64,000 bases of DNA, from the IMG/VR virus record IMGVR_UViG_3300023174_000050, positions 1-64,000 of that record. The stretch is one strand, 5' to 3'. Each line of letters opens with the position of its first letter. Position 1 is the first letter of the stretch. Positions 1-64,000 of this stretch are shown piece after piece. This DNA comes from a virus. A program made the translations under genes and the position numbers. The notes under the pieces are model-generated. The model was not told the DNA's origin. It was given only the letters and a program-made list of their open reading frames with translations, and searched no databases.

Positions 1-602
1 CTAATTCTGTATTTGGTTCAATAACTGCATCGGGCGGTGGTGCAGGTGGTGGGGCACAAACAGCGGTTGGGACAGGAAGCAATGGTGGTTCTGGGGGCGG
101 GGGTGGCAACGATTATCCAAGGCAGACACAGACCGGCGGCGGAACTGGTAACTCTGGAAGTTATACGCCGGCAGAAGGTACAAATGGAGGCTCTAATTTA
201 GGCGGCGGCGGTGGCGCAGATACAGCCGGTGCAAATGGTTCAACCAACGGGGTAGGCGGCGCTGGTAAATATAATTCCATATCTGGATCAAATGTTGCTT
301 ATGCCGGGGGTGGCGGTGGTTGTACTGAATCTGCTACTGATCCTGTTCTTGGAGGTGTTGGCGGTGGCGGTAACGGGCAAAAGCGCAACAGCACAGCCGC
401 CACAAGCGGCTCAACCAATACTGGTGGAGGTGGGGGCGGAGGCGCAAACAGCACTAGTGGCTCTGGTGGTTCTGGTATAGTAATTATTCGCTATGCAGAC
501 ACATATACGGCTGCATCTAATACTACAGGTTCACCCAACGTAATTTATGCAAATTCAAGTATCATCTACAGATTCTGGCAATCTGGAACAATCACATTCT
601 AA
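1..602 (+). CDS. Glycine-rich tail fibre/adhesin protein, C-terminal part
   Basis: The gene is cut by the window edge; the first whole codon is at base 3. About 200 residues are visible, with long runs of Gly mixed with Ala, Ser, Thr and Asn. The C-terminus, NVIYANSSIIYRFWQSGTITF in sense, is nearly the same as in the glycine-rich genes at 17523 and 29294. Such glycine-rich domains occur in virion proteins of T4-like phages, and in the S16/T2 gp38 adhesins glycine-rich runs form polyglycine-II helices that carry host-recognition loops. I infer a distal tail adhesin. The receptor is unknown. Confidence 0.85.
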   Translation, partial: NSVFGSITASGGGAGGGAQTAVGTGSNGGSGGGGGNDYPRQTQTGGGTGNSGSYTPAEGTNGGSNLGGGGGADTAGANGSTNGVGGAGKYNSISGSNVAYAGGGGGCTESATDPVLGGVGGGGNGQKRNSTAATSGSTNTGGGGGGGANSTSGSGGSGIVIIRYADTYTAASNTTGSPNVIYANSSIIYRFWQSGTITF

Positions 603-615
603 ATAAATAAAGCAA

Positions 616-909
616 ATGGCAAAATTAAAAGTATCAGAATTACAACGAGCAACATCTGTAAATTTTACAGATTTAGTTTATGTTGTGCAATCAAGTACCA
701 GCAAAGCGGTTACTATACAAACCTTGCTTGGTTTAATTAATGGCAATGTAACAGTTACGGGTAAAATAACTGCAAATGCTATTGTAGCACCAAGTTATAC
801 TTCTGCCGCAGCAAATACGATAGGTGCAGCCAATGGCACTATCATATATAATTCTCAAACAAATAAATTGCAAGTATTTGCAGGTGGTGCGTGGGTTAAC
901 CTTCATTAA
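616..909 (+). CDS. Short tail-fibre-like virion protein
   Basis: The product has 97 residues. Its start, MAKLKVSELQRATSVNFTD, and its middle resemble the opening module of structural proteins in T4-like aquatic phages, which usually read as 'selector' peptides followed by short beta-rich stretches. The end (IIYNSQTNKLQVFAGGAWVNL) is a typical fibre-tip ending. It follows the glycine-rich adhesin by 13 bases, with the variant late element AATAAATA in the gap, so it is probably expressed late. The role is inferred from composition and position. Confidence 0.7.
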   Translation: MAKLKVSELQRATSVNFTDLVYVVQSSTSKAVTIQTLLGLINGNVTVTGKITANAIVAPSYTSAAANTIGAANGTIIYNSQTNKLQVFAGGAWVNLH

Positions 910-926
910 AGATAACAACTATAAAA

Positions 927-1316
927 ATGATAAATGAATTGACTGAAGAAAATTTTACAATGTACGCTATAAAAAATTATGACAACCCTTCTTGCAAGGG
1001 CATGGATGAGTTTTTAGATGATCTAAAAAGATTTAAATATATAAAAAGATTATTGATAAAACATACTGGCGGTAAAGAACTTAAAGAACGATTAATATTA
1101 AATCATATCATAGTACTTGGAAATTTATTTGGTATTGAGGCAACAACCAAGATGTTGTTTTATAAATTAGATAAAAAGTTTTGGGCTCAAATAAAAACTT
1201 TTTTAGTGTTTTTAAATTATATGCCGCTGAAAGTAATAGTATCTCCGGGAATAGAAATACTTGATAAAGATATTCCTATAGATGAAACAATTCTAGAAAA
1301 TTTAAAGAGAATTTAA
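927..1316 (+). CDS. Conserved hypothetical protein of T4-like phages
   Basis: The product has 129 residues, is rich in Lys, Leu and Ile, and is predicted to be helical with no membrane segment or signal peptide. The pattern 'NHIIVLGNLFGIEATTKMLF' is a recurrent hallmark of a small family in T4-like aquatic myoviruses whose function I do not know. Its stop shares one base with the start of the next gene (ATG at 1316), which suggests translational coupling. Confidence 0.75.
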   Translation: MINELTEENFTMYAIKNYDNPSCKGMDEFLDDLKRFKYIKRLLIKHTGGKELKERLILNHIIVLGNLFGIEATTKMLFYKLDKKFWAQIKTFLVFLNYMPLKVIVSPGIEILDKDIPIDETILENLKRI

Positions 1317-1873
1317 TGGGAAAATTTGTAGACTCAATTATAACATTTAGAATCTTACATATGTTGGTTCAGCCGTTTGAAGAGACAATAGCGTTCCGCC
1401 TCGGCATTATAGACAAGAATGGCAACGAAATTAAAAAGATGGCAGATCTTAATACTACACAGGAAAGAGATGCATACACTTTACTTCACAGATTAGTATT
1501 TAGAATAAAAAAAATTGTAAACAAAGTGCCAATCGAAAATAAAAAATTAGTATCGTTAGCTGCGGCATATTCGTTAGTTAGAGAAGAATTAGATAATGGT
1601 AAAGAATCTATTAATTTAGAAGAGAAATTTTTAAGACGTATGGATACCGATTTAACTAAAGAAATAACAGAAATAAATGAGGCAATGGATAAAAATAAAA
1701 TTTTATCTTTTAGGCAATTTTCAGAAGATGTCGGGGCAGTAGCACCAGCAAATAATGCTGCGGCAACTCCGGGTATTGCTGGTTTAGGTAAAGATGTACC
1801 CGTTAGTAAAAAAGCACAAAAAACATGGACTGCGGCAAACGCTATGTTTAAACGAGGAAAACCAAATGCCTGA
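1316..1873 (+). CDS. Conserved hypothetical protein, helical
   Basis: The product has 185 residues. The N-terminal two-thirds is charged and helical (FRILHMLVQPFEETIAFRLG, then a Lys-rich segment). The last ~40 residues are Ala/Gly/Pro-rich and look disordered. It overlaps the preceding gene by one base and the following one by eight. I recognise it only as the type of gene that sits next to the tail-fibre cluster in T4-like aquatic phages; the function is unknown. Confidence 0.7.
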   Translation: MGKFVDSIITFRILHMLVQPFEETIAFRLGIIDKNGNEIKKMADLNTTQERDAYTLLHRLVFRIKKIVNKVPIENKKLVSLAAAYSLVREELDNGKESINLEEKFLRRMDTDLTKEITEINEAMDKNKILSFRQFSEDVGAVAPANNAAATPGIAGLGKDVPVSKKAQKTWTAANAMFKRGKPNA

Positions 1874-2222
1874 ATCGAATAACATACGCAGTCTTGATAC
1901 TGACGTAAGAGTTACTGTCTTGGAAACTCAAGTAACAAATATCAGTCATACTATGGAAAAACTTGAAGAAAAAATGGATGAGAATTATGCCACACTGCAT
2001 CATCGCATTAGTGATATGCGAGATGATCTGCATAAGAATATTGAAACTAAACATGATAAGGTTATAGAAAAACTTGATGAACAAAATAAATCAAGTACAG
2101 AACAACATAAAGCTATTGCCGAAAAAATTCAAACCATTGAAAAATGGCGTTGGATGATAATGGGCGGGGCATTGGTTGTTGGTTATGTTTTGGCTCATTT
2201 AAAATTGGAAAAGTTGTTCTAA
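1866..2222 (+). CDS. Coiled-coil protein with C-terminal membrane anchor
   Basis: The product has 118 residues. A longer reading from 1794 is possible, but the ATG at 1866 has the ribosome-binding sequence GAGG just upstream and only a short overlap with the previous gene. Residues ~20-95 form a long charged coiled coil (LETQVTNISHTMEKLEEKMD). Residues ~97-113 are one hydrophobic segment (MIMGGALVVGYVLAHL). The layout resembles the XhlA/haemolysin-like class of phage membrane proteins sometimes tied to lysis, but this is similarity of architecture only. Confidence 0.7.
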   Translation: MPESNNIRSLDTDVRVTVLETQVTNISHTMEKLEEKMDENYATLHHRISDMRDDLHKNIETKHDKVIEKLDEQNKSSTEQHKAIAEKIQTIEKWRWMIMGGALVVGYVLAHLKLEKLF

Positions 2223-2226
2223 CTGC

Positions 2227-2255
2227 TTGACTTCTTTCAAATAATACTTTATAAT
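2227..2255 (+). promoter_or_regulatory. Sigma70-type phage promoter upstream of primase
   Basis: TTGACT at 2227-2232, a spacer of exactly 17, and TATAAT at 2250-2255. It drives the gene 61-like primase at 2279. Its boxes and spacing match the 14 promoters further downstream. Confidence 0.85.
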
Positions 2256-2278
2256 AAAGACTCTAATGGGAGTCTTTT

Positions 2279-3301
2279 GTGTCTTTATTCACTGATCTAA
2301 AATATCTAAAATTAATAAGTACTCGTTTGCCGATGTTCAAACAAAAGAGCGAGCGTCTTTATAATTGCCGATGCATTCTCTGCGGTGACTCCTCTAAAAA
2401 GAAAAATAAAACACGCGGATATTTTTATGTTGCCAAAAATGATTTGTTCTATAAATGCCATAATTGTTCGGCATCCATGCACTTTGGCTCATTCTTAAAA
2501 CAATTAGATGGAATGCAGTATAGTCAGTATGTGATGGAACGGTATAATGAAGGTTTGCCAATGAACAAACCGCATCAAAAAATTGAAGACAAATTTAGAA
2601 TGGCTGAACCTGTTTTTGAGAAATCTGAAGAAACACTGTTAGATAAATTATTGGATAGACTTGATACTTTGCCCGAGGATAATGAAGCAGTTCAATTTTG
2701 TTTAAAAAGAAAAATCCCAAAAGAAAAATTCAATCAATTGTACTTCATCAAAAATATGAAGGACATTGTCCAGTTAAGTGATAAATACAAAGACAAAATA
2801 ACAACCGAAGAACCCAGATTGGTTATACCCTTTTATAATGATATTGGGCAACTATCGGGAGTTACTTGCAGGGCATTGAGAGGTGAATCATTGAGATATG
2901 TTCTTATTAAAATTAAAGAAGATGAATCTTTAATTTTTGGATTGAACGAAGTTGATAAAACCAAACCAATCCATGTAGTTGAAGGACCTCTTGATAGTTT
3001 ATTTTTACCAAATGCAATTGCAGTGGGTGGTACATCATTTGGTAAAATGGAAACAACAGGTTTGCCAAAAGATAAATTAATTATGATTGTGGACAATCAA
3101 CCGAGAAATAAAGATGTTGCCAAAGTGCTTGACAAAATAATTGATAGGCAATATAATGTGGTTATATGGCCTCAGACTATTTTCGAAAAAGATATTAACG
3201 AAATGGTGTTGGAGGGCAGAGACCCTGTTAAAATAATCAATAAAAATATTTTTTCAGGTTTAACAGCAAAAATGAAATTTACGGAGTGGAAAAGATGTTG
3301 A
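2279..3301 (+). CDS. 61: DNA primase, T4 gp61-like
   Basis: The product has 340 residues, as expected for T4 gp61, which makes RNA primers with the gp41 helicase. An N-terminal zinc-binding module has two CxxC pairs (C32/C35 and C60/C63). The central and C-terminal parts carry a TOPRIM core: EGPLDS near residue 233 and the acidic MIVDNQ strand near residue 267. Translation probably starts at GTG 2279 behind GGGAG, downstream of its own promoter. The 3' end overlaps the next gene. Confidence 0.93.
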   Translation: MSLFTDLKYLKLISTRLPMFKQKSERLYNCRCILCGDSSKKKNKTRGYFYVAKNDLFYKCHNCSASMHFGSFLKQLDGMQYSQYVMERYNEGLPMNKPHQKIEDKFRMAEPVFEKSEETLLDKLLDRLDTLPEDNEAVQFCLKRKIPKEKFNQLYFIKNMKDIVQLSDKYKDKITTEEPRLVIPFYNDIGQLSGVTCRALRGESLRYVLIKIKEDESLIFGLNEVDKTKPIHVVEGPLDSLFLPNAIAVGGTSFGKMETTGLPKDKLIMIVDNQPRNKDVAKVLDKIIDRQYNVVIWPQTIFEKDINEMVLEGRDPVKIINKNIFSGLTAKMKFTEWKRC

Positions 3302-3732
3302 CGCAAACTGTGACTGTACAAGAAGATCCTGATACTAAAGAATTGATGTTACCTCTTACTGATGAAATGCTGGCTGAATTGGGTTGGCAAATCGGTGATA
3401 CTTTAGAATGGTTGGATAAAAAAGATGGATCTTGGATGATCAAAAAGAAATCCCCCGAAACAGAATTTGTTCTTGTTGAGTGTATTTCTACATTTCGTCA
3501 AAGGTATATGGTTGAAGTACCAAAAGGCAAATCCGAATGGGCGCTTGATACTGTAACAATGAATGAAGCTACAGAATTTAGCCAAAAACATCTCGGTGAG
3601 CAAGTTATTAGTTATCGAGTTGCAAATAAAGATGAGGTTTTAGAATTGTGCGATAAAGACAATGACTATGCCAAATCATGGAATGATGAACATAAATTTA
3701 ATACTTTTGTAACATCCTGGAAAGAAGAATGA
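3295..3732 (+). CDS. AbrB-like/conserved hypothetical protein
   Basis: The product has 145 residues from ATG 3295, which has GGAG 8 bases upstream; GTG 3286 would add three residues. Residues ~1-45 resemble an AbrB-type swapped-hairpin fold (LMLPLTDEMLAELGWQIGDTL), a DNA-binding or antitoxin-like module. Residues ~55-100 (YMVEVPKGKSEWALDTV) look like a separate small beta-rich domain. It overlaps the primase stop and its own stop overlaps the next start. A regulator is possible but not demonstrated. Confidence 0.7.
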   Translation: MLTQTVTVQEDPDTKELMLPLTDEMLAELGWQIGDTLEWLDKKDGSWMIKKKSPETEFVLVECISTFRQRYMVEVPKGKSEWALDTVTMNEATEFSQKHLGEQVISYRVANKDEVLELCDKDNDYAKSWNDEHKFNTFVTSWKEE

Positions 3733-4403
3733 AAGTTTACATAAACAATTACAAAGGTCACTGGCTATCTCCATATACAATTATGGAGAAAGTTCTTTTC
3801 TGGAAGAAGTGGACCGATCCAAAATTTGATTTATACGATGATGAGAATAAACACTATACCGATTGGTTGGTAAAACCAATGACATTGGTACAAAAGTTTC
3901 TTGATGTTGTTGATCCCAAAATTAATTATGTAAAAATTGATCGTTGGGACACTTGGTCTATGGATCACACGTTGGCATATATTATTTTACCAATGCTAAA
4001 ACAACTTAAAAAAGATAAACATGGCGCACCTTTTGTTGATGATATTGATGTGCCAGAAGAATTGAGAAGCACTTCTGCTCCTCCCAAAGAAAATGAATGG
4101 GATACAGATGCTAACCATTTTGCACGGTGGGATTGGGTAATGGATGAAATGATTTTTGCATTTGAATGTAAAAATGATGATCATGCAGATGATAAATTTC
4201 AGTCAGGTGTACACGATATAAAGTGGGTACCGGTGGACAGAGACGGCAATGAAGTGCCAAAAGGCGACCACAAGTTTTTTAAAATGGATAAAGGCCCCAA
4301 GGATACTTTCAAGTGTGACTATGAAGGCATGAAGGCCCAGCACGATCGAATGAAAAATGGTTTTAGATTATTTGGTAAATACTACGAAGGATTGTGGGAT
4401 TAA
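3729..4403 (+). CDS. Conserved hypothetical phage protein
   Basis: The product has 224 residues, rich in Asp, Lys and Trp, with no signal or membrane segment. The opening (VYINNYKGHWLSPYTIMEKV) and the later 'WDWVMDEMIFAFE' and 'GFRLFGKYYEGLWD' segments recur in an uncharacterised family of large phages. It starts in a 4-base overlap with the AbrB-like gene. The function is unknown. Confidence 0.75.
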   Translation: MKVYINNYKGHWLSPYTIMEKVLFWKKWTDPKFDLYDDENKHYTDWLVKPMTLVQKFLDVVDPKINYVKIDRWDTWSMDHTLAYIILPMLKQLKKDKHGAPFVDDIDVPEELRSTSAPPKENEWDTDANHFARWDWVMDEMIFAFECKNDDHADDKFQSGVHDIKWVPVDRDGNEVPKGDHKFFKMDKGPKDTFKCDYEGMKAQHDRMKNGFRLFGKYYEGLWD

Positions 4404-4574
4404 ATGAATAACGATAAACAAGCATTTGATACTTGGATATTTGATAATTTCAAATTAAGAGAAATGCCAAATGATGAAATTAGAAAACTTTTATTGGAAG
4501 CGTGGCAAGCTGCAATAAAATATGAGCAGGACAAACCTTTTAGAACATATAGATGGGATGGTGTTTTGCGGTGA
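4404..4574 (+). CDS. Small hypothetical protein
   Basis: The product has 56 residues (MNNDKQAFDTWIFDNFKLRE...), charged and helical, starting immediately after the previous stop. It contains the LLLEAWQAA-type helix common in small phage early proteins. The 3' end overlaps the probable GTG start of thyX by four bases. No function is assigned. Confidence 0.6.
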   Translation: MNNDKQAFDTWIFDNFKLREMPNDEIRKLLLEAWQAAIKYEQDKPFRTYRWDGVLR

Positions 4575-5248
4575 AAGTTGAAATTATATCATACTCACAA
4601 CCTGCAGAATATTTTGCAGAAAATATGACGGAACTTGTAGCATTTTGTGCTAGAGTTTCTAATCCATCTAATCAAAGTAATAAAGATACTTCTCAAAAGC
4701 TAATTAAATATCTTATTTCCAATAAGCATTGGTCTCCTTTGGAGATGGTGCATCTTACTCTTGAGATTGAAACAACAAGAGATATTGCAAGACAAATGTT
4801 GCGACACAGATCATTTTCCTTTCAGGAATTTAGTCAACGATACGCTGATCCGACAAAGGATTTAGATTTTGTTATTCGTGAGGCTCGTCTTCAGGATACC
4901 AAAAATAGACAAAATTCTATTGAATTGGATATGCAAAATAATCGAGACCATAGAGAAATAAATAGATGGTGGGAAGAGGAACAACATAAAATTGTTAAGA
5001 TGGCTAAAGACACATATCAAGCAGCGATTAGTATGGGTATTGCCAAAGAACAGGCCAGAGCAGTATTACCCGAAGGGTTAACTGTAAGTAAACTTTATAT
5101 GGCGGGAACTCTTCGTAGTTGGATACATTATATTCAATTGCGTTCAGAAAATGGCACACAAAAAGAACACATTGAAGTTGCAAAAGCCTGTGCTTTGGTG
5201 ATTTCCAAGGTTTTTCCTCTTACTAAAGATATGGGAATAGATATATAA
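4571..5248 (+). CDS. thyX: Flavin-dependent thymidylate synthase ThyX
   Basis: ThyX makes dTMP from dUMP using FAD, NAD(P)H and methylenetetrahydrofolate. The product has 225 residues from GTG 4571, the start that gives the usual ThyX N-terminus; an upstream in-frame ATG at 4553 would add six residues. The family signature RHRSFSFQEFSQRY lies at residues 78-91, and further conserved blocks (ARAVLPEGL, LRSWIHYIQLR) complete the fold. It opens the phage's nucleotide-synthesis region with nrdA, nrdB and a dCMP deaminase. Confidence 0.95.
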   Translation: MKVEIISYSQPAEYFAENMTELVAFCARVSNPSNQSNKDTSQKLIKYLISNKHWSPLEMVHLTLEIETTRDIARQMLRHRSFSFQEFSQRYADPTKDLDFVIREARLQDTKNRQNSIELDMQNNRDHREINRWWEEEQHKIVKMAKDTYQAAISMGIAKEQARAVLPEGLTVSKLYMAGTLRSWIHYIQLRSENGTQKEHIEVAKACALVISKVFPLTKDMGIDI

Positions 5249-5251
5249 AGT

Positions 5252-5698
5252 ATGTGGATACTTTCATTTTTGCCTGAATGGGCTTTTCATCTAATGCTAG
5301 GAATCGGTGTACTGGGAACAGTTGCCGGATTCGTACTAGGTATGATACCATTTATAAAGCAATATAGTATTCCTGTACGAGTAATTAGTTTATTCATATT
5401 AATTTTAGCAGTTTATTTAGAAGGCGGATTAGCTGATAATAAAGTATGGGAAGCTCGTGTTAAAGAGATGCAAGTCAAAGTTGCCGAAGCAGAGGCAAAA
5501 TCTGCAAAAGAAAATGTTAAAATAGTACAAAAAATTGTACGCAAAACTCAAATAGTTAGAGTTCGAGGTCAAGACATTATTAAATATGTTGAGAAAGAAG
5601 TTGTAAAATATGATGATAAGTTTGCAAAGGGCGGACAATGTGAACTGCCTAAAGAATTTATTAAAGCAGTAAATGATGCAGCCGAGGAACCCAAGTGA
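5252..5698 (+). CDS. Probable inner-membrane spanin (i-spanin)
   Basis: The product has 148 residues. The first ~58 are hydrophobic with two or three membrane segments. A long charged, probably coiled-coil periplasmic stretch follows (EMQVKVAEAEAKSAKENVKI onwards). Its GTG-overlapping neighbour encodes a small lipoprotein, the classic two-component spanin layout that fuses inner and outer membranes at lysis of a Gram-negative host. More N-terminal membrane segments than the canonical single one make this version somewhat unusual. Confidence 0.7.
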   Translation: MWILSFLPEWAFHLMLGIGVLGTVAGFVLGMIPFIKQYSIPVRVISLFILILAVYLEGGLADNKVWEARVKEMQVKVAEAEAKSAKENVKIVQKIVRKTQIVRVRGQDIIKYVEKEVVKYDDKFAKGGQCELPKEFIKAVNDAAEEPK

Positions 5699-5958
5699 AT
5701 AAATACTTATCTATAATTTGTATTATTCTAATGGGATGTTCTACCACTGTACCTGTGACTGCCAAATTCCCAGAAGTTCCAGAAAGTCTAATGGAAAAAT
5801 GTCCTTCATTGGAAAAATTAGAAAACGAAGCAAAGTTAAGCGACATTGCAAAAAGTATAACGAATAATTATACTAAATATTATGAATGTTCCACTAAGCA
5901 TAGTGGTTGGATTGAGTGGTATCAAACGCAAAAAAATATTTTTGAATCAGTTAAATAA
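5695..5958 (+). CDS. Probable outer-membrane lipoprotein spanin (o-spanin)
   Basis: The product has 87 residues with a lipoprotein signal: a basic start, a hydrophobic stretch and the lipobox LMGC (Cys at residue 15). The mature chain is short, helical and charged, with two more Cys. It begins at GTG 5695 inside the last codons of the i-spanin-like gene. Position and lipobox support the o-spanin call; sequence alone does not prove it. Confidence 0.7.
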   Translation: MNKYLSIICIILMGCSTTVPVTAKFPEVPESLMEKCPSLEKLENEAKLSDIAKSITNNYTKYYECSTKHSGWIEWYQTQKNIFESVK

Positions 5959-5982
5959 CTAAAATAAAAAAGGTTGGTAAAG

Positions 5983-7794
5983 ATGACTAAAGATATAGTC
6001 CATGGGATTAATGTCGATTATACTAGAGACAGTCTATTTGATGAATTGGGATTAAAAAGATTAAAAGAAAGTTATATGAAAGAAGAGGAGCAATCTCCTC
6101 AAGAAAGATTTGCATTTGTTTCTAAACAATTTGGAAGCAATGAAGAACACGCACAAAGATTATATGATTATAGTTCTAACCATTGGTTATCTTATAGCAC
6201 TCCCATACTTAGTTTTGGGAGAAGTAAACGTGGTTTACCCATTAGTTGTTTCTTGCCTTATCTTGATGACAGTGCTGAAGGACTAGTTAACACGTTGGCA
6301 GAAGTAAATTGGCTCAGTATGTTGGGCGGAGGAGTAGGAATTGGTATTGGAATACGGTCTGCTGACGATAAGTCTGTTGGTGTTTTGCCTCATCTTCGCA
6401 CATACGATGCCTCATCGTTGGCATATCGTCAAGGACGTACTCGAAGAGGTTCTTATGCTGCTTACCTCGATATATCTCATCCTGATATTCTTATATTTTT
6501 GGAGATGAGAAAACCCACTGGCGATCCTAATATGAGAGCGCTAAATTTGCATCATGGTATTAATATTACTGATAGTTTTATGCAACTCGTAGAGCGTTGT
6601 ATGTTGGATAAAGATGCAGATGATACCTGGGAATTGAAAGATCCTCATTCTGGCGAAGTACGAGATACTGTTCCTGCTAGAGAATTATGGCAACGTATTA
6701 TCGAAATGAGAATGCAGACAGGTGAACCTTATCTACATTTTATTGACACCAGTAATAAACATATGCCCGAGTTTCAAAAGAAACTTGGTTTAAGTATTAG
6801 ACAATCTAATTTATGTTCTGAAATTATTTTACCTACAGATAAAAATAGAACAGCAGTATGTTGTTTATCTTCTTTAAATTTGGAGTACTATGATGACTGG
6901 AAGAACCATCCTACTTTCCTTCGTGATATTGCTGAAATGCTTGACAATGTTCTTCAGTATTTTATTGATAATGCGCCTGCCGCCATTAAACGTGCAAAAT
7001 TCTCAGCCATGCGTGAACGAAGCATCGGTGTCGGTGCTCTTGGATGGCACGCCTATTTGCAAAAAAATAATATCCCATGGGAATCAGCGCAGGCTGTAGG
7101 TCGCAATCATCAGATCTTTAAACATATACAGGAAAAATTGGATGAGGCAAATTTACAACTTGGTTCAGAAAGAGGCGAGGCTCCTGATTGCACAGGCACT
7201 GGTCGTAGGTTTGCACATACTATGGCTATTGCTCCCAATGCAAGTTCTAGTATTATCATGGGGAATACTTCTCCTAGCATTGAGCCTCTGCGAGCTAATG
7301 CTTATAGACAAGACACATTAAGTGGATCCATGCTTAATAAAAATAAATGGCTAGATAGAGTTATTCAAGATCATTTGTCCGGCGATAGTGGAACAGTATC
7401 ACAAAATGATTATAATGACATCTGGTCTTCAATTATTGCCAATGACGGGTCAGTACAACATCTCGATTGGATGGATGATTGGACAAAAGATGTATTTAAA
7501 ACATCTATGGAAATAGATCAACGCTGGTTAATTCAACATGCTGCAGATCGCCAACAATATATAGATCAGGCACAATCTGTTAATCTATTCTTTAGACCAG
7601 ATTCAAATATTAAATATCTACATGCTGTACATTTTATGGCATGGAAGATGGGACTGAAAACACTTTACTATTGCCGCTCTGAAAAGATTGGTAAAGCAGA
7701 TAAAGTTTCTAAAAAGATTGAGCGCGAAGTCATCAAAGAGCTTGATATGAAGGCTATGATTGATGGCGACGCTTGTTTAGCTTGCGAAGGATAA
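5983..7794 (+). CDS. nrdA: Class I ribonucleotide reductase large subunit
   Basis: The enzyme reduces ribonucleoside diphosphates to deoxy forms together with NrdB. The product has 603 residues, shorter than cellular NrdA (about 760), because it begins straight at the catalytic N-domain (SLFDELGLKRLKE) and lacks the ATP-cone that senses dATP. Visible signatures are the PISCF redox Cys, the LGGGVGIGIG loop, the NLCSEI active-site strand, VCCLSSLNL and the C-terminal CLACEG Cys pair. The ATG at 5983 is preceded by AGG; an upstream in-frame TTG is less likely. iscU follows after one base. Confidence 0.95.
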   Translation: MTKDIVHGINVDYTRDSLFDELGLKRLKESYMKEEEQSPQERFAFVSKQFGSNEEHAQRLYDYSSNHWLSYSTPILSFGRSKRGLPISCFLPYLDDSAEGLVNTLAEVNWLSMLGGGVGIGIGIRSADDKSVGVLPHLRTYDASSLAYRQGRTRRGSYAAYLDISHPDILIFLEMRKPTGDPNMRALNLHHGINITDSFMQLVERCMLDKDADDTWELKDPHSGEVRDTVPARELWQRIIEMRMQTGEPYLHFIDTSNKHMPEFQKKLGLSIRQSNLCSEIILPTDKNRTAVCCLSSLNLEYYDDWKNHPTFLRDIAEMLDNVLQYFIDNAPAAIKRAKFSAMRERSIGVGALGWHAYLQKNNIPWESAQAVGRNHQIFKHIQEKLDEANLQLGSERGEAPDCTGTGRRFAHTMAIAPNASSSIIMGNTSPSIEPLRANAYRQDTLSGSMLNKNKWLDRVIQDHLSGDSGTVSQNDYNDIWSSIIANDGSVQHLDWMDDWTKDVFKTSMEIDQRWLIQHAADRQQYIDQAQSVNLFFRPDSNIKYLHAVHFMAWKMGLKTLYYCRSEKIGKADKVSKKIEREVIKELDMKAMIDGDACLACEG

Positions 7795-7795
7795 T

Positions 7796-8176
7796 ATGGC
7801 ATATTCAGAAAAGGTAATTGACCACTACGAAAATCCCCGTAATGTAGGTAAGTTTGATGCTGATGAACCCGGTGTTGGTACTGGTATGGTTGGCGCTCCT
7901 GCCTGTGGGGACGTAATGAAGTTGCAGATTAAAGTTGAAGATGGTATTATTATAGATGCTCGGTTTAAAACATATGGGTGTGGTTCAGCAATTGCAAGTA
8001 GTTCCTTGGTTACAGAATGGGTTAAGGGCAAAACATTAGAGCAGGCATCAACCATTAACAATTCAGCTATAGCTGAAGAGTTAGCTCTCCCGCCAGTTAA
8101 AATACACTGCTCTATTTTAGCAGAGGATGCCATAAAAGCTGCGATAGAAAACTATAAAGAAAAACTAAAATGCTAA
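7796..8176 (+). CDS. iscU: IscU-type Fe-S cluster scaffold protein
   Basis: IscU is the scaffold on which [2Fe-2S] clusters are assembled from IscS sulfur. This 126-residue protein is strikingly similar along its whole length to beta/gammaproteobacterial IscU. All ligand residues are present: C37, D39, C62, H104 and C105, plus the HscA chaperone-recognition motif LPPVK at 98-102. It lies one base after nrdA and overlaps the erpA-like gene. The near-cellular sequence suggests recent acquisition from a host and retained ability to work with the host Isc machinery; no phage iscS is visible here. Confidence 0.96.
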
Positions 8177-8493
8177 CAATTACAGAATCTGCTAAAACAA
8201 AAATTCTAGATCTTTTTACAGAAGAAAGCAATCCCGACTTATGTTTGAGAACATTCGTACAGGGTGGCGGATGTAGTGGAATGAGTTATGGTTTTACATT
8301 CGATGAGGTGATGAATGAAGACGATTTTGAAATACCTCTTGAAAAAACTAAAATACTGATAGATGCTATGAGCATGCAATATTTAACAGGAGCAACAGTG
8401 GATTATAAAGAAGATATACAAGGTTCGCAGTTTGTTATAACTAATCCAAATGCCCAATCCACATGTGGTTGCGGAAGTTCATTTTCAGTTTAA
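8170..8493 (+). CDS. erpA: A-type Fe-S carrier, ErpA-like
   Basis: A-type carriers receive clusters from IscU and pass them to client enzymes. The product has 107 residues with the HesB/IscA fold and the three conserved cysteines C35 ([11 protein letters not shown]), C99 and C101 (TCGCGSSF). The extended GGGCSG loop and FTFDE strand look more like ErpA than IscA, and a second, IscA-like paralogue lies at 9457. It overlaps the end of iscU by seven bases, so the two are probably co-translated. The ErpA subtype assignment is by eye. Confidence 0.85.
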
Positions 8494-8511
8494 GATATTA
8501 TAAGATTATTC

Positions 8512-9144
8512 ATGGCACACATTGTTGCAAACTTACCGCCAGTAAAATGTTTTGTTCGCAGAGAATTTCTCTATGACTTTCAAAAAGGTCAAGGAGAGCT
8601 GGAGCCATGTTGGTGGATAACAATAAAATCTCAAAGAAGTCAGGCATTTAGAATTGAATCATATTTAAACAACTATGGGGCATTGTACGACAAACTCCCC
8701 TTGCATGCATATTGCTGGAAACCTATAGAAGGCGATCCGTATCCCTTAGATTTTTTGCAGTTATGGAATAGCATGTCTTATGATATTACTGTAATTAAAA
8801 AAGCAATGATAGCAAACATGAGATGTAAAATTAAAATGAAAGATGGTTCATGGTTGGAAGGTGAATATCTTTTTACCGTTGATTCTTCTCATCCTGATTT
8901 TAACATCCTTGATTGCGGACACAGTGAGGATGTTGAGGATCATAAATCTTTTAATTTTATAAAATGCGATAATGGGCAATTTGCTGCACAACCAAATAAT
9001 CGTATTGTTATTTTAGAACCAGCAAGTAATCCTAAAGAAATGAAGATTCCAGATTTTAATGTTGCCACTACCAGATGGAATGTTGAAATGGACCCAAAGT
9101 GGGATTACGGATTACCTGAGAACAAATGGAGAATGAACGAATGA
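8512..9144 (+). CDS. Conserved hypothetical protein of T4-like aquatic phages
   Basis: The product has 210 residues with no membrane segment. The N-terminal half is aromatic-rich (LEPCWWITIKSQRSQAFRIE, then KLPLHAYCWKP). The C-terminal half contains KSFNFIKCDNGQFAAQPNNRI. I recognise this as a family repeatedly found in T4-like cyanophages and related phages, of unknown function. The stop overlaps the start of the Cys-rich peptide gene. Confidence 0.8.
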   Translation: MAHIVANLPPVKCFVRREFLYDFQKGQGELEPCWWITIKSQRSQAFRIESYLNNYGALYDKLPLHAYCWKPIEGDPYPLDFLQLWNSMSYDITVIKKAMIANMRCKIKMKDGSWLEGEYLFTVDSSHPDFNILDCGHSEDVEDHKSFNFIKCDNGQFAAQPNNRIVILEPASNPKEMKIPDFNVATTRWNVEMDPKWDYGLPENKWRMNE

Positions 9145-9311
9145 CAGAACAATTTTTACACGAACGATATATACAGTATAAATGTAAATGTGCTTGCGAA
9201 CAGCATTGTGGGCACAGTTGTTTAACTGAGGATTGTGATTGCACAGAGTGTAATTGTAAACAATGCCAGGATAAAGATAAAAATAAAAACATACAAAAAG
9301 GATACAACTAA
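9141..9311 (+). CDS. Cysteine-rich, metallothionein-like peptide
   Basis: The product has 56 residues. Residues ~14-42 hold ten Cys and two His in closely spaced CxC, CxxC and HC pairs (CKCACEQHCGHSC, then CDCTECNCKQC). ATG 9141 has GGAG 9 bases upstream and overlaps the previous stop. Such density suggests metal binding, metallothionein-like, but no family is recognised. Its place among Fe-S genes makes a metal-handling role attractive; that is inference. Confidence 0.7.
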   Translation: MTEQFLHERYIQYKCKCACEQHCGHSCLTEDCDCTECNCKQCQDKDKNKNIQKGYN

Positions 9312-9312
9312 A

Positions 9313-9456
9313 ATGTTAGAAACACTACTTTGGGTATTAATAGGTGCATTTATTGGTTGGAACTTTCCGCAACCATCTTATGCCAAAACATTTCAGGAAA
9401 AATATCTACAAAAATATATTGATAAATTGAAAGTACTTTTATTCTTTTGGAAATAA
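9313..9456 (+). CDS. Small membrane peptide
   Basis: The product has 47 residues beginning MLETLLWVLIGAFIGWNF: one hydrophobic segment at residues 3-16, then a Lys/Tyr-rich tail. It is preceded by AAGG at a suitable distance, and iscA begins on the base after its stop. The function is unknown. It could also be a signal-anchor protein facing the periplasm. Confidence 0.6.
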   Translation: MLETLLWVLIGAFIGWNFPQPSYAKTFQEKYLQKYIDKLKVLLFFWK

Positions 9457-9783
9457 ATGATTACTCTTACCGAGTTGGCATGTAAAAAAGTTAAAGAGGC
9501 CCTTAAAAAAAGAAATAAGGGGGTTGGGATAAGAATAGGTGTAAAGACCACAGGTTGCAGTGGATTTGCATATGTAATGGAGTATGTAGATAATGATATA
9601 TTTGATCCTTCAGAGGAAAGAATAATACTTCAAGATTTTATTGTCAAAGTATATACTAAGGATTTGGTGTATATTAGAGGAACAATAATGGATTGGAAAA
9701 AGAATGGTTTAAACGAGGGATTCGATTTTAGTAATCCCAACGAACGAGATAGATGCGGTTGCGGGGAGAGTTTCAGAGTATGA
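9457..9783 (+). CDS. iscA: A-type Fe-S carrier IscA
   Basis: The product has 108 residues with the IscA pattern: Cys34 in the TTGCSGFAYV loop and C100/C102 in DRCGCGESFRV. The KNGLNEGFDFSNPN block is the typical IscA lead-in to the C-terminal cysteines. IscA binds iron or [2Fe-2S]/[4Fe-4S] clusters for delivery. It immediately follows a membrane peptide and overlaps the thioredoxin-like gene, and with the IscU and ErpA-like genes it gives three Fe-S biogenesis genes in 2 kb. Confidence 0.92.
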   Translation: MITLTELACKKVKEALKKRNKGVGIRIGVKTTGCSGFAYVMEYVDNDIFDPSEERIILQDFIVKVYTKDLVYIRGTIMDWKKNGLNEGFDFSNPNERDRCGCGESFRV

Positions 9784-10025
9784 AAAGAATAATAAGATTT
9801 ACTGCTTCATGGTGTAGTCCATGTAAAGCCCTGGCAAAAAATTTAGAAGAAGCAAATATAGGATTGCCTATAGAAGTAATTGATATAGATATACATTCAG
9901 ACGTTGCTCAAGAATATGGAATACGTAGTGTTCCTGTTTTAATATTAAAAGAAGAGAATGTTGAAAGTAAAAGATTAGTTGGTCTTAAATCGGCAAAAGA
10001 ATTAAAGGAATGGGCGGAAGCATGA
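9780..10025 (+). CDS. Thioredoxin/glutaredoxin-like redox protein
   Basis: The product has 81 residues from ATG 9780, which overlaps the iscA stop and sits ~10 bases after GGGGAG. It has a thioredoxin fold with the active site WCSPCK at residues 11-16 and the cis-Pro loop SVPVL near residue 52. At about 80 residues it is as short as T4 NrdC and NrdH. Its position directly before nrdB indicates it is the reductant of the phage ribonucleotide reductase, though it might also reduce Fe-S assembly partners. Confidence 0.88.
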   Translation: MKRIIRFTASWCSPCKALAKNLEEANIGLPIEVIDIDIHSDVAQEYGIRSVPVLILKEENVESKRLVGLKSAKELKEWAEA

Positions 10026-11014
10026 TTAAAAAAATTACAAATAGATTAACAGATAGTAGAAATTCATTTAAACCATTTCATTATCCATGGGCATATGATG
10101 CATGGCTAAAACATGAGCAAAGTCATTGGCTTCATACAGAAGTACCAATGCTAGAAGATGTTAAAGATTGGAAAAAGAAACTAACAACAGAAGAAAAACA
10201 ATTCCTCACACACATCTTTAGATTTTTTACTCAAGGCGACATTGACGTTGCGGGTGGTTATGTTAATAACTACTTACCGTATTTTCCCCAGCCAGAAGTT
10301 CGTATGATGCTATTGGGTTTTTCTGCAAGAGAAGCACTACATATTGCAGCATACAGTCATTTGATTGAGACGTTAGGATTGCCTGAAACAACATACAATC
10401 AATTCCTTGAGTATCAGGAAATGAGAGACAAACATGATTATTTGTTAGAACTATCTTCACAAAATAGCACATTGGAGTCCACAGCAACACATATTGCCGC
10501 CTTTTCCGCCTTTACGGAAGGTATGCAGTTGTTTAGTTCTTTTATTATGTTATTGAATTTTCCTCGTCATGGTAAGATGAAAGGCATGGGACAAATTGTC
10601 ACATGGTCTATTGTTGATGAAACACAACACGCAGAGGGAATGATTAAATTATTTCGTACTTACATAGAAGAAAATAAGGAGATATGGAATGATTCTCTCA
10701 AAGAAAAGATCTACTCGATTGCGGAGAAGATGGTTAGTCTGGAAGATAAGTTTATTGAATTGTCTTTCAAATCTGGCGCAATACAGGGCTTAGAAGAAAA
10801 CGATGTAAAAGAATACATTCGTTATATTGCAGACAGACGCTTAATTAGTTTAGGACTAAAAGGAATCTTTAAGCGTAAAAAGAATCCTTTGCCGTGGGTT
10901 GAAGAAATGATTAATGCTCCGATTCATACTAATTTCTTTGAAAATAGATCTACTGATTATGCCAAAGCAGCATCGACAGGTAGTTGGGATGAGGTGTGGG
11001 GTAAGGCTGCATGA
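10022..11014 (+). CDS. nrdB: Class I ribonucleotide reductase small subunit
   Basis: NrdB houses the di-iron/tyrosyl-radical cofactor that starts catalysis in NrdA. The product has 330 residues from ATG 10022, which overlaps the preceding stop. The ligands fit the class Ia pattern: D73, E104, H107, then a Glu in FTEGMQLF and the E/H pair of DETQH. The radical Tyr corresponds to Y111, seven residues after E104 as in E. coli. The need for iron links it to the neighbouring Fe-handling genes. Confidence 0.95.
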   Translation: MIKKITNRLTDSRNSFKPFHYPWAYDAWLKHEQSHWLHTEVPMLEDVKDWKKKLTTEEKQFLTHIFRFFTQGDIDVAGGYVNNYLPYFPQPEVRMMLLGFSAREALHIAAYSHLIETLGLPETTYNQFLEYQEMRDKHDYLLELSSQNSTLESTATHIAAFSAFTEGMQLFSSFIMLLNFPRHGKMKGMGQIVTWSIVDETQHAEGMIKLFRTYIEENKEIWNDSLKEKIYSIAEKMVSLEDKFIELSFKSGAIQGLEENDVKEYIRYIADRRLISLGLKGIFKRKKNPLPWVEEMINAPIHTNFFENRSTDYAKAASTGSWDEVWGKAA

Positions 11015-11190
11015 CGGAACAACCTATATCATTTATAAATACACGAAGAGATATTTGTAATACTTGCGAGCATAAGAAAATAATTATAGGCGCAAGATTT
11101 TGTGGATTATGTGGTTGTGCAGTATGGGGCAAGACACAATTAAAGAATGAAAAATGTCCAGCAGGAAAATGGGATGTCGAACAAAATTGA
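11011..11190 (+). CDS. Small zinc-ribbon protein
   Basis: The product has 59 residues starting in a 4-base overlap with nrdB. Its core is a double zinc-knuckle CNTCEH...FCGLCGC...KCPAGKW, a pattern seen in many tiny phage proteins whose role is unknown. The 3' end overlaps the start of the dCMP deaminase. Zinc binding is a firm expectation; function is not assigned. Confidence 0.7.
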   Translation: MTEQPISFINTRRDICNTCEHKKIIIGARFCGLCGCAVWGKTQLKNEKCPAGKWDVEQN

Positions 11191-11641
11191 TATAGCGCAT
11201 ATGAATGCGGCAGAAGGATATGCAAAATTATCTTATGCAAAAAGATTAAAAGTTGGAGCTATTATAACTAAAGATGATAGAGTAATTTCTATTGGTTATA
11301 ATGGTACACCTGCAGGTTGGGATAATGATTGTGAAGATGTAATACGAGAAACATTTACATATGTTATAGATAAGGGCGGCGAAGAACACGAAGGGGCAAC
11401 CTTTAGTTTAAAAACTAAACCCGAAGTTATACACGCTGAATCAAATGCTATAGGCAAATTAGCTCGCTCATCGGAATCGGGTGATGGTGCAACAATGTAT
11501 ATTACCCACGCCCCATGTTTTGATTGTGCAAAATTAATACATGTGGCAGGTATTAAAAAAGTATTTTATCGAGAAGCATATAGAAGTACTGAGGGTATAG
11601 AATTTTTAAATAAGAGTAATATTGAAGTGGAGAAAATATGA
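11174..11641 (+). CDS. dCMP deaminase
   Basis: The enzyme converts dCMP to dUMP, the substrate of ThyX. The product has 155 residues from ATG 11174, behind AGGA. The zinc site is complete: HAESN supplies the His ligand and catalytic Glu, and PCFDC supplies the two Cys ligands. The N-terminal AHMNAAEGYAKLSYAKRLKVG matches the family. It overlaps its neighbours at both ends and belongs to the nrdA-nrdB-thyX nucleotide pathway. Confidence 0.93.
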   Translation: MSNKIDIAHMNAAEGYAKLSYAKRLKVGAIITKDDRVISIGYNGTPAGWDNDCEDVIRETFTYVIDKGGEEHEGATFSLKTKPEVIHAESNAIGKLARSSESGDGATMYITHAPCFDCAKLIHVAGIKKVFYREAYRSTEGIEFLNKSNIEVEKI

Positions 11642-12141
11642 GCAAAGTGCACGCAAAAAGAGTAGGCATTACTTGTTCTACATTTGATTTATTTCATGCT
11701 GGCCATGTTGTCATGCTTGAAGAATCAAAAAGGCAATGCGATTATCTAATAGCAGCAATACAATTAGATCCGACATTGGATAGAGCAAGTAAAAATAAAC
11801 CTGTACAATCAATTATTGAAAGACAAATACAAGTATCAGCTTGCAGGCATGTCGATGAAATAATTGTTTATTCTACAGAAAAAGAACTCGAAGATATCTT
11901 TATGGCTATGCCAATTGATGTTCGTATTCTTGGAGAAGAATATAAAGATAAGGAATTCACTGGTAAAGAAATTTGTCAACGAAGAGGAATAGAATTACAC
12001 TATAATAAAAGAGATCATTTCTTCAGTTCATCTGATCTACGATTACGTGTATATGAAGCAGAAGCAAAAAAGAGAGGAGTAGCAGAATGGCAAGGAAACA
12101 GCATCACGAATGTGTCGAGTGTGAAGCAGTCTTTAAGATAA
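11638..12141 (+). CDS. Cytidylyltransferase-like nucleotidyltransferase
   Basis: The product has 167 residues. The N-terminal signature STFDLFHAGHVVMLEE carries the HxGH nucleotide-binding motif of the glycerol-3-phosphate cytidylyltransferase/TagD-like family, and FFSSSDLR resembles the later ISTT/SSS loop. Such enzymes activate a small phosphorylated compound with CTP or ATP. The substrate cannot be read from the sequence. The last ~18 codons overlap the next gene. Confidence 0.85.
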   Translation: MSKVHAKRVGITCSTFDLFHAGHVVMLEESKRQCDYLIAAIQLDPTLDRASKNKPVQSIIERQIQVSACRHVDEIIVYSTEKELEDIFMAMPIDVRILGEEYKDKEFTGKEICQRRGIELHYNKRDHFFSSSDLRLRVYEAEAKKRGVAEWQGNSITNVSSVKQSLR

Positions 12142-12266
12142 ATTACGATCTTGACGAGAAATATTATAAGGTAGAGTTTTGCCCATTTTGTGGCTCTTCG
12201 ATGGATGAGGATCAAACAGATGAGCAATACGCAGACCTCGATAACGAAGACGAAGACTTGTCCTAA
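12087..12266 (+). CDS. Small zinc-ribbon protein
   Basis: The product has 59 residues behind a strong GAGAGGAG site, starting 55 bases before the end of the nucleotidyltransferase gene. It has one zinc ribbon, CVEC...FCPFCG, and a very acidic C-terminus (EDQTDEQYADLDNEDEDL). The function is unknown. Overlap with both neighbours is large, but the frame keeps a clean zinc motif. Confidence 0.65.
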   Translation: MARKQHHECVECEAVFKINYDLDEKYYKVEFCPFCGSSMDEDQTDEQYADLDNEDEDLS

Positions 12267-12582
12267 ATGCGGCACAGGTCACAGTAAACCCGGAAAGTTT
12301 TGTTCTCGGGTTTGCGCCAATTCCAGACAATGGACTGAGGAACAAAAACAAGTATTCTCGGATAAACAAAAAGAATATATGGCTCGCGACGAGTCAGAAT
12401 ATCACCGCTACAAAAAATCAATACAAACCTCAATGCTGCTCAAAACTGGTACTATGGGCAATGGTCTTGCCACGGAAAGACTTGAGGATGTAATGACAGA
12501 TCCCGAAGATTACTTCATTTTACCACCGAGAATAGACGATAGATTGGCCGAGGGCGGAGATTTATGGGAGATTGTAGAATAA
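12220..12582 (+). CDS. Zinc-finger hypothetical protein
   Basis: The product has 120 residues from ATG 12220, with GAGG upstream. A treble-clef-like finger near the N-terminus (TCPKCGTGHSKPGKFCSRVC, then ANSRQWTEEQ) is typical of small phage and homing-endonuclease-associated proteins. The remainder is polar and ends in an acidic segment. No nuclease motif is visible. It overlaps the acidic zinc-ribbon gene. Confidence 0.65.
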   Translation: MSNTQTSITKTKTCPKCGTGHSKPGKFCSRVCANSRQWTEEQKQVFSDKQKEYMARDESEYHRYKKSIQTSMLLKTGTMGNGLATERLEDVMTDPEDYFILPPRIDDRLAEGGDLWEIVE

Positions 12583-12607
12583 TAAATACTTATTTAGATA
12601 GGTATTT

Positions 12608-13006
12608 ATGTGGCTTTATAATAGTTCTCCCTTTGAGGAAATTCCAGAAACTGCGTATGGTTATGTATATTTGATTACAAATACTGTTACTGGACGTAAG
12701 TATATAGGTAAGAAACTATTTTGGTTTCGTAAGACCAAAGTACTCAAGGGTAAAAAGAAACGCATCAAGGTTGAGTCAGATTGGCGAGATTACTGGTCCT
12801 CATCCGATGAAGTTAAAAAAGATGTCGAAATACTAGGTACCGATAAATTTATACGAGAAATATTACATGTTTGTCCAAACAAAGGATCTTGTAATTATCT
12901 TGAAGCAAGAGAACAAATGGATCGCAGAGTATTAGAAACTGAAGATTATTATAATGGGCAAATACAATGCAGGGTCCACAGGACACATATAAAGATAGGA
13001 AAATAA
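12608..13006 (+). CDS. GIY-YIG-like endonuclease domain protein
   Basis: The product has 132 residues. The N-terminal part has the GIY-YIG pattern GYVYLITNTVTGRKYIGKK, followed by a WRDYWSSSDEV segment and NYLEAREQMDRRV, a family found in many T4-like phages and often annotated as a putative nuclease. A Glu-containing helix could complete the active site. It lies just upstream of the adhesin cluster, where homing-type nucleases could promote exchange; that is inference. Confidence 0.75.
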   Translation: MWLYNSSPFEEIPETAYGYVYLITNTVTGRKYIGKKLFWFRKTKVLKGKKKRIKVESDWRDYWSSSDEVKKDVEILGTDKFIREILHVCPNKGSCNYLEAREQMDRRVLETEDYYNGQIQCRVHRTHIKIGK

Positions 13007-13007
13007 T

Positions 13008-13919
13008 ATGCTAATTCTTTCAGGCGGCGCAATATTATCAGGGGGAGCTACATTCATACCTGATCCACCGCCACCTCCGCTAACAGTAGAATATTTAGTT
13101 GTTGCGGGGGGCGGTGGTGCTGCGTGTTATTTCTCAGGTGGCGGTGGTGCTGGAGGGTTATTGACTGGTAATATCACCGGCATTTCTACTCCCGCTACGT
13201 ACTCAATTACTGTTGGCGCAGGTGGAGCTGGCGGCTCTGGCTCATTACCCAGCGCCGGTATCGGTGGCACCGGAAATAATTCAAATATATTTAATCCGGG
13301 ATTATCAATAATTTCATTGGGCGGGGGCGGCGGGGCCACTAGGCAAACTGGCGGCGCAGGTGGTTCCGGCGGCGGAGGTGGCAACGCGGACACTGCTGGC
13401 GGCGCTGGAACTCCTGGGCAAGGATTTCCTGGTGGTAGCGGCAGTGGAACGGGCGGTCAAACCAATATTGCAGCAGGTGGTGGTGGCGGAGCAACAGCTG
13501 CTGGAACCAATGGCGTTCAGCAATCTGTGCGCGGTGTTGGTGGCGCAGGTTCAAACGCATTTTCGACTTGGGCAACCGCTACATCAACCGGCGTTGCTGG
13601 TTACTATGCTGGTGGTGGAGGTGGCGGAGCATCAGGCACACTTGGTCCGACAGCAACCCCCGGTGGCGCTGGAGGTGGTGGAGCCGGAGGTACGCCTGGC
13701 AGTCCAGCGCCTATATCTGGTGTAAACGGCACAATCAATACCGGGGGTGGAGCAGGTGGAGGCGGAGAAAACGGAGGAAGCACTGGGGCATCAGGCGGTT
13801 CTGGTATCGTTATTTTGCGTTATTTGGGAGCACAAAGGGGGGTTGGCGGAAACGTAGTCACTTCTGGAGGTTATACATATCACACCTTTGCTTCATCCAA
13901 CACAATCACATTTAATTAG
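13008..13919 (+). CDS. Glycine-rich tail adhesin 1 of the cluster
   Basis: The product has 303 residues. A short N-terminal anchor (LSGGATFIPDPPPPP-type Pro run) precedes 'VEYLVVAGGGGAA', the start of the glycine-rich domain. Repeated GGxGGxGG blocks alternate with short Thr/Ser/Asn loops, and the end is YTYHTFASSNTITFN. The protein is almost certainly extracellular on the virion. Its upstream leader is not shared, but its downstream leader (13911-13930) is repeated before two later paralogues. Confidence 0.85.
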   Translation: MLILSGGAILSGGATFIPDPPPPPLTVEYLVVAGGGGAACYFSGGGGAGGLLTGNITGISTPATYSITVGAGGAGGSGSLPSAGIGGTGNNSNIFNPGLSIISLGGGGGATRQTGGAGGSGGGGGNADTAGGAGTPGQGFPGGSGSGTGGQTNIAAGGGGGATAAGTNGVQQSVRGVGGAGSNAFSTWATATSTGVAGYYAGGGGGGASGTLGPTATPGGAGGGGAGGTPGSPAPISGVNGTINTGGGAGGGGENGGSTGASGGSGIVILRYLGAQRGVGGNVVTSGGYTYHTFASSNTITFN

Positions 13920-13927
13920 GAAATAAT

Positions 13928-14812
13928 ATGCCAATGATAATCTCAGGCGCAACAATTACAGGACTTACATATACACCCCCAGACCCCTCACTTACAGTTG
14001 TGGAATTTAAACTATGGGCAGGTGGTGGTGGTGGAACTGCGGCTGGTGATGGATATGGTGGTGGTAGCGGTGGATTTGTAGCGGGAACACTTTCTTTTAA
14101 TCCTGGTACTGTACTCAAAGTTGTTGTGGGTGCTGGCGGTTCTGCTGGTACTGGAGGAAAAGCTGGCGGTGGTGGCGGTTATTGTGGGGTGTTTCTCACA
14201 TCAGTCTCTCATGCAAATGCTCTGCTAATTGCTGGTGCTGGTTCTTCTGGTGCAAGAAATGGGTTCGCCGGTGTGGGCGGCGGCGGATCAACGGGACAAA
14301 ACGGATTGGGAACTGGTGGCGGTGGCGGCACTCAACTAGCAGGTGGCGCAGCGGGAGGCACAACAAATGTAGGAACTGCCGGTTCAGCCTTGCAAGGTGG
14401 TGCTGGTGCGTTAGGGCCATCCGGAGGTGCTGTTTATGGCGGCGGCCCTGATGGTGGCGGAGACAATGCAACTGCTACTTGTGGAAGCGGAGGCGCAGGA
14501 TACTATGGCGGCGGAGGTGCTGGTAACTCTGGTGCACCAAACTATGGCGGCTCCGGGGGTGGTGGATCGAGTTATCTTGGTACAGCAACATCAACCACAA
14601 ATACAGTAGGAAATAACGGTTCTACTGGAACTGGTGGTGCGGCAATAAATTCTGGCGATGCACAGTATCAGGCTAATACAAACAAAGGTGGAAATGGAGG
14701 CGCAGGTGGAGGACCAACTGCGGGCGGAAATGGTGCGTGTGTGTATCGAGTCAATGGTGGTTCGTGGGTTGTATTGAGTTATACTGGTGCAGACCAAACC
14801 ATAACTTTGTAA
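13928..14812 (+). CDS. Glycine-rich tail adhesin 2
   Basis: The product has 294 residues. It begins PMIISGATITGLTYTPPDPS, then VEFKLWAGGGGGTA, and continues with Gly-rich blocks through about residue 270. The C-terminus (YRVNGGSWVVLSYTGADQTI) differs from that of the other family members, so its tip may be functionally distinct. The start codon lies in the repeated leader. The receptor is unknown. Confidence 0.85.
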   Translation: MPMIISGATITGLTYTPPDPSLTVVEFKLWAGGGGGTAAGDGYGGGSGGFVAGTLSFNPGTVLKVVVGAGGSAGTGGKAGGGGGYCGVFLTSVSHANALLIAGAGSSGARNGFAGVGGGGSTGQNGLGTGGGGGTQLAGGAAGGTTNVGTAGSALQGGAGALGPSGGAVYGGGPDGGGDNATATCGSGGAGYYGGGGAGNSGAPNYGGSGGGGSSYLGTATSTTNTVGNNGSTGTGGAAINSGDAQYQANTNKGGNGGAGGGPTAGGNGACVYRVNGGSWVVLSYTGADQTITL

Positions 14813-14857
14813 AAATAAGATAATTTTTATGACACAAACATTTAATTAGGAAATAAT

Positions 14858-15781
14858 ATGCCAATAATAACTACAGGTGGCGGAACACTTTCAGGTTTTA
14901 CATATATACCTGACCCTCCACCTCCACCTCCTCTTGCAGTATCGTATTTAATAGTAGCAGGCGGAGGTGGCGGTGGCGGAAATTATTATGGAGGTGGCGG
15001 TGGTGCAGGTGGTTATTTCGCCAATAGTGTGGTATTACCTACAGGAGTATCCGTTAGTTTTACACTTACAATAGGTGGCGGTGGCGCAGGATCACCTAGT
15101 GGTGGTCCAGGCACAGATGGTACACCTTCAATTGCCAATATTAACTCCCTAAGCACAGTGACTGTTGTGGGTGGGGGCGGTGGTGCTACAAGCGGCCAAG
15201 GCCCTGGCCGTCCTGGCGGATCAGGTGGCGGAGCAGCAAATCCGGCAGGCGGGGTCGGTCCTTCCGGCCCTGTTGTGGGCGGTACAGGCACAGCTGGACA
15301 AGGAAATCCTGGCGCGCCAGCAAATTCAAGAACAGGCGGCGGACAGTATGGCGGCGGTGGCGGTGGCGCCGGTACTGCCGGAAAAACAGGTTCTCTCCAA
15401 GGTCACGGTGGTGACGGTAATGCATGGATAAATGGTAATTATTATGCCGGCGGTGGCGGCGGAGCTGCAGATTTTAATTTTTCTCCCATTGCTCCCAGTC
15501 CAGGTGGTCTTGGTGGCGGTGGCCGAAGCGCTGGGGAAAGCCCCCCAGGTACAACATTTCAGTCTGTTGCCGGTAACGTAAATACCGGCGGGGGCGGTGG
15601 CGCTGGTGCACACACCGCCACAGCGGCAGGCGCAGCTGGTGGATCAGGCGTGGCTATTTTTGCGCATCCTAGTGCATACGCTGCAACATCTAATATTACA
15701 GGTAGTAACACTGTGGTAACATCTGGCGGTAATGTATATTATACATTTACTGGTCCTGGAACAATAAGATTCGTCGGATAA
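14858..15781 (+). CDS. Glycine-rich tail adhesin 3
   Basis: The product has 307 residues. A Pro-rich linker (PDPPPPPPL) leads to 'VSYLIVAGGGGGGG' and a glycine-rich body. Blocks such as GQGNPGAPANSRTGGGQYGG, NAWINGNYYAGGGGGAADF and PSPGGLGGGGRSAGESPPG are nearly the same in the next gene and in the second half of the gene at 21428. It ends YYTFTGPGTIRFVG. The copies are clear paralogues with variable loops between them. Confidence 0.87.
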   Translation: MPIITTGGGTLSGFTYIPDPPPPPPLAVSYLIVAGGGGGGGNYYGGGGGAGGYFANSVVLPTGVSVSFTLTIGGGGAGSPSGGPGTDGTPSIANINSLSTVTVVGGGGGATSGQGPGRPGGSGGGAANPAGGVGPSGPVVGGTGTAGQGNPGAPANSRTGGGQYGGGGGGAGTAGKTGSLQGHGGDGNAWINGNYYAGGGGGAADFNFSPIAPSPGGLGGGGRSAGESPPGTTFQSVAGNVNTGGGGGAGAHTATAAGAAGGSGVAIFAHPSAYAATSNITGSNTVVTSGGNVYYTFTGPGTIRFVG

Positions 15782-15801
15782 CTTTTTAATTAGGAAATAG
15801 C

Positions 15802-16728
15802 ATGCCAATTACAATTACAGGCGGCGTATCGCTTTCAGGATTTAGCTTTATACCTGAACCACCCCCTCCCTTTACATTATCATATCTATTGGTCGGCGGC
15901 GGCGGTGCAGGTGGTGGCAAGTATTATGGTGGCGGCGGCGGCGCTGGTGGTTATATTGCAAATAGTTTTATAATATCAAAAGGCACATCTGCTAGCTTTG
16001 CTGTTACACAAATAGGTGGCGGTGGTACAGGTGGAGCTGATAACGCCAAAGGTTCGCCAGGTACACCTTCAATTTCAACTTCTCCGTTAACAGGCACATT
16101 AACTGCTATTGGTGGCGGCGGCGGTGGTACTGGCTTCTTTCCGCCAAGCTTTGATGGTAATCCTGGTGGATCAGGTGGTGGTGCAGGAAATCAAGCAGGT
16201 AGTGGAGGCCCAAACAGTACGGGTGGTACAGGTACAACTGGACAGGGAAATCCTGGTGCGCCAGCAAATTCAAGAACAGGTGGCGGACAATATGGTGGCG
16301 GCGGGGGCGGCGCTGGTACTACAGGAAAGACAGGTAGTCTACAAGGATATGGCGGTGATGGTAAGCAATGGATAAATGGTAACTACTATGCAGGGGGCGG
16401 CGGTGGAGCTGCAGATTTTGGTGCTTCTTCTACCCTTGCTCCTAGTCCTGGTGGTTTGGGTGGGGGTGGCCGAAGCGGCGGAGAGAATCCTCCGGGTACA
16501 ACATTCCAGGCTCTTGCTGGTAACGTAAATACCGGCGGCGGCGGTGGTGCTGGTGCACACAACGCCACACCGTTAGGCGCTGGCGGCGGATCGGGTATAG
16601 CTATTTTTGCACATCCCGATGCTTTTACTGCAACGTCCAATACTACAGGTAGCCCAAATGTGGTAACATCTGGCGGCAACGTATATTATACATTTACTGG
16701 TCCTGGAACAATAACATTTGTTGCATAA
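15802..16728 (+). CDS. Glycine-rich tail adhesin 4
   Basis: The product has 308 residues and is the closest paralogue of the preceding gene: same Pro-rich linker, same order of GQGNPGAPANSRTGGGQYGG, WINGNYYAGGGGGAADFG and GRSGGENPPGTTFQ blocks, and the ending YYTFTGPGTITFVA. Differences concentrate in the loops between Gly runs (for example GFFPPSFDGNPGG). This is the pattern expected if the loops contact receptors. Confidence 0.87.
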   Translation: MPITITGGVSLSGFSFIPEPPPPFTLSYLLVGGGGAGGGKYYGGGGGAGGYIANSFIISKGTSASFAVTQIGGGGTGGADNAKGSPGTPSISTSPLTGTLTAIGGGGGGTGFFPPSFDGNPGGSGGGAGNQAGSGGPNSTGGTGTTGQGNPGAPANSRTGGGQYGGGGGGAGTTGKTGSLQGYGGDGKQWINGNYYAGGGGGAADFGASSTLAPSPGGLGGGGRSGGENPPGTTFQALAGNVNTGGGGGAGAHNATPLGAGGGSGIAIFAHPDAFTATSNTTGSPNVVTSGGNVYYTFTGPGTITFVA

Positions 16729-16768
16729 TTAGATTAAAAATAGATTAAATGAGATATATAATATTACA

Positions 16769-16840
16769 ACCGACCACAACGATAGGGTGGTGCTGGAACT
16801 CGTAACCAGCATAGGGCCCGAGCGGTCCTATTTTACTTTT
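16769..16840 (+). ncRNA. Compact structured RNA with three abutting hairpins
   Basis: Three hairpins lie end to end with no spacer. Helix 1 is ACCAC 16773-16777 with GTGGT 16787-16791 (9-base loop). Helix 2 is GCTGG 16792-16796 with CCAGC 16806-16810 (9-base loop). Helix 3 is ATAGGGCC 16811-16818 with GGTCCTAT 16824-16831 (5-base loop, one G-U pair). A competing pairing ACCG 16769-16772 with CGGT 16823-16826 could close a three-way junction at the expense of helix 3. It sits in the 120-base gap between an adhesin and an amidotransferase-like gene. It is not a tRNA, and I recognise no known class. Confidence 0.55.
16811..16840 (+). terminator. Probable intrinsic terminator
   Basis: This is helix 3 of the structured RNA: an 8-bp stem with a CGAGC loop directly followed by TTTTACTTTT. 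It would end transcription of the 13.0-16.7 kb adhesin block before the amidotransferase-like gene. Confidence 0.65.
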
Positions 16841-16848
16841 AAACTAAT

Positions 16849-17493
16849 ATGAAAACAATTGCTTTATTTGAAGATGATCGCAGCAAATCTGCAATATCAT
16901 GCGGTGATGGCATAGTCGAAGCATTATCACCATATTTTAATATCAAAATCTTTAGAAAACATCAATGTGTTGCAGAGACATTTGATGGTGTAGATTTACT
17001 AGCATTTCCTGGAGGTGTGGGCGATGCAGACGATTATTTTCATATGTTTCCAAGAAAGAATGCCAACGCCGTAGCAAATTTTGTTGCCGCTGGTGGTGCA
17101 TATCTTGGCATCTGTGTTGGTGCATACTGGGCTGGGCCAGCATACTTTGATATCTTAAAAGGCGCCGAACCGGTTCAATATATAAAACGACCAACTGCTG
17201 ATATTATGCGTAGTTGTAATATTGCTGCAGAATGCGTGTGGAATGGTGAAGAAGAAAGAATATTTTTTCGAGATGGATGTACTTTTGTAGGTGATCTCAG
17301 CCATTCAGAAATTGTCAGTACATATTTCAATAAAGAACCCATGTGCATTAGGCAAGGTAAAATTGGCGTAATGGGTGCCTGTTTAGATTCGCAAGAGTGG
17401 TGGTATGATAATAAAACGATCAAACAATACTGGCACAAAGGCAGACATCATACTTTGTTACTTGATTTTGTTAATGACTTAATGAAACGGTAA
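16849..17493 (+). CDS. Class I glutamine amidotransferase-like protein (BPL_N type)
   Basis: The product has 214 residues with the flavodoxin-like GATase1 fold. The pattern DLLAFPGGVGDADDYF precedes the nucleophile elbow YLGICVGAYWAG, where Cys is the likely nucleophile (about residue 89). The layout matches the domain found at the N-terminus of some eukaryotic biotin-protein ligases and in stand-alone bacterial proteins of unclear substrate. A His-rich C-terminus (GRHHTLLLDF) may supply the catalytic His. It is an enzyme-like gene inside a block of tail adhesins; function unknown. Confidence 0.8.
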   Translation: MKTIALFEDDRSKSAISCGDGIVEALSPYFNIKIFRKHQCVAETFDGVDLLAFPGGVGDADDYFHMFPRKNANAVANFVAAGGAYLGICVGAYWAGPAYFDILKGAEPVQYIKRPTADIMRSCNIAAECVWNGEEERIFFRDGCTFVGDLSHSEIVSTYFNKEPMCIRQGKIGVMGACLDSQEWWYDNKTIKQYWHKGRHHTLLLDFVNDLMKR

Positions 17494-17501
17494 TATAAAT
17501 A
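17494..17501 (+). promoter_or_regulatory. T4-type late promoter TATAAATA
   Basis: The exact TATAAATA octamer overlaps the stop of the amidotransferase-like gene, 22 bases before the adhesin start at 17523. In T4-like phages this element is read by gp55-programmed RNA polymerase. Confidence 0.7.
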
Positions 17502-17522
17502 TACAAATAACTAGGAAAAAAT

Positions 17523-18509
17523 ATGGAATTACGAGGAATGTCAATTTATGGGGGAATAACATATGTTCCTGACCAAGCTGCGATTGCCCCATTTAGTTCA
17601 GTACAATACTTACTAGTGGCAGGTGGTGGCGGTGGTGGCGGAAGGCATGGTGGAGGTGGCGGTGCTGGCGGTTATTTATCCAATGTAAACTATCCGATAA
17701 CACTTGGAACTACGTATACTATTACTGTGGGTGCCGGTGCCAGCACTGCAACAGGCGGCGCTCGTGGTGGCATAGGTTCCAACACAATTATTAGTTCACC
17801 TGCTCTTGCGGCAAATATTACAGCACTGGGTGGCGGTGGCGGTGGCGTATATCCTAATCCAAACGATACGGGTCTTAGTGGCGGATCAGGTGGTGGCGGC
17901 GGATCTGATGGCGCTAGCTCAGCTGGCGGATCAGGTACATCTGGTCAAGGTTTTGCTGGCGGTACTGGTATTGGCACTCAACCCGGCGATCAAAGAATTT
18001 GCGGAGGTGGAGGTGGTGCAAGCGCGGTCGGTGCTAGTGCTAGCATATCTCCTTCTCAAAGCGGTAATGGTGGTGCAGGTGCTTTGTGGTTAGATGGATA
18101 CTATTACGCGGGCGGTGGCGGTGGCGGAAATTGGTTAACAACTATTGCTGCTGGTAACGGTGGCATTGGTGGAGGTGGAGGTGGAGGAATGCAGGGCCCG
18201 GGTTCAGCAGGCACCGGGGGAGGTTCTGCGCTTAATAGCGGTGCACCTGGCACTCAAAGTAATTCCAATCCAGGAACTTCTTCAGGGGGTGCAGCCGGTA
18301 CCAATACTGGAGGTGGTGGCGGTGGAGCTGGTCAAAGCCAGTATCTAGGATATTCAGGAACAGGTGGTGCAGGCGGGTCTGGTATTGCAGTTATTCGTCA
18401 TCCCGATGTATATGCAAATGCTATAGTAACAGGATTACCTAACGTAATTTACGCCAATGCCAACATTATCTACAGATTCTGGCAATCTGGCACAATAAGA
18501 TTCCAATGA
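17523..18509 (+). CDS. Glycine-rich tail adhesin 5
   Basis: The product has 328 residues, starting MELRGMSIYGGITYVPDQ, then VQYLLVAGGGGGGG. The Gly-rich body includes runs of up to eight Gly. The C-terminus (IVTGLPNVIYANANIIYRF then WQSGTIRFQ) is shared with the partial gene at the window start and with the gene at 29294, defining a second C-terminal subtype. Its stop overlaps the ATG of the LamG-like gene. Late promoter upstream. Confidence 0.87.
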   Translation: MELRGMSIYGGITYVPDQAAIAPFSSVQYLLVAGGGGGGGRHGGGGGAGGYLSNVNYPITLGTTYTITVGAGASTATGGARGGIGSNTIISSPALAANITALGGGGGGVYPNPNDTGLSGGSGGGGGSDGASSAGGSGTSGQGFAGGTGIGTQPGDQRICGGGGGASAVGASASISPSQSGNGGAGALWLDGYYYAGGGGGGNWLTTIAAGNGGIGGGGGGGMQGPGSAGTGGGSALNSGAPGTQSNSNPGTSSGGAAGTNTGGGGGGAGQSQYLGYSGTGGAGGSGIAVIRHPDVYANAIVTGLPNVIYANANIIYRFWQSGTIRFQ

Positions 18510-19258
18510 ACATAACCGGATTAAAAATTAGAAATGGTGTAAAGATACAAAAAGGTATTGCGCCATTGCCCACACTACGAGGCAGTTTAAGTTTTAACGG
18601 CTCTAATCAATATTTGAGTTTAAATCCGGGTTTAACTATGAGCGCTGGAGCTTTTACAATAGAAGGCTGGTTTTATAATAATAGCGATTTTACTTCCAGG
18701 GGATGGTTAGGTACTACCAATGAATATGGTATGCATCTATTTACAACTGACGATTATAATATCATGTTAGATGTATCTGGCGGACATGGCACAATAACTT
18801 ATACTTGGTCTCCTGGAACATTACAAACAAACACATGGCAATATATTATTTTAAACCGCAACCCCAATGGTTTAGAAACAATGTATGTGGGCACATTGGG
18901 TAGTCCAGGTGCACCTGTTACATGCTATCGTGCATCATTTGCAGCAGGCAATTTTGATCCTACTAGTTTTCCTGCAGGAACTTGTATAGATTCGTATGAT
19001 TGGTATGGTTCATCTGATCAAGTGGGTAAATACTATGGTGGATATTTTCCCGGTTACATAACTAATTTTAGAGTTACTATAGGTGAAGCACGATATGATA
19101 CGAATGATGGTACTGTGTTAGCACCAAGTTCAGAATTGACAAGTGATGTTTATACGCAATACTTAATGTTGGGCGATGCTGTTACTACAGATGCAGCAGG
19201 TATACAAACTGTTACTAATAACAACGGTGTAACTGCGGTTGTATCTAAACCATTCTAA
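18506..19258 (+). CDS. LamG/concanavalin-like domain virion protein
   Basis: The product has 250 residues. After a short N-terminal segment, residues ~28-240 show the LamG/concanavalin A-like lectin pattern: GSLSFNGSNQYLSL, AFTIEGWFY, TNTWQYIILNRN, and FPGYITNFRVTIGEARYD near the end. Such jelly-roll modules bind sugars or proteins and are common in tail fibres. It is coupled to the upstream adhesin by a 4-base overlap and probably adds a glycan-binding function to the tail. Confidence 0.85.
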   Translation: MNITGLKIRNGVKIQKGIAPLPTLRGSLSFNGSNQYLSLNPGLTMSAGAFTIEGWFYNNSDFTSRGWLGTTNEYGMHLFTTDDYNIMLDVSGGHGTITYTWSPGTLQTNTWQYIILNRNPNGLETMYVGTLGSPGAPVTCYRASFAAGNFDPTSFPAGTCIDSYDWYGSSDQVGKYYGGYFPGYITNFRVTIGEARYDTNDGTVLAPSSELTSDVYTQYLMLGDAVTTDAAGIQTVTNNNGVTAVVSKPF

Positions 19259-19261
19259 ATT

Positions 19262-20017
19262 ATGATCTTTGCTATAATTTTATTATTAACAGCGTTGGCA
19301 ATTTCAGGTATAGCAGGTTATTTTTCAATTATAGGATTAGCGCATATATTCTCAGCTAATCCGTTGCCTATTATTGTAATGGGATGCGTGTTGGAAGTAG
19401 GCAAACTGGTAACCGCTTCTTTTGTATACAGACAATGGGACAAAATTAACGTTGTATTAAAAACATATTTTGTTGCGAGTGTGGTCGTACTTTCAATCAT
19501 CACATCCTTAGGTATATTTGGTTACTTATCCAAATCATATACATCGGATTCTGCAGGTATTTACGATAGCGAAACCAAATTAAACACCACACAAAATTTA
19601 ATAGAGATTGAACGTAAAAGATTAGATAATTTACTACAGCAACAGGCAAAAAGAGATGCGCCTAATAAAAGAATAGAATTGGATATTAGAGAATCTCAGA
19701 ACAAAATATCCGAACTGACAAAAGAAATTGGTGTTGTTCAAAAGGATAAAAACAAACAAAATTCAGAAATAGGTCCCATACGATATATTTCCGAATTGGT
19801 ATATCAAAAGAATGATATGGAAACAATTGACAAGGCAGTTCGTTTAATAATAATGTCTTTGATGTTTGTATTTGATCCGTTGGCTATTTTATTAGTTGTT
19901 GCAGCCAATATGCTATTAAAGGCAGAACGGCGCAAACCTAAGGCCAGATTCACACGGAATTCTATAGAAATCGACAAAAGTGCTGTTTTTAACATTAAAA
20001 ACAAAGACATGGATTAA
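19262..20017 (+). CDS. Membrane protein with central coiled coil
   Basis: The product has 251 residues. Hydrophobic segments lie at about 1-23, 34-52, 64-88 and 194-217; between the third and fourth is a long charged coiled coil (~100-160, LNTTQNLIEIERKRLDNLLQ). The tail is basic. Similar proteins occur near tail genes of T4-like aquatic phages and are called conserved membrane proteins. The role is unknown; a part in entry or membrane takeover is possible. Confidence 0.75.
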   Translation: MIFAIILLLTALAISGIAGYFSIIGLAHIFSANPLPIIVMGCVLEVGKLVTASFVYRQWDKINVVLKTYFVASVVVLSIITSLGIFGYLSKSYTSDSAGIYDSETKLNTTQNLIEIERKRLDNLLQQQAKRDAPNKRIELDIRESQNKISELTKEIGVVQKDKNKQNSEIGPIRYISELVYQKNDMETIDKAVRLIIMSLMFVFDPLAILLVVAANMLLKAERRKPKARFTRNSIEIDKSAVFNIKNKDMD

Positions 20018-20025
20018 TATAAATA
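20018..20025 (+). promoter_or_regulatory. T4-type late promoter TATAAATA
   Basis: Exact octamer right after the membrane-protein stop, 20 bases before the small virion gene at 20045. Confidence 0.7.
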
Positions 20026-20044
20026 TATAAAACGAGGAATTTCT

Positions 20045-20203
20045 ATGGCACTTACAAGAATAAAATCATCGGGATTTAGCGCAAACACTGTTGTTGGTCT
20101 AATTGTTGCAGGCAACGGCGTTAATGTTACTTCAAACAATATTACCAATAGTATTGTTATTAGTGTAGATATTTTGCATCCATTTCTAACAATGGGAGTT
20201 TAA
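20045..20203 (+). CDS. Small beta-rich virion-associated peptide
   Basis: The product has 52 residues (MALTRIKSSGFSANTVVGLI...), rich in Val, Ile, Asn and Thr, behind CGAGGA. It is the first gene of a three-gene module (small peptide, 109-residue protein, glycine-rich adhesin) that is repeated at 27846-29287. The function is unknown; conserved order with the adhesin suggests an assembly or attachment role. Confidence 0.65.
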   Translation: MALTRIKSSGFSANTVVGLIVAGNGVNVTSNNITNSIVISVDILHPFLTMGV

Positions 20204-20210
20204 GGAACAA

Positions 20211-20540
20211 ATGGCAACCACTTATAAAATCTTAGGTCAATCTGCACCTATCGCAAACACATATACAGATATGTATGCTGTCCCTGCAGCTACACAAGCA
20301 GTTATATCAACATTAAATGTTTGTAATACAAATGCATCTAATGTGTCATTTAGAGTATTGGCAAGACAAGCCAATGCGGCAATTACATCTAAACAATTTA
20401 TTGCATATGATGTTCCTATTGGTGCACAAGATGCAATAGGATTAACATTAGGCATGACTCTAGGAGCACTTGATGTTATTACAGTACATTCTGTACAAGG
20501 CAATGTGGTATTTAACTTATTTGGTACTGAAATAAGCTAA
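20211..20540 (+). CDS. Small tail-associated protein, paralogue of the one at 27996
   Basis: The product has 109 residues: MATTYKILGQSAPIANTYTD start, then PAATQAVISTLNVCNTNASN, ending VVFNLFGTEIS. It is beta-rich, like capsid or fibre accessory proteins. The gene at 27996 aligns over its full length (YKVLGQALPNPASYADLYLV; NVTFNLFGAEIT). Its last base is the first base of the following adhesin ATG. The role is inferred from the linkage. Confidence 0.75.
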   Translation: MATTYKILGQSAPIANTYTDMYAVPAATQAVISTLNVCNTNASNVSFRVLARQANAAITSKQFIAYDVPIGAQDAIGLTLGMTLGALDVITVHSVQGNVVFNLFGTEIS

Positions 20541-21415
20541 TGGCTATCAAAAGACATAGTGCCAGATCATTACAAAGTAAAAATTTAAATTATAATCTCA
20601 CCATTGTTGCTGGTCCAACAGTATCAAGTATACAATACATACTTGTTGCAGGTGGCGGTGGCGGTGGTGGTAGAGGTGATGTATATGGTGGCGGTGGCGG
20701 TGGTGCTGGCGGATATCTTTCATCAATCGCAGGAGAATCCTCTGGTGGCGGTACATCTGCACAGTCTGCTATCAGTGTAACTTCAGGCGCAGCATTTACA
20801 GTAACTATAGGCGCCGGTGGTAACAGCGGGGGTGGCGGCGAGGAATCCCCTGGTTTTACTGGAGCAAATAGTCTAATCAGCGGACCATCTATATCAACTA
20901 TTACCGCAATAGGAGGCGGTGGCGGTGGAGGCAATAGTATTACCGGTAAAGACGGTGGATCTGGCGGTGGTGGTGGAAATACTTATGGAAACGGGGCTGC
21001 TGGTCAAGGATATAGAGGCGGTTTAGCATCTCCGGGATTAACAGGTGGCGGCGGTGGTGGTGGAGCTGGTGCAGTGGGCGGGCAGGGAGAAGCCGGTGTT
21101 GGGGGAATAGGCGTAAAAACTAATATTTTTGGTCCAGACGTATATCACGCCGGGGGTGGTGGCGGTGCTGGTAATGGTGTACACGGTGCCGGTGGCACTG
21201 GTGGCGGTGGCGGTGGCGGCAATAATGTGCCCGGAAGCGTAAATACTGGCGGTGGTGGTTCCAATTATCTCGGTGTAGGTGGTCCGGGTGTGGCATATAT
21301 AGTTTATCCATCTGCATTTGCAAATTTATCAAACACTGTTGGCAATGTAACATATACTGCCACAAATGGATATAAAATTTACAAATTTAATTCTTCTGGA
21401 AGTTTTACAATTTAA
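20540..21415 (+). CDS. Glycine-rich tail adhesin 6
   Basis: The product has 291 residues. The N-terminal ~30 residues (AIKRHSARSLQSKNLNYNLT) are basic and differ from the MPI-type start of the 13-16 kb paralogues. 'IQYILVAGGGGGGGRGD' then opens the Gly-rich body. The C-terminus is YTATNGYKIYKFNSSGSFTI. It is the third gene of the duplicated module. Confidence 0.86.
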   Translation: MAIKRHSARSLQSKNLNYNLTIVAGPTVSSIQYILVAGGGGGGGRGDVYGGGGGGAGGYLSSIAGESSGGGTSAQSAISVTSGAAFTVTIGAGGNSGGGGEESPGFTGANSLISGPSISTITAIGGGGGGGNSITGKDGGSGGGGGNTYGNGAAGQGYRGGLASPGLTGGGGGGGAGAVGGQGEAGVGGIGVKTNIFGPDVYHAGGGGGAGNGVHGAGGTGGGGGGGNNVPGSVNTGGGGSNYLGVGGPGVAYIVYPSAFANLSNTVGNVTYTATNGYKIYKFNSSGSFTI

Positions 21416-21427
21416 TTTAAGAATAAA

Positions 21428-23230
21428 ATGAAATCCGCAGGTTATAGCTCAAAAACTTTTCGAACTAAAAAATTCAATACATCGAATCTAAATATAGTTG
21501 CGGCAAACGCAAATATAATAGCACCTAGGTTTGTGTTTTATAATCCTCCCGTATCATCTTCGCCCTCGCCTAGTCCGCCTGCATTTTCTTTTGATTATTT
21601 TATTGTTGCTGGAGGTGGCGGTGGGGGTTCTGGGGATTATTCCGGCGGAGGCGGCGCCGGCGGTGTAATTTATTCTGAAAATTATACTGGTACAGCAATA
21701 ACAGGAGCAACATATACTGTTACTGTGGGTAGCGGTGGTTCTTTTTCTCAAAATGGAACAAATTCTAGTATAATTAGTCCGGCAATAAGTTTCGTTGCTG
21801 TAGGTGGCGGCGCTGGCGGATCTTCTTTTGCAATAGGAAATCCCGGTGGTTCTGGTGGCGGCGGTGGTGCATCTACAAGGTATGCTGGTGGCGCAAATAT
21901 TTTAGGGCAAGGGTATGCAGGTGGTACTGGTGGGACAAATGAAATAGGTGGCGGCGGAGGCGGTGCTGGCGGTACAGGTGTACCCGGTACATCTGGAGCA
22001 ACAGGAGGTTCCGGCGTATATTATACAATCACCACATCAAACGTGGTATATGCTGCCGGAGGCGGTGGTGGCGCTGTGGCAACAGGTGTCGGAGGAACAG
22101 GTGGTTCCGGTATAGGTGGATCAGGTTATCGTAATGGAATCGCAGCAACTCCGGGGTTTACCAACACCGGTAGTGGCGGTGGTGGCGGAGGTTATAATAT
22201 GAATGCCTTGGGTGGTCTTGGCGCACCCGGCATAGTTGTAATTAAAACAACTTCTGCAGATTTATCAAGTGTAGGTTCAGTTTCTACCACAGGTGCACCA
22301 AATGTTATAGTATCGGGTGCAAATACAATTTACACATTTAATCAATCAGGCACACTTCAATTTCGATTGCAATTGACTTTACAATATTTACTTGTTGCAG
22401 GTGGCGGCGGTGGCGGCGGGTCATATTATGCTGGAGGTGGCGGCGCCGGAGGTTATATAGCTAATAGTGTTATAATACCAAGTGGAACGTCATATAGCTT
22501 TACCGTTACAATAGGAGCCGGCGGCGGCGGCGGAGGTCCTAGTGCAGCGGGGACAAATGGTACGCCTTCAACTGCTAATATTAACTCCCTGAGCACAGTG
22601 ACTGCTGTGGGTGGCGGCGGTGGTGGTTCAAATAATGGCATTGACTTTATTGGAAAAAATGGTGGTTCAGGGGGCGGTGGAGCAAATCCAACATCATCTC
22701 CCAAGCCCGCCGCACCAGGTGGGACAGGTACAGCTGGACAGGGAAATCCCGGTGCTGCTCCGAACTCAAGAACTGGTCAAGGAAATTCAGTATATGGTGG
22801 CGGCGGTGGTGGCGCTGGTACTGCAGGAAAAACTGGAACACTTCAAGGATATGGTGGAGACGGTAATGCGTGGATTAATGGTACTTATTATGCCGGCGGG
22901 GGTGGAGGTGGCGCAGATTATAATTATTCACCTATTACTCCTAGTCCCGGTGGCTTAGGTGGGGGAGGCAGGAGTGCAGGCGAAAACCCTCCAGGTACAG
23001 TATTCCTTGCTCTTGCTGGTAACGTAAACACAGGTGGTGGTGGTGGTGGTGCTACACACACCGCAGGTGGGGCAACCAATGGAGGATCCGGCGGCTCAGG
23101 TATAGCTATTTTTGCACATCCCACAGCATTTGCAGCAACATCCAATTATACAAATGCAAATGTGATAACAACTGGCGGCACCGTATACTACATATTTACT
23201 GGTCCTGGAACAATAACATTGAGCCAATAG
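21428..23230 (+). CDS. Double glycine-rich tail adhesin (two fused units)
   Basis: The product has 600 residues, twice the normal length. Residues 1-~313 form a complete unit ending TIYTFNQSGTLQFRLQ. At ~316 a second unit begins with LQYLLVAGGGGGGGSYYAGG and runs to a second ending, YYIFTGPGTITLSQ. The second unit closely matches the genes at 14858 and 15802 (blocks like GQGNPGAAPNSRTGQGN and GRSAGENPPGTVF), whereas the first does not. This looks like fusion of two paralogues in frame. Confidence 0.88.
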   Translation: MKSAGYSSKTFRTKKFNTSNLNIVAANANIIAPRFVFYNPPVSSSPSPSPPAFSFDYFIVAGGGGGGSGDYSGGGGAGGVIYSENYTGTAITGATYTVTVGSGGSFSQNGTNSSIISPAISFVAVGGGAGGSSFAIGNPGGSGGGGGASTRYAGGANILGQGYAGGTGGTNEIGGGGGGAGGTGVPGTSGATGGSGVYYTITTSNVVYAAGGGGGAVATGVGGTGGSGIGGSGYRNGIAATPGFTNTGSGGGGGGYNMNALGGLGAPGIVVIKTTSADLSSVGSVSTTGAPNVIVSGANTIYTFNQSGTLQFRLQLTLQYLLVAGGGGGGGSYYAGGGGAGGYIANSVIIPSGTSYSFTVTIGAGGGGGGPSAAGTNGTPSTANINSLSTVTAVGGGGGGSNNGIDFIGKNGGSGGGGANPTSSPKPAAPGGTGTAGQGNPGAAPNSRTGQGNSVYGGGGGGAGTAGKTGTLQGYGGDGNAWINGTYYAGGGGGGADYNYSPITPSPGGLGGGGRSAGENPPGTVFLALAGNVNTGGGGGGATHTAGGATNGGSGGSGIAIFAHPTAFAATSNYTNANVITTGGTVYYIFTGPGTITLSQ

Positions 23231-23247
23231 TATAAAATATTGAATTA

Positions 23248-23255
23248 TATAAATA
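23248..23255 (+). promoter_or_regulatory. T4-type late promoter TATAAATA
   Basis: Exact octamer 24 bases before the virion gene at 23279, in a short AT-rich gap. Confidence 0.7.
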
Positions 23256-23278
23256 TAAGTATAAACTAAAAGAACAAG

Positions 23279-23737
23279 ATGCGTAGAATACAAAGTACAC
23301 AAATAGGCGCGGGCACGGGTGTTATTGATAGCGTATTGGCTATTGATTCCAATACAAATCCTGCGTTTAGATATATTGCACCAAATTATGCGTTAGATGA
23401 TGTATCATATCAGTTTGACGGTACAGCAACAGTATTTGGACTAACACTTGATACTGCGAATATTTCTACGGTGATAAATACTTCAATAGTAGATTCAAAA
23501 GATGTTGATGTGGCGATAAATGGTATGGTTTTAATGCCATATGTGAAACAATTAACCTGGCCTTGGATAACCCCTTACGATTCTTTTAGAGGTTATAGAG
23601 TGGTAGATGATAAAATTATTTTTTATACTGCACCAACGCCGGGAACACAATGTTCTATAATTCTTCGCAACACAAGCAAATCAGCACAACAAAGACGCTA
23701 CCCCTTTACCCCAAATAGCATAGCCCTAGGAGATTAA
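23279..23737 (+). CDS. Virion structural protein
   Basis: The product has 152 residues, beta-rich, with VSYQFDGTATVFGLTLD and a 'NGMVLMPYVKQLTWPWITPYD' segment typical of fibre or baseplate attachment domains in T4-like aquatic phages. It ends just before the 943-residue structural gene, with a late promoter in front. I infer a fibre-base or baseplate-proximal protein. Confidence 0.75.
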   Translation: MRRIQSTQIGAGTGVIDSVLAIDSNTNPAFRYIAPNYALDDVSYQFDGTATVFGLTLDTANISTVINTSIVDSKDVDVAINGMVLMPYVKQLTWPWITPYDSFRGYRVVDDKIIFYTAPTPGTQCSIILRNTSKSAQQRRYPFTPNSIALGD

Positions 23738-23743
23738 ACCAAA

Positions 23744-26575
23744 ATGGCAAAACATGTAATATTAGAAAGTTACACATTCAATCCAACTACCAGAACGGTG
23801 ACGGTGAATGGTAAAAATATCCGCAGAGAACAGTTATTATTGATTACAAACGTAACACGTAATACTGTTATCTATAATTTTAGTGATCCCAATTTAACTG
23901 CCACTTCATATACAAATGCAACCTCTACAATCGGCCCTGGCGGTGGCATATTAGAAACAACTACAATTATATTGAATTATAATACTGCAGCAATGAGCAG
24001 TTCTGATAAGTTAAGTATTCTTGTTGAAGAAACTTATCAGGAATTTATACCTGCAGAAACCTATATGGATCCTGTCGGTAAGATGAGAATGTCTGAGCCA
24101 CAATCATTAATTGATACTGACTTTGAGTATGGTATACAACCAACAAAATGGGAAAGTATTACATTACTCGATAACAGACCAACTGCATTTTACAATGCAC
24201 AGGGTTCAATGACGTTCTCAAATATTACTGGGTCTTATCAGGGAAATACCTCAGTATTAGTTGCTACTGCAGATACTGTTACTCCTAATCTTTATATTGG
24301 TGCTCCTATATTCATACAAGGCTCACAGGATGCAGGTAACGTTGACGGTTGGTGGATTGTTGAAACTCTAGGTAACAACGCATACTTCACATTCAGAACA
24401 ACAGGTATTCCTGCATGGCCATTATATGATAGTACAAAAACAATTATCTATTCTGGTGCATATTATACTGGATCAGCAATCAACGTAAATAACGTATCAG
24501 TTACATCTAACGTTATTACAATTTCAACAACTAACTCTCATGGTTTTGAAATAGGAAATCCTATTTGGATTAATAATACTACCGGTGTTGGTATGTTGAA
24601 CGGTCCTTGGATAGTAGCAACTGTCCCAACAAGTAATTTATTAACAGCAAACGGTTATAACTTTACAGGTGCAGGCCCATTAGTTGCAACTAATTCTCCA
24701 TTTGCATCTAATGTATTATTCGCAAGACCAACAAGTTATGTTCAACACAGAGCATTTGATGGTGGCGTGCAGATGACAAACCAAGGCTCATCTCATGGTT
24801 GGCAAGTTATTAGACAGACCCGCAGATATTTCCGTTACCAATCAGGTAAAGGTATTCAATTTAGTACAGGTTCAATTATAAAACCTGCATTAGCTGTTGA
24901 TACTTTGACATCTGTAGGCACTACAGTTACAGTAAATTGTAGACAAACGCATGGATTGAATCCAGGTGCCAACATTGTTGTTACTGGGGCAAATGAAACT
25001 GCATATAACGGAACATATACAGTTGCTTCAACATTAAATCCATTGACATTTACTTATACTGCAGCAACTTCGCCTACTGCTACTCCTGCAACAGGATTCC
25101 CAATAACTGTTTCACCTTCCGCATGGTATGGATCTAAAACTCGTATCGGAATGTTTGACACTCAAAATGGTTTCTTCTTCGAATTCGATGGTCAAACATT
25201 ATATACTGTTAAGAGATCTAGTACTCAACAAATTGCTGGTTCAGTTACGGTTAATCCTGGTTCACCCATAGTAACAGGTGTTAACACAAGATTTTCTACA
25301 CAACTACTTCCTCAAGATTTTATTGTAATCAGAGGCATGAGCTATATGGTTCAGACTATCATAAGTGATACTCAACTAATAATAGCTCCTGAATATAGAG
25401 GATCTGTTAGCGCAATAAAATGTCTAGTATCTAAAACCATTGATGTTAGATATGCACAATCTTCATGGAACATTGATACTTGCGACGGCAATGGTGCAAG
25501 TTTATTTAATTTAGATTTGACTAAAATGCAAATGTTCTATATCGATTATTCTTGGTATGGTGCAGGTGCTGTTAGATTTGGATTTAAAAATAATAGAGGC
25601 GAGGTAATATATTGCCATCGTATCACCAATAACAATACAAATACTGAAGCGTATATGCGTTCTGGTAATATGTGTGCAAGATATGAAACTAATACGTTGG
25701 CTCCATATTCTAGTTTAACTGCCTCAATATCTAGTGGATCAGGTACAGGATCCACATTTACCGTGGCGGATGCATCAGGATTCCCGCCAGCAGGTACAGT
25801 TATGGTTACTGCTTCAGGTAATCAAAGTGCCGCAATTGAATATATTTCATATTCGGCAAAATCTGCAAACACGTTCACTATTGCAAATAGAGCAGTTTTT
25901 GGTGGTCAAAGTACCGCACAACAATTTACATATTCAGCAACAGCCCCTATTGGAGTAACATTAGCTGCACCGCAGAATGCGGTAACAATATCACATTGGG
26001 GGTCATCTGTTATTATGGATGGTAAATACGACGATGATAAATCGCTGGTATTTAACATTGGACAAAACAATCCATTACAAAATTTACCAAATAATAGCAG
26101 ATACGCAATTATCAGTCTTCGTATTGCTCCGAGCGTTGATAATGGTTTTGTTGGTCAATTAGGCCAAAGAGAAATTGTTAATCGTATGCAATTGATTTTA
26201 CGCCAAATGGATGCTTTAACAACGGCTCCTTACCGTATTGATGTTATATTGAACGGTACACCTACTTCAGGGACTTGGACTAATGTGGGCGGATCAAGTT
26301 TGGCGCAGTATGTCTTGCATGCAAATGCGACTCCAATAGTTGGCGGTGAAAGCATGTTCTCATTCTTTACCAATACTGCTGGACAAACACAACAGGACAT
26401 GACAATTGCAAGAGATCTTGGAACAAGTATTTTAGGTGGCGGAGCAACTACTGCAATCAATACTGCATTGGGCAAATATCCCGATGGACCAGATGTTATT
26501 ACAATTTGTGCAACAGCACTTAGCCCTATAGGTAACATTTTCTCTCGTGTAAGTTGGACTGAAGCACAGGCTTAA
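23744..26575 (+). CDS. Large virion structural protein (tail fibre or baseplate type)
   Basis: The product has 943 residues and is the largest gene in the window. The sequence MSEPQSLIDTDFEYGIQPTK near residue 115 and the following 'WESITLLDNRPTAFYN' mark a family of large virion proteins in T4-like aquatic phages. Internal Thr/Ser/Asn-rich stretches recur with 'SVTSNVITISTTNSHGFEIG' and 'TVTVNCRQTHGLNPGANIVV', suggesting repeated small beta domains. The C-terminal third (IMDGKYDDDKSLVFNIGQNN) is highly conserved in this family. No enzyme motif is visible. Confidence 0.85.
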   Translation: MAKHVILESYTFNPTTRTVTVNGKNIRREQLLLITNVTRNTVIYNFSDPNLTATSYTNATSTIGPGGGILETTTIILNYNTAAMSSSDKLSILVEETYQEFIPAETYMDPVGKMRMSEPQSLIDTDFEYGIQPTKWESITLLDNRPTAFYNAQGSMTFSNITGSYQGNTSVLVATADTVTPNLYIGAPIFIQGSQDAGNVDGWWIVETLGNNAYFTFRTTGIPAWPLYDSTKTIIYSGAYYTGSAINVNNVSVTSNVITISTTNSHGFEIGNPIWINNTTGVGMLNGPWIVATVPTSNLLTANGYNFTGAGPLVATNSPFASNVLFARPTSYVQHRAFDGGVQMTNQGSSHGWQVIRQTRRYFRYQSGKGIQFSTGSIIKPALAVDTLTSVGTTVTVNCRQTHGLNPGANIVVTGANETAYNGTYTVASTLNPLTFTYTAATSPTATPATGFPITVSPSAWYGSKTRIGMFDTQNGFFFEFDGQTLYTVKRSSTQQIAGSVTVNPGSPIVTGVNTRFSTQLLPQDFIVIRGMSYMVQTIISDTQLIIAPEYRGSVSAIKCLVSKTIDVRYAQSSWNIDTCDGNGASLFNLDLTKMQMFYIDYSWYGAGAVRFGFKNNRGEVIYCHRITNNNTNTEAYMRSGNMCARYETNTLAPYSSLTASISSGSGTGSTFTVADASGFPPAGTVMVTASGNQSAAIEYISYSAKSANTFTIANRAVFGGQSTAQQFTYSATAPIGVTLAAPQNAVTISHWGSSVIMDGKYDDDKSLVFNIGQNNPLQNLPNNSRYAIISLRIAPSVDNGFVGQLGQREIVNRMQLILRQMDALTTAPYRIDVILNGTPTSGTWTNVGGSSLAQYVLHANATPIVGGESMFSFFTNTAGQTQQDMTIARDLGTSILGGGATTAINTALGKYPDGPDVITICATALSPIGNIFSRVSWTEAQA

Positions 26576-26578
26576 TCA

Positions 26579-27835
26579 ATGGCACATATAGTATCTACAA
26601 CCCAGCCCCCATCGGGAGCTCTCGGGGATGAATGGTATAATCCCGCAACTAATATTTTATACAAATACTTGGCTTTTGGTGGAACTACACCTTCATGGAT
26701 AGCCAATCCGGGTGTAGTAAAAATTAATTCATTTTCCTATCCGGCAGGTGTAACAAGTTTAAGCACTGCGGGCAATCTGTCTATCACAGTTAATGGATCT
26801 GGATTTAATTCCGGAATACAAATATTTCTAGGTTCAATAAAATGTGCAACAACATTTATAAGCCCTACACAGTTAGTATTTGCAGCTCCGGTAAGTAATG
26901 TAGGCAATTATTTGCTTTATGCTTATAATACCGATGGTAGTTCTGCTGTATTGCCTGCAGGAATAACATATGTAGCTGCCGCCGCGGCATTTTCAATAGA
27001 ATACTTAGTAGTAGCAGGTGGCGGTGCAGGTGGCAACACCGCTGGCGGCGGCGGCGGCGGTGGAGGATTTAGAACTGCTACAACTGTCTCTGTTACTCCC
27101 GGATCTCCTATAGTAATTACAGTTGGAGGTGGCGGAACTACTGCACCCACATTTGGAGCCAACGGAACAGATTCCACCATGACTGGAACAGGAACAAATT
27201 TTGCTAATGTACTTGCATCTGGCGGTGGCGGTGGCGGAACATATTCTGCCACACCCGCAAACAGACACGGTAGATCAGGTGGTTCTGGAGGTGGTGGTGG
27301 CGGTTATGTATCTGCAGGCGATCAAACCATTGGACAGCCAGGCACCGGCAATGCCGGCGGGTACAGTCCGGTAGAAGGATTTGCAGGTGGAACTGGCGCC
27401 ACCTTTGGTGCTGGCGGCGGTGGCGCTGGTGCTGTAGGCGGCAACGGTAGTGCTAGTGCTGCAGGAGCAGGGGGTGCCGGATCACCTTCTTCAATAACAG
27501 GTATAGGTTCTAATGTGTATTATGCTGGCGGTGGTGGTGCGTCCGGTGATAGTTATGGTGGTTCGGATGGTGGTATTGGCGGTGGCGGTCGAGGACAGCC
27601 TTCTGCTGGCGGCGCAACTAATGTAAATGGTACTATAAACACCGGCGGCGGCGGCGGAGGTGGTGGTGGTCAAAGTGGTGCAGGAGGATTTGGTCAAGGT
27701 GGTGCAGGAGTAGTTATTGTACGTCATCCATCTGCATACCCCACTGCAAATACTACAGGATCCAATGTGGTTGTTGCAAGTTCGGGTGGATTTGTTGTAT
27801 ACAAATACTTTAGCTCAGGTACAATAACATTCTAA
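26579..27835 (+). CDS. Glycine-rich tail adhesin 7 with IPT/TIG domain
   Basis: The product has 418 residues. Residues 1-45 are a short fibre-like module (TQPPSGALGDEWYNPATNIL). Residues ~48-138 look like an IPT/TIG immunoglobulin-type domain (LSITVNGSGFNSGIQIFLGS, TQLVFAAPVSNVGNYLLYAY). From ~142, VEYLVVAGGGAGG-type sequence opens the glycine-rich body, which ends FVVYKYFSSGTITF. Its N-terminal domains are not found in the other members. Confidence 0.85.
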   Translation: MAHIVSTTQPPSGALGDEWYNPATNILYKYLAFGGTTPSWIANPGVVKINSFSYPAGVTSLSTAGNLSITVNGSGFNSGIQIFLGSIKCATTFISPTQLVFAAPVSNVGNYLLYAYNTDGSSAVLPAGITYVAAAAAFSIEYLVVAGGGAGGNTAGGGGGGGGFRTATTVSVTPGSPIVITVGGGGTTAPTFGANGTDSTMTGTGTNFANVLASGGGGGGTYSATPANRHGRSGGSGGGGGGYVSAGDQTIGQPGTGNAGGYSPVEGFAGGTGATFGAGGGGAGAVGGNGSASAAGAGGAGSPSSITGIGSNVYYAGGGGASGDSYGGSDGGIGGGGRGQPSAGGATNVNGTINTGGGGGGGGGQSGAGGFGQGGAGVVIVRHPSAYPTANTTGSNVVVASSGGFVVYKYFSSGTITF

Positions 27836-27845
27836 GAATATAAAA

Positions 27846-27986
27846 ATGACAACAAAAATAGTATTATCACAAATAACCGCTCCTGGCACAGTACCTGGAC
27901 AACTTCTATCAACACAACAAAGCGGAAACGTTATTATTGTAGTTGCAAGTGAAGATGTTGACAGTTTTTTGCTTGCGGGAATGTAA
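27846..27986 (+). CDS. Small virion-associated peptide, second module copy
   Basis: The product has 46 residues (MTTKIVLSQITAPGTVPGQL...), hydrophobic and beta-rich. It occupies the same position as the 52-residue gene at 20045, first in the small peptide / 109-residue / adhesin module. Sequence identity to that gene is weak by eye, so homology rests mainly on synteny. A TATAAAAA near-late element lies just before it. Confidence 0.6.
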   Translation: MTTKIVLSQITAPGTVPGQLLSTQQSGNVIIVVASEDVDSFLLAGM

Positions 27987-27995
27987 GGAAAACAA

Positions 27996-28325
27996 ATGGC
28001 AAAAGCATATAAAGTTTTAGGGCAAGCATTACCAAATCCTGCATCATATGCAGATTTATACTTAGTACCTGCAGGAGCAAGTGCAGTTGTATCTACATTA
28101 GCAGTATGTAATACATCTGCGGCGAATGTGACATTTAGAGCAGCTGTTAGAAAAGGCGGAAATGCTTTAACTACTGCACAATTTTTTGCATATGATGTGG
28201 CGCTTCCTGCTCAAGATACAGTAGGATTGACACTTGGTATTACTATGGCATCTGCAGATGTATTAACAGTATATTCATTTGCAGGGAATGTCACATTTAA
28301 CTTATTTGGTGCAGAGATAACCTAA
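27996..28325 (+). CDS. Small tail-associated protein, paralogue of the one at 20211
   Basis: The product has 109 residues, exactly the length of its paralogue at 20211, and they align end to end (YKVLGQALPNPASYADLYLV; QFFAYDVALPAQDTVGLTLG; NLFGAEIT). It shares one base with the next adhesin's ATG, as in the first copy. The module was therefore duplicated as a unit. Confidence 0.75.
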   Translation: MAKAYKVLGQALPNPASYADLYLVPAGASAVVSTLAVCNTSAANVTFRAAVRKGGNALTTAQFFAYDVALPAQDTVGLTLGITMASADVLTVYSFAGNVTFNLFGAEIT

Positions 28326-29287
28326 TGGGAATGTTTCGTTTGACAGAGAAAACAGTCTCTGCAAATAGATTTAATGTTGGATATACAGGAAATGCGATTA
28401 TTTCGCCTTTGAATACCTACGTTGCACCTTCTCCTGCACCATCGGGACCCGCACCAGCACCGCCTGTTATCAAGATAGGATACCTATTAGTAGGCGGTGG
28501 TGGTGGCGGCGGGCAAGCGGGTGGGGATATTGGCGGTGCAGGAGGCGGTGGCGGTGGCGGTGTTGTCCTCGGAAATGTAAATGTACCTGCAGGTACTCCT
28601 ATTAGTTTTGTATGGGGAGGTGGAGGTGCAGGCCAACCATCAAGCAATCCAGGTCCACAGGCGGGCATCACAGGATCGAATACAACCTTAAGCGCACCGG
28701 GAATTACCACAGTAGTTGCACTTGGCGGCGGCGGTGGCGGTTCAGGAACAGGTGCTCCAAGTCCTGCTGCATTGTTAGGTCGTTCAGGGGGATCGGGTGG
28801 CGGAGGATATCCTACGGGAGGAACAGGTGTTCAACCAACATGGAATTCTGGCAATCCTGCAGTTTCTTCACAATATGGAAATGCCGGGGGGTCTAATCCC
28901 GCAGCAGCCTCAGAAGGAACGGGTGGCGGCGGTGCTGGTGGGGCAGGAGTATTAGCTCCGGCACCGGGTGTAAACAGAGCGGGCGGTGCAGCTTTGCCTA
29001 TTGCTGCATTTTCTGTAGATGTTGCGGGAGGGGGAAACACTGCTCCTACTACCTGGAGTGTGACCTCGAGCGGATCACCTGGTTCGTCTGGCGGTTTCGG
29101 AGGGCAAAGTTCTTCTGGTTATCCTGCGTCAGGTACTTCTGGCAATGGCGGTGGCGGATTAATTATATTAATGGTACCAACTTCAAGTTATCCTGGAACT
29201 GCTGTTGGAGCTACAGTAACAACACCCGGGGCAGCCCCAGGAATGACAGTACTAACCTATACTGCAAGTGGAACCTATACCGCATAA
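28325..29287 (+). CDS. Glycine-rich tail adhesin 8
   Basis: The product has 320 residues, Ala/Pro-richer than the others (PAPSGPAPAPPVIKIGYLLV opens the Gly region). The C-terminus (PGMTVLTYTASGTYTA) and the lack of the RHPSAY-type segment mark it as a divergent member. It is the third gene of the second module copy. Confidence 0.84.
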   Translation: MGMFRLTEKTVSANRFNVGYTGNAIISPLNTYVAPSPAPSGPAPAPPVIKIGYLLVGGGGGGGQAGGDIGGAGGGGGGGVVLGNVNVPAGTPISFVWGGGGAGQPSSNPGPQAGITGSNTTLSAPGITTVVALGGGGGGSGTGAPSPAALLGRSGGSGGGGYPTGGTGVQPTWNSGNPAVSSQYGNAGGSNPAAASEGTGGGGAGGAGVLAPAPGVNRAGGAALPIAAFSVDVAGGGNTAPTTWSVTSSGSPGSSGGFGGQSSSGYPASGTSGNGGGGLIILMVPTSSYPGTAVGATVTTPGAAPGMTVLTYTASGTYTA

Positions 29288-29293
29288 ACAATA

Positions 29294-30553
29294 ATGTCCA
29301 TAAAAAGTATAAAATCTAGTAAAACTGCAAAAAATGCAAGATTAAACACTTTTAATCTTCCTACTGTAGTTAGTAATTTGAGTATAATACCCATAGGTAC
29401 AGTATCATTTACGTCTGTACCTACAAGTATAGATGAAGGTTCTATTGCTAACATTAGTATTTTAACTTCGGGGCTTGCCGATTCTAAAATACTATATTGG
29501 ACAGTTAATAATATTTCTACAACCAATGCAGATTTTATAGCATCAAATGGTACAGTAAATGCAATTTTTGGTAGTGGCACTTTTGCAATAACTCCTTCGT
29601 TATATTATTTGGAAGGAACTGAAACATTTAGAATAGATATTAGATCAAGTTCCGTTACTGGTAATATACTGGTAACAAGTAATATTATTTCAATAAATGA
29701 TACAAGTACCATAGATCCTCCAGTAGTTGAATACTTAGTAGTTGCTGGCGGTGGCGGTGGTGGCAATTACGGTGGTGGTGGTGGCGCAGGCGGTGTCAAG
29801 AGAGCTGCTTCATATCCAGTAAATCCATACACACCATATACTATTACTGTAGGCGGTGGTGGCTTGGGAGGATTAGGTTTCCCTGCTATTCAATCTGGTA
29901 CCAATGGCAGTGATTCCCAATTTACACCTGCAATCGTTTCCACGGGGGGTGGTGGCGGCGGAAAATATTTAACTGCAGGCAATCCCGGAGGTTCAGGGGG
30001 TGGCGGTGGTATGGCAACAGCCTCTCCTGGAATTGTTCCCGTCGGCTTAGCGTCGCCAGCTGGACAAGGAAACAACGGTGGTGCTGGCAGATATAATCCT
30101 TCTGCCCAAGTTGGAGGTGGAGGCGGTGGCGCTGGATTCTACGGAGAAGATGGACCAACAGCTGCAGAAGTTCGCGGTGGAGCCGGTGGTTATGGCATTA
30201 TATCCTTTATAAATGGATCAAACCTTTATTATGCTGGCGGTGGCGGTGGTGTTGCTGTATCTGGAGGTGGAGGCGTTCAAAGCGCGGGTGGCGCTGGAGG
30301 CGGCGCTGCAGGTTATACGGGTCCTGGTTCTGGATACGCTGCAAACGGTTTAGTAAATACTGGCGGTGGCGGTGGTGGCGGTGGCGCTGCTGCGTTTGCA
30401 GCATCCACAGGAAATGGTGGGTCGGGTGTAGTTGTCATTAGACATTCAAATGTCTACGCACTTGCAACCACAACAGGTTCACCAAATGTAATATATTCCA
30501 ATGCCAATATTATTTACCAATTTTGGCAATCTGGCACAATTATTTTCAATTAA
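29294..30553 (+). CDS. Glycine-rich tail adhesin 9 with Calx-beta-like domain
   Basis: The product has 419 residues. Residues ~30-140 resemble a Calx-beta/Ig-like domain (VPTSIDEGSIANISILTSGL, GTFAITPSLYYLEGTETFRI, ISINDTSTID). 'VEYLVVAGGGGGGN' follows at ~144, then the Gly-rich body. The ending NVIYSNANIIYQFWQSGTI belongs to the NVIYANANIIYRF subtype. As in the IPT-bearing member, an extra N-terminal domain distances the adhesin tip from the tail. Confidence 0.85.
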   Translation: MSIKSIKSSKTAKNARLNTFNLPTVVSNLSIIPIGTVSFTSVPTSIDEGSIANISILTSGLADSKILYWTVNNISTTNADFIASNGTVNAIFGSGTFAITPSLYYLEGTETFRIDIRSSSVTGNILVTSNIISINDTSTIDPPVVEYLVVAGGGGGGNYGGGGGAGGVKRAASYPVNPYTPYTITVGGGGLGGLGFPAIQSGTNGSDSQFTPAIVSTGGGGGGKYLTAGNPGGSGGGGGMATASPGIVPVGLASPAGQGNNGGAGRYNPSAQVGGGGGGAGFYGEDGPTAAEVRGGAGGYGIISFINGSNLYYAGGGGGVAVSGGGGVQSAGGAGGGAAGYTGPGSGYAANGLVNTGGGGGGGGAAAFAASTGNGGSGVVVIRHSNVYALATTTGSPNVIYSNANIIYQFWQSGTIIFN

Positions 30554-30612
30554 TTAGTTAATAAATAAAAAGACATAGTGTTTAATAACACGTAATCTAA
30601 AGGAGAAAAAAA

Positions 30613-31008
30613 ATGGCACATTATGCACACGTAGAAAATGGTATAGTAACTCAAGTTATTGTGGCTGATCAAGATTTTATCAACTCAGGCGCAGTCGGTA
30701 ATCCTTCATCTTGGGTACAAACAAGTTATAATACACAGGGTGGCACACATCGTAACGGTGGCACACCATTAAGAAAAAATTATGCAGGCATTGGGTTTGT
30801 ATATGATGCAGGTAGAGATGCATTTTATGCACCTCAACCATATCCAAGTTGGACTTTGGATGAGGAAACTTGTTATTGGAACCCTCCGGTAGCACAACCC
30901 ACTCCTGTCATGCCGACGGAAACTGAAGCAGGTACATTCTACACATGGAATGAATCTACTACATCCTGGGATGCTCAAACCATTCCTGCCTTAGGTACCC
31001 CAGCTTAA
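30613..31008 (+). CDS. Conserved virion-associated protein of T4-like phages
   Basis: The product has 131 residues. The pattern SYNTQGGTHRNGGTPLRKNY then AGIGFVYDAGRDAF and PQPYPSWTLDEETC is a widespread signature in virion proteins of aquatic T4-like myoviruses, function unknown. It closes the structural block. The 60-base gap before it holds the late-like AATAAATA and a small GTGTT/AACAC palindrome, and it has a strong AAGGAG site. Confidence 0.85.
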   Translation: MAHYAHVENGIVTQVIVADQDFINSGAVGNPSSWVQTSYNTQGGTHRNGGTPLRKNYAGIGFVYDAGRDAFYAPQPYPSWTLDEETCYWNPPVAQPTPVMPTETEAGTFYTWNESTTSWDAQTIPALGTPA

Positions 31009-31024
31009 TCTTTCGGATAAGCAC

Positions 31025-31047
31025 CGACCCGTTTGGCAGACGGGTCG
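31025..31047 (+). terminator. Terminator-like hairpin at the end of the structural block
   Basis: Perfect 8-bp stem CGACCCGT (31025-31032) with ACGGGTCG (31040-31047), 7-base loop. There is no U-run; the -35 box of the next promoter begins two bases later. Confidence 0.6.
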
Positions 31048-31048
31048 C

Positions 31049-31077
31049 TTGACTTCTCGAGTCAAGTATTATATAAT
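31049..31077 (+). promoter_or_regulatory. Sigma70-type phage promoter with overlapping inverted repeat
   Basis: TTGACT 31049-31054, 17-base spacer, TATAAT 31072-31077. A perfect inverted repeat CTTGACT (31048-31054) / AGTCAAG (31060-31066) covers the -35 and half the spacer, a suitable operator position. It serves the lysis gene at 31166. Confidence 0.85.
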
Positions 31078-31109
31078 TATCCTGTGATCAAATAAATCCC
31101 TAAAAAATT

Positions 31110-31129
31110 GTGCTCTAAGCACTCTTTTT
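31110..31129 (+). terminator. Attenuator/terminator-like hairpin in the lysis-gene leader
   Basis: GTGCT (31110-31114) pairs with AGCAC (31118-31122) around a 3-base loop, followed by TCTTTTT. It lies between promoter and gene, so it could attenuate transcription of the hydrolase. Confidence 0.5.
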
Positions 31130-31165
31130 CTCAGTTTTTGAGTGGGATAAACTATAGGAGAAAAT

Positions 31166-31747
31166 ATGGATATTAGTTTAAAAACTAACAGTGCAACCAT
31201 TGGTAGTTTAGCAGCGAACATCTTAAGAACCGTAGGATTTATTCTTGTTATATGGGCAGTAACACTGGCATGTAAAGCGAGATTAAATCATATTAAAGAG
31301 ACACAGGTGGACTGGCCACATAACTATGTTAGTGCCACTACAAAGATAAAAGAACTAGATTGCCTAACTAAAAACATTTATTGGGAAGCGGCATCCGAAC
31401 CATTCGAAGGAAAGGTTGGAGTAGCACAAGTAACAATAAATAGAGTAGAGTCGGGCAAGTTCGCAAGTTCGATTTGTGGAGTAGTATACCAAAAGAATAT
31501 CTTTTATGAGAAGGTTATTTGTCAGTTTAGTTGGTATTGCGAAAACACTCACAAGATTAGACCCATACACAAACAATTATGGGCAGAAAGTGAGTTGGTG
31601 GCTAAGAAAGTTCTATTAGAAAATTTTAGGCTTCCGGCATTGAAGAATGCGTTGTATTATCACGCAGATTATATTAATCCTGGGTGGAAAAACCCCAAAA
31701 TTGACCAGATCGGTAGACACATCTTTTACGGAGATAGAAAATCATGA
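31166..31747 (+). CDS. SleB-type cell-wall hydrolase (endolysin candidate)
   Basis: The product has 193 residues. A hydrophobic segment at ~24-42 (VGFILVIWAVTLACK) may be a signal-arrest-release or anchor sequence. The catalytic part matches the SleB/hydrolase-2 family of peptidoglycan-cleaving enzymes: LTKNIYWEAASEPFEGKVGV (the catalytic Glu is in WEA), AQVTINRV and CQFSWYCE. It overlaps the next, membrane-protein gene by four bases, and the pair looks like a lysis unit. A GH19 hydrolase at 62022 is a second candidate. Confidence 0.85.
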   Translation: MDISLKTNSATIGSLAANILRTVGFILVIWAVTLACKARLNHIKETQVDWPHNYVSATTKIKELDCLTKNIYWEAASEPFEGKVGVAQVTINRVESGKFASSICGVVYQKNIFYEKVICQFSWYCENTHKIRPIHKQLWAESELVAKKVLLENFRLPALKNALYYHADYINPGWKNPKIDQIGRHIFYGDRKS

Positions 31748-32049
31748 ACTTCTTTAACATTAACGCCATTCGAAATTTTGTAAATGAGCATTTGCATAAA
31801 ATTTCTGCTGACACTTTGGGTTGGCTGGCGGCGATAGTAATACATTGCGCCACACTACCATCATTGTTGGCATTGATTACAGGAATAAGTGATAACACAC
31901 CCAGTCTTGATGTTGTGCTGATGATGTGGGCAGGGTTAGTTTTGTTATTTGCCAGAGCAATCGTATTGAAAGATTCTCTCAATATTATTACAATAGGAGT
32001 AGGATTCATAGCACAGGCATCGTTGATGGCGTTGGTATTATTCAAATAA
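31744..32049 (+). CDS. Small membrane protein, holin-like
   Basis: The product has 101 residues with about three hydrophobic segments (~24-45, 55-72, 80-100) and a short charged N-terminus. It overlaps the hydrolase gene, which suggests a holin, but small membrane proteins are common in phages and no holin signature is visible. Confident only that it is an integral membrane protein. Confidence 0.65.
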   Translation: MNFFNINAIRNFVNEHLHKISADTLGWLAAIVIHCATLPSLLALITGISDNTPSLDVVLMMWAGLVLLFARAIVLKDSLNIITIGVGFIAQASLMALVLFK

Positions 32050-32050
32050 T

Positions 32051-32263
32051 ATGAGCAAACTTGCATTATATGGTAGGCCATACGTGGTTTTTGATGCAAA
32101 AAACAAAGATCATAGACGATGGTTCGCTGATTTTAACAAAAGCCAAACGTGGTCTCATTGCCCAGTTAGATTTGTAATTGATCATGACCATGGTGATCTT
32201 GTAACTATGATTCAAAGAAATCTAATTCAATATTATGTTGACAGAGAATTTAAGACAGGTTGA
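32051..32263 (+). CDS. Conserved hypothetical protein
   Basis: The product has 70 residues (MSKLALYGRPYVVFDAKNKD, then HRRWFADFNKSQTWSHCPV), compact and aromatic. I recognise the type from other T4-like aquatic phages but no function. Its stop codon lies inside the -35 box of the next promoter. Confidence 0.65.
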   Translation: MSKLALYGRPYVVFDAKNKDHRRWFADFNKSQTWSHCPVRFVIDHDHGDLVTMIQRNLIQYYVDREFKTG

Positions 32264-32288
32264 CACCTAATCGAAAAGGTGTTATAAT
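32260..32288 (+). promoter_or_regulatory. Sigma70-type phage promoter
   Basis: TTGACA 32260-32265, 17-base spacer ending AAAAGGTGT, TATAAT 32283-32288, seven bases before the phosphoesterase ATG. A TG dinucleotide just upstream of the -10 gives an extended -10. Confidence 0.9.
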
Positions 32289-32294
32289 TAGAGT

Positions 32295-33158
32295 ATGAAA
32301 ATTGCACTTACATCAGACATTCATCTAGAGTTCGAAGAATGGGTTCCAGTTAATCCAGAGAATGCCGACGTCTTAATTTTATCTGGCGACATTTGTCTTG
32401 TTAAGGACATTCGAGACAGAGATCTTTATGGTGTCATGGATCGGTTTGATCGTTCCAATATGCTACACAGATTCTTCTCTGGTTGTTGCGAAACATATAA
32501 GAATGTTATTTATATCATGGGCAACCATGAGCATTATCACGGGGACTTTGCTGAGTCTTATAAATTACTAAAAGATAAATTAGGTTATTTGAAAAACCTT
32601 CATATCTTAGAAAAAGAGATTGTAAAAATTGATGATGTGACATTCATCGGTGGCACTCTTTGGACAGATATGAATAAGGAAGATCCTATTACACTAATGC
32701 ACATGAAAGGTATGATGAATGACTTTCGATGTGTTCTTAATGGTAATCGTGTAGTAATCTTTAAAGATGAAGATGGAAAGTTTCATAAACGTAATGCTCG
32801 TTTCACACCAGAGGATGCGGTGTTAGAACATAAGAATATGGTGGCATATATCAAAGAAATCGTATCAGAGAAACACGATCAAAAGTTTGTTGTAGTTGGA
32901 CATCATGCACCTAGCAGGCAAAGCACACATCCAAAGTATAAAGATGAGACTATCATGAACGGTGGTTATTCATCTGACTTATCAGACTTTATTTTAGATA
33001 GACCACAGATCAAAGCATGGACACATGGTCATACTCATGAATTGTTTAATTATATGATTGGCAGTACCAGAGTAATGTGCAATCCTCGCGGGTATGTTCA
33101 TTATGAAAGAGATACTGACGAGAAACAACCGTATTTGCCATTCGTGTTTGAAGTATGA
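32295..33158 (+). CDS. Metallophosphoesterase
   Basis: The product has 287 residues with the calcineurin-like metal site: DIHLE (residues 9-13), SGDICL, GNHEHYH, VVGHHAPS and HGHTHELF. The substrate cannot be told; phage members include nucleases, phosphatases and cyclic-nucleotide phosphodiesterases. The start is only seven bases from the -10 box, so the message is nearly leaderless and the start may be slightly further in. The stop overlaps the next small gene. Confidence 0.9.
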   Translation: MKIALTSDIHLEFEEWVPVNPENADVLILSGDICLVKDIRDRDLYGVMDRFDRSNMLHRFFSGCCETYKNVIYIMGNHEHYHGDFAESYKLLKDKLGYLKNLHILEKEIVKIDDVTFIGGTLWTDMNKEDPITLMHMKGMMNDFRCVLNGNRVVIFKDEDGKFHKRNARFTPEDAVLEHKNMVAYIKEIVSEKHDQKFVVVGHHAPSRQSTHPKYKDETIMNGGYSSDLSDFILDRPQIKAWTHGHTHELFNYMIGSTRVMCNPRGYVHYERDTDEKQPYLPFVFEV

Positions 33159-33298
33159 CAGACGACGAATGGAATCAAGTATATGAGGGGATGGTTGTCC
33201 GTTGGGGCAATCGTCTTCCCTCTATTGACAATGAACCAATTAGATTTAAATACTATTTAGATCTGTATCTATACTATAGAAAAAGAGGTATGTTATGA
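33155..33298 (+). CDS. Small hypothetical protein
   Basis: The product has 47 residues (MTDDEWNQVYEGMVVRWGNR...), ending in a Tyr-rich YYLDLYLYYRKRG segment. It overlaps both neighbours by four bases (ATGA), the arrangement expected of coupled early genes. No function is known. Confidence 0.6.
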   Translation: MTDDEWNQVYEGMVVRWGNRLPSIDNEPIRFKYYLDLYLYYRKRGML

Positions 33299-33513
33299 GC
33301 ATTGATGTAAAAGCCATGATGAATAGAGTTAAACAAATGACCTATCATGAGGTTACGATAGAGTTATATGAACCATTACATTTTGACGGTTCACCTGCAC
33401 CATTTGATATGACTATCAATGGCGACATGCTAACAGCAAATATACTTGCAGAATCATATAATAAAGCAGAACAAGTTTTGCAAGATTATGTACGGAGGAA
33501 TGATGTTCTTTAA
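33295..33513 (+). CDS. Hypothetical protein
   Basis: The product has 72 residues (MSIDVKAMMNRVKQMTYHEV...), soluble, mixed alpha/beta. It begins in an ATGA overlap. The 3' end overlaps the start of the next gene, whose GGAGG site lies inside it. No recognisable family. Confidence 0.6.
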   Translation: MSIDVKAMMNRVKQMTYHEVTIELYEPLHFDGSPAPFDMTINGDMLTANILAESYNKAEQVLQDYVRRNDVL

Positions 33514-33715
33514 GCAAGTAGACAAAACTGATGTATTATTCGAAAAATTTAGTAGTAAACCGTATGATACTACTCTGTCTTGGACAACCAATCGAAAATT
33601 CAAATTGGATCCGCTCTACTCGAAAAAAACATATACTTATGAGAATGAGCCAATTGACATAGAAAAACCCTTTAAACTATGGGAAATTCCGCAAGATAAA
33701 GTGCTTGACAAGTGA
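33503..33715 (+). CDS. Hypothetical protein
   Basis: The product has 70 residues, starting at the second of two consecutive ATGs (33500 or 33503) after GGAGG. It reads MFFKQVDKTDVLFEKFSSKP and is rich in Lys and aromatic residues. The last codons overlap the next promoter's -35. Function unknown. Confidence 0.6.
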   Translation: MFFKQVDKTDVLFEKFSSKPYDTTLSWTTNRKFKLDPLYSKKTYTYENEPIDIEKPFKLWEIPQDKVLDK

Positions 33716-33733
33716 TGCAAAAGGCTTTATAAT
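33705..33733 (+). promoter_or_regulatory. Sigma70-type phage promoter
   Basis: TTGACA 33705-33710, 17-base spacer with CAAAAGGCTT, TATAAT 33728-33733. The -35 overlaps the end of the previous gene. It drives the six-gene block at 33762-35244. Confidence 0.9.
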
Positions 33734-33761
33734 ATAGACATAGTAATGTAAAGGAATTGGT

Positions 33762-34001
33762 ATGAACAACATTCAAATTGACGGTTTGACGCAAGACCAA
33801 TGTGATATGCTCGATGTCATGTGGACTCTTGATTCTGAAGAAGAATTTTTAGAATGGTATGAGAATATACTATCACCCAAGGAACAGTTGCAGTGTGATT
33901 TACTACAAAGACTAGTTCTTTTAGAGACCTTTGATGAACAGATGTCCCATGAAAAGAAATTCCCTAAAGCAAATGATGTGTTAAGAAAGTTTAGAAAATG
34001 A
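33762..34001 (+). CDS. Hypothetical acidic protein
   Basis: The product has 79 residues, helical and acidic (TQDQCDMLDVMWTLDSEEEF). It is the first gene after its promoter, behind AAGGA. The opening resembles small early proteins that begin with 'LTQEQ..M' helices, but no function is known. Confidence 0.65.
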   Translation: MNNIQIDGLTQDQCDMLDVMWTLDSEEEFLEWYENILSPKEQLQCDLLQRLVLLETFDEQMSHEKKFPKANDVLRKFRK

Positions 34002-34231
34002 TACTTGATAAAGCCTACACACCATACAAAGAAGTTAAATCAATAGAATTGACTTATGACCAGGTTGATGCCATCATAATTGAAGATTTACAGGAAGCAA
34101 TAGAAATGAATTGGAATGATTCAGATTTACGACCTGCTTTGATAAAAGTCTTAAGTTATTATATGAATCCCCATGAATTCAAATACTATAACCAACATAT
34201 AAATGACAGACGCAGCCACAAAGATAACTAA
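33998..34231 (+). CDS. Hypothetical acidic protein
   Basis: The product has 77 residues (MILDKAYTPYKEVKSIELTY, DQVDAIIIEDLQEAIEMNW). The helical LTYDQVDAIIIEDL segment is typical of a small phage family of unknown role. ATGA overlap with the preceding gene; the 3' end overlaps the next by 29 bases. Confidence 0.65.
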   Translation: MILDKAYTPYKEVKSIELTYDQVDAIIIEDLQEAIEMNWNDSDLRPALIKVLSYYMNPHEFKYYNQHINDRRSHKDN

Positions 34232-34439
34232 AGACGGATACTATCAAATTAGTGTCAGACTAGCCGATGGTTTTAGATTCAAGATTCCTGCTAGGGGATT
34301 TAACTTGAAATCATTACTCGAGTTTGAGCAGTCTTTAGACTCTGTCAAAGAACATTCATTTAAAGAAATTACCAAAAAAGAATTTGAAAAAATGACTATT
34401 GGTACTGAGGAAAAACAGGCATACAGGAAAAGAAAATGA
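34203..34439 (+). CDS. Hypothetical basic protein
   Basis: The product has 78 residues (TKITKDGYYQISVRLADGFR then FKIPARGFNLKSLLEF) ending in a basic KQAYRKRK tail. It looks like a beta-hairpin plus helix. It overlaps both neighbours. Function unknown. Confidence 0.6.
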   Translation: MTDAATKITKDGYYQISVRLADGFRFKIPARGFNLKSLLEFEQSLDSVKEHSFKEITKKEFEKMTIGTEEKQAYRKRK

Positions 34440-34693
34440 GTACGGATCAGGACAAAATAAAGCATAGTTCCAGATTACATCAGGAAGAAGTGCATATTAA
34501 GAAACAGGTAAAGATTGCCAAATCAGCCGGCATACATGTAGATGAACCGCATAAGTTTGCTAAGCATCACGCAATGGATTGTGGTAATCCTAAATGTCCA
34601 GTATGTAGTAACCCTAGAAAATTGTACAAAGAATTAAGTATTCAAGAAAAACGATTCTTTCAGCCTGGGTTACAAGAAGAAGGTAACGACTAA
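34436..34693 (+). CDS. Small putative zinc-binding protein
   Basis: The product has 85 residues, with a likely zinc site in HHAMDCGNPKCPVCSNPRK (Cys/His cluster at about residues 43-60). The pattern CGNPKCPVCSNPRK is common in small phage proteins next to His-rich helices. Charged and soluble. Starts in an ATGA overlap. Role unknown. Confidence 0.7.
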   Translation: MSTDQDKIKHSSRLHQEEVHIKKQVKIAKSAGIHVDEPHKFAKHHAMDCGNPKCPVCSNPRKLYKELSIQEKRFFQPGLQEEGND

Positions 34694-35029
34694 ATGGCAA
34701 TAGTAAAAACATTTGATGTCAACACAATGCCAATACCTTCCTTTGATATTGAAGATATTAGATTTAGTGCGAAAGATTATGCCATTGGCGGAAAAATGGT
34801 GGATGCAGCATATTCTGTATCTTATCTCGACGCAATGGCATGGAAACCAAATTTTGAGGATTATGTTAAAGAACAACTTGCGCAACAGATGGCAAGGTAT
34901 ATGTTAAATAATAAGTTAATTGAATTTACGAAAAAATCAAACCCAAACAGTGATGATATTACCTATAGAGCACGTTGCTATTTGACAACAGATGATACTG
35001 TCAAAATACTTAGAGTACATGAAAGATGA
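34694..35029 (+). CDS. Hypothetical protein
   Basis: The product has 111 residues (VKTFDVNTMPIPSFDIEDIR; DYVKEQLAQQMARYMLNNKL), soluble, alpha/beta. Its ATG follows the previous stop directly and its stop overlaps the next ATG. No family recognised. Confidence 0.65.
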   Translation: MAIVKTFDVNTMPIPSFDIEDIRFSAKDYAIGGKMVDAAYSVSYLDAMAWKPNFEDYVKEQLAQQMARYMLNNKLIEFTKKSNPNSDDITYRARCYLTTDDTVKILRVHER

Positions 35030-35244
35030 GATACTGGTCTTATTCTGAACCTGATATAGATGTATCGGTCACCCTATCAGAAAACGCAATATTAACTTCA
35101 TACTTTCCAAAATGGTATGAATTAATGGCAAAGGCAGGCAAAGATATACCGGCAGATGCTAGGATAACTGAAAGAATGTGTATTGATGATTGGATTGCAG
35201 TACACTGGGCTTATGAAACTGATAAGTTTGGAACACCGATCTAA
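35026..35244 (+). CDS. Hypothetical protein
   Basis: The product has 72 residues with many Trp and Tyr (MRYWSYSEPDIDVSVTLSEN; CIDDWIAVHWAYETDKF). It is the last gene of the 33.76-35.24 kb operon; a terminator hairpin begins at its stop codon. Function unknown. Confidence 0.65.
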   Translation: MRYWSYSEPDIDVSVTLSENAILTSYFPKWYELMAKAGKDIPADARITERMCIDDWIAVHWAYETDKFGTPI

Positions 35245-35260
35245 AAGGTAAAACCTTTTT
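35243..35260 (+). terminator. Intrinsic terminator
   Basis: AAAAGGT (35243-35249) pairs with ACCTTTT (35253-35259) around AAA and ends in a T-run. A nearly identical sequence stands at 37732. A second weaker TAACC/GGTTA hairpin lies between it and the next promoter. Confidence 0.8.
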
Positions 35261-35288
35261 ATTAACCTTACGCTCTGAAGGGTTATAC

Positions 35289-35317
35289 TTGACATTTTAG
35301 CCAAAAGGCTATATAAT
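35289..35317 (+). promoter_or_regulatory. Sigma70-type phage promoter
   Basis: TTGACA 35289-35294, 17-base spacer with CCAAAAGGCT, TATAAT 35312-35317; seven bases before the GIY-YIG gene. Confidence 0.9.
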
Positions 35318-35323
35318 AATGAC

Positions 35324-35629
35324 ATGAACAGAAAAAAGAGATCCGATCGTAGACATATCGTATACAGCATCACAAATGCTGTTAACGGTGAGTACTATAT
35401 AGGCATTACACAAGGCTTTCGTCAGAAAGACCTCAAAATCCGCATACAAAAGCACATTCGCAGAGCATTGACTGAGGGTAAGTCCTGGGCTTTATGCTGC
35501 GCTATAAGGTCCTACGGGGTCGAGGTGTTTGTCCCACAGATCATTGAGGTCGTCAGGGGCAAAAATGCTGCTCACATGCTAGAACGCGAGTTAATTGGTG
35601 AGTACTCACCAACATTGAACACACAGTAA
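35324..35629 (+). CDS. GIY-YIG endonuclease family protein
   Basis: The product has 101 residues: the core IVYSITNAVNGEYYIGITQG gives the GIY-YIG strands, with the Arg at RIQKHIRRA and a catalytic Glu candidate in MLERELIGEY. It is a single-domain nuclease, as in stand-alone homing or UvrC-like enzymes. The ATGAACAG start stands where the neighbouring promoters have a leader, so an internal start cannot be excluded. Confidence 0.85.
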   Translation: MNRKKRSDRRHIVYSITNAVNGEYYIGITQGFRQKDLKIRIQKHIRRALTEGKSWALCCAIRSYGVEVFVPQIIEVVRGKNAAHMLERELIGEYSPTLNTQ

Positions 35630-35653
35630 CCCTACAGAGCGTATGGTTTTAGG

Positions 35654-35682
35654 TTGTGTCTTTTTTCGAACGGTGTTATAAT
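35654..35682 (+). promoter_or_regulatory. Sigma70-type phage promoter, weak -35
   Basis: TTGTGT 35654-35659, 17-base spacer ending CGGTGT, TATAAT 35677-35682. Weak AACC/GGTT hairpin just upstream. The leader CATAGCAACAAAGAAAGGATC resembles that of the promoter at 45846. Confidence 0.8.
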
Positions 35683-35712
35683 AAGCACATAGCAACAAAG
35701 AAAGGATCAAAG

Positions 35713-35919
35713 ATGATTGACAAAGAACTCCCAGAAGTATCAAGAGATATAGCCCGCAAATTGTCAGAGGATGCGATGGCTAGGTTTTTAGCACAAGGCG
35801 GATCGGTTGAACAACTTAAGGGTCGTAAGAATCCCAAAGGTCAGACTGCCAATGGTAAGAACAAGGGTGGCGGCAAGATCATGCATGACCCGACTGCTCG
35901 ATTTCCTAAGAAGGATTAA
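35713..35919 (+). CDS. Basic hypothetical protein
   Basis: The product has 68 residues from ATG 35713 after AAGGA. The C-terminal half is a glycine/lysine-rich, probably disordered tail (GRKNPKGQTANGKNKGGGK). The N-terminal half is helical. Nucleic-acid binding is possible, but not shown. Confidence 0.65.
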   Translation: MIDKELPEVSRDIARKLSEDAMARFLAQGGSVEQLKGRKNPKGQTANGKNKGGGKIMHDPTARFPKKD

Positions 35920-35920
35920 A

Positions 35921-36190
35921 ATGCGCACAAAGACTTTCATCGATGGTTTTAAGAACTCACAAAAAATACGTGTGATAATTGATGGGTTTGGAATCTATAC
36001 AACTGTGGGTGGCGTTGGTAGTGTGTTTGCTACTCATAGTCTTCGGCAGGCTGCGTGTGATGGTGTTCTGCGTTTATCGTATTTGCGATATGAGGCAAAG
36101 AGAAAAGGTGAGGCGTTACCTACAGGTTGTGGTATGACCAGTTATAATACGACTCAAATAGGTAAGCAAGTTCAAGTTGATTTAATTTAA
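35921..36190 (+). CDS. Hypothetical protein
   Basis: The product has 89 residues from ATG 35921, one base after the previous stop; a longer reading in this frame is out of register with that gene. It is beta-rich (TFIDGFKNSQKIRVIIDGFG) with a basic helix. Role unknown. Confidence 0.6.
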   Translation: MRTKTFIDGFKNSQKIRVIIDGFGIYTTVGGVGSVFATHSLRQAACDGVLRLSYLRYEAKRKGEALPTGCGMTSYNTTQIGKQVQVDLI

Positions 36191-36200
36191 GGAGCAAACT

Positions 36201-36368
36201 ATGAGTAAAATGTCAGAATTAGATGCAGAGATTAATGATCTGCTTAGCAGTACAAATCTTATGATTGATGAGATTGCAGCAGTTTTAGATATTCCCGTAA
36301 CTATGGTTGAGAATGTTGTAGCATATCGTTGGCAGCGTATTGTCGAATCTGTCGGAGAGACTTCTTGA
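36201..36368 (+). CDS. Small helical protein
   Basis: The product has 55 residues behind AAGGAG. The pattern MIDEIAAVLDIPVTMVENVV reads as a helix-turn-helix-like segment, similar to the small gene at 46169. It may be a DNA-binding regulator; the evidence is only this pattern. Its stop overlaps the next start. Confidence 0.6.
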   Translation: MSKMSELDAEINDLLSSTNLMIDEIAAVLDIPVTMVENVVAYRWQRIVESVGETS

Positions 36369-36598
36369 ACAGATTGGATATTGTAAAACTAGCATCGAGT
36401 GTGGGTGCCGAGGTCGAAGGACCAAACTGGGTATTTACATTAGATCAGCTAGAAGAGTATACCAAACAGGCTCAACCTAAACCTTTGGATATGCATCGCA
36501 TTGATGAATATCTTCCAGCCTGGGCATATCTCGAATTGACTTCGGGTATGCGTGAAGAAATTGTTCAAGTAATTCAGAAACAACTTGGAGTTATATAA
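36365..36598 (+). CDS. Hypothetical protein with TTG start
   Basis: The product has 77 residues, probably starting at TTG 36365, which overlaps the preceding TGA and has GGAG at a suitable distance. The sequence NRLDIVKLASSVGAEVEG followed by a FTLDQLEEYTKQ helix matches a small family common in phages. Function unknown. Confidence 0.6.
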   Translation: MNRLDIVKLASSVGAEVEGPNWVFTLDQLEEYTKQAQPKPLDMHRIDEYLPAWAYLELTSGMREEIVQVIQKQLGVI

Positions 36599-36599
36599 T

Positions 36600-37007
36600 A
36601 TGATGCCAGCAGGAAAATATTATATTGGCGACTTATGCCATATAATGACAGATAGCGAATGGCTCGAAATATGTGAGCTTACTATTCAAGGTAGTCGAGT
36701 CATTGACGGCGAATTCCAATTAAAAGATGGTCGTAAATTTGCAATGTACAGTACAGCGTACGGCGACGGTGTGTACTATGATTATTATGGTCATTCGTAT
36801 AGCGTAGACTCAGGGTCGATTGGTTGCATTCGAGAAAAAGATGTTAATTATGTTGACAATTTTACTCAATTTTTGGATGTAGGTTCTATTCTTGAATTTG
36901 ATACAGATTTTGTAACAGGTGGTGGTCGAGGTACACCTGATTGGGAAGGAACAATTCAGTTTGGCCATGTGGTAATTGAGACAAATCCAGTTGAAGAGGA
37001 GTATTGA
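36600..37007 (+). CDS. Conserved phage protein, AGKYYIGDLC family
   Basis: The product has 135 residues from ATG 36600. The N-terminus AGKYYIGDLCHIM and the block YGDGVYYDYYGHSYSVDSG identify a widespread family of small phage and bacterial proteins, beta-rich, without known function. It is followed after one base by the next gene. Confidence 0.8.
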   Translation: MMPAGKYYIGDLCHIMTDSEWLEICELTIQGSRVIDGEFQLKDGRKFAMYSTAYGDGVYYDYYGHSYSVDSGSIGCIREKDVNYVDNFTQFLDVGSILEFDTDFVTGGGRGTPDWEGTIQFGHVVIETNPVEEEY

Positions 37008-37008
37008 T

Positions 37009-37401
37009 ATGGGTTTAGATATGTATGCTTTTCGTGTTAGGACAGAAGATGCACTTGGCGATTTTGAGATTGCTAAGACTGCAGATGAAAAGAGAGTAGA
37101 GTGTGAGGAAATCATGTACTGGCGCAAGCATCACGATTTGCATGGCTGGATGGAACGTTTGTATCGTGAAAAGGGCGGAACCAAAGAATCATTCAATTGT
37201 GTACCCGTTCGTCTGACAATGGAAGATTTACAAAATCTTGAAAAAGATGTGCTAGCTGATAATCTACCGCAGACACAAGGGTTCTTCTTTGGTACTAATC
37301 CTCCAGATGCAGAGTCAATGCAGCATGACATGGATTTTATCAGCAAAGCCAAGGTAGCTATTGCAACAGGCGATGCTGTTTATTACGACTCATGGTGGTA
37401 A
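37009..37401 (+). CDS. Conserved protein, MGLDMYA family
   Basis: The product has 130 residues. The start MGLDMYAF and 'IMYWRKHHDLHGWMERLYRE' place it in a family found in many phages and bacteria, of unknown function and sometimes mis-annotated as a kinase. The central His-rich helix might bind metal. Confidence 0.8.
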   Translation: MGLDMYAFRVRTEDALGDFEIAKTADEKRVECEEIMYWRKHHDLHGWMERLYREKGGTKESFNCVPVRLTMEDLQNLEKDVLADNLPQTQGFFFGTNPPDAESMQHDMDFISKAKVAIATGDAVYYDSWW

Positions 37402-37402
37402 T

Positions 37403-37516
37403 ATGATTAGATCTTTGATGTGGATATTTGTATACTTGTGCCTTCTATGTGCATTTTCAATAGAAGCAGAGTATACTGACGGCACCTATATCTCCCTACG
37501 AGGTTGGTATAAATAA
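37403..37516 (+). CDS. Tiny exported or membrane peptide
   Basis: The product has 37 residues (MIRSLMWIFVYLCLLCAFSI...): one hydrophobic stretch at residues 4-18 resembling a signal peptide, then a short polar tail with YISLRGWYK. It begins one base after the previous stop. Function unknown. Confidence 0.5.
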   Translation: MIRSLMWIFVYLCLLCAFSIEAEYTDGTYISLRGWYK

Positions 37517-37532
37517 CTAAAAAGGTTTTGAC

Positions 37533-37733
37533 ATGAGAATTCATTCCGCAGAAGTTGTCCCCACCATTAATCTTGTAACTGAGCTTAGACGTACAGATGC
37601 AGATTCTTTACCTCAAAGAGTAGAAGTGAAAAATACGCAATTTGTCGCGACAGTTGCAGACATCATTTATACACAAAGAGCCTTCATACAGGCCATTAAA
37701 GTCAAGGGATCTCAGCTCGACGTCACCCTTTAA
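37533..37733 (+). CDS. Hypothetical protein
   Basis: The product has 66 residues, beta-rich and soluble (MRIHSAEVVPTINLVTELRR). It begins behind AAAAGG and is followed by a terminator at its stop codon. No family recognised. Confidence 0.6.
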   Translation: MRIHSAEVVPTINLVTELRRTDADSLPQRVEVKNTQFVATVADIIYTQRAFIQAIKVKGSQLDVTL

Positions 37734-37749
37734 AAGGTAAAACCTTTTT
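37732..37749 (+). terminator. Intrinsic terminator, copy of the one at 35243
   Basis: AAAAGGT (37732-37738) / ACCTTTT (37742-37748), AAA loop, T-run. The surrounding ~20 bases match the 35243 terminator. An AACC/GGTT hairpin separates it from the next promoter. Confidence 0.8.
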
Positions 37750-37786
37750 ATTACCTTTAATAACCACACACTCAATAAGGTTTTCC

Positions 37787-37815
37787 TTGACAGGGTCTCC
37801 AAAAGCAATTATAAT
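37787..37815 (+). promoter_or_regulatory. Sigma70-type phage promoter
   Basis: TTGACA 37787-37792, 17-base spacer with TCCAAAAGC, TATAAT 37810-37815. The leader GGCATGAACAGCAAAAAGG repeats in closely similar form after the promoters at 44238 and 44830. Confidence 0.9.
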
Positions 37816-37845
37816 TATGGCATGAACAGCAAAAAGGAACAGATG

Positions 37846-38157
37846 ATGAAATTGCATATTTGGACTCAGGATCAAGAGAACTACGGTGCTCATGATTGGG
37901 ACGGCAAAGGTGAATGCCCTGAGTATTGGAAGATGAAAGGCGGCGAAGACTTTTTCGTCAAAGGCATTAAGAACGATACTGAGGCCACTACAGCAGTCAT
38001 GGCTCTCCGTAGCTCTATCGAAGAGAACAGCCAATATTTCCGTCGAGAGGTAATCGGATGGGAATTGGTTTCTAACGACTATATGACAGACTTTGAAAAG
38101 TCTCAGTTTGAGCATGAAGGTCAGATCAGATTCAAAGCAAAGGAATTGGTATGGTAA
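37846..38157 (+). CDS. Hypothetical protein
   Basis: The product has 103 residues from ATG 37846, the start matching the position used after the same leader elsewhere; in-frame ATGs at 37843 and 37822 exist. It has a Trp/Asp-rich N-terminus (LHIWTQDQENYGAHDWDGKG) then mixed alpha/beta. The ECPEYWKMKGGEDFFVKGI segment is common in small phage early proteins. Function unknown. Confidence 0.65.
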   Translation: MKLHIWTQDQENYGAHDWDGKGECPEYWKMKGGEDFFVKGIKNDTEATTAVMALRSSIEENSQYFRREVIGWELVSNDYMTDFEKSQFEHEGQIRFKAKELVW

Positions 38158-38363
38158 TTGATTATGGAATGTTTACTGCGGATGGCAACAACCGCGTACA
38201 TAAGATTGTAGAGTTTGCCAAAGACAGTCTATTGGATTGGCAAGATGCCTATCAGATGCTAGAGGCATTGTCAAAGAAGGAAGGTTTCGAAGAAGCAACA
38301 GACACAATGGTTCGTGAACTGGTTTACGATGCTTGTGAGTTTACATCAGATTTTTACATTTAA
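38151..38363 (+). CDS. Hypothetical acidic protein
   Basis: The product has 70 residues, helical and acidic (VEFAKDSLLDWQDAYQMLEA). It overlaps the previous gene by seven bases. No family recognised. Confidence 0.6.
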   Translation: MVIDYGMFTADGNNRVHKIVEFAKDSLLDWQDAYQMLEALSKKEGFEEATDTMVRELVYDACEFTSDFYI

Positions 38364-38374
38364 GGAGTTAGTAT

Positions 38375-38539
38375 ATGAATACGGAAAACGATTTTTTGGT
38401 TGCGGTTATAGGTTTTGTAGTGTTTTTTGGTATGTTTTTCGGCGTGATGGCATATTGCGAAACCGCAAAAGCAGATTGTAGAACTGCTGCAATACAAAAG
38501 GGAATGACTGCGATAGAGATTCAAGGTGTGTGCAAATGA
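38375..38539 (+). CDS. Small membrane protein
   Basis: The product has 54 residues with one hydrophobic segment at ~8-25 (VAVIGFVVFFGMFFGVMAY) and a short Cys-containing tail. It starts behind AAGGAG and overlaps the next small membrane-protein gene (ATGA). Function unknown. Confidence 0.6.
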   Translation: MNTENDFLVAVIGFVVFFGMFFGVMAYCETAKADCRTAAIQKGMTAIEIQGVCK

Positions 38540-38721
38540 GCAAGTTTGAAGCAATGGCATTGAGTGTGGCGTTTGCAGTTATAGTTGTCTTAGTTGCACC
38601 AATAGCCACAATATGGGCATTGAACACTTTATTTCCCAGTTTGGCTATACCACTTACATTTGAAACATGGGGTGCTGTTGTAATTTTATTCGGTGCCGGC
38701 AAGGCATCTATTACTAAATGA
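38536..38721 (+). CDS. Small membrane protein
   Basis: The product has 61 residues with two hydrophobic segments (~7-30 and ~40-55). Start ATG 38536 overlaps the preceding TGA. Paired small membrane proteins are common in early phage regions; holin, immunity or host-takeover roles are all possible. Confidence 0.6.
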   Translation: MSKFEAMALSVAFAVIVVLVAPIATIWALNTLFPSLAIPLTFETWGAVVILFGAGKASITK

Positions 38722-38987
38722 ACAACGAACTAGAGCCAGGATGCTTGGCTATCATTATCGAATCAGTATTTGGACAATCGGTTGGTCAAATAGTACAATG
38801 TATTCGAGTAAAGGGCCAGCATTCGCTATATGGCCCAGTATGGTTAGTCAGATCACAGAATGAGCTGGTGTCCGAGTATGGCGGCAAAGGCCATACCATA
38901 GATGTACCTGCAAAATGGTTAAAGAAGATTAATCCAGATGATTTGGAAAGAAAGACTGACAAAAATATAGAACTTACCACGGAGTAA
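38718..38987 (+). CDS. Hypothetical protein, SH3-like
   Basis: The product has 89 residues. 'LEPGCLAIIIESVFGQSVGQ' and 'GPVWLVRSQNELVSEYGG' look like a small SH3-type barrel, as seen in many phage proteins of unknown role; AKWLKKINPDD forms a terminal helix. It starts in an ATGA overlap. Confidence 0.65.
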   Translation: MNNELEPGCLAIIIESVFGQSVGQIVQCIRVKGQHSLYGPVWLVRSQNELVSEYGGKGHTIDVPAKWLKKINPDDLERKTDKNIELTTE

Positions 38988-38989
38988 AA

Positions 38990-39220
38990 ATGGATATCGA
39001 CACTTTTATAGATAGTAATAGTTTTAACGTACAGTTTCAGTTCCCTAATCATGATTTAACTGAAGAAGATCATTACATAGAGTATCCTAAGATGTTTTCT
39101 GAGAACATTGTATATGATACTATCAATAGGGATCTTGAAACAGTATATGTGTATATGAAAGACGGTGAACCTGTAGCATGGTTTAACTGTAAGCAATTGT
39201 ATGGCTACATCAAAGTATAA
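38990..39220 (+). CDS. Hypothetical acidic protein
   Basis: The product has 76 residues (MDIDTFIDSNSFNVQFQFPN; YPKMFSENIVYDTINRDLET), acidic and soluble. It overlaps the next gene by ~20 bases. No family recognised. Confidence 0.55.
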   Translation: MDIDTFIDSNSFNVQFQFPNHDLTEEDHYIEYPKMFSENIVYDTINRDLETVYVYMKDGEPVAWFNCKQLYGYIKV

Positions 39221-39389
39221 GTCAGAAGATCTACATCTGGGTGTTCCCGAGGTTCACCCATATAGTAATGTTCCGAAATCTCATCCAAAAGGAGGACTGG
39301 AAATGTTTTTAGATTTTTTAGTGGTATTGTTAACTATAGGTGTCTGTTGGTTAATAGCAGAAGTTATAGTTTGGTTAATATTTAATTAG
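39201..39389 (+). CDS. Small membrane protein (start uncertain)
   Basis: From ATG 39201 the product has 62 residues: a polar N-terminus and a membrane segment at ~36-60 (FLDFLVVLLTIGVCWLIAEV). A strong AGGAGG stands 8 bases before an in-frame ATG at 39303, which would give only the 28-residue membrane segment. The strength of that site suggests the short form is made, alone or as well. Confidence 0.5.
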   Translation: MATSKYKSEDLHLGVPEVHPYSNVPKSHPKGGLEMFLDFLVVLLTIGVCWLIAEVIVWLIFN

Positions 39390-39458
39390 AAAGCGAAAAC
39401 CATGAGAAAGCGTGAGATTATGAAAAGGATTCGTTTTGAGTGGATTCGAAAATTGTGC

Positions 39459-39487
39459 TTGACTTCTAAATCAAAAGGCATTATAAT
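39459..39487 (+). promoter_or_regulatory. Sigma70-type phage promoter
   Basis: TTGACT 39459-39464, 17-base spacer with TCAAAAGGCAT, TATAAT 39482-39487. It serves the gene block 39514-41930. Confidence 0.9.
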
Positions 39488-39513
39488 TAAGATCTAGTAA
39501 CTCGGAGAATACT

Positions 39514-39912
39514 ATGCAGACACAGCAACAACACTTTCAGTATATGTTTTCAGCTATCAACAAAGTATATGACAAGTACTCTGATGATGCAGATGTGAAG
39601 CATTTGTACTATGCATTCAATAAACTTCAGACCAACACAAACGAGGGCAACATTGTGCATCAAATAACTGACAAAGAATCTGAGAAAATTAACAACACTA
39701 AAGTTTATACTATAGACTACAGTGATCGTGAGTATTCTGATGAGTTAGAAGTGTTAGCTGAACTGGCTATTTTTAACGAGACACAGTTTTATGCATCGCG
39801 TGATCTAGGTGGCTTAACTGTTTACTATGCTAAGCCAGAAAATAACGAGCCAGCTAAGCTAGTAGCATTCTATGACTATGAGCAACAACGTGGAACAGTT
39901 TTTGAAGATTGA
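39514..39912 (+). CDS. Hypothetical protein
   Basis: The product has 132 residues, soluble, with an N-terminal helical QTQQQHFQYMFSAINKVYDK and a C-terminal beta-rich half. It is the first gene after its promoter, behind CGGAG. Function unknown. Confidence 0.65.
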   Translation: MQTQQQHFQYMFSAINKVYDKYSDDADVKHLYYAFNKLQTNTNEGNIVHQITDKESEKINNTKVYTIDYSDREYSDELEVLAELAIFNETQFYASRDLGGLTVYYAKPENNEPAKLVAFYDYEQQRGTVFED

Positions 39913-39914
39913 TA

Positions 39915-40199
39915 ATGAAAGTAATAATCAATAAATGTTATGGTGGATTTGGTCTTAGTAAAGAAGCTGAGAACAAATACAAGGAACTAGCTGGTATCTC
40001 AGATCCAAACTTTTACGACCGTAGCATTGCAAGAGACGATGCGCATTTGATTGCGCTGGTTGAGCTGATGGGATCAGAGGCCAGCGGTAGGTATGCTGAC
40101 TTAAGGATTGTGGAAATTCCAGATGACATTAAGTGGTACATCGAGGAATATGATGGATTGGAATGGGTGGCAGAAACACATAGGACTTGGGGTCAATAA
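39915..40199 (+). CDS. Conserved phage protein, KVIINKCYGGFGLS family
   Basis: The product has 94 residues from ATG 39915. The N-terminal KVIINKCYGGFGLSKEAENK is a widespread phage signature, usually followed by a helical region and 'DLRIVEIPDDIKWYIEEYDG' near the end. The function is unknown in all phages I recall. Its stop overlaps the next ATG. Confidence 0.8.
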   Translation: MKVIINKCYGGFGLSKEAENKYKELAGISDPNFYDRSIARDDAHLIALVELMGSEASGRYADLRIVEIPDDIKWYIEEYDGLEWVAETHRTWGQ

Positions 40200-40381
40200 T
40201 GAACACCATTGTATTTGTTTTGATTGTGTTAAACAGTAATGGGCATTTTACCAATACAGTGATTCCCACAATGGAATTTAATACCTTTGAAAAATGTGAA
40301 CAGGCTATTCGTGCATTTGAAACAGATGCAAAGGGTAAAAAAGGATATGTGGATATGCGATGTGTAAGGATTGAAAAATGA
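40199..40381 (+). CDS. Small exported or membrane protein
   Basis: The product has 60 residues from ATG 40199: a hydrophobic N-terminus (NTIVFVLIVLNSNGHF) and two Cys in the mature part (FEKCEQAIRAF; DMRCVRIEK). The gene at 40908 has the same layout (hydrophobic start, then 'TYQECKDL' and a Cys near the end), so the two are probably paralogous. A periplasmic disulfide protein is plausible. Confidence 0.65.
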   Translation: MNTIVFVLIVLNSNGHFTNTVIPTMEFNTFEKCEQAIRAFETDAKGKKGYVDMRCVRIEK

Positions 40382-40503
40382 AAAAATATTTGGACCCGGA
40401 TTTTATTATAATGTTTTTATGGTTTATTATACTACAGCCTTTGATATTCTTTTTGTCTATGGGTGTCTTCTTATCAGCAGTGTACCAAAGCATTTGGGGA
40501 TAA
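40378..40503 (+). CDS. Tiny membrane protein
   Basis: The product has 41 residues with one long hydrophobic segment at ~9-36 (FIIMFLWFIILQPLIFFLSM). It begins in an ATGA overlap. Function unknown. Confidence 0.55.
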   Translation: MKKYLDPDFIIMFLWFIILQPLIFFLSMGVFLSAVYQSIWG

Positions 40504-40504
40504 T

Positions 40505-40711
40505 ATGAACAATCGAATCAAAGAACTTGAAAAACAATGCTGGAGTCATCGTGTTGACGGAGTTCTGGTAGACGGACATTTGCATTTTGATACGCAAAAG
40601 TTTGCCGAGTTGATTGTAAAGGAATGTGCTCTTACCGCAGGTTTGATGGAGCATGAAGGTCGCAAAGGTATCGGCGCACAAATATTAGATAATTTTGGAG
40701 TTGAAGAATGA
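40505..40711 (+). CDS. Small protein, tandem paralogue A
   Basis: The product has 68 residues (MNNRIKELEKQCWSHRVDGV; FDTQKFAELIVKECALTAGL; ending DNFGVEE). It aligns with the next gene over its full length. The 'RIKEL...KFAELIVKECA...FGVE' pattern is a family recurring in many phages, function unknown. Confidence 0.7.
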   Translation: MNNRIKELEKQCWSHRVDGVLVDGHLHFDTQKFAELIVKECALTAGLMEHEGRKGIGAQILDNFGVEE

Positions 40712-40908
40712 ACGAGCGCATTAGATCCCTTGCAAGACAAAGCCATTTAGATGTATATGGACTTGGTCTAGATAAAGTCAAATGGGAAGCTGTCCTAGGA
40801 CAGTTCGCCGAGTCAATTGTCAGGGAATGTGCTGATATAGCAACAATGAATCAATATCAGCCTTTGACTGCTGGTACATATGTTCTTAAACATTTTGGAG
40901 TTGAATAA
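40708..40908 (+). CDS. Small protein, tandem paralogue B
   Basis: The product has 66 residues (MNERIRSLARQSHLDVYGLG; GQFAESIVRECADIATMNQY; LKHFGVE). It is the second copy of the pair with 40505, starting in an ATGA overlap with copy A. The copies differ strongly in the middle, so duplication is not recent. Confidence 0.7.
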   Translation: MNERIRSLARQSHLDVYGLGLDKVKWEAVLGQFAESIVRECADIATMNQYQPLTAGTYVLKHFGVE

Positions 40909-41075
40909 TGTGGTCATTAATTATAGCGTTTATGATAGATACAGTCCCCGTTGAAGCACGGTACATTCAGTTGGCTGAAATGAAGACATATCAAGAGTGT
41001 AAAGATCTATCTAATATACTTAGGAAACATGGGCTCAACGGTGATACCTTTCTATTCTGTGTGGAGAAACAATAA
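40908..41075 (+). CDS. Small exported protein, paralogue of the one at 40199
   Basis: The product has 55 residues: a hydrophobic start MWSLIIAFMIDTVPVEARYI, the block MKTYQECKDLSNILR, and a final FLFCVEKQ. It shares layout and Cys positions with the protein at 40199. It overlaps genes at both ends by one base. Confidence 0.6.
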   Translation: MWSLIIAFMIDTVPVEARYIQLAEMKTYQECKDLSNILRKHGLNGDTFLFCVEKQ

Positions 41076-41266
41076 TGGCAAATAAAAGAGTAAAAATAGA
41101 ACTATATGCAGAAGCACCTTATATGCAGGGTTATGCATCAGGATTGGCAACGGAACAATTCTTTAATCCATATGCTGATGTAGAAAATGCAGAAGCTGAT
41201 GCTGAGGACTATGAGCGAGGTTACGAGAATGCTAAAGACGTAGAGAAAAATGATACTAAATACTGA
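41075..41266 (+). CDS. Small acidic protein
   Basis: The product has 63 residues. 'YMQGYASGLATEQFFNPYAD' and a long acidic helix (VENAEADAEDYERGYENAKD) look like the small 'YxxGY..G' phage proteins that pair with other early genes. It overlaps the next gene by 17 bases. Function unknown. Confidence 0.6.
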   Translation: MANKRVKIELYAEAPYMQGYASGLATEQFFNPYADVENAEADAEDYERGYENAKDVEKNDTKY

Positions 41267-41930
41267 CAAGTATGTAGAACAAAGAATAGTTGAGTCGAGA
41301 AAGCAGGCACAGTACAGCCAACCTCCAGCAAACAGCTGGGATAACATCACAGATTACATTACATATACGCCGAATTGGCTGCATGCCGACGGTAGAATAT
41401 ACGCATCTGCCCCAGGTGAAGAGTATAGAGTAGCAGAAGTCAGCCCATATAATCCGAAGTTTGAGACGCAAATCGAAGCGGGAGTCTGGCCTATAGTAAA
41501 TGCATTGGTAAATAAGGGATATCTAACTTGTGCAAGTTGCGAAGGACACGGCAGAGATTTGGATTGTTTCGTAAGTTTAGTCACACCAACACTCGAATCA
41601 GCAATAGAACTAGTCAATCTACTAAAAATCGACCCTTGGAAAATAACAGTAAAGACTGACAGATCAATCTGGGATTATACATCTGCTCTGAAAACAACTA
41701 AAAATACATTAGGTAGAGACGAATTAAAATTAAAAGTGTTTCCATATTATAATCGAATCTTTCGCCGAAACTACGATGAATACTTCTATATAGATATGCA
41801 TTTGGCCAAGTATAGCGGATATGGTTTTATATGGAATTGGTTTACAAAGACACCGAGCAAGAAATATAAAACGGCAATGGAACAGATGACGGATCATATA
41901 ACGAACAAACTACCGTATTCAATATATTAG
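41250..41930 (+). CDS. Conserved hypothetical protein with CASCEGHG motif
   Basis: The product has 226 residues. The block WPIVNALVNKGYLTCASCEG followed by H/G and a beta-rich region recurs in phages; the Cys pair plus His looks like a potential metal site. The C-terminus is basic and aromatic. The last gene of its operon, overlapping the previous one. No enzymatic family assigned. Confidence 0.7.
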   Translation: MILNTDKYVEQRIVESRKQAQYSQPPANSWDNITDYITYTPNWLHADGRIYASAPGEEYRVAEVSPYNPKFETQIEAGVWPIVNALVNKGYLTCASCEGHGRDLDCFVSLVTPTLESAIELVNLLKIDPWKITVKTDRSIWDYTSALKTTKNTLGRDELKLKVFPYYNRIFRRNYDEYFYIDMHLAKYSGYGFIWNWFTKTPSKKYKTAMEQMTDHITNKLPYSIY

Positions 41931-41953
41931 TTTGTTGCATAATAAATAACTAT

Positions 41954-42814
41954 ATGCAAAAGACATATAGATCGATATTTATAAGCGATGTTCATCTGGG
42001 CACCAAAGATTGCCAGGCTGATAAACTAAATAATTTTCTAAAGCATAATACATGCGACACACTGTATCTGGTGGGCGATATAATAGATGCCTGGAAAATA
42101 CAGCAAAACCGATGGCGTTGGAAACAATCACACACCAACGTAGTACGTAGAATACTGGGACATGCCAAGCGCGGCACTAAAGTAATATTCATTGCAGGAA
42201 ATCACGATGAATTCTTAAGACCAATGATACCGTATGGTTTCAGTTTTGGTCTAATAGAAATACACAATCAAATAGAACATATAGGCGCAGATGGATTACA
42301 CTATCTGGTTGTACATGGAGACATGTTTGATGGCATAACACGACTAGCACCATGGCTATCATTTTTAGGAGATAAAGCCTATGATTTCATTCTTAGTCTC
42401 AATAGCAAACTTGCTTGGATTCGTCACCGTATGGGTTTTGGGTACTTTAGCCTTAGCCGTTTTCTTAAGCACCGAGTCAAAAAAGCAGTAGATTTCATCT
42501 TCAAGTTCGAAGAGAATCTGGCTCAGTATTGTAAAAAGCGTGGCTTTGATGGTGTGATTTGCGGTCACATACATCATGCTGAGATTAAGGAAATCGACGG
42601 TGTGGCATATATGAACGACGGAGACTGGGTAGAGAGTTGTACAGCATTAGTTGAACACCACGATGGTCGTTGGGAAATAGTAACTTGGACAAGGGAGAAT
42701 GACAATGAAGGTAAACAGATTAATCAGGAAAATGTACAAAGCAATACTAAGGGGCGACAAAAACAAAGAACGACGCCTTTGGTTCAAGGCAATGAGAAAG
42801 TCATTAAAGCATAA
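41954..42814 (+). CDS. plcP: PlcP-like metallophosphoesterase (phospholipase C type)
   Basis: The product has 286 residues. The metal-site motifs are complete: ISDVHLGTKD, VGDIIDAWK, GNHDE, VVHGDMFDG and GHIHHAE. This full pattern, including SLSRFLKHRVKKAVDFI and DGDWVESCTALVEH, is the family often labelled UDP-2,3-diacylglucosamine diphosphatase. True LpxH has GNRD rather than GNHD, and in several bacteria family members act as PlcP, which splits phospholipids to diacylglycerol under phosphate limitation. The adjacent GT4 gene supports the PlcP reading. The specificity is inferred. A late-like ATAATAAATA stands just before the ATG. Confidence 0.82.
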   Translation: MQKTYRSIFISDVHLGTKDCQADKLNNFLKHNTCDTLYLVGDIIDAWKIQQNRWRWKQSHTNVVRRILGHAKRGTKVIFIAGNHDEFLRPMIPYGFSFGLIEIHNQIEHIGADGLHYLVVHGDMFDGITRLAPWLSFLGDKAYDFILSLNSKLAWIRHRMGFGYFSLSRFLKHRVKKAVDFIFKFEENLAQYCKKRGFDGVICGHIHHAEIKEIDGVAYMNDGDWVESCTALVEHHDGRWEIVTWTRENDNEGKQINQENVQSNTKGRQKQRTTPLVQGNEKVIKA

Positions 42815-42836
42815 GCATACTGAAGTTATACGATGA
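42705..42836 (+). CDS. Small basic protein overlapping the plcP 3' end
   Basis: The reading frame gives 43 residues, MKVNRLIRKMYKAILRGDKN then KERRLWFKAMRKSLKHKHTE, extremely basic and helical, behind GGGAG. It overlaps the last 110 bases of plcP in another frame, and its TGA overlaps the ATG of the glycosyltransferase, so it would couple the two. The plcP C-terminus here (~36 residues, Gln/Asn/Lys-rich) looks non-conserved, as expected if this second frame is under selection. Confidence 0.55.
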   Translation: MKVNRLIRKMYKAILRGDKNKERRLWFKAMRKSLKHKHTEVIR

Positions 42837-43828
42837 AAACGATTTTAATTATAACCGATAATCTACCGGATCAAATAAATGGCGTTGTCACGACTTACAA
42901 AAACATTGAGATTTGCGCGTCTCGTGACGGTTATAACGTTGTGGTGCTTCATCCCGGGTGGTTCCGCTACTTTAATTGCCCTGGCTACAACGAAGTCAAG
43001 ATTGCCTATCCCCGGCAAATGGGCAAGAAGATTGCGGAGATACGTCCGGATTATATCCACATCGCCACAGAAGGTCCTCTTGGTTTGTGGGCTAGAAAGT
43101 ATCTTTCATTATGTAATTATCGCTACAATACCGCTTATCATACTAAGTTTCCAGAAGGACTTAATAAACTATTTGGAATACCTGAAGCATTTACTTGGCC
43201 TTTAGTACGTTGGTTTCATAAGCATTCCGGCAAGGTCCTGACGACCACAAACACAATGGTAAATGAACTAAGGAACCATGGCTTTGACGGCGAAGTAATA
43301 CCATGGACCCGAGGAGTAGATAGAGATATATTTAACCCGACGCACAGAGTAAACACTATTAGCAAGTATATACTATGCGTATCACGCGTCAGTAAAGAAA
43401 AGAACCTTGAAGACTTTCTAAGTCTTGACTACCCGGGATATCTCAAAGTAATGGTAGGCGACGGCCCCATGCTGGATGCATATAAGAAAAAGTATTCAGA
43501 CGTACACTTTACAGGCTACAAAACGGGTAAAGATCTGGCACAGTATTACGCAAACGCAGAAGTATTTGTATTTCCAAGTAAATGGGAGACTTTTGGAATT
43601 GTAATGATCGAAGCCATGGCCTGCGGAACTCCTGTAGCAGCATATAACGTAACGGGCCCAAAAGACGTAATAGATCAAGGAATAACAGGCTATATGGATA
43701 CTTCATTAAGTACAGCAATAGATAAGTGTTTAAAGTTGGATAGAAACAACGTACATAAAGCAAGCTATAGATGGTCATGGGAAAACGCGTGGCGAATATT
43801 TAAAGATAATCTTATAAGTAAAGTATAA
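42833..43828 (+). CDS. GT4 glycosyltransferase, Agt-like
   Basis: The product has 331 residues with the GT-B fold of family GT4. Visible are an N-terminal acceptor domain (IITDNLPDQINGVVTTYKNI; HIATEGPLGLWARKYL; YHTKFPEGLNKLFG) and the nucleotide-sugar site with the EX7E motif in ETFGIVMIEAMACGTPV. The acceptor half resembles glycolipid-forming enzymes (SqdX/Agt/MgtA class) that glycosylate diacylglycerol. Next to a PlcP-like gene, it would use the diacylglycerol released. Substrates are inferred. A strong terminator follows. Confidence 0.85.
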   Translation: MKTILIITDNLPDQINGVVTTYKNIEICASRDGYNVVVLHPGWFRYFNCPGYNEVKIAYPRQMGKKIAEIRPDYIHIATEGPLGLWARKYLSLCNYRYNTAYHTKFPEGLNKLFGIPEAFTWPLVRWFHKHSGKVLTTTNTMVNELRNHGFDGEVIPWTRGVDRDIFNPTHRVNTISKYILCVSRVSKEKNLEDFLSLDYPGYLKVMVGDGPMLDAYKKKYSDVHFTGYKTGKDLAQYYANAEVFVFPSKWETFGIVMIEAMACGTPVAAYNVTGPKDVIDQGITGYMDTSLSTAIDKCLKLDRNNVHKASYRWSWENAWRIFKDNLISKV

Positions 43829-43851
43829 GGCCTTATTATAGGCCTTTTTTT
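43827..43851 (+). terminator. Strong intrinsic terminator
   Basis: AAGGCCT (43827-43833) pairs with AGGCCTT (43840-43846), 6-base loop, followed by TTTTT. The stem covers the end of the glycosyltransferase gene, closing the plcP-agt unit. Confidence 0.88.
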
Positions 43852-44202
43852 ACGGCTAAATGATTAGTTGTACTGAGAGTTGAATCAAATAGTTGCTTAT
43901 AGAGTTGTGCGTAGAGTTGCTTATACAATATAAGATGCTGCTAGCGTTAGAGTTAGCAATATAAGATGCTGCTGAGGTTATTGCAATCGAGCCTATATTA
44001 GACGGTATTTATGTGGTAGAAAAGAGCGAATACGTAGCAATTACGAAGAATCCCACAGAGTCTTGATGTTTATTATAGTTCTTGATTTCTTAAAACAGAA
44101 TTATTATAAAGCTTTCTGTTTAATCTCCAGGCGAAATATAACACCTTTCTATTATAATAAGAAATTATTAATCTAGTTTGGCTGGTTTGCACACTTGCAC
44201 AG
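43852..44202 (+). other. Non-coding gap of about 350 bases
   Basis: No supported gene. It contains a 17-base direct repeat (43926-43942, 43957-43973), several scattered AGAGTTG/TAGTTGC elements (43876-43925), and an open stretch near 43966-44070 without a start codon that reads like a decayed gene end (DAAEVIAIEPILDGIYVV). The rest is AT-rich. Origin, recombination scar and small-RNA roles all remain possible. Confidence 0.6.
43926..43973 (+). repeat. 17-base direct repeat
   Basis: CAATATAAGATGCTGCT occurs at 43926-43942 and 43957-43973, 31 bases apart, in the non-coding gap. The copies are identical and flanked by GAGTTG-like sequences. Confidence 0.85.
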
Positions 44203-44233
44203 AGACCCGTTACCCTACTCAGTTAAAGGGTCT
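44203..44233 (+). terminator. Hairpin upstream of the promoter at 44238
   Basis: AGACCC (44203-44208) / GGGTCT (44228-44233) followed by TT, four bases before the -35. Same hairpin-promoter layout as at 44565 and 44795. Confidence 0.55.
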
Positions 44234-44237
44234 TTGC

Positions 44238-44266
44238 TTGACGGGGTATCCAAATTGTGCTATAAT
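44238..44266 (+). promoter_or_regulatory. Sigma70-type phage promoter
   Basis: TTGACG 44238-44243, 17-base spacer with ATCCAAATTGTGC, TATAAT 44261-44266, extended -10. Leader GGCATGAACAGAAACAAGG leads to the ATG at 44297. Confidence 0.9.
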
Positions 44267-44296
44267 AGAGGCATGAACAGAAACAAGGAGCAGAAC

Positions 44297-44584
44297 ATGA
44301 GAACCCCATTTTTTATTGTAGCAATACGATGCGAGTATACCGGCAACCCTGTAGCAGCTACTATGCAAGTGTTCTCAGACCGCGAGGATGCATATGAAGC
44401 GGTTCGTGCGTACGAGCGCGCAGACCCAGGGCAAGGTGCGCAGGTCTGGGTCGAGCAACCCGTCGGTGGCTTTAAAGCAGTAGCGATGGTCGAGAACGAC
44501 GAAGTTGTGTATTTTAACGAAGATGACGATGACGGTCAGCCCGACGAAGCTCAAGAATGGCACAGCTATGACCCTGATTGCTAA
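44297..44584 (+). CDS. Hypothetical acidic protein
   Basis: The product has 95 residues from ATG 44297, behind AAGGAG; an in-frame ATG in the leader at 44273 would add MNRNKEQN. The sequence (FFIVAIRCEYTGNPVAATMQ; DREDAYEAVRAYERADPGQG) is alpha/beta with a very acidic end. Its codons are markedly more G+C-rich than the surrounding genes. The stop lies inside a perfect hairpin. Confidence 0.7.
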   Translation: MRTPFFIVAIRCEYTGNPVAATMQVFSDREDAYEAVRAYERADPGQGAQVWVEQPVGGFKAVAMVENDEVVYFNEDDDDGQPDEAQEWHSYDPDC

Positions 44585-44595
44585 AGGGTCATAGC
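44565..44595 (+). terminator. Hairpin overlapping a stop codon and abutting the next promoter
   Basis: Perfect 10-bp stem GCTATGACCC (44565-44574) / GGGTCATAGC (44586-44595), 11-base loop. It contains the stop codon of the preceding gene and ends on the base before TTGACA. Confidence 0.65.
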
Positions 44596-44624
44596 TTGAC
44601 AGTTTGGTCAGAATGTGCTATAAT
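44596..44624 (+). promoter_or_regulatory. Sigma70-type phage promoter
   Basis: TTGACA 44596-44601, 17-base spacer with GTCAGAATGTGC, TATAAT 44619-44624, extended -10. Confidence 0.92.
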
Positions 44625-44657
44625 TGAGACATAATTTAAAGAGAAAAGGAAATTAAA

Positions 44658-44810
44658 ATGCAAGATTCACAAAAGCAACAATTAGACAGCTTATTAATTA
44701 GCGTGCAAAATGCTTTAGACGAACTCGGTTTAGACGAAAATGATGCTGTGCAAAATGCATTTAATGCTTTAGCATGTGCTATTGAAAATAATAGTAACCC
44801 TACAGACTGA
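44658..44810 (+). CDS. Small helical protein
   Basis: The product has 50 residues (MQDSQKQQLDSLLISVQNAL; DENDAVQNAFNALACAIENN), acidic and fully helical, in its own one-gene transcription unit behind AAAGGA. It is like many tiny early proteins that bind host factors. The end overlaps a hairpin. Confidence 0.65.
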   Translation: MQDSQKQQLDSLLISVQNALDELGLDENDAVQNAFNALACAIENNSNPTD

Positions 44811-44817
44811 AGGGTTA
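44795..44817 (+). terminator. Hairpin overlapping a stop codon
   Basis: TAACCCT (44795-44801) / AGGGTTA (44811-44817), 9-base loop containing the gene's TGA, followed by TTT. Confidence 0.65.
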
Positions 44818-44829
44818 TTTGAAAAAGAT

Positions 44830-44858
44830 TTGACAAGTTAGCCAAAAGCACATATAAT
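44830..44858 (+). promoter_or_regulatory. Sigma70-type phage promoter
   Basis: TTGACA 44830-44835, 17-base spacer with GCCAAAAGCACA, TATAAT 44853-44858. The leader repeats the one at 44238. Confidence 0.92.
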
Positions 44859-44888
44859 TACGGCATGAACAGAAACAAGGAACAGACA

Positions 44889-45791
44889 ATGAATATAGTG
44901 ATCAAACACAACCCCGGTAAGAATCGTTACGAGGGTTTTGTCGACGGCAAAATGGTTTCGCGTTCACGTCACGAATCATATGTAAAAGACCAGTTAGCTA
45001 AGCTGGGTTTTAGCGTAGGCGAGACACAGAACAATGTTACTGAGAAAGCATCAGAATTTGGTATCAACGAGCGCTTTAGCTTCGTAGAGCAGATGGTCGG
45101 CATGGTCGCTAAAAAGACAATTGCATCAGCAATTATCACAGGTCAGGGCGGCCTGGGTAAGACGCACACGGTGTTGAAAGCTCTTAAGACCAACGGCATG
45201 GCAGACACCACAGATCTCGCTAAGTTCGAGATTGGTGCTCGCATTAATACACCTAAGTCATATCGGGTGATCAAAGGCTTCTCTACAGCAAAGGGCCTGT
45301 ATCGTACGCTGTTCGAAGGCAACGGCCAGGTGCTGGTGTTCGATGACTGTGACAGTGTGTTGACAGACCCCGTAGCATTGAATTTGCTTAAAGGTGCTCT
45401 TGACTCATACGGCGAGCGCTGGATCTCCTGGAACGCAGATATGAAGGACGAGGATCTGCCTAGGTCATTCAAGTTCACAGGTACGATCATTTTCATCTCG
45501 AACAAAGACCTCGAGCGTTTAGACCAAGCAGTTCGTTCGCGAGCAATGTGCGTTGACCTAAGCATGACACAAGGTCAAAAGATCGAGCGCATGGAAGTAC
45601 TTGTAGCAGACCCCGAGTTTCTCGAGGATTACAGCACAGCCTACAAAGCAGACGCAATCAACTTTTTGCGTGACAACATGAACAGCATCAAGAATTTGAG
45701 TTTGCGTACTCTGATAGCAGCGACAAAGATTCGTGCAGAGGGTGGCAATTGGAAGAACTTGGCTAAGTATGTTATTACTCAAGGTGCGTAA
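44889..45791 (+). CDS. AAA+ ATPase
   Basis: The product has 300 residues from ATG 44889 (in-frame ATG at 44865 in the leader). After an N-terminal ~60-residue basic segment come Walker A GQGGLGKT (residues 85-92), Walker B VLVFDDCD, a sensor-1-like IIFISN and an arginine finger region VRSRAM. The C-terminal part is helical (NLSLRTLIAATKIR). It is likely a nucleic-acid remodelling or loading ATPase, but the partner is unknown. Base composition is higher in G+C than the neighbouring AT-rich genes, suggesting a separate origin. Confidence 0.88.
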   Translation: MNIVIKHNPGKNRYEGFVDGKMVSRSRHESYVKDQLAKLGFSVGETQNNVTEKASEFGINERFSFVEQMVGMVAKKTIASAIITGQGGLGKTHTVLKALKTNGMADTTDLAKFEIGARINTPKSYRVIKGFSTAKGLYRTLFEGNGQVLVFDDCDSVLTDPVALNLLKGALDSYGERWISWNADMKDEDLPRSFKFTGTIIFISNKDLERLDQAVRSRAMCVDLSMTQGQKIERMEVLVADPEFLEDYSTAYKADAINFLRDNMNSIKNLSLRTLIAATKIRAEGGNWKNLAKYVITQGA

Positions 45792-45809
45792 TTATAACAC
45801 CAAAAGGGG

Positions 45810-45840
45810 CTGGGGTCAATACCCCAGTACCCCGAAGGGT
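45810..45840 (+). terminator. Double hairpin before a promoter
   Basis: CTGGGGT (45810-45816) / ACCCCAG (45821-45827) with a CAAT loop, then ACCC-CGAA-GGGT (45829-45840) with a tetraloop. No long U-run. Six bases before the next -35. Confidence 0.6.
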
Positions 45841-45845
45841 TATTC

Positions 45846-45874
45846 TTGACACAACCACGAAACGGTGTTATAAT
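45846..45874 (+). promoter_or_regulatory. Sigma70-type phage promoter
   Basis: TTGACA 45846-45851, 17-base spacer with ACGAAACGGTGT, TATAAT 45869-45874, extended -10. It serves the two genes at 45901 and 46169. Confidence 0.92.
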
Positions 45875-45900
45875 CGAGACATAGTAACAAAGGAGCAGAT

Positions 45901-46158
45901 ATGAAAGAACTCAAAGCGTACGTAGAGAAGGCCAATCAGTGGAACGCGATCTTCAAGGGCCCTCAGTACTCGTTGTCATCGGCTACAGATCGCCAAAAGC
46001 TCGCTGATAAGATCTCCGGAGACCTCTCCCCAGAGCATCTGACATGCGACGGCGAATTACCCGCAGCAACAGTTAGAGCCCGTCACAAGCAACTGACCAC
46101 AGTAGCAAAGCAGTTGCTGGCGCTAGACCCCTCAGTCAAGATGTATGAATTCGCTTAA
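45901..46158 (+). CDS. Hypothetical basic protein
   Basis: The product has 85 residues (MKELKAYVEKANQWNAIFKG; ELPAATVRARHKQLTTVAKQ), helical, with the G+C-rich codon use of the AAA+ gene. The 3' end overlaps the ribosome-binding site of the next gene. Function unknown. Confidence 0.7.
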   Translation: MKELKAYVEKANQWNAIFKGPQYSLSSATDRQKLADKISGDLSPEHLTCDGELPAATVRARHKQLTTVAKQLLALDPSVKMYEFA

Positions 46159-46168
46159 GGAGCAACGC

Positions 46169-46342
46169 ATGAAGGACTTAATCATAGACATAGAACCCCT
46201 GATGCGCGAAGGGTTTAACGCGTTTAGCATTGCGACCCTTATGGGCATAGATATAGAGCTCGTAGAGCAATGCATCGCATATATAGACGAACTGCGTTAC
46301 CACGAGGATATGGCCCAAGACCCATACCGTATAGTATCCTAA
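46169..46342 (+). CDS. Small HTH-like protein
   Basis: The product has 57 residues from ATG 46169 behind AAGGAG. 'MREGFNAFSIATLMGIDIEL' reads as a helix-turn-helix with 'VEQCIAYIDEL' as its second helix, close to the gene at 36201. A DNA-binding regulator is possible. Confidence 0.65.
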   Translation: MKDLIIDIEPLMREGFNAFSIATLMGIDIELVEQCIAYIDELRYHEDMAQDPYRIVS

Positions 46343-46364
46343 CAGGATTTTAGCTCTCTAGCAC

Positions 46365-46395
46365 AGACCCCCCTAAATTAGCCAGTGAGGGGTCT
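46365..46395 (+). terminator. Probable terminator hairpin
   Basis: AGACCCC (46365-46371) / GGGGTCT (46389-46395), 17-base loop, no clear U-run, just after the last gene of the G+C-rich island. Confidence 0.5.
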
Positions 46396-46465
46396 CGTAT
46401 GCTTATATAGCATATAGCAACCTGCTTATATTATCCATCCAAACCGAACCTCAAATAGTCCACAC

Positions 46466-46548
46466 AAAAAAATTTCCCAGGGAATCTGAATCAAGATTCC
46501 GCTTCTAGGAAAAATCTTCAAATAAACCTCCTTAAAAAAATTTCCCAG
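46466..46548 (+). repeat. 15-base direct repeat flanking a hairpin
   Basis: AAAAAAATTTCCCAG at 46466-46480 and 46534-46548. The first copy is followed at once by the perfect hairpin GGAATCT (46481-46487) / AGATTCC (46494-46500). The repeats lie in the 215-base non-coding leader of the gene at 46558. Confidence 0.8.
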
Positions 46549-46557
46549 AGAAAAATT

Positions 46558-46833
46558 ATGCAAAATTCCGAATCTACTCCCTATACTATTAAATACATTG
46601 TGGCTGGCAATTATGAACAATACGAGGACTGGTTGAAACGTAAGAAAGTAGATCCCAGAGCATACCGATACGTAGAAAATAAGTATACACTCACAGGCGC
46701 CGTTAATATCTCTGGCTTTTTTATCGGTACATACCATTATCGTTCGGATATCGACGAGATCTTAATTGCAATCGCCACTTCCAAAAGAACCAAAGAGGAC
46801 AGAGATAACTTTATTAATAAATTTATGATATAA
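46558..46833 (+). CDS. Hypothetical protein
   Basis: The product has 91 residues (YTIKYIVAGNYEQYEDWLKR; then AYRYVENKYTLTGAVNISGF). It resembles a small family often found near nucleotide-processing genes, 'IAGNY.EY..W...', of unknown function. The ATG directly follows the repeat region; I see no good ribosome-binding site except GAGA at 46548, so the start is less sure. Confidence 0.6.
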   Translation: MQNSESTPYTIKYIVAGNYEQYEDWLKRKKVDPRAYRYVENKYTLTGAVNISGFFIGTYHYRSDIDEILIAIATSKRTKEDRDNFINKFMI

Positions 46834-46836
46834 ATA
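46829..46836 (+). promoter_or_regulatory. T4-type late promoter TATAAATA
   Basis: Exact octamer at the end of the previous gene, 23 bases before the exported protein at 46859. Confidence 0.65.
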
Positions 46837-46858
46837 CATAATATAATAAAGGATCAAT

Positions 46859-47176
46859 ATGATTAAAAACCTAATACTTACGGCAGCTATGCTTTTATCT
46901 ACTTCCATATATGCACAGCAGCCAGTAGAGAATAACGATCAAATTCCGGGATTATTTGATCTAAATAAACCAATGAAATGCTTACCCGTAAACAATATGT
47001 TCTTTGTATTACAGAATGAATTCGAAGAAAAGTTATCGTGGATTGGTAAAGTAGATAACACTTCATCTTATATAGCAATGTATAAGAATACTCAAACAGG
47101 CAATTGGACTTTAATACAACATGACAGTGCAGTAGGATGTTTTTTAGGATCTGGAAAAGACTCCACTCCACTTTAA
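46859..47176 (+). CDS. Exported hypothetical protein
   Basis: The product has 105 residues. Residues 1-19 are a clean Sec signal (KNLILTAAMLLSTSIYA, AxA-type cleavage before QQPVE). The mature chain has two Cys (MKCLPV; VGCFLGS) and a beta-rich core. Such small exported proteins occur near late genes in T4-like aquatic phages; role unknown, possibly periplasmic. Preceded by a late promoter. Confidence 0.75.
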   Translation: MIKNLILTAAMLLSTSIYAQQPVENNDQIPGLFDLNKPMKCLPVNNMFFVLQNEFEEKLSWIGKVDNTSSYIAMYKNTQTGNWTLIQHDSAVGCFLGSGKDSTPL

Positions 47177-47190
47177 ATAGAAATTATATT

Positions 47191-47625
47191 ATGTTCATCC
47201 CTGAAAAAGAATACAAACAAATAATCAACAAAACCGTCAATCTCTGTGTTGACGTGTGTCTACGATATAATGACCAAGTCATATTGATCAAACGAAAAGA
47301 AGAACCGTGTAAGGGTGTTTACTGGCCTATAGGTGGTAGAATCCAAAAGGGAGAAACCGCAGAGGCCGCCGCACGCCGAAAGATATCAGAAGAAATCGGA
47401 ATTAAATTCAAGGGTAAACTGATACCTATGGGATATTACGAAGACCATTATACTGAGAACTCATTTCAGAAGAACACTTCGTATTCGACTTTGAGTATTG
47501 TATTTGCTGGAGATTTGGTGGGTCTTCCGAATATCTTACTAGATAGCACTTCTGACGATTTCGGTCTTTTCGACGAATTACCAAAAAGGTTTCGTGTAAA
47601 GATGTTTGAAGGTGTAACTGTATAA
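47191..47625 (+). CDS. Nudix hydrolase, GDP-mannose-hydrolase-like
   Basis: The product has 144 residues from ATG 47191. The Nudix box starts GGRIQKGET, with the glutamate pair in KISEEIG. At the usual RE position the sequence reads RK, a change also seen in the GDP-mannose mannosyl hydrolase subgroup (which has RL). 'YWPIGGRIQKGE' and 'EDHYTENSFQKNTSYST' fit that subgroup. The substrate may be a GDP-sugar rather than an oxidised nucleotide; this is inferred. Confidence 0.82.
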   Translation: MFIPEKEYKQIINKTVNLCVDVCLRYNDQVILIKRKEEPCKGVYWPIGGRIQKGETAEAAARRKISEEIGIKFKGKLIPMGYYEDHYTENSFQKNTSYSTLSIVFAGDLVGLPNILLDSTSDDFGLFDELPKRFRVKMFEGVTV

Positions 47626-47628
47626 ATA
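47621..47628 (+). promoter_or_regulatory. T4-type late promoter TATAAATA
   Basis: Exact octamer overlapping the Nudix stop, 59 bases before the gene at 47688. Confidence 0.65.
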
Positions 47629-47687
47629 TATGTGCGTTTCGGCCGTGACTGGCCGTAGGTAATAAATTAACTGAAAAAGGAAATAGT

Positions 47688-47978
47688 ATGGAAGTTTTAT
47701 TAGTAGTTGCGATTGTAGGTATCTTGGCATATATTGTATATGCTAGGTTGAATAGAGAAAATGCTGATGGTTCGCATCCCCTAGATGCTGTTACTATCGC
47801 AAAGGTTGAGGAAACAGCAGTTAAGACTGTTGCTGAGGTCAAAGCAGCCGAGGCTAAAGTTGAGAAAGAAATTGTTGCTGTTCTTGACGTAAATAAAGAC
47901 GGTAAGGTTAATGTTGACGATGTTAAAGAAGTCGTTAAGAAAACCAAAACTGCCGTTAAGAAAAAAACAGCAAAGTAA
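47688..47978 (+). CDS. Membrane protein with EF-hand-like loop
   Basis: The product has 96 residues: a hydrophobic segment at ~2-20 (EVLLVVAIVGILAYIVYARL), a helical Ala/Glu/Lys stalk, and a calcium-loop-like DVNKDGKVNVDDVKEV at ~67-82, followed by a basic tail of Lys/Thr repeats. The loop matches the dockerin/EF-hand pattern D-x-N-x-D-G-x-V. Late promoter upstream. Role unknown; a calcium-dependent envelope protein is conceivable. Confidence 0.75.
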   Translation: MEVLLVVAIVGILAYIVYARLNRENADGSHPLDAVTIAKVEETAVKTVAEVKAAEAKVEKEIVAVLDVNKDGKVNVDDVKEVVKKTKTAVKKKTAK

Positions 47979-48051
47979 TTTTACGAATCTGATTTGACCA
48001 TAATTTTATTATTTTATATGATAAACATAATAACTATAAAAGGAGTAAGTT

Positions 48052-48471
48052 ATGGCAGATTGGGACTCTCACGCAGCTGAGGAAAAGAAGAATCCTACAC
48101 CATTCAATCAAAATGCAATTCCACCTGCAGGCTATGTATCAGGTAATCCTGAGATGCTCAAAAGCGGTGGCGGTGCATTAAGTGCAGGTGGTGAATCGAC
48201 AGTAGCATTAGATAAAGATGCAACCGATTGGATCAATAAGAAAATGCGACCTATGATGGGTTGGATTTATATGTTGACTTGTACTTGTGACTTTGTATTA
48301 TTTCCAATTTTATGGTCTATGCTACAAGCATTAAGTGCAGGTGCAGTTACAAACCAATGGCAACCCTTAACACTACAAGGTGCCGGGTTATATCATATAG
48401 CAATGGGTGCCGTTCTTGGTATTGCTGCTTATGGTAGAACTAAGGAAAAAGTAGCAGGCGTTGCAAGCTAA
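48052..48471 (+). CDS. Putative holin
   Basis: The product has 139 residues. The N-terminal ~60 are polar. The block WINKKMRPMMGWIYMLTCTC followed by 'DFVLFPILWSMLQ' and 'ALSAGAV...LQGAGLYHIAMGAVLGIAAYG' contains two or three membrane segments, a pattern typical of the 3-TM holin-type family found in aquatic phages. It starts behind AAAAGGAG and ends in a strong hairpin-promoter boundary. Confidence 0.7.
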   Translation: MADWDSHAAEEKKNPTPFNQNAIPPAGYVSGNPEMLKSGGGALSAGGESTVALDKDATDWINKKMRPMMGWIYMLTCTCDFVLFPILWSMLQALSAGAVTNQWQPLTLQGAGLYHIAMGAVLGIAAYGRTKEKVAGVAS

Positions 48472-48473
48472 AC

Positions 48474-48499
48474 AAATGGTGGGGCAATCCCACCATTTT
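48474..48499 (+). terminator. Intrinsic terminator
   Basis: Ten-base-pair stem AAATGGTGGG (48474-48483) / CCCACCATTT (48489-48498) with a 5-base loop and trailing T's, just after the holin-like gene and immediately before the next promoter. Confidence 0.88.
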
Positions 48500-48501
48500 A
48501 A

Positions 48502-48530
48502 TTGACATCTATATCAATAGGTGTTATAAT
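48502..48530 (+). promoter_or_regulatory. Sigma70-type phage promoter
   Basis: TTGACA 48502-48507, 17-base spacer with ATCAATAGGTGT, TATAAT 48525-48530, extended -10. Confidence 0.92.
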
Positions 48531-48555
48531 CATTTTTTATATTTTAGGAGTTGAT

Positions 48556-48720
48556 ATGGCTAATCATAAAGAACGCGATCCAAATACCACCAAATCTGGT
48601 AAACCAAAACTACATTCAAAGCCTTTAGCAGAACTTCAGGCTATGGTGAAGTCTGCAAGACCAAAAAATGTACTTTCAATCAATAAAGCAATAATGAAAA
48701 AAGTTGGCAGAGGTCGTTAA
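48556..48720 (+). CDS. Small basic protein
   Basis: The product has 54 residues from ATG 48556 behind AGGAG; a longer in-frame reading would extend into the promoter. It is very basic (GKPKLHSKPLAELQAMVKSA) with a helical core, and may bind nucleic acid. Its stop overlaps the next ATG. Confidence 0.65.
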   Translation: MANHKERDPNTTKSGKPKLHSKPLAELQAMVKSARPKNVLSINKAIMKKVGRGR

Positions 48721-49820
48721 TGACAATAACCTATAGTATGCCGCCACCTAGCGACTTATTTCAAAATTATCTTAACGATGCAAACAACAATGCCAATCAG
48801 TTAGCACAGTATGTAAATGCTACAAGCGGCATTACGCAAAACGAAGCTAATTTTAATATGGTGCGATTTAAAAATCATCGTAATCGAGCATTGCGGCAAA
48901 ATTTTAAAAATAAATTTTCAGGAAAAATCTATCTAACTGATCATATTTTCCATGCAGTTAGATATACCCCGCCAAACGCAAAGATTGAATTCTTTAATAT
49001 GCAAAAAGCGCCGGAAATTTTTCATAATTCCATTGTTGTACTAAGTAATAACAATGTTTATGTGGATAACAGATTAGAAAAATATGTAAACTTGTTTTTA
49101 AATTCGGAAAGCTCTATTTTTGTCATATGGGATTTTGACAATCACCATTGGTTAGCACTTTCTGGAGCATTGGCAGCATTATCAGATTTATATGTACCTA
49201 CACACAGTGATAATTTAGAAGGTTTATCTAGATTTAATAATATAATGGCAGGTCCAGTTAGTTCTGGAACTATACAATGGACAAAACAATACATATTGGA
49301 TAATAATACCATTGTTACTAATACTGTAAGAACAAATGATCCATTAGGTACACATATTGAATATCCTCAATTTATTAATAGACAAAAAACGTTACAAATA
49401 TTACATAAGACTCTTTCTAGTGTAAAATTAGTGGATGGTTCTTATCATGATCGAGATATGTTGGATCGTTTTACAGAATGGTGTAGTCATAAATCACATT
49501 GGATCGTACCTGTTCTTAATGATGCCCCAATTAGAATATTTGACTCACTAATTACTGGCGGAGTTCCTATTATTCCAAGAGCATTAAAATATCATAAGGA
49601 TATTGTTAATATTTGGGATCATGTTTTATTTTATGATTATGAAGATATTCACAATCCTATTCCTATTACCGAAGCAGCCAATCGAAAATTTGATTCTGAA
49701 GGATTACAAGGTATTATGAATAGACAATCTATCGTTATGAACAATTATCATGTGGACAATCGTGTCCAAACTATTTTGAAAGCAGTACAAGATGAATTCG
49801 ATATCCCAGGATTGGTATAA
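48720..49820 (+). CDS. Glycosyltransferase-like protein
   Basis: The product has 366 residues. Two blocks, 'ESSIFVIWDFDNHHWLALSG' and 'WIVPVLNDAPIRIFDSLITG' then GVPIIP, fit the C-terminal half of a GT-B-type transferase, where a phosphate-binding loop precedes a GVPII/P motif. No classical GT1 or GT4 EX7E motif is visible, so the assignment is tentative. It could glycosylate DNA, virion or envelope. It overlaps its neighbours at both ends. Confidence 0.55.
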   Translation: MTITYSMPPPSDLFQNYLNDANNNANQLAQYVNATSGITQNEANFNMVRFKNHRNRALRQNFKNKFSGKIYLTDHIFHAVRYTPPNAKIEFFNMQKAPEIFHNSIVVLSNNNVYVDNRLEKYVNLFLNSESSIFVIWDFDNHHWLALSGALAALSDLYVPTHSDNLEGLSRFNNIMAGPVSSGTIQWTKQYILDNNTIVTNTVRTNDPLGTHIEYPQFINRQKTLQILHKTLSSVKLVDGSYHDRDMLDRFTEWCSHKSHWIVPVLNDAPIRIFDSLITGGVPIIPRALKYHKDIVNIWDHVLFYDYEDIHNPIPITEAANRKFDSEGLQGIMNRQSIVMNNYHVDNRVQTILKAVQDEFDIPGLV

Positions 49821-50097
49821 AAATACTAACCCAGAAGAACAAAAAATATTTCGAGAATGGTTGCAGGGTCTGTTGAAAACGGAAACTGTTTGCTTGACTT
49901 TTCGGAAGAAAGATGATACAATAAGGGAAATGAAGTGTACCTTAATTGAATCTAAACTACCCCCAATCGAAAAGAAGACGGATCGTGTCCGAAAAGACAA
50001 TGATGACGTCATTTCTGTGTTCGATCTTGAAAAGAACGAATGGCGTTCTTGTAGGTATGATTCGATTAATCAAATTAATTTTACCCTTGGAGCATAA
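49792..50097 (+). CDS. SH3-fold hypothetical protein (DUF2693-like)
   Basis: The product has 101 residues. 'DVISVFDLEKNEWRSCRYDS' and 'VCLTFRKKDDTIREMKCTL' match the small SH3-barrel proteins of T4-like phages often annotated as DUF2693, function unknown. It overlaps the previous gene by 29 bases. A promoter-like sequence (TTGACT-17-TACAAT) lies inside it at 49894-49922, and an internal in-frame ATG at 49930 follows. Confidence 0.75.
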   Translation: MNSISQDWYKNTNPEEQKIFREWLQGLLKTETVCLTFRKKDDTIREMKCTLIESKLPPIEKKTDRVRKDNDDVISVFDLEKNEWRSCRYDSINQINFTLGA

Positions 50098-51222
50098 ATG
50101 GCAACAAAACGTGAACATGATGCAAGTAAGATTATAAATTCAGAGCCTTTGGTTTCTAAACTTGATCCTACGTCTGATAATTATACTATCACATTGATGA
50201 GAATTAATAATTGGTATAGTGCAGAAAAAACTCGTGCGGATTCCTACAAATATTATGTTCAGTATGTTAAAAAGAATCGACCAGCAGATGTAAAATATTT
50301 TGCCGAGGTCGAAGAGAAGGATGTTCATATTACGTATGGTTGGATGGCACGTATGTTACTTCAAGGTGCTACTATATCTGACCAACATATCAAAGCATTT
50401 GATAAAAATTTAACCGATTTAATTGATTTGGGCAAAGCAAGATTATTAGCAAAAGAAACAGTAGTTAAGGTTGCAGTAGCAACATCTACAGTTAAACGAG
50501 TTTCCATACAAGATGCTATGAAAGAAAAAGCATCTGAGTATATTGGTGAGCTTGAAGGTGCAGTTGATGAATTTTGTGTAAAAGATGCCGAATTTAATCT
50601 TTATAACCATTTAAAAAGTAATCAAATTCCAGCGCCGTATACTTCGGATGTTAAAGTATGGGCACAAAAGAAACTTAGTCAGTGGCAAGAGGTTGCAGAA
50701 ACAAAAGATTCGCAAGTTGTCGAAGGATATTCCAATTTTCCGAAAAGAAAGATTACAAAGATTGTAAAAATGTTTGAATCCTTTATCGACGATTGTGACA
50801 AATATGGACAGTTTAAGAAAGCAAATCGTAAGCCAAGAGCAACTAGAGAAAAACCTGCAATTACACAAATTAAGAGTTTGAAATATAAACTTAAAGATGA
50901 TGAATTAGGTATTACATCTGCAAAAGCTTTTGATCTTGTAGGTGCAGAACAAGTATGGTTATTTAACACCAAAACTCGTAAACTCGCAGTATATACATCC
51001 GAGTCCACAAAAGGAATGACTGTTAAAGGCACAACTTTACAGAATTGGTCTCCAGAAAAATCTAAACAAAAGACTTTGCGTAAACCCGAAGAACAAATTA
51101 AGGATTTGATGGCATCTGGTAAAGTTAAGTTAAGAACTTTCCTAGATAGTATTAAATCTAAGGAACAGGCTGTCAATGGTAGGATAAATATAGATACAAT
51201 CATCCTAAAAATTACGAGGTAA
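50098..51222 (+). CDS. Conserved hypothetical protein of T4-like phages
   Basis: The product has 374 residues, helical and Lys-rich. The blocks LMRINNWYSAEKTRADSYKY, FPKRKITKIVKMFESFIDDC and SLKYKLKDDELGITSAKAFD are the kind of large conserved protein present in many T4-like aquatic phages, function unknown. The N-terminal half includes a Tyr-rich helical stretch; no enzymatic motif is visible. ATG follows the previous stop by one base. Confidence 0.75.
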   Translation: MATKREHDASKIINSEPLVSKLDPTSDNYTITLMRINNWYSAEKTRADSYKYYVQYVKKNRPADVKYFAEVEEKDVHITYGWMARMLLQGATISDQHIKAFDKNLTDLIDLGKARLLAKETVVKVAVATSTVKRVSIQDAMKEKASEYIGELEGAVDEFCVKDAEFNLYNHLKSNQIPAPYTSDVKVWAQKKLSQWQEVAETKDSQVVEGYSNFPKRKITKIVKMFESFIDDCDKYGQFKKANRKPRATREKPAITQIKSLKYKLKDDELGITSAKAFDLVGAEQVWLFNTKTRKLAVYTSESTKGMTVKGTTLQNWSPEKSKQKTLRKPEEQIKDLMASGKVKLRTFLDSIKSKEQAVNGRINIDTIILKITR

Positions 51223-51226
51223 CCAT

Positions 51227-52213
51227 ATGGCAGGAATAAGTTTAAGTTATTGTCAACTAATTAAAATAGTATTGTCTCAAATTGGAGGCAATCCTTTACA
51301 GCAAACATATACTCAGTTAAGTCAGGGGTCAAGACAGGTTATTGTGGGTACAGGCATTCCTGATGGACTGGCTGAGGTAAGAAATGCGATTGAAACTATA
51401 ACAACTGCAATTAATACAGCATCTGCGGCAATATCATCTGCACAAGATTATATTGAGGCCGTCAATTCACAACTTTATGTTAATCCAATTGGTGCAGCTG
51501 AAAGTTTAGCAAATACTGCAATACTATTTAAACTGGTTCCTGTAAATACGAGAATTGGTGTGGTAAATGCATACATATCTAATCCTAATGCCAACCCTTC
51601 TTTCTCAGTAACATCGCCTTATACCACAGCATCTGAGGAATTGACTGCTTTGGGACAACAAAAATTATTATTGGATCAGGCGGGAGCCGAACTTGCACAG
51701 TTTAAAACTTATACTGATAGATTAGCAGGCACCTCTACTTTATCCGGGGCGGAAGCTGCGGGAGGTTGTTCTTTGCAAGATTTATTGGGGAATGGGTGTA
51801 AGCCAAATGATGCTGTTCCGGATGTAGATTTAAAAGCCCTAATAGAAGGACTTAAACAAGGCGATTTAATTAAGGCAATTGCAAGGCAAATACAATTGGC
51901 AACAAGTTATGATCAATACAGTACAGCATTAACAAATTTAAAAAATACTGTAAAGAATTTTAATGACTTATTTAATATTCGTATTAATAAGGCTGCTATA
52001 CGAGCTGCACTATTAGCTCAAATAAATCAAATTGTATATAATCTTTTATCAGGTTGTTCTGGGGAAGTATTAGATTTAACTTTGACAGATAATACTAAAA
52101 GTTTAATTGCTCCGTATGTGGCAATATTAGAATCACAAAGAGAAGGAACTGCGTATATAGATCCTAACGGAAATGTAGTAACAGTAACGAATACAACAGT
52201 TAGTTTAACGTAA
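51227..52213 (+). CDS. Virion-type protein, beta/helical
   Basis: The product has 328 residues, rich in Ala, Thr, Asn and Gln: long amphipathic helices (AEVRNAIETITTAINTASAA; LTALGQQKLLLDQAGAELAQ) and a Cys-rich middle (AAGGCSLQDLLGNGCKPND). Composition suggests a coiled structural or tail protein. Behind CGAGG with a clear start. No family recognised. Confidence 0.65.
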   Translation: MAGISLSYCQLIKIVLSQIGGNPLQQTYTQLSQGSRQVIVGTGIPDGLAEVRNAIETITTAINTASAAISSAQDYIEAVNSQLYVNPIGAAESLANTAILFKLVPVNTRIGVVNAYISNPNANPSFSVTSPYTTASEELTALGQQKLLLDQAGAELAQFKTYTDRLAGTSTLSGAEAAGGCSLQDLLGNGCKPNDAVPDVDLKALIEGLKQGDLIKAIARQIQLATSYDQYSTALTNLKNTVKNFNDLFNIRINKAAIRAALLAQINQIVYNLLSGCSGEVLDLTLTDNTKSLIAPYVAILESQREGTAYIDPNGNVVTVTNTTVSLT

Positions 52214-52222
52214 AGACATATC

Positions 52223-53104
52223 ATGATAGTAGTTGACTTTAATCAAACCGCCATTTCTAATTTAATGGCGGAAGTGGGTGGCCGAAACGATATTGAAATT
52301 CAAGTGCCGCTACTTCGGCATATGATTTTAAATTCTATTCGAGGATATAAACAAAAATTTGGCAAAGAATTTGGTGAGATTGTTATCGCATGCGACAATC
52401 AAACATACTGGCGCAGAGAATATTTCCAATACTACAAGGCAGGTCGCAAAAAAGCTAGAGAAGAATCTGGCTTTGATTGGAAAACAATTTTTGAGGCATT
52501 AAATCTTATTAGAAGTGAGATTGAATTATTCTTTCCATATAAAGTTATAAATGTCCCAGGTGCAGAAGCCGATGATATTATTGCAGTATTGGCAGAGTGG
52601 TCTCAAACCAATGACACAAGCAGTGTTCTATTTGATGAACCTAAACCATTCCTTGTACTTTCAGGAGATCATGACTTTATTCAATTACAAAAGTATAGTA
52701 ATATAAAACAATTTTCCCCGGTGCAGAAAAAGTATGTTAAACCCGACATTAGCCCGGAAAAATACAGTTTTGAGCATATTATTCGAGGGGACAAGGGAGA
52801 CGGTGTTCCCAATGTATTGTCTGCAGATGATAGCATAGTAACAGGTACAAGACAAAAGCCAATCCGTCAAGATAAAATCGATACTTGGTATAAAGATTTT
52901 GATACTATGCCGCAGGATGCAGAATTTAAACGTAATTATGAACGAAACAAAGTATTAGTTAGTTTTGATTCTATTCCTGCACATATTAAAGAATCGATTA
53001 TAAATACCTATGAGGAAAAGCCAATGAAGGATAAAAGTAAGTTGTTGGATTTTTTTGTTGAACATAAAATGAAGAATATGCTAGAAGTAATAGAGGAATT
53101 TTAA
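52223..53104 (+). CDS. rnh: RNase H / 5' nuclease, T4 rnh-like
   Basis: The product has 293 residues and resembles T4 RNase H, the FEN-1-like 5'-3' nuclease that removes RNA primers. Visible metal-site segments are the N-terminal MIVVDFNQTAISNL, IVIACDNQTYWRREYF, the paired acid block GAEADDIIAVLAE, LVLSGDHDFIQLQ and IIRGDKGDGVPNV. It lies next to dsbA and ligase, as expected for the lagging-strand replication module. Confidence 0.95.
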   Translation: MIVVDFNQTAISNLMAEVGGRNDIEIQVPLLRHMILNSIRGYKQKFGKEFGEIVIACDNQTYWRREYFQYYKAGRKKAREESGFDWKTIFEALNLIRSEIELFFPYKVINVPGAEADDIIAVLAEWSQTNDTSSVLFDEPKPFLVLSGDHDFIQLQKYSNIKQFSPVQKKYVKPDISPEKYSFEHIIRGDKGDGVPNVLSADDSIVTGTRQKPIRQDKIDTWYKDFDTMPQDAEFKRNYERNKVLVSFDSIPAHIKESIINTYEEKPMKDKSKLLDFFVEHKMKNMLEVIEEF

Positions 53105-53105
53105 A

Positions 53106-53588
53106 ATGAAAACTACTATCCCACAAATATTTGATGAAGTTGAAAAAGCATCCAATAAAGAAACCAAAATTAAAGTATTAAGGGCATACGACCACCCAAT
53201 CCTAAAAGGTATGTTACAAATTAATTTTGACCCAAATGTAAAAATAGATTTGCCTGAGGGCGAACCGCCATTTAAGAAAGATACATCCATTCCTACAGGA
53301 TATTCTGAAACTAATTTATTTGCAGAATTTAGACGTATGTATATTTGGCTTGAACCAAATGTTAATTTAACTAGATTTAGAAAAGAACAACTTTTTGTAC
53401 AAATGTTAGAAGGAATACATTGGACAGAAGCAGAAGCAATTTGTTTGGCTAAAGATAAAAAATTACAAACTAAATATAAGTCTTTGAAAGAAGATCTTGT
53501 GCGGGAAGCATTCCCAGGATTACTACCAGAAAAGAAAAAGGTTGAGGCAACTAAACCAAAAAAGGATACGTCTTTGAACGCATCCTGA
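53106..53588 (+). CDS. Conserved phage protein (DUF6433-like), zero-frame product
   Basis: The product has 160 residues when read in the zero frame. It matches a family common in T4-like phages (IPQIFDEVEKASNKETKIKV; LPEGEPPFKKDTS; RRMYIWLEPNVNLTRFRKEQ; LVREAFPGLLPEK), annotated DUF6433 in my recollection, and it sits between rnh and dsbA. Function unknown; the neighbourhood suggests replication or late transcription. Near its end lies an apparent -1 frameshift signal that would replace the last seven residues with 51 others. Confidence 0.85.
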   Translation: MKTTIPQIFDEVEKASNKETKIKVLRAYDHPILKGMLQINFDPNVKIDLPEGEPPFKKDTSIPTGYSETNLFAEFRRMYIWLEPNVNLTRFRKEQLFVQMLEGIHWTEAEAICLAKDKKLQTKYKSLKEDLVREAFPGLLPEKKKVEATKPKKDTSLNAS

Positions 53589-53601
53589 CCTGGTTCAAAG
53601 A
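53544..53601 (+). promoter_or_regulatory. Programmed -1 ribosomal frameshift signal, dnaX-like
   Basis: Three parts are visible. GAGG (53544-53547) is a Shine-Dalgarno-like stimulator, 10 bases upstream of the slippery heptamer A AAA AAG (53558-53564), which is in the correct zero-frame register. After a 6-base spacer, TCTTTGAAC (53571-53579) pairs perfectly with GTTCAAAGA (53593-53601) around a 13-base loop holding the zero-frame TGA. The same element order, heptamer and distance are known from bacterial dnaX. Confidence 0.8.
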
Positions 53602-53719
53602 TAAACCAGAACAAGAAGAAAAAGAAAAATGGTCAGAACTAGGGGCACTGCCTCCCGATCCTGTACATGATAGCCGTTTATTTTTGAATCATCAATACAG
53701 AGCATTTGACAAGAAGTAA
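53564..53719 (+). CDS. -1 frame extension of the DUF6433-like protein
   Basis: The frame opens after an in-frame TAA (53552-53554) and has no ATG, GTG or TTG start, yet encodes a plausible 51-residue segment: GYVFERILTWFKDKPEQEEK then WSELGALPPDPVHD and FLNHQYRAFDKK. With a frameshift at 53558-53564 the product would be 204 residues (153 zero-frame plus 51). The strong signal and the good coding look of the extension support translation. The stop overlaps the next promoter. Confidence 0.75.
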   Translation, partial: GYVFERILTWFKDKPEQEEKEKWSELGALPPDPVHDSRLFLNHQYRAFDKK

Positions 53720-53734
53720 AAAAGGTGTTATAAT
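53706..53734 (+). promoter_or_regulatory. Sigma70-type phage promoter
   Basis: TTGACA 53706-53711, 17-base spacer with AAAAAAGGTGT, TATAAT 53729-53734, extended -10. It serves the genes at 53758-55379. Confidence 0.92.
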
Positions 53735-53757
53735 TAATTTATATTAATGGAGTTACT

Positions 53758-54138
53758 ATGAGTATGCATCTTGAGGGTCCTTGGTTATCATCTTTGGGCA
53801 AAAAACGAAAAAAACAAAAGTTTCGTAATGCTGAAGAAGCAAAACGTCATCGAGAATTAACCGCCCAATGGGAAAAAATGGTTAATGACTACGGCACCAA
53901 TAAAACACAAAAAACAAAACAAGAATCTTTACAGTATTCGTTATCCGTCCCTGCAGGTAGGATTACTAATACACATATTAAAAGTTTAGACACGGGTCAT
54001 ACTGGAGCAGTGGCGAGTAAAGCCATTCCTCAATATACAGGAACAAAGATGTTAGGAATTGGCACTATGCACAAATCTAATGCGGTTCCGATATTTACAG
54101 ATGAAGAAGCAAAATCTATTTCAAGCATGAGGCGTTAA
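53758..54138 (+). CDS. Conserved hypothetical protein
   Basis: The product has 126 residues. 'HLEGPWLSSLGKKRKKQKFR' then NAEEAKRHRELTAQWEKM is a very recurrent N-terminus in phage genomes; the C-terminal half has SVPAGRITNTHIKSLDTGHT and a conserved HKSNAVPIFTDEEAKSI. Function unknown. It shares one base with the next gene. Confidence 0.8.
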   Translation: MSMHLEGPWLSSLGKKRKKQKFRNAEEAKRHRELTAQWEKMVNDYGTNKTQKTKQESLQYSLSVPAGRITNTHIKSLDTGHTGAVASKAIPQYTGTKMLGIGTMHKSNAVPIFTDEEAKSISSMRR

Positions 54139-54908
54139 TGAAAGTAGTTATAGTTACAGGCGGGTTCGATCCTTTACATAAAGGACATATCGAGTATTTT
54201 AAAGCAGCCAAACAATTAGGTGATAGACTAGTTATAGGTGTTAATTCTGACGAATGGTTGACTAGAAAAAAAGGCAAACCATTTATGCAATTGGAAGATA
54301 GATTGTCCATATTAGAACAATCTAGTTTAGTTGATAAAGTTATTACTTTTGATGATAGCGATGGATCTGCTAAAGATGCGATACGTGTATCAATGTTACA
54401 TTATCCTATGCCTAATACTAAATTTATTTTCGCAAATGGCGGAGACAGAACACAAGAAAATATTCCAGAAATGGATATAGTGGAACCTAATTTAGAATTT
54501 GTATTTGGTGTCGGTGGCGAAAATAAAATGAATTCTAGTTCTTGGATTCTTCAAGAATGGAAGTCACCTAAAACCGAAAGACAGTGGGGTTACTATAGAG
54601 TTTTGCATGAACAAGGTAAAGAAGTTAAAGTAAAAGAATTAACAGTAGAACCAGGAAAATGTTTAAGTATGCAAAGGCATCAAGATCGAGCAGAACATTG
54701 GTTTGTATCTGAAGGAACCGCAACCGTCTATACTATAGACTCTAGCACAGATATTGATCTACTTGGAGTATATCAAAAATTTGATAGTCTCCATATTAGT
54801 AAAACAGAATGGCATCAGCTTTGCAATGAAACTGACAAGCCATTAAAAATTGTAGAAATACAATATGGTGAAAATTGTGTTGAGGAAGATATTGAAAGGA
54901 AAATTTAA
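54138..54908 (+). CDS. Nucleotidyltransferase fused to a cupin domain
   Basis: The product has 256 residues. Residues 1-~135 are a cytidylyltransferase/RfaE-type domain: VTGGFDPLHKGHIEYF carries the HxGH motif, and ANGGDR and NSSSWIL complete it. Residues ~150-250 form a double-stranded beta-helix of the mannose-6-phosphate isomerase type (CLSMQRHQDRAEHWFVSEGT; WHQLCNETDKPLKIVEIQYG) with the metal His/Glu set. The fusion suggests sugar-phosphate activation. The substrate is unknown. Confidence 0.85.
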   Translation: MKVVIVTGGFDPLHKGHIEYFKAAKQLGDRLVIGVNSDEWLTRKKGKPFMQLEDRLSILEQSSLVDKVITFDDSDGSAKDAIRVSMLHYPMPNTKFIFANGGDRTQENIPEMDIVEPNLEFVFGVGGENKMNSSSWILQEWKSPKTERQWGYYRVLHEQGKEVKVKELTVEPGKCLSMQRHQDRAEHWFVSEGTATVYTIDSSTDIDLLGVYQKFDSLHISKTEWHQLCNETDKPLKIVEIQYGENCVEEDIERKI

Positions 54909-54910
54909 TT

Positions 54911-55189
54911 ATGTCAATCCCATCCAGTCCCGCAGATCGTAAAGTAATTTTAGACTGCATGAAAGAAATTAGTGCCTCAATGTCTCGCGCTGAGGGTGAA
55001 CGAGAGTTTATGAGAGAAGCAATTAAAGAAATTTGTGAAAAATATGAATTGTCTAAAAAGACGTTTCGTCGTATGGCAAAGGTATATCATAAACAAAACT
55101 TTAGTTTAGAACTTGAAGAGCACGAAGAGTTTGAAACAATGTATCAAACAATTACAACATCTACCACAATGGCAAAAGACAATGTATAA
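54911..55189 (+). CDS. dsbA: DsbA-like dsDNA-binding protein
   Basis: The product has 92 residues. The helical pattern IKEICEKYELSKKTFRRMAK, then VYHKQNFSLELEEHEEFETM, matches T4 DsbA, which binds double-stranded DNA and helps late transcription. It lies between rnh and the ligase, as in the T4 group. The last codons overlap the following gene. Confidence 0.82.
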   Translation: MSIPSSPADRKVILDCMKEISASMSRAEGEREFMREAIKEICEKYELSKKTFRRMAKVYHKQNFSLELEEHEEFETMYQTITTSTTMAKDNV

Positions 55190-55379
55190 TCAATTTATTC
55201 TTGAAGCCAAATATCTAGATAATATCAAAAGAGTTAAACGTAAATATCTTGTTGGCGTATATGCTAATTTAGATAAAGTAGAGGAAGCTAAAAAGAACTT
55301 ACTTGCGGAAGAAACCAAGTATTCTTTGCGGTTTTCCATCATTCCTCACTTTAATCCCTTTCTCGAAAAAGTTGCTTGA
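55182..55379 (+). CDS. Small hypothetical protein
   Basis: The product has 65 residues from ATG 55182: MYNQFILEAKYLDNIKRVKR, basic and helical. A longer in-frame reading would overlap dsbA entirely. Position before the ligase and within the T4-type module suggests a small replication-linked protein. Function unknown. Confidence 0.6.
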   Translation: MYNQFILEAKYLDNIKRVKRKYLVGVYANLDKVEEAKKNLLAEETKYSLRFSIIPHFNPFLEKVA

Positions 55380-55404
55380 CTTCTTATCCAAATGGTGTTA
55401 TAAT
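55376..55404 (+). promoter_or_regulatory. Sigma70-type phage promoter
   Basis: TTGACT 55376-55381, 17-base spacer with ATCCAAATGGTGT, TATAAT 55399-55404, extended -10, 20 bases before the ligase ATG. The -35 overlaps the previous stop. Confidence 0.92.
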
Positions 55405-55423
55405 AAGACATTAAGGAGCAAAC

Positions 55424-56758
55424 ATGAGCAACATCTACAATATTTTTGAACAATTAGCATCAGACAATTCTCGTCTTGTTAAGGAAGCAATTCTTATTAA
55501 GAATAAAACTAATTCTCTTCTTCAAAGAGTATTTTATTTGGCATTAGATCCCTTTGTTCAATTTTATATTAGAAAAATTCCTAGCTACGATACTGCATCT
55601 GAAATTAATCAGAAATCCTTGGAAGAAGGATTAGATCTTCTTAGTGTACTTTCAGATCGTGTCATGACAGGTAATAATGCAATTAATCATTTACAATTTA
55701 TTTTAGGATCGGTTAGTAAAGAAAATGCAAAAATCATTGAGCGTATTATTGCAAAAGACATGCGTTGCGGAGTCTCCGAGGCAACCGTTAATAAAATTTG
55801 GCCAGGAGCTATCTCGACATACCCAATTATGTTGGCTTCTGGATACGACCAAAAGCTCGTCAACAAAATTGAACTCCCGGCGTTCGTTCAACTCAAACTC
55901 GACGGCATGCGATTCAACGCAATCGTTAAAGGCGACACTGTAGAGTTTAGATCTCGCAATGGCAAAGAATTAAATATTCCTAATCAATCATTTTCGATTC
56001 CATTTATTAAGATGGCGGAAAAGTATGGTCAAGATATGGTGTTTGATGGTGAACTACTTATTGCAGACTTTGATGGCAAACCTGTCAACAGGCAAACAGG
56101 TAATGGCATTTTATCCAAAGCAATTAAAGGAACAATGAGTGAAACAGAAGCGTCTAATGTTCGAGCAACATTGTGGGATGTTATTCCGTACACCTCATTC
56201 ACTAAGGGTGAAGATAATACCCCATATAAGGATAGAATGTCGGGATTAGAAAACGCTATTACCTATGTTAATGATACTTTTAGACAATTTAGACATTACA
56301 TTAATTTAGCTTGGACTCAAGAAGTATCCACTCTTTATCATGCACATTCTATTTTTGAGAAATTTCTTTCGGATGGACAAGAAGGTATTATTTTAAAATC
56401 CAAAACAGGTATTTGGGAAGATAAACGATCTAAAGAACAAGTTAAATTCAAAGGTGAATTGGAATGCGATCTAGTTATTGTAGATTGGGAAGAAGGCACG
56501 GGTAAGAATAAAGGTAGACTAGGTGCATTGGTATGCGAATCCAGCGATGGGGTTATTCGAGTAAATGTTGGATCAGGTTATTCGGATGAACAACGAGGTG
56601 AATATACTTTTAGTAAAGTTGTAGGAAAAATTGCAACGGTGCGTTATAATGCTCGTATTAAAGAAAGATCTGGTGAAACAGAAAGCTTATTTCTCCCACG
56701 ATTTATTGAATTGCGTGAAGATAAAGATACCGCAGAACCTAGTAAATCTATCAAGTAA
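55424..56758 (+). CDS. 30: ATP-dependent DNA ligase, T4 gp30-like
   Basis: The product has 444 residues, near the T4 gp30 length. It seals nicks between Okazaki fragments. The nucleotidyl-transfer Lys is in VQLKLDGMRF (~residue 148). Further motifs are DGELLIADF, the MSGLENAI-preceding strand 'LWDVIPY', EGIILKSK and VKFKGELECDLVI, followed by an OB-fold domain (KNKGRLGALVCESSDGVI). It is driven by its own strong promoter. Confidence 0.95.
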   Translation: MSNIYNIFEQLASDNSRLVKEAILIKNKTNSLLQRVFYLALDPFVQFYIRKIPSYDTASEINQKSLEEGLDLLSVLSDRVMTGNNAINHLQFILGSVSKENAKIIERIIAKDMRCGVSEATVNKIWPGAISTYPIMLASGYDQKLVNKIELPAFVQLKLDGMRFNAIVKGDTVEFRSRNGKELNIPNQSFSIPFIKMAEKYGQDMVFDGELLIADFDGKPVNRQTGNGILSKAIKGTMSETEASNVRATLWDVIPYTSFTKGEDNTPYKDRMSGLENAITYVNDTFRQFRHYINLAWTQEVSTLYHAHSIFEKFLSDGQEGIILKSKTGIWEDKRSKEQVKFKGELECDLVIVDWEEGTGKNKGRLGALVCESSDGVIRVNVGSGYSDEQRGEYTFSKVVGKIATVRYNARIKERSGETESLFLPRFIELREDKDTAEPSKSIK

Positions 56759-56759
56759 T

Positions 56760-56767
56760 TATAAATA
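56760..56767 (+). promoter_or_regulatory. T4-type late promoter TATAAATA
   Basis: Exact octamer (TTATAAATATTT context) immediately after the ligase stop, 22 bases before the gene at 56789. Confidence 0.65.
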
Positions 56768-56788
56768 TTTGGTAATGAGGACTTTACC

Positions 56789-57058
56789 ATGCCCGCAAAA
56801 ATTTATAAGTTTCCTGAAAGAAGAACGTATTACAGAGGTTATAAAATTCCACTTTATAATGAAGAGGAAATATTTTTAACTATTGTTGCTCTGAATCTTT
56901 TCGGCAATGTATTAGAAAAAGTTACCGAAAAGAATTTGGAAAGTTATGAACCCATGGAAGTGATTAAAGCATTAGTTGAGGCAAAATCCTGCAGTATATT
57001 TTCCCATAAAACTAAACAAACAATTGCGAGCATACTTAAATCTATAGAAGCATTGTGA
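56789..57058 (+). CDS. Conserved hypothetical protein
   Basis: The product has 89 residues, helical (IYKFPERRTYYRGYKIPLYN; VALNLFGNVLEKVTEKNLES). The start has a good AGG site. It overlaps the next gene's GTG by four bases. Family recognised only as 'found in T4-like phages'. Confidence 0.65.
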   Translation: MPAKIYKFPERRTYYRGYKIPLYNEEEIFLTIVALNLFGNVLEKVTEKNLESYEPMEVIKALVEAKSCSIFSHKTKQTIASILKSIEAL

Positions 57059-57603
57059 ATATATTTTACTTACATAATAATCCAGAAGAATGTGCAAAAT
57101 TGCACAATGATAAACACGTCGTAAAGATGATCCTCGAATATGCTCAACTTCTTTCTACTGCTCATAGGTTTCTTGATGGTGTTCAAGTTGTTGGTTTATC
57201 TCAATCTGGAAGAAAACAGACAAGATATGAACTTTCTGACAATCGTGATGGCATATTGTATCGTTCTACTCATATCAATCATCCTTCCGCAATATGGGTT
57301 AGAAAATCCCCTGAAAACTATATTTGGCTAGCTAATATGCTAATTGCCTTATGTGAAGAATATACTTATCGCTATGGTAAAACACATAAAGTAGAACGAG
57401 ATGGATTATGTTTTGTCTTGTTAAAAAATATTCCTAAAAACATAGGAAATGAAGGTTGGTCAGAACCAACCCCTGCCATGCCTGAAGAATTTAAGGTTTC
57501 TGGCGATTCTATACAGGCATATATAAATTATTATGTTGGTGCAAAAAAGCATCTTGCGAATTGGAAAAAACGAACTATACCATCTTGGTATGTATTTAAT
57601 TGA
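57055..57603 (+). CDS. Conserved phage protein with DKHVVKM motif
   Basis: The product has 182 residues from GTG 57055, in a GTGA overlap with the previous stop. 'AKLHNDKHVVKMILEYAQLL', 'HINHPSAIWVRKSPENYIWL' and 'YYVGAKKHLANWKKRTIPSWY' are the three blocks of a widespread phage family without a confirmed function, sometimes annotated as a DNA repair glycosylase. I do not assign one. Confidence 0.8.
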   Translation: MNIFYLHNNPEECAKLHNDKHVVKMILEYAQLLSTAHRFLDGVQVVGLSQSGRKQTRYELSDNRDGILYRSTHINHPSAIWVRKSPENYIWLANMLIALCEEYTYRYGKTHKVERDGLCFVLLKNIPKNIGNEGWSEPTPAMPEEFKVSGDSIQAYINYYVGAKKHLANWKKRTIPSWYVFN

Positions 57604-57612
57604 AAGGTAATT

Positions 57613-58011
57613 ATGACAACAGACTCACACCGTGTACCAGTAGAACAAGGTTTTACAGATGATCGAGGTACAATTCTCCCCCTAACACACGGCGACGCTA
57701 ATGTCCAAATGATTTGGTCCAAGGCCGGTGCCCTTCGTGCTAACCATTATCATAAGACAGATACTCATACTTGTTATTTAGTAACAGGTGAAATGATGTT
57801 CTACTGGCGAAATCATGGTGAAGATACCATTCATCGCGAACATTTTACACAGGGCGATATGTTTAAAACTGGTCCATTGATCGATCATGAAATGGTGTTT
57901 GAAACTGATTCTACTATGGTCGTTATCTCAGAACACAAACGTGATGCTGATACTTATGATCAAGATATTGTAAAGATTGCTCCTCTTCATGAACAATATG
58001 TTGAAGTATGA
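57613..58011 (+). CDS. Cupin protein, sugar epimerase-like
   Basis: The product has 132 residues forming one double-stranded beta-helix: RANHYHKTDTHTCYLVTGEM, GEDTIHREHFTQGDMFKTGP and LIDHEMVFETDSTMVVISEH. It resembles the WxcM/dTDP-sugar isomerase side of the cupins. It opens the nucleotide-sugar cassette ending at 60869 and is co-translated with the methyltransferase. Confidence 0.8.
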   Translation: MTTDSHRVPVEQGFTDDRGTILPLTHGDANVQMIWSKAGALRANHYHKTDTHTCYLVTGEMMFYWRNHGEDTIHREHFTQGDMFKTGPLIDHEMVFETDSTMVVISEHKRDADTYDQDIVKIAPLHEQYVEV

Positions 58012-59140
58012 TATATGCCGTTGTTGCGGCAGTAAAAATTTAAACCATTGGTTATCGTTACCAAATTCTCCGGTAGCTAATGCGTTATTCTCAACCCCCG
58101 ATTTATATAGACATCCACTAGAATTAAATTCGTGTGATGACTGTGGACATCTTCAGTTAGCAAGTGCACCGGATCCAGACGATGTTTTTGCAGATTACAG
58201 ATATAAATCTGGGGTATCAAATTCTTTTAAAAATCATTTTAACAAATACGCATTTGATATCATTACACAATACGGTAAAGGCATTGACGGTGCGGTATTA
58301 GAAATTGGTAGTAATGATGGATACCTTTTAGAGCAGTTTAAAAAAATGAACTGTACAGTTCTTGGTGTAGAACCATCGAAACATCTAGTACAGGAACATG
58401 CCGACAAAGGCGTTGACGTTATATGTGATTTCTTTACTGTTGATCTTGTAGATAAACATTCTTTAAGAAATAAATTTGATATAGTATGTGCCAATAACGT
58501 ATTAGCACATATACCTGATACATTAGGTGTTGTACAAGCAATATCTTTATCATTACGTACAAATGGCATACTTGTCGCAGAGTGTGGTCATCAAGAAGGT
58601 ATTACGTCAGGTAAATACCTAGACAATGTCTATCACGAACATATAGATTACTATACTCCATATTCTTTCTCAAAATTATTAGAAAGAGCAGGATTAATTG
58701 TTGAGGATGTAACCATTATTGAAAGTCATGGTATTAGTTTTAGAATTGTTGCTCGTAAACGAACAGGAAATAATAAACTTACTCTTGAGAAGTTAGATTG
58801 GGATCTAAAACAAGCAGAAGTTGAAAATTATATCTCCGCGCGCGAAGATAAGATGCGAGCGCTAATAGGTGATAGGCCCTTTGTTGCATATGGTGCAGCT
58901 GCTAAAGCAGTAACATCATTATATACACTAGGATTAGTTAATAATAAACTAATTGGAGTAGTAGATGATAATGATCTTAAACAGGGATACTATTTCCCAG
59001 GTACAGACATATTAATTACTAATCCTGCGGATTTAGATAAAGACGCATTTGTAGTTGTAACTGCTTGGAATGTATTTTTAGATATTAAAGAAAAATTAGT
59101 TAGCAGAGGTCATCGAGGAGAAATTATCTGCATGCAATAG
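57998..59140 (+). CDS. NDP-sugar C-methyltransferase-like protein
   Basis: The product has 380 residues. The N-terminal zinc domain (CRCCGSKNLNHWLSLPNSPV; LNSCDDCGHLQL) is followed by an AdoMet-binding Rossmann fold, LEIGSNDGYLLEQF, and a C-terminal Methyltransf_14-like domain (FVAYGAAAKAVTSLYTLG; DDNDLKQGYYFPGTDILI). This three-part architecture is typical of enzymes such as TylC3 that methylate nucleotide deoxysugars. It overlaps the cupin gene by 14 bases, and its last codons overlap the following gene. Confidence 0.88.
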   Translation: MLKYDICRCCGSKNLNHWLSLPNSPVANALFSTPDLYRHPLELNSCDDCGHLQLASAPDPDDVFADYRYKSGVSNSFKNHFNKYAFDIITQYGKGIDGAVLEIGSNDGYLLEQFKKMNCTVLGVEPSKHLVQEHADKGVDVICDFFTVDLVDKHSLRNKFDIVCANNVLAHIPDTLGVVQAISLSLRTNGILVAECGHQEGITSGKYLDNVYHEHIDYYTPYSFSKLLERAGLIVEDVTIIESHGISFRIVARKRTGNNKLTLEKLDWDLKQAEVENYISAREDKMRALIGDRPFVAYGAAAKAVTSLYTLGLVNNKLIGVVDDNDLKQGYYFPGTDILITNPADLDKDAFVVVTAWNVFLDIKEKLVSRGHRGEIICMQ

Positions 59141-59871
59141 TTTATGGTACCGGCAAATGGGCGCAATTAATAGGATCTAAATTAAAGGCTTTAAAAGTTG
59201 TTCCTGTTTACGTGGGTAGCAGAGTATCACCTGAAGTAATATCCCGAGACGAAGTAAAAAAAACTTCTTATCGGGATTTGCCTGTTTTCATTGCATCGGC
59301 AACCGAAACACATTTAGATGATCTAAAACATTGCTTGTGTATTAATCCTTCTAAGATATTTGTAGAAAAAGGATTTTGTAATAATCAAGAAAGACAAGAA
59401 GCCAATAATATAATTGGTTCAATACCTTCATTTTTATTATCCCAACATAGATATTCTTCAATTTTTGATTTGTTTATGAGTTCACAAGATGTTAATAAGA
59501 TACATAAGTGTACATATACATGGAAAATTGAAAAAGATAGTGTTTCGGAATATCTTTACCATTTATCATCAATAGATGGATTCCTTAGAAGAAAAAAAAT
59601 CGAAATTTATAGTAATGAATTTGGCACCAATACAATAGATGATGTGTCAAGTTATAGTGTGGTAAAAAGTCCATACAGACTTTTTAAAATAAATATAGAG
59701 TCATCAGTATATGACGCTACTTTTAAAATAGGCATATATAACAGTATGAATATGCGACCAAAAAATAGTAAACAAAAAATTGTTATGACTGCGTATTCGG
59801 AGGATACTGTAGGAAAAATGATTTATAATACTTTAGAAGAAAATAGTAAAATTAAACTTGAGAGGATATAA
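59128..59871 (+). CDS. NAD(P)-dependent oxidoreductase-like protein, probable CTG start
   Basis: The only good start for the whole domain is CTG at 59128, which has the very strong site GAGGAG seven bases upstream. GTG 59212 would delete the Rossmann motif IVYGTGKWAQLIGSKL. The 247-residue product (HAIVYGTGKWA; SATETHLDDLKHCL; INPSKIFVEKGFCN; VVKSPYRLFKINIES) fits the GFO/IDH/MocA-type oxidoreductases that work on nucleotide sugars. A non-AUG start may lower its expression relative to the others. Confidence 0.75.
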   Translation: MHAIVYGTGKWAQLIGSKLKALKVVPVYVGSRVSPEVISRDEVKKTSYRDLPVFIASATETHLDDLKHCLCINPSKIFVEKGFCNNQERQEANNIIGSIPSFLLSQHRYSSIFDLFMSSQDVNKIHKCTYTWKIEKDSVSEYLYHLSSIDGFLRRKKIEIYSNEFGTNTIDDVSSYSVVKSPYRLFKINIESSVYDATFKIGIYNSMNMRPKNSKQKIVMTAYSEDTVGKMIYNTLEENSKIKLERI

Positions 59872-60869
59872 TGAATATTTTAATTTTAGGCGGCGATGGT
59901 TTTATTGGATATCACCTAAGTGAATCTATTTTAAAAGATGATAGATTTAAAGATAGTACAATCACATCAGTTGATTTGTATAATAATCGTATACATATGC
60001 TACCCGAAGATAAACGATTAGTTTTTCATCAGTTAGATGTGTTAAAAGATAAAAATGAGATTGATACTTTAATAGCAAAGTGTGATGTATTATTACCTTT
60101 TGTTGCTATTGCCACTCCTAAGTTGTATGTGGAACAACCCATGCGAGTATTTGAATTAGATTTTGAAGAAAATCTTCGCGTAATTAAACTTGCGCAAAAA
60201 CTAGGTAAAAGAGTCCTGTTTCCATCTACATCCGAAGTATATGGTAAGGGCCAGGCTCCGTTCGATGAAGAAACAACTGATTTAGTATATGGTCCCATTA
60301 AATATTCCAGATGGATTTATGCTTGTTCTAAACAATTATTAGATCGTGTTATTTTTGCGTTGGATCAACGAGAAGGTATGCGTTTTACTTTGTTTAGACC
60401 ATTTAATTGGGTAGGTCCATATTTGGATTCTTTAGAGGCAACATCTGAAGGTTCTTCTAGATTAATTACTCAGTTAATAGGCGATTCCTTACAACGAGGT
60501 GAACTTACATTAGTAGATGGTGGACATCAAAAACGATGCTTTACAGATGTGCGTGACGGTGTAGCTGCTCTTAAAGAAATTCTTTTGAACGAAGACAAAA
60601 CTCAGGGCAAAATTTATAATATTGGCAATCCGTGGAACAATCTATCAGTGCGCGAAGTATCCGTTTTATTAGTTGACAAATTAAAAGAACGAGGAATGGT
60701 TGAGAATGTAGATATTAAGGTAAAATCCAGCGGAGATTTTTACGGTGCGGGATACCAAGATGTAAGTAATCGAGTACCTAGTATTAATGCTATTGGCAAC
60801 GATTTAAATTGGACTCCTAAATATTCATTTACAGATTCATTAACAAATATTCTTGATTCTATCAAATAA
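59871..60869 (+). CDS. NAD-dependent sugar epimerase/decarboxylase, ArnA C-terminal-like
   Basis: The product has 332 residues, an extended SDR. It matches the C-terminal domain of ArnA, which turns UDP-glucuronate into the 4-keto-pentose: GGDGFIGYHL NAD loop, FPSTSEVYG with the catalytic Ser/Glu, the Y/K pair in WIYACSKQLLDRV, FTLFRPFNWVGP, QKRCFTDVRDG and the Arg in YQDVSNRVPS. It is the last gene of the cassette. UDP-sugar is the probable substrate; the exact product is inferred. Confidence 0.9.
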   Translation: MNILILGGDGFIGYHLSESILKDDRFKDSTITSVDLYNNRIHMLPEDKRLVFHQLDVLKDKNEIDTLIAKCDVLLPFVAIATPKLYVEQPMRVFELDFEENLRVIKLAQKLGKRVLFPSTSEVYGKGQAPFDEETTDLVYGPIKYSRWIYACSKQLLDRVIFALDQREGMRFTLFRPFNWVGPYLDSLEATSEGSSRLITQLIGDSLQRGELTLVDGGHQKRCFTDVRDGVAALKEILLNEDKTQGKIYNIGNPWNNLSVREVSVLLVDKLKERGMVENVDIKVKSSGDFYGAGYQDVSNRVPSINAIGNDLNWTPKYSFTDSLTNILDSIK

Positions 60870-60909
60870 AAAATCCTTTTGTAATATATAATGTATCAGG
60901 AGTTAATTA

Positions 60910-61167
60910 ATGCCTTTTTACGATCTTAAGTGTTCTGATTGTTCTAACATATTTGAGGTAATGTGTAAGTTTTCCGATAAGGAAAATCAACAATGCCCTT
61001 CCTGCAAATCATCAAACTACGAATCCCATCACACCTCAATGCAATTAGGTGATCCGGTACGTCTCGGCGTACGTACTATAGATAATGGGTTTCGAGAAGT
61101 GTTATCTAGGATTGGCGAAAGCAACGGTCGCCAGGCCAATCTTAAAGATAAATTGAGCAGACGCTAA
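60910..61167 (+). CDS. FmdB-type zinc-ribbon protein
   Basis: The product has 85 residues. The N-terminal PFYDLKCSDCSNIFEVMCKF, then QQCPSCKSSNYES, is the FmdB/DUF-type zinc ribbon. The basic tail (RQANLKDKLSRR) follows. Role in phage is unknown; regulatory or nucleic-acid binding is likely. Confidence 0.85.
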   Translation: MPFYDLKCSDCSNIFEVMCKFSDKENQQCPSCKSSNYESHHTSMQLGDPVRLGVRTIDNGFREVLSRIGESNGRQANLKDKLSRR

Positions 61168-61250
61168 TATATGATATTCCATTTTTTACTAACTCAGGGG
61201 GTCAATACTTAGCGATTGCCTCCTTACTTACTATTCTAAGAGGAAGCTAC

Positions 61251-62003
61251 ATGGCAAAAACAAGAACTAATGTTCAAACACAATCTAGTCAAACCCCTCA
61301 GTTAACGTTAGCAAATAACAAACTGAAATTATGTCTAGATGACATGAAAACAATAAAGCCATTAACAGAAAATCAGAAAGGATTCTTTGAAGCATACGAT
61401 AAATCTAAAGTAATGTTGTTGCACGGTGTTGCAGGAACAGGAAAAACTTATATTGCACTTTATCACGCATTGGAGGAAGTATTAGATAAACAAAATCAAT
61501 ATCAACGAGTAGTAATAGTAAGATCGGCAGTGCCGAGCAGGGATATAGGACATTTACCGGGGGACGAAAAAGAAAAGACAGAAGTATATACAGAACCATA
61601 TGTAGAAATATGTAAAGACTTATTCGATAGAACTGATGCATTTCAAAGATTGAGCGAGCAAAAAGCAGTTCAATTTATGATCACATCTTTTGTCAGAGGT
61701 ATAACTTTAAGTAATTCTATAATTTTAGTTGACGAATGCCAAAATATGACCGATATGGAATTAAATTCCATAATGACTAGAGTAGGCGTTAGATCTAAAA
61801 TTATATTTTGCGGAGATTTTAGACAAACCGATCTGTATAAGAAAACCGATATGTCTGGACTAAAGAAATTCATGGCTATCGCAGATATGATGCCTAGTTT
61901 TAAAACATTTGAATTTGGAATTGAAGATATAGTTAGATCCGCAATAGTTAAGGAATATATATTAGCAAGGCTAAAATATGAGAACCAATATGAATTGGCA
62001 TAA
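61251..62003 (+). CDS. phoH: PhoH-like ATPase
   Basis: The product has 250 residues with a P-loop (LLHGVAGTGKTYIALYHALE) and downstream conserved VIVRSAVPSRDIGHLPGDEK, ILVDECQNM (Walker B) and FCGDFRQTDLYKK. PhoH proteins are widespread in T4-like and other aquatic phages and may act as RNA helicases; the link to phosphate starvation in phages is debated. Its 83-base leader contains an imperfect GG(TC)AAT / ATTGCC hairpin. Confidence 0.93.
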   Translation: MAKTRTNVQTQSSQTPQLTLANNKLKLCLDDMKTIKPLTENQKGFFEAYDKSKVMLLHGVAGTGKTYIALYHALEEVLDKQNQYQRVVIVRSAVPSRDIGHLPGDEKEKTEVYTEPYVEICKDLFDRTDAFQRLSEQKAVQFMITSFVRGITLSNSIILVDECQNMTDMELNSIMTRVGVRSKIIFCGDFRQTDLYKKTDMSGLKKFMAIADMMPSFKTFEFGIEDIVRSAIVKEYILARLKYENQYELA

Positions 62004-62021
62004 CAACTATAAGGAGAATCT

Positions 62022-62648
62022 ATGAGTTTTGAGTTTGAATTCACAGAAGAAAAATTAAAGAAATGCGTATCGAAAAATAAAAATATTCATGATCTATACG
62101 AATCTTTGAATACTGTTTTACCTAAATACGATATAAACACCGTAGATAGAGTTGCGGCATTTCTTGCACAATGCGGACATGAATCTTTAGATTTTACTGT
62201 CCTGCAAGAAAATTTAAATTATGGTGCCAAGGGCTTACTGGGACTATTTAAAAAATATTTCCCAAATGAGGCATTGGCAAAAGAATATGAGAGAAAACCT
62301 GAAAAAATTGCAAATAAAATTTATGCAAACAGAATGGGGAATGGCCCCGAGTCGTCTGGCGATGGCTGGGCACACCGTGGGCGCGGGGCCATTCAACTTA
62401 CAGGTAAATTGAATTACCAAGCATTTGCAAACTCGATAGGGTTAACTTTAGAAGATGCAATACAATATTGTGAAACTATGGATGGTGCTATAGAATCAGC
62501 ATGTTGGTTTTGGAATAAAAATAAATTGAACGCAATTGCCGATAAAAATGATATTGTACTATTGACAAAAAAGATCAATGGTGGTACAATAGGTTTAGAA
62601 GACCGTAAAAAACATTGGGAACATAATAAAGAAGTTCTCGCAAACTAA
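62022..62648 (+). CDS. GH19 family endolysin
   Basis: The product has 208 residues with a chitinase-class-I/GH19 fold used by phages as peptidoglycan endolysin: AAFLAQCGHESLDF (first catalytic Glu), QENLNYGAKGLLG, YANRMGNGPESSGDGWAHRG and RGAIQLTGKLNYQAF (second conserved region). There is no signal sequence, so export would need a holin. It is a second lysis hydrolase beside the SleB-like enzyme at 31166. Confidence 0.92.
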   Translation: MSFEFEFTEEKLKKCVSKNKNIHDLYESLNTVLPKYDINTVDRVAAFLAQCGHESLDFTVLQENLNYGAKGLLGLFKKYFPNEALAKEYERKPEKIANKIYANRMGNGPESSGDGWAHRGRGAIQLTGKLNYQAFANSIGLTLEDAIQYCETMDGAIESACWFWNKNKLNAIADKNDIVLLTKKINGGTIGLEDRKKHWEHNKEVLAN

Positions 62649-62663
62649 AAGGAAACTTATATT

Positions 62664-63014
62664 ATGAGTATGGAAAGTGATGTTAAAACATTTCTCGACG
62701 CTTGCGAACAAAAACCAAGCGTCGAGAATATTTTGCTTTATTATGATTTAATTAAGGAAGAATATAAAGAATTTTTAGACGCAGTCATTGCTGAAGATAA
62801 TATAGAACAACTTGATGCGTGTATGGATATGATCTGGGTTATACTTGGTTATTGCCATATGAAAGGTTGGAATATTCATGGTGCATGGAATGAAGTTGCA
62901 ACATCTAATCTTTGGAAAATTGATGCGAAGACAGGCAAGGTTATTCGACGCGAAGATGGTAAAATTTTAAAGCCAGAAGGTTGGACTCCTCCAGACTTAA
63001 CTAAATTTATATAA
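62664..63014 (+). CDS. MazG-like nucleotide pyrophosphohydrolase
   Basis: The product has 116 residues with the helical metal-binding pattern LLYYDLIKEEYKEFLDAVIA and LDACMDMIWVILGYCHMKGW of the MazG/HisE fold, which cleaves nucleoside triphosphates to monophosphates. MazG homologues in T4-like aquatic phages are thought to tune nucleotide or alarmone pools. The C-terminus is short and conserved (KPEGWTPPDLTKF). Confidence 0.85.
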   Translation: MSMESDVKTFLDACEQKPSVENILLYYDLIKEEYKEFLDAVIAEDNIEQLDACMDMIWVILGYCHMKGWNIHGAWNEVATSNLWKIDAKTGKVIRREDGKILKPEGWTPPDLTKFI

Positions 63015-63667
63015 TGTTTAATCATGTGGAATGTGTGTTGCCCGCACTAAGTCGAGTTACTTCGGATGACGGTACCCGAGTATATCAAACACCGACAGGC
63101 AAAAAATATCCCTCTGTAACAACAGTAACAGGGTTATTAAAAAAACAAGCAATAATGGAATGGAGAAAACGTGTTGGCGAAGCGGAAGCCAATAAAATCT
63201 CAAGTACGGCTGCACGCCGAGGAACTCGTATTCATACTTTATGCGAAACTCATCTAAACAATATTCCAGTAGAATGTTCAATGTTTGATCTAGATTTATG
63301 GAATTCCGTTAAACCGCATCTGTCAAAAATAAATAATATATACGCGCTGGAAAAAACTCTTTATTCTGACCATTTACAAGTTGCGGGTACTGTGGATTGT
63401 ATTGCAGAATATGAAGGTAAGATGTCTGTTATAGATTTTAAAACATCTAAAAAAATAAAAACTAGAGATGACATTCATGATTATTTTATGCAATGTTCAG
63501 CATATGCAGTCGCATTTGAAGAAATGACAAAAATTCCAGTACCTCAAATAGTTATTATAATAGCAGTAGATGAATCCGAACCTTTAATCTTTATAGAAAA
63601 AAGAAATGCATGGATAGAAGGATTTAAAGATTTAAGATTAGAATATAAGAAATGGAAGGGTATATAA
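63014..63667 (+). CDS. PD-(D/E)XK nuclease family protein
   Basis: The product has 217 residues. The catalytic region is VAGTVDCIAEYEGKMSVIDF then KTSKK, giving the D...DxK core, with an upstream HTLCETHLN helix and downstream YFMQCSAYAVAFEEM. It resembles Cas4/RecB-like and MGME1-like exonucleases found in T4-like aquatic phages. It overlaps the previous gene by one base. Confidence 0.88.
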   Translation: MFNHVECVLPALSRVTSDDGTRVYQTPTGKKYPSVTTVTGLLKKQAIMEWRKRVGEAEANKISSTAARRGTRIHTLCETHLNNIPVECSMFDLDLWNSVKPHLSKINNIYALEKTLYSDHLQVAGTVDCIAEYEGKMSVIDFKTSKKIKTRDDIHDYFMQCSAYAVAFEEMTKIPVPQIVIIIAVDESEPLIFIEKRNAWIEGFKDLRLEYKKWKGI

Positions 63668-64000
63668 TGTCTTTTAGTACAGATTTATATGAGGTAGTCC
63701 GAGGTGTTGTTTCTCCAGAATTATGCGAGCATCTCGATATACAATTTGAATTAGTAAAAAAATTAATGTATTTACAGGGCGGGCAAAGCGAAGAAAATAA
63801 ATTTATGTTTGGTGACGCGCAAGTTACAAATAGTTTTGCATATTACTCAGCTTTATGTTTTGAATCATTGTCATTACAACTACAACCCCTAATGGAAGAG
63901 ATTACAGGCAAATCTTTATATCCAACATATACATATGCAAGGATTTATTATAATGGTGCAGTTATGACTGAGCATACCGATAGACCCAGTTGCGAATATT
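63667..64000 (+). CDS. 2OG-Fe(II) oxygenase, partial
   Basis: The gene is cut by the window end after 111 complete codons. The C-terminal visible part, YTYARIYYNGAVMTEHTDRP, contains the metal-binding HxD motif of prolyl-4-hydroxylase-like dioxygenases; the second His and the 2-oxoglutarate Arg would lie beyond the end. Such enzymes are frequent in T4-like aquatic phages. The substrate is unknown. Confidence 0.85.
   Translation, partial: MSFSTDLYEVVRGVVSPELCEHLDIQFELVKKLMYLQGGQSEENKFMFGDAQVTNSFAYYSALCFESLSLQLQPLMEEITGKSLYPTYTYARIYYNGAVMTEHTDRPSCEY

Follow-up and report, generated by a model that had tools for sequence, protein, structure and literature searches.

A putative PlcP-Agt lipid-remodelling gene pair in a T4-like phage

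The plcP-agt locus and the phage that carries it

The window, that is, the whole 64,000-nucleotide stretch analysed here, covers positions 1 to 64,000 of IMG/VR record IMGVR_UViG_3300023174_000050, which represents a T4-like phage of 190,131 bp. The gp23 capsid protein of this record is 64% identical to gp23 of Methylophilales phage Melnitz and of Pelagibacter phage HTVC008M, and the closest gp23 relatives thus infect Methylophilales and SAR11. Other genes in the window encode RNR subunits, RNase H, PhoH, Thy1 and a clamp-loader-like protein; a search of its 64 kb for tRNA genes gave none. The locus under study has the following features:

41941..41948, plus strand: possible T4-late-type promoter AATAAATA, about 12 nt upstream of where plcP starts (putative)
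41954..42814, plus strand: plcP homologue, intact ORF, metallophosphoesterase of 286 aa (Pfam PF00149)
42833..43828, plus strand: agt homologue, intact ORF, GT4 glycosyltransferase of 331 aa with a GT-B fold (PF00534/PF13692/PF13439)
43827..43851, plus strand: intrinsic terminator at the end of the pair; a T run comes after its stem (43827-43846)

Only 18 nt separate the two genes. The preliminary description of this DNA had given the pair a terminator of its own, and this was confirmed as a 7-bp stem (AAGGCCT/AGGCCTT, -10.6 kcal/mol, z = -2.4) with its T run. Both plcP and agt are under purifying selection, with a median dN/dS of about 0.07-0.12. The upstream ORF at 41250-41930 has no relatives in other phage loci and was therefore excluded from the operon.

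The phosphoesterase groups with PlcP

From the GNHDE motif, in place of the GNRD of LpxH, and from similarity to the PlcP family, the preliminary description had set the phosphoesterase apart from LpxH, and the comparisons of tree, model score and motif made here agree with it. A 99-protein tree places the window PlcP in the bacterial PlcP clade, with phage copies dispersed among the bacterial ones, and LpxH is split off at 100/100 rather than being joined by the phage protein; within this tree the long branches of S-SRM01, L161 and Mosig call for caution. Moreover, the window PlcP scores 34.5 bits against the LpxH model, for which the cut-off is 190.35, and its closest bacterial relatives are 48-61% identical to it. 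Its GNHDE motif occupies residues 82-86, and GNHD[E/D] is found in 153 of 154 phage proteins and GNHEA in the remaining one, as opposed to GNRDF in all nine LpxH proteins extracted. In eight of the bacterial genomes tested, an LpxH above the cut-off was seen together with a second match, of PlcP type and below the cut-off. The predicted metal ligands (D12, H14, D42, N83, H121, H205 and H207) are invariant in an alignment of 28 phage and bacterial rows.

The AF2 model of PlcP (pLDDT 82) has LpxH as its nearest solved fold, and there were no PlcP structures among its best matches to solved structures. The calcineurin-like fold is what the window PlcP has in common with LpxH, from which it differs in having GNHD instead of GNRD, in its separate clade and in a score far under the LpxH cut-off. 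Its neighbour is also of the type associated with phosphorus-free lipids, as the agt homologue lies directly downstream. By motif, model score and clade, 41954-42814 is a PlcP-type phosphoesterase and not LpxH.

One of the long-branched sequences, L161, is filed as a fecal phage; in it the genes after the PlcP homologue are MurG/GT28-like and ppk-like, and it looks like a bacterial fragment, perhaps from Bacteroidetes.

The glycosyltransferase groups with Agt

The second gene had been described beforehand as a GT4 of the glycolipid-forming type, and its phylogeny is in line with this. The window GT4 falls in the clade of diacylglycerol glycosyltransferases (Agt) with support of 96/95, its nearest rows being the Agt of SAR11 and SAR86 (96/91), and other GT4s of the same genomes as well as Acinetobacter MgtA lie outside; the contrary outcome, a GT4 clade acting on LPS or capsule with no diacylglycerol pocket, did not occur. 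The protein is about 36-45% identical to the glycosyltransferases encoded beside bacterial plcP. Its AF2 model (pLDDT 91.9) adopts a GT-B fold that is nearest to BshA and also matches MshA and PimA. A tested member of the Agt clade, GTcp of SAR11, makes MGlc-, MGal- and MGlcA-DAG (PMC8231724).

Three residues needed in SAR11 GTcp, Thr162, Arg163 and Trp320 (PMC8231724), correspond to the predicted diacylglycerol contacts T159, R160 and W316 of the window Agt, a correspondence mapped through one Pelagibacteraceae and one Labrenzia Agt, the GTcp sequence itself being absent. The motif WTRGVD, from this contact region, is kept in 95 of 97 phage Agts, and the window protein also has the UDP-sugar motifs SRVSKEKN and FPSKWETFG. 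Its predicted catalytic dyad is formed by H103 and E252. The His of the GTcp dyad His104-Asp256 is kept, and Asp is replaced by Glu in the window Agt as in all 97 phage proteins examined. In GTcp the D256E change abolished more than 90% of the activity (PMC8231724). However, of about 54 bacterial Agts, 4 have a native Glu at this position, so that the substitution in phages is a question rather than a refutation. Thus, clade and contact residues support the assignment of 42833-43828 to a GT4 of the Agt clade that probably acts on diacylglycerol. A departure at the other dyad position was seen in a SAR11 Agt (L223, 4781-5785), in which Cys replaces the catalytic His (YCTKF).

Taken on its fold, the pair could be read quite differently, as an LpxH-like phosphoesterase of lipid A synthesis next to a GT4 working on LPS or capsule, so that the outer membrane and not phospholipid would be remodelled. 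LpxH is indeed the nearest solved fold, the homologue in phage Mosig is annotated as a UDP-2,3-diacylglucosamine hydrolase, and the phage has other surface-sugar-like genes. We regard this as highly improbable, given the GNHD/GNHE motif of 154/154 phage proteins against GNRD in nine LpxH, the score of 34.5 bits against a 190-bit cut-off, the 100/100 split from LpxH and the separation of the glycosyltransferase from MgtA and the other GT4s tested.

Pairing of the two genes in bacteria and phages

It had been noted in advance that plcP and agt adjoin in several aquatic bacteria, and the loci examined here agree with this. Of the 80 bacterial PlcP loci nearest to that of the window, 60 contain an agt match, nearly always immediately downstream; among the loci without it, a BtaA-like betaine-lipid gene comes next in two, and several contain a ppk-like gene. 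Within Pelagibacteraceae, 21 of 53 genomes have an Agt match, at about 44% identity, and plcP is directly upstream in all 20 loci retrieved.

Relatives of each gene are encoded in at least 400 viral stretches. When phage loci were selected by plcP, a glycosyltransferase came next in 72/72 with enough downstream sequence, being Agt (GT4) in 18 and an unrelated GT2 in 54, with both in none. When they were selected by agt, plcP was present in 74 of 77, and the remaining three lie close to a contig end. The GT2, of about 239 aa, stands where Agt would otherwise follow plcP in L005, L009, L028, L034 and others; among NCBIfam models it matches TIGR04283 best, though far under the cut-off, and a search of 19 plcP-bearing genomes for its bacterial source, run without a positive control, gave no match. 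This swap between GT4 and GT2 would offer a natural comparison of how phages choose a glycolipid headgroup. Eleven loci (L085, L088, L104, L110, L119, L126, L140, L142, L153, L154 and L157) have a RimK-like ATP-grasp gene between plcP and the GT4. As to the carriers, a gp23 match was found in 8 of the 30 contigs checked, seven of these eight being only about 36-37% identical, and the other 22 are fragments or belong to other lineages.

The uniform Asp-to-Glu replacement (97/97 phage Agts), together with the presence of GT2 instead of GT4 in 54/72 plcP-selected loci, could mean that the phage GT4 has drifted from an Agt ancestor, with its Glu and its WETFG, towards another acceptor, leaving PlcP alone to feed host enzymes that use diacylglycerol. 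The strict pairing with plcP, the purifying selection and the retention of the diacylglycerol-contact residues in nearly all copies (WTRGVD in 95/97) argue against it, and we consider it improbable.

A Pho-box-like repeat upstream of phage plcP

Reading of the regions upstream of phage plcP first revealed a direct repeat with an 11-bp period. In 85 non-redundant upstream regions the pattern TGTMAY-N5-TGTMAY is exact in 36 and matches at 11 or more of 12 positions in 55, against a chance expectation of 0.24 (from 20,000 stretches drawn at random from these contigs), which understates chance somewhat since the pattern was defined after some of the sequences had been viewed; the pstS sites provide an independent check. 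A spacing of 11 predominates, with 36 repeat pairs, and is the only close one that recurs; the next is a spacing of 20 with three. In most cases the end of the box is 11 or 21-22 bp away from a following TAAATA, which is similar to the AATAAATA of the window. Most pstS genes of the same phage contigs are likewise preceded by the box, and among 10 bacterial genomes in which the pstS promoter could be read, 6 have this repeat there. The repeat of 11-bp period thus has the architecture of a Pho box and may bind PhoB, bearing in mind that Pho-box prediction in phages is unreliable without binding tests (PMC10976474).

In 10 phage contigs pstS is found close to plcP, and in Pelagibacter phage Mosig the two are neighbours. 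However, it is above the cut-off in only 2 of 24 large carrier contigs, and is therefore a minority companion and not a constant one. The Pho-like box also precedes a recurring gene of about 217 aa, rich in Ala and Val (MRFEDLAARLVAVEAKLANLTG...) and with no Pfam match, which is found downstream of plcP and the glycosyltransferase in L103, L131, L149, L017, L033, L035, L039, L040 and L059; it is possibly the third gene of a putative phage Pho regulon.

There is no such box at the window's own plcP: near the pair no site matches at 12/12 or 11/12, and the best, at 7/12, is at background level. This copy might therefore suit another role for the same enzymes, in which the membrane surface is changed in charge, fluidity or receptor presentation so as to block superinfection or to aid lysis and release, the saving of phosphate being secondary. 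The putative late-type promoter of the pair would fit such a role, and so would a surface-sugar-like gene cluster of the genome at 129-143 kb; moreover, lipid remodelling has been discussed as a cause of changes in membrane proteins and in properties that matter for phage receptors (PMC9804370). Still, in related phages the pair is found beside pstS and under the box of pstS, which points to phosphate, and we hold the surface role to be possible but rather unlikely. The cluster itself, at 129-143 kb of the record, consists, as far as inspection of the N-terminal sequences by eye can tell, of genes of sugar-nucleotide and transferase-like type, and probably serves surface-sugar synthesis.

Proposed function and relation to known systems

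Phages are rich in phosphorus, and their hosts in lakes and oceans are often poor in it. The known phage answers to low phosphorus are mainly phosphate uptake (pstS) and the salvage of host DNA. The preliminary description suggested that a phage with this pair could free phosphate or alter the host membrane, an idea that gains support from the clades, the pairing, the nearby pstS and the Pho-box-like repeats of related phages. Our preferred reading is that the two genes probably form a phage-borne lipid-remodelling operon that would pass lipid phosphorus to phage nucleotides and keep the bilayer.

We infer the following substrates, products and benefit. PlcP, as a metal-dependent phospholipase C, would split host phosphatidylglycerol or phosphatidylethanolamine into diacylglycerol and a phosphate-bearing head group. 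Agt would then use a UDP-sugar to attach glucose, galactose or glucuronic acid to the diacylglycerol and so make a glycolipid of MGDG/GADG type, so that the bilayer would be retained and the lipid phosphorus would enter the pool for phage nucleotides. Host PhoB seems to turn the operon on in many related phages, through the putative Pho box; in the phage of the window, which lacks the box, its transcription probably comes from a phage promoter or from read-through. Because of the link with pstS, we favour phosphorus, rather than an altered membrane, as the likely gain. More broadly, aquatic T4-like and larger phages may constitute a widespread class with their own Pho regulon (plcP with GT4 or GT2, pstS and the third gene), activated by host PhoB, so that phosphate-starved infected cells would turn phospholipid into glycolipid and its phosphorus into phage DNA; to this wider proposal we give about an even chance.

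The nearest known system is the PlcP-Agt (GTcp) operon that Proteobacteria such as SAR11 and Methylosinus carry (PMC4796936, PMC8231724, PMC9239053), with which the phage pair shares the plcP-agt order, the clades, most active-site motifs and the link to phosphate genes. In contrast with the bacterial operon, the phage pair resides in T4-like and larger phages, has Glu for Asp256 and often has GT2 instead of GT4. Furthermore, the exact TGTMAY-N5-TGTMAY of the phages occurs in none of 80 bacterial plcP upstream regions, being found instead at pstS of related bacteria. Cyanophages P-SSM2 and S-PM2 likewise have genes, pstS among them, apparently tied to the phosphate-starvation regulator of the host, PhoBR (PMC10976474). 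Unlike these, the phage plcP and glycosyltransferase are lipid-remodelling genes, the spelling of the box is another, the phages probably infect heterotrophs, and the link to PhoB is a predicted one.

The open-access literature covers the bacterial PlcP-Agt (PMC4796936, PMC8231724, PMC9239053) and the PhoB-controlled genes of cyanophages (PMC10976474). In the open-access full texts searched, we found no description of a phage PlcP-Agt pair, and its novelty is therefore provisional. What is new here is the Pho-box-like repeat before phage plcP copies. The plcP-like gene of Pelagibacter phage Mosig EXVC030M (QOI69083.1) encodes a PlcP homologue 50% identical to that of the window and adjoins a putative phosphate ABC transporter gene; unlike the window's plcP it has no glycosyltransferase beside it, it is annotated as a putative UDP-2,3-diacylglucosamine hydrolase, and the Mosig genome announcement does not mention it. 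Since this cultured phage carries the plcP half of the pair, the idea is accessible to test. If it is true, the host membrane would be a phosphorus store and thereby a new phosphorus source for viral replication, and viral infection would be linked to environmental glycolipid pools.

Other genes of the phage

Two further observations concern the rest of the record. At 54138-54908 of the window, a cytidylyltransferase-like domain is fused to the C-terminal domain of a mannose-6-phosphate isomerase. A series of paralogous glycine-rich genes (LLVAGGGGGGG) extends over 13008-30553 of the window and recurs at 159148-161896 of the record; some of them match phrog_2295, and the series is possibly tail-associated.

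What the first reader, a model, noticed from the sequence alone, without database searches (positions are those of the whole stretch)
53544..53719. Apparent programmed -1 ribosomal frameshift that extends a DUF6433-like protein
Seen in the sequence: GAGG 10 bases upstream of the heptamer A AAA AAG in correct zero-frame register; then, after 6 bases, a perfect 9-bp stem (TCTTTGAAC/GTTCAAAGA) whose loop contains the zero-frame TGA; then 51 further codons open in the -1 frame up to 53719. The -1 frame has no usual start codon. All three elements and their spacing are those known from dnaX frameshifting. The product would be either 160 or 204 residues. I do not know of a described frameshift in this family. 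Alternative: a lone sequencing or assembly indel, but the signal is too complete to be accidental by eye.
Basis: partly seen in the sequence, partly recalled or inferred. Interest (0 to 1): 0.9.

Follow-up and report, generated by a model that had tools for sequence, protein, structure and literature searches.

The report
Conserved ribosomal frameshift in phage gene
In an uncultivated T4-like phage, a small DNA-ligase-like helper gene carries a built-in signal that makes some ribosomes slip back one base and add a 51-residue tail; the signal and tail are conserved across dozens of related viruses, so this is very probably a real, undescribed case of one gene making two proteins.

Summary
It is not an indel. 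Seventy-one distinct homologous loci in IMG/VR carry the same tail, always in the -1 frame. Seventy have an in-register heptamer: 68 A_AAA_AAR and 2 C_CCT_TTG. Relatives with diverged tails use C_CCT_TTA. No ATG/GTG/TTG precedes the conserved tail motif in the 54 loci checked. The tail is under purifying selection in the -1 frame (pN/pS about 0.18), and codon choice favours the stem. On a tree of 92 DUF6433 domains the trait lies in one supported clade with one loss, and the heptamer type switched at least twice; the cyanophage, pelagiphage and other isolates checked lack it. The zero-frame protein is predicted to resemble the T4 DNA ligase DNA-binding domain, standing alone, and is encoded between RNase H and ligase. 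I found no description of this frameshift. It is a new member of a known kind (bacterial -1 programmed frameshifting, dnaX-like layout) in a new gene family with a new tail; the tail's function is inferred only.

The parts
53106..53588 (+). zero-frame gene, 160 aa, DUF6433; residues about 3-136 predicted as a helical bundle like the T4 DNA ligase DNA-binding domain, 147-160 disordered
   Evidence: PF20025; AF2 pLDDT 86.8; Foldseek 6dt1 / 5wfy
53544..53547 (+). GAGG, Shine-Dalgarno-like stimulator 10 nt upstream of the heptamer
   Evidence: spacing inside the 6-17 nt range used in PMC4066793; family-wide test
53558..53564 (+). slippery heptamer A_AAA_AAG in zero-frame register
53571..53601 (+). 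stem-loop (9 bp, 13-nt loop) 6 nt downstream of the heptamer
   Evidence: -12.0 kcal/mol; family mean z -2.2 against synonymous codons; Phe codon bias in both arms
53586..53588 (+). zero-frame stop TGA, in the hairpin loop
53564..53719 (+). -1 frame extension: 51 codons plus TAA; amphipathic segment FERILTWFK, invariant W, C-terminal YRAFDK; gives the 204-aa form
52223..53104 (+). neighbour: T4-type RNase H (5'-3' exonuclease, Okazaki primer removal)
55424..56758 (+). neighbour: the phage's own ATP-dependent DNA ligase, whose N-terminal domain aligns colinearly with DUF6433

Best explanation
Programmed -1 ribosomal frameshifting. Ribosomes translating the DUF6433 gene reach A_AAA_AAG, are slowed by the stem-loop 6 nt downstream (here probably also by a Shine-Dalgarno-like GAGG upstream), and a fraction re-pair both Lys tRNAs one base back. 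Non-shifting ribosomes stop 7 codons later and give a 160-aa protein; shifted ones give a 204-aa protein with a short flexible tail. Shown by sequence: site, frame relation, conservation, purifying selection on the tail, codon choice favouring the stem. Inferred: that it is the ribosome and not RNA polymerase that slips, the efficiency, and the function. The body is most likely a stand-alone ligase-type DNA-binding domain. The tail (amphipathic helix, invariant Trp, YRAFDK end) is probably a binding peptide for a partner in phage DNA replication, so the frameshift would set a ratio of tailed to tail-less copies. The confidence given is for the frameshift itself; the recruitment role is rated in the section on the most novel reading.
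For: Tail encoded in the -1 frame in every relative where it is found. 70 of 71 distinct loci have an in-register heptamer, most with the zero-frame stop exactly 21 nt downstream. No ATG/GTG/TTG before the conserved FER motif in any of the 54 loci checked. Of 143 Lys-Lys pairs in 41 non-redundant genes only 2 outside the slip site form A_AAA_AAR, while 39 of 41 slip sites do. The codon before AAA AAR varies (Ala, Pro, Val, Ser, Thr) but always ends in A, 54 of 54, against 41% elsewhere. Third-position excess and pN/pS 0.036/0.203 in the tail. Hairpin mean z -2.2 against synonymous -1 frame recoding, 29 of 41 at p<0.05. Phe in the 3' arm TTC 37/38 against 47/219 background; Phe in the 5' arm TTT 38/38. 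Heptamer replaced by C_CCT_TTG/A in two separate subclades, all of these heptamers being listed as shifty in E. coli (PMC4066793). L055 matches the E. coli dnaX frameshift element over 21 nt by BLAST, 22 nt by eye.
Against: No ribosome profiling, reporter or peptide data. Stem pairs lack compensatory changes, partly because they overlap conserved Phe-Glu and Phe-Lys codons. One tail-bearing locus, L217, lacks a heptamer and has AAG TGA TGG, which allows reinitiation or an A_AAG slip. The tail matches nothing known, so its function is unsupported by homology. The loci are related, so counts overstate independence. Efficiency depends on the unknown host's tRNA-Lys.
Confidence: 0.92

Rival explanations
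1. Transcriptional slippage: RNA polymerase stutters on the A6-A7 run and yields mRNAs in which the two frames are joined.
For: The heptamers are A6-A7 runs, and the recoding review notes that both kinds of slippage can occur at one site (PMC5009743).
Against: L111, L220 and L221-L223 use C_CCT_TTR at the equivalent place, with no long homopolymer. A downstream hairpin is favoured by codon choice. Exact zero-frame register of the heptamer is needed only by ribosomes.
Confidence: 0.05
2. The tail is a separate small gene translated by reinitiation or its own start.
For: L217 has a TGATG overlap and could make the tail separately. In several marine cyanophages an unrelated downstream gene overlaps the DUF6433 end in the -1 frame.
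Against: No ATG/GTG/TTG upstream of the conserved motif in 54 of 54 loci checked. A conserved in-register heptamer is not needed for a separate gene. The marine downstream gene is unrelated in sequence to the tail.
Confidence: 0.02
3. Sequencing or assembly indel, or a decayed fused gene.
For: None beyond the single window; a homopolymer run is a place where errors occur.
Against: The same frame relation in 71 distinct loci from many assemblies. Purifying selection on the tail. No in-frame fused relative found.
Confidence: 0.005

Closest known systems
E. coli dnaX frameshift element (Rfam RF00382), tau/gamma subunits of DNA polymerase III
   Same: Same order and similar spacing of parts: SD-like site, A_AAA_AAG, hairpin; two products differing by a C-terminal part. 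Relative L055 has the same 22 nt as E. coli dnaX (AGGGAGCAACCAAAGCAAAAAA) and scores 24.5 bits, E 0.002, to RF00382.
   Different: In E. coli dnaX the frameshift makes the shorter product; here it makes the longer one. The window itself does not match RF00382; the proteins are unrelated; the resemblance is read as convergence.
Phage lambda G/GT tail assembly chaperone -1 frameshift
   Same: -1 frameshift near the gene end adds a C-terminal part in a tailed phage; widely conserved except in T4 (PMC5009743).
   Different: Different gene, not in a tail operon; here the gene lies between RNase H and DNA ligase and has a hairpin stimulator.
IS911 / IS3-type -1 frameshift signals
   Same: Slippery heptamer with upstream SD and/or downstream structure (PMC4066793).
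   Different: Found in transposable elements; no relation of the proteins.
T4 DNA ligase DNA-binding domain (PDB 5wfy, 6dt1)
   Same: Predicted fold of the zero-frame protein (Foldseek E 4e-4 to 6dt1; TM 0.72 by target length to 5wfy); profile comparison with the ligase N-termini of these viruses P 7e-5, colinear.
   Different: Stand-alone, no catalytic domains; the phage has its own full ligase.
DUF6433 of marine cyanophages (T4-like GC 313)
   Same: Same family, same place after RNase H in many.
   Different: Those checked end directly after the domain: no linker, no heptamer, no tail.

Membership tests
-1 programmed ribosomal frameshift (bacterial type) | X_XXY_YYZ heptamer in zero-frame register inside the frame overlap | tested here: met
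   70 of 71 tail-bearing loci
-1 programmed ribosomal frameshift (bacterial type) | downstream frame is coding, conserved and lacks its own start | tested here: met
-1 programmed ribosomal frameshift (bacterial type) | downstream RNA structure a few nt after the heptamer, under selection | tested here: met
   no compensatory changes seen
-1 programmed ribosomal frameshift (bacterial type) | upstream SD-like stimulator (optional) | tested here: inconclusive
   present in the window; 20 of 41 loci against 12.7 +/- 2.5 expected
-1 programmed ribosomal frameshift (bacterial type) | both protein products are made | not testable with these tools
   needs proteomics or a reporter
Rfam RF00382 DnaX frameshifting element | match above gathering score (35 bits) | tested here: not met
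   window no match; L055 24.5 bits
Pfam DUF6433 (PF20025) | score above the curated cut-off | tested here: met
   100.7 against 38.9 bits
ATP-dependent DNA ligase | N-terminal alpha-helical DNA-binding domain fold | tested here: met
   (predicted structure and profile)
ATP-dependent DNA ligase | nucleotidyltransferase and OB domains | tested here: not met
   only DUF6433 found in 160 aa; so not a ligase although two phage records name it so

The most novel reading that the evidence does not exclude
A dnaX-like frameshift tunes the phage lagging-strand repair machinery: a free-standing copy of the ligase DNA-binding domain is made in tailed and tail-less forms at a set ratio, the tail recruiting a partner (sliding clamp, RNase H or ligase) at Okazaki nicks. 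It would be a programmed frameshift in a replication gene of T4-like phages, with nearly the same nucleotide signal as bacterial dnaX evolved independently.
Probability: 0.3. Interest if true: 0.82.

Novelty: new member of a known kind. Interest (0 to 1): 0.64.

Why it matters
The -1 frameshifts in tailed phages covered by the passages of the review read here are in tail and capsid genes, and T4 is named as lacking the tail one (PMC5009743). This adds a non-structural gene, in a T4-like replication module, with deep comparative support and a natural experiment in which the slippery heptamer was swapped while the frameshift was kept. It hides a conserved 51-residue protein segment from annotation in a group of uncultivated phages, and it suggests a fold (ligase DNA-binding domain) for DUF6433, a Pfam family of unknown function found in at least 480 phage records.

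Tried and rejected
Indel/assembly error: rejected by homologues. Separate ORF: no start codons. The tail as homologue of the next gene in marine cyanophages (GC314): sequences unrelated by eye. Tail in Pfam, PHROGs, PDB sequences, or elsewhere in this genome: nothing credible. Tail structure: AF2 pLDDT 65, pTM 0.17, essentially a short helix in a flexible peptide, so not searched by fold. Covariation in the stem: none. Isolates with the frameshift: none found among phiM12, Cr30, BUCT-ZZ01, S-PM2, P-SSM2, P-HM1, HTVC008M, Melnitz-3, DSL-LC02, S-CREM1, MC09. Prokaryote genome contigs: 7 DUF6433 loci, none with the frameshift. Papers: no hit for DUF6433 and none seen for a described frameshift in such a gene; the library holds only open-licence papers.

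Full report
WHAT WAS CLAIMED AND WHETHER IT IS THERE. The zero-frame gene 53106-53588 encodes 160 residues and scores 100.7 bits to PF20025 DUF6433. GAGG lies at 53544-53547, 10 nt before A_AAA_AAG (53558-53564), which is in zero-frame register (CCA AAA AAG). Six nt later a 9-bp stem begins (53571-53579 with 53593-53601), with the zero-frame TGA in its 13-nt loop. The -1 frame runs open to TAA at 53717-53719. The shifted product is 153 + 51 = 204 residues. The hairpin folds at -12.0 kcal/mol, z -2.96.

IS IT REAL. Scans of IMG/VR with the zero-frame protein and separately with the tail returned more than 100 loci, extended with profile queries. Wherever the tail is found beside the gene it is in the -1 frame relative to it. 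Among 71 distinct loci with the tail, 70 have a canonical in-register heptamer in the overlap: 68 A_AAA_AAR and 2 C_CCT_TTG. In most of them the zero-frame stop lies exactly 21 nt after the heptamer. Where the stop has moved (24, 33, 57 or 60 nt) the tail is still there in the -1 frame. In the first 54 unique loci no ATG, GTG or TTG occurs in the -1 frame before the conserved motif. The codon before AAA AAR encodes Ala, Pro, Val, Ser or Thr but always ends in A, against 41% elsewhere. Of 143 Lys-Lys pairs in 41 non-redundant genes, only 2 outside the slip site form A_AAA_AAR.

SELECTION. Downstream of the zero-frame stop, differences between close relatives concentrate in third positions of the -1 frame (47/45/130), with pN 0.036 and pS 0.203. 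So the tail behaves as a translated, functional protein segment. Its core is FERxLTWFK, an invariant Trp, DP..DSR, and a C-terminal QYRAFDKY.

STIMULATORS. Against a null in which the -1 frame codons are replaced by synonymous ones, the sequence after the heptamer folds better than expected: mean z -2.2, 29 of 41 at p<0.05. The Phe codon in the 3' arm is TTC in 37 of 38 although TTC is 47 of 219 elsewhere, and the Phe codon in the 5' arm is TTT in 38 of 38, as the stem demands. Compensatory changes are absent: the stem overlaps conserved codons and varies mostly outside the core (some loci have a longer stem with a bulge). An SD-like site by the criteria of PMC4066793 is present in 20 of 41 against 12.7 +/- 2.5 expected, and is lacking in some subgroups. 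So the hairpin is general and the SD looks optional. These counts treat related sequences as separate and so overstate independence.

EVOLUTION. A tree of 92 DUF6433 domains (137 columns, tail columns left out) places all frameshift-bearing rows in one supported clade of 50 (100/97) with one loss, L230-L232 (midpoint root). Inside it the heptamer changed between A_AAA_AAR and C_CCT_TTR at least twice: L111/L220 on one side, L221-L223 on the other. L228 at the base also has an in-register C_CCT_TTG but far upstream of its stop, so it is less certain. L221-L227 carry more diverged tails that keep the pattern of a hydrophobic helix followed by Trp. C_CCU_UUA, C_CCU_UUG, A_AAA_AAA and A_AAA_AAG are all among the patterns that frameshift in E. 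coli above 0.1% without stimulators (PMC4066793). One relative, L217, has the tail but no heptamer; it reads GTA AAG TGA TGG, compatible with an A_AAG slip at the stop or with reinitiation. DUF6433 in the marine cyanophages checked, a pelagiphage, a Methylophilales phage, BUCT-ZZ01, Cr30 and phiM12 has no such arrangement.

CONVERGENCE WITH dnaX. A 61-nt query from relative L055 hits E. coli genomes at one place each: the annotated DnaX frameshifting element, 21 nt exact; by eye 22 nt, AGGGAGCAACCAAAGCAAAAAA. The BLAST E-value is only 1 in 28 Gb; what is telling is the place. Rfam RF00382 scores L055 at 24.5 bits, E 0.002, below its cut-off of 35; the window does not match. Other relatives grade smoothly into this sequence, so I read it as convergence, not transfer (inference).

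WHAT THE PROTEIN IS. AlphaFold2 with 62 relatives gives a confident helical bundle (pLDDT 86.8, pTM 0.78) with a disordered end at 147-160. Its best solved match is T4 DNA ligase, specifically the N-terminal DNA-binding domain (6dt1 E 4e-4; 5wfy TM 0.72 by target length). A profile comparison with the N-terminal domain of the ligases of the same viruses aligns residues 3-140 with 2-128 colinearly, P 7e-5, probability 63%. Two phage records call DUF6433 proteins 'DNA ligase', but there is no catalytic domain. The gene lies next to T4-type RNase H and near dsbA and DNA ligase, that is, with the Okazaki repair enzymes named in PMC3012046. The tail is predicted to be mostly flexible with one helix (pLDDT 65), as expected of a linear binding motif. 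In T4 ligase a 26-residue loop binds the gp45 clamp (PMC6698739), which suggests, but does not show, that the tail could serve recruitment.

HOW IT MOST LIKELY WORKS. Shown by sequence: slippery site, frames, conservation, selection, codon choice favouring the hairpin. Inferred: tandem slippage of two Lys tRNAs, a minor to moderate share of 204-aa product, and a role of the ratio. Rival mechanisms (polymerase slippage, reinitiation, indel) are weighed in their sections; the C_CCT_TTR relatives argue against polymerase slippage.

NOVELTY. The recoding mechanism is known; the gene, the tail and the clade are not described in the papers searched, which is a limited library. The habitat and host of the window's phage were not established here.

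Noticed in passing
L217:2225-2260: The only tail-bearing relative without a heptamer; zero frame ends GTA AAG TGA TGG, so the tail could be reached by an A_AAG slip at the stop or made as a separate protein starting at GTG/ATG.
   Followed up: partly
L055:3629-3650: 22 nt identical to the E. coli dnaX frameshift element, including the SD-like site and the A run; sub-threshold Rfam RF00382 match.
   Followed up: yes
L221, L222, L223 (ends of the DUF6433 genes): A subclade with C_CCT_TTA and a shorter diverged tail PFSLKSLW..F...W....FYNVK; probably a second version of the same frameshift.
   Followed up: partly
L114:2474-2923, L118:2471-2923: DUF6433 proteins deposited as 'DNA ligase' in cyanophages DSL-LC02 and S-CREM1; the family resembles only the ligase DNA-binding domain.
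   Followed up: partly
L115:2917-3204, L119:2998-3369, L121:2905-3264: In several marine cyanophages the next gene (T4-like GC 314 or another number) overlaps the DUF6433 end in the -1 frame with its own start; unrelated in sequence to the tail.
   Followed up: partly
window 54138-54908: One ORF joins a cytidylyltransferase-like domain to a mannose-6-phosphate isomerase/cupin domain.
   Followed up: no
window 54911-55189: DsbA-like transcriptional regulator (PF11126), a few genes below DUF6433 and just before the ligase.
   Followed up: no
window 53758-54138: Downstream gene of unknown function (phrog_27048), starting MSMHLEGPWL; a similar start (GPWL) follows the tail in relatives L111, L217, L220.
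   Followed up: no
L290 (phiM12): The DUF6433 gene of Sinorhizobium phage phiM12 has a basic C-terminal linker overlapped by a +1 frame ORF ending RYAFDTNFNDADDNYDYY; not examined further.
   Followed up: no
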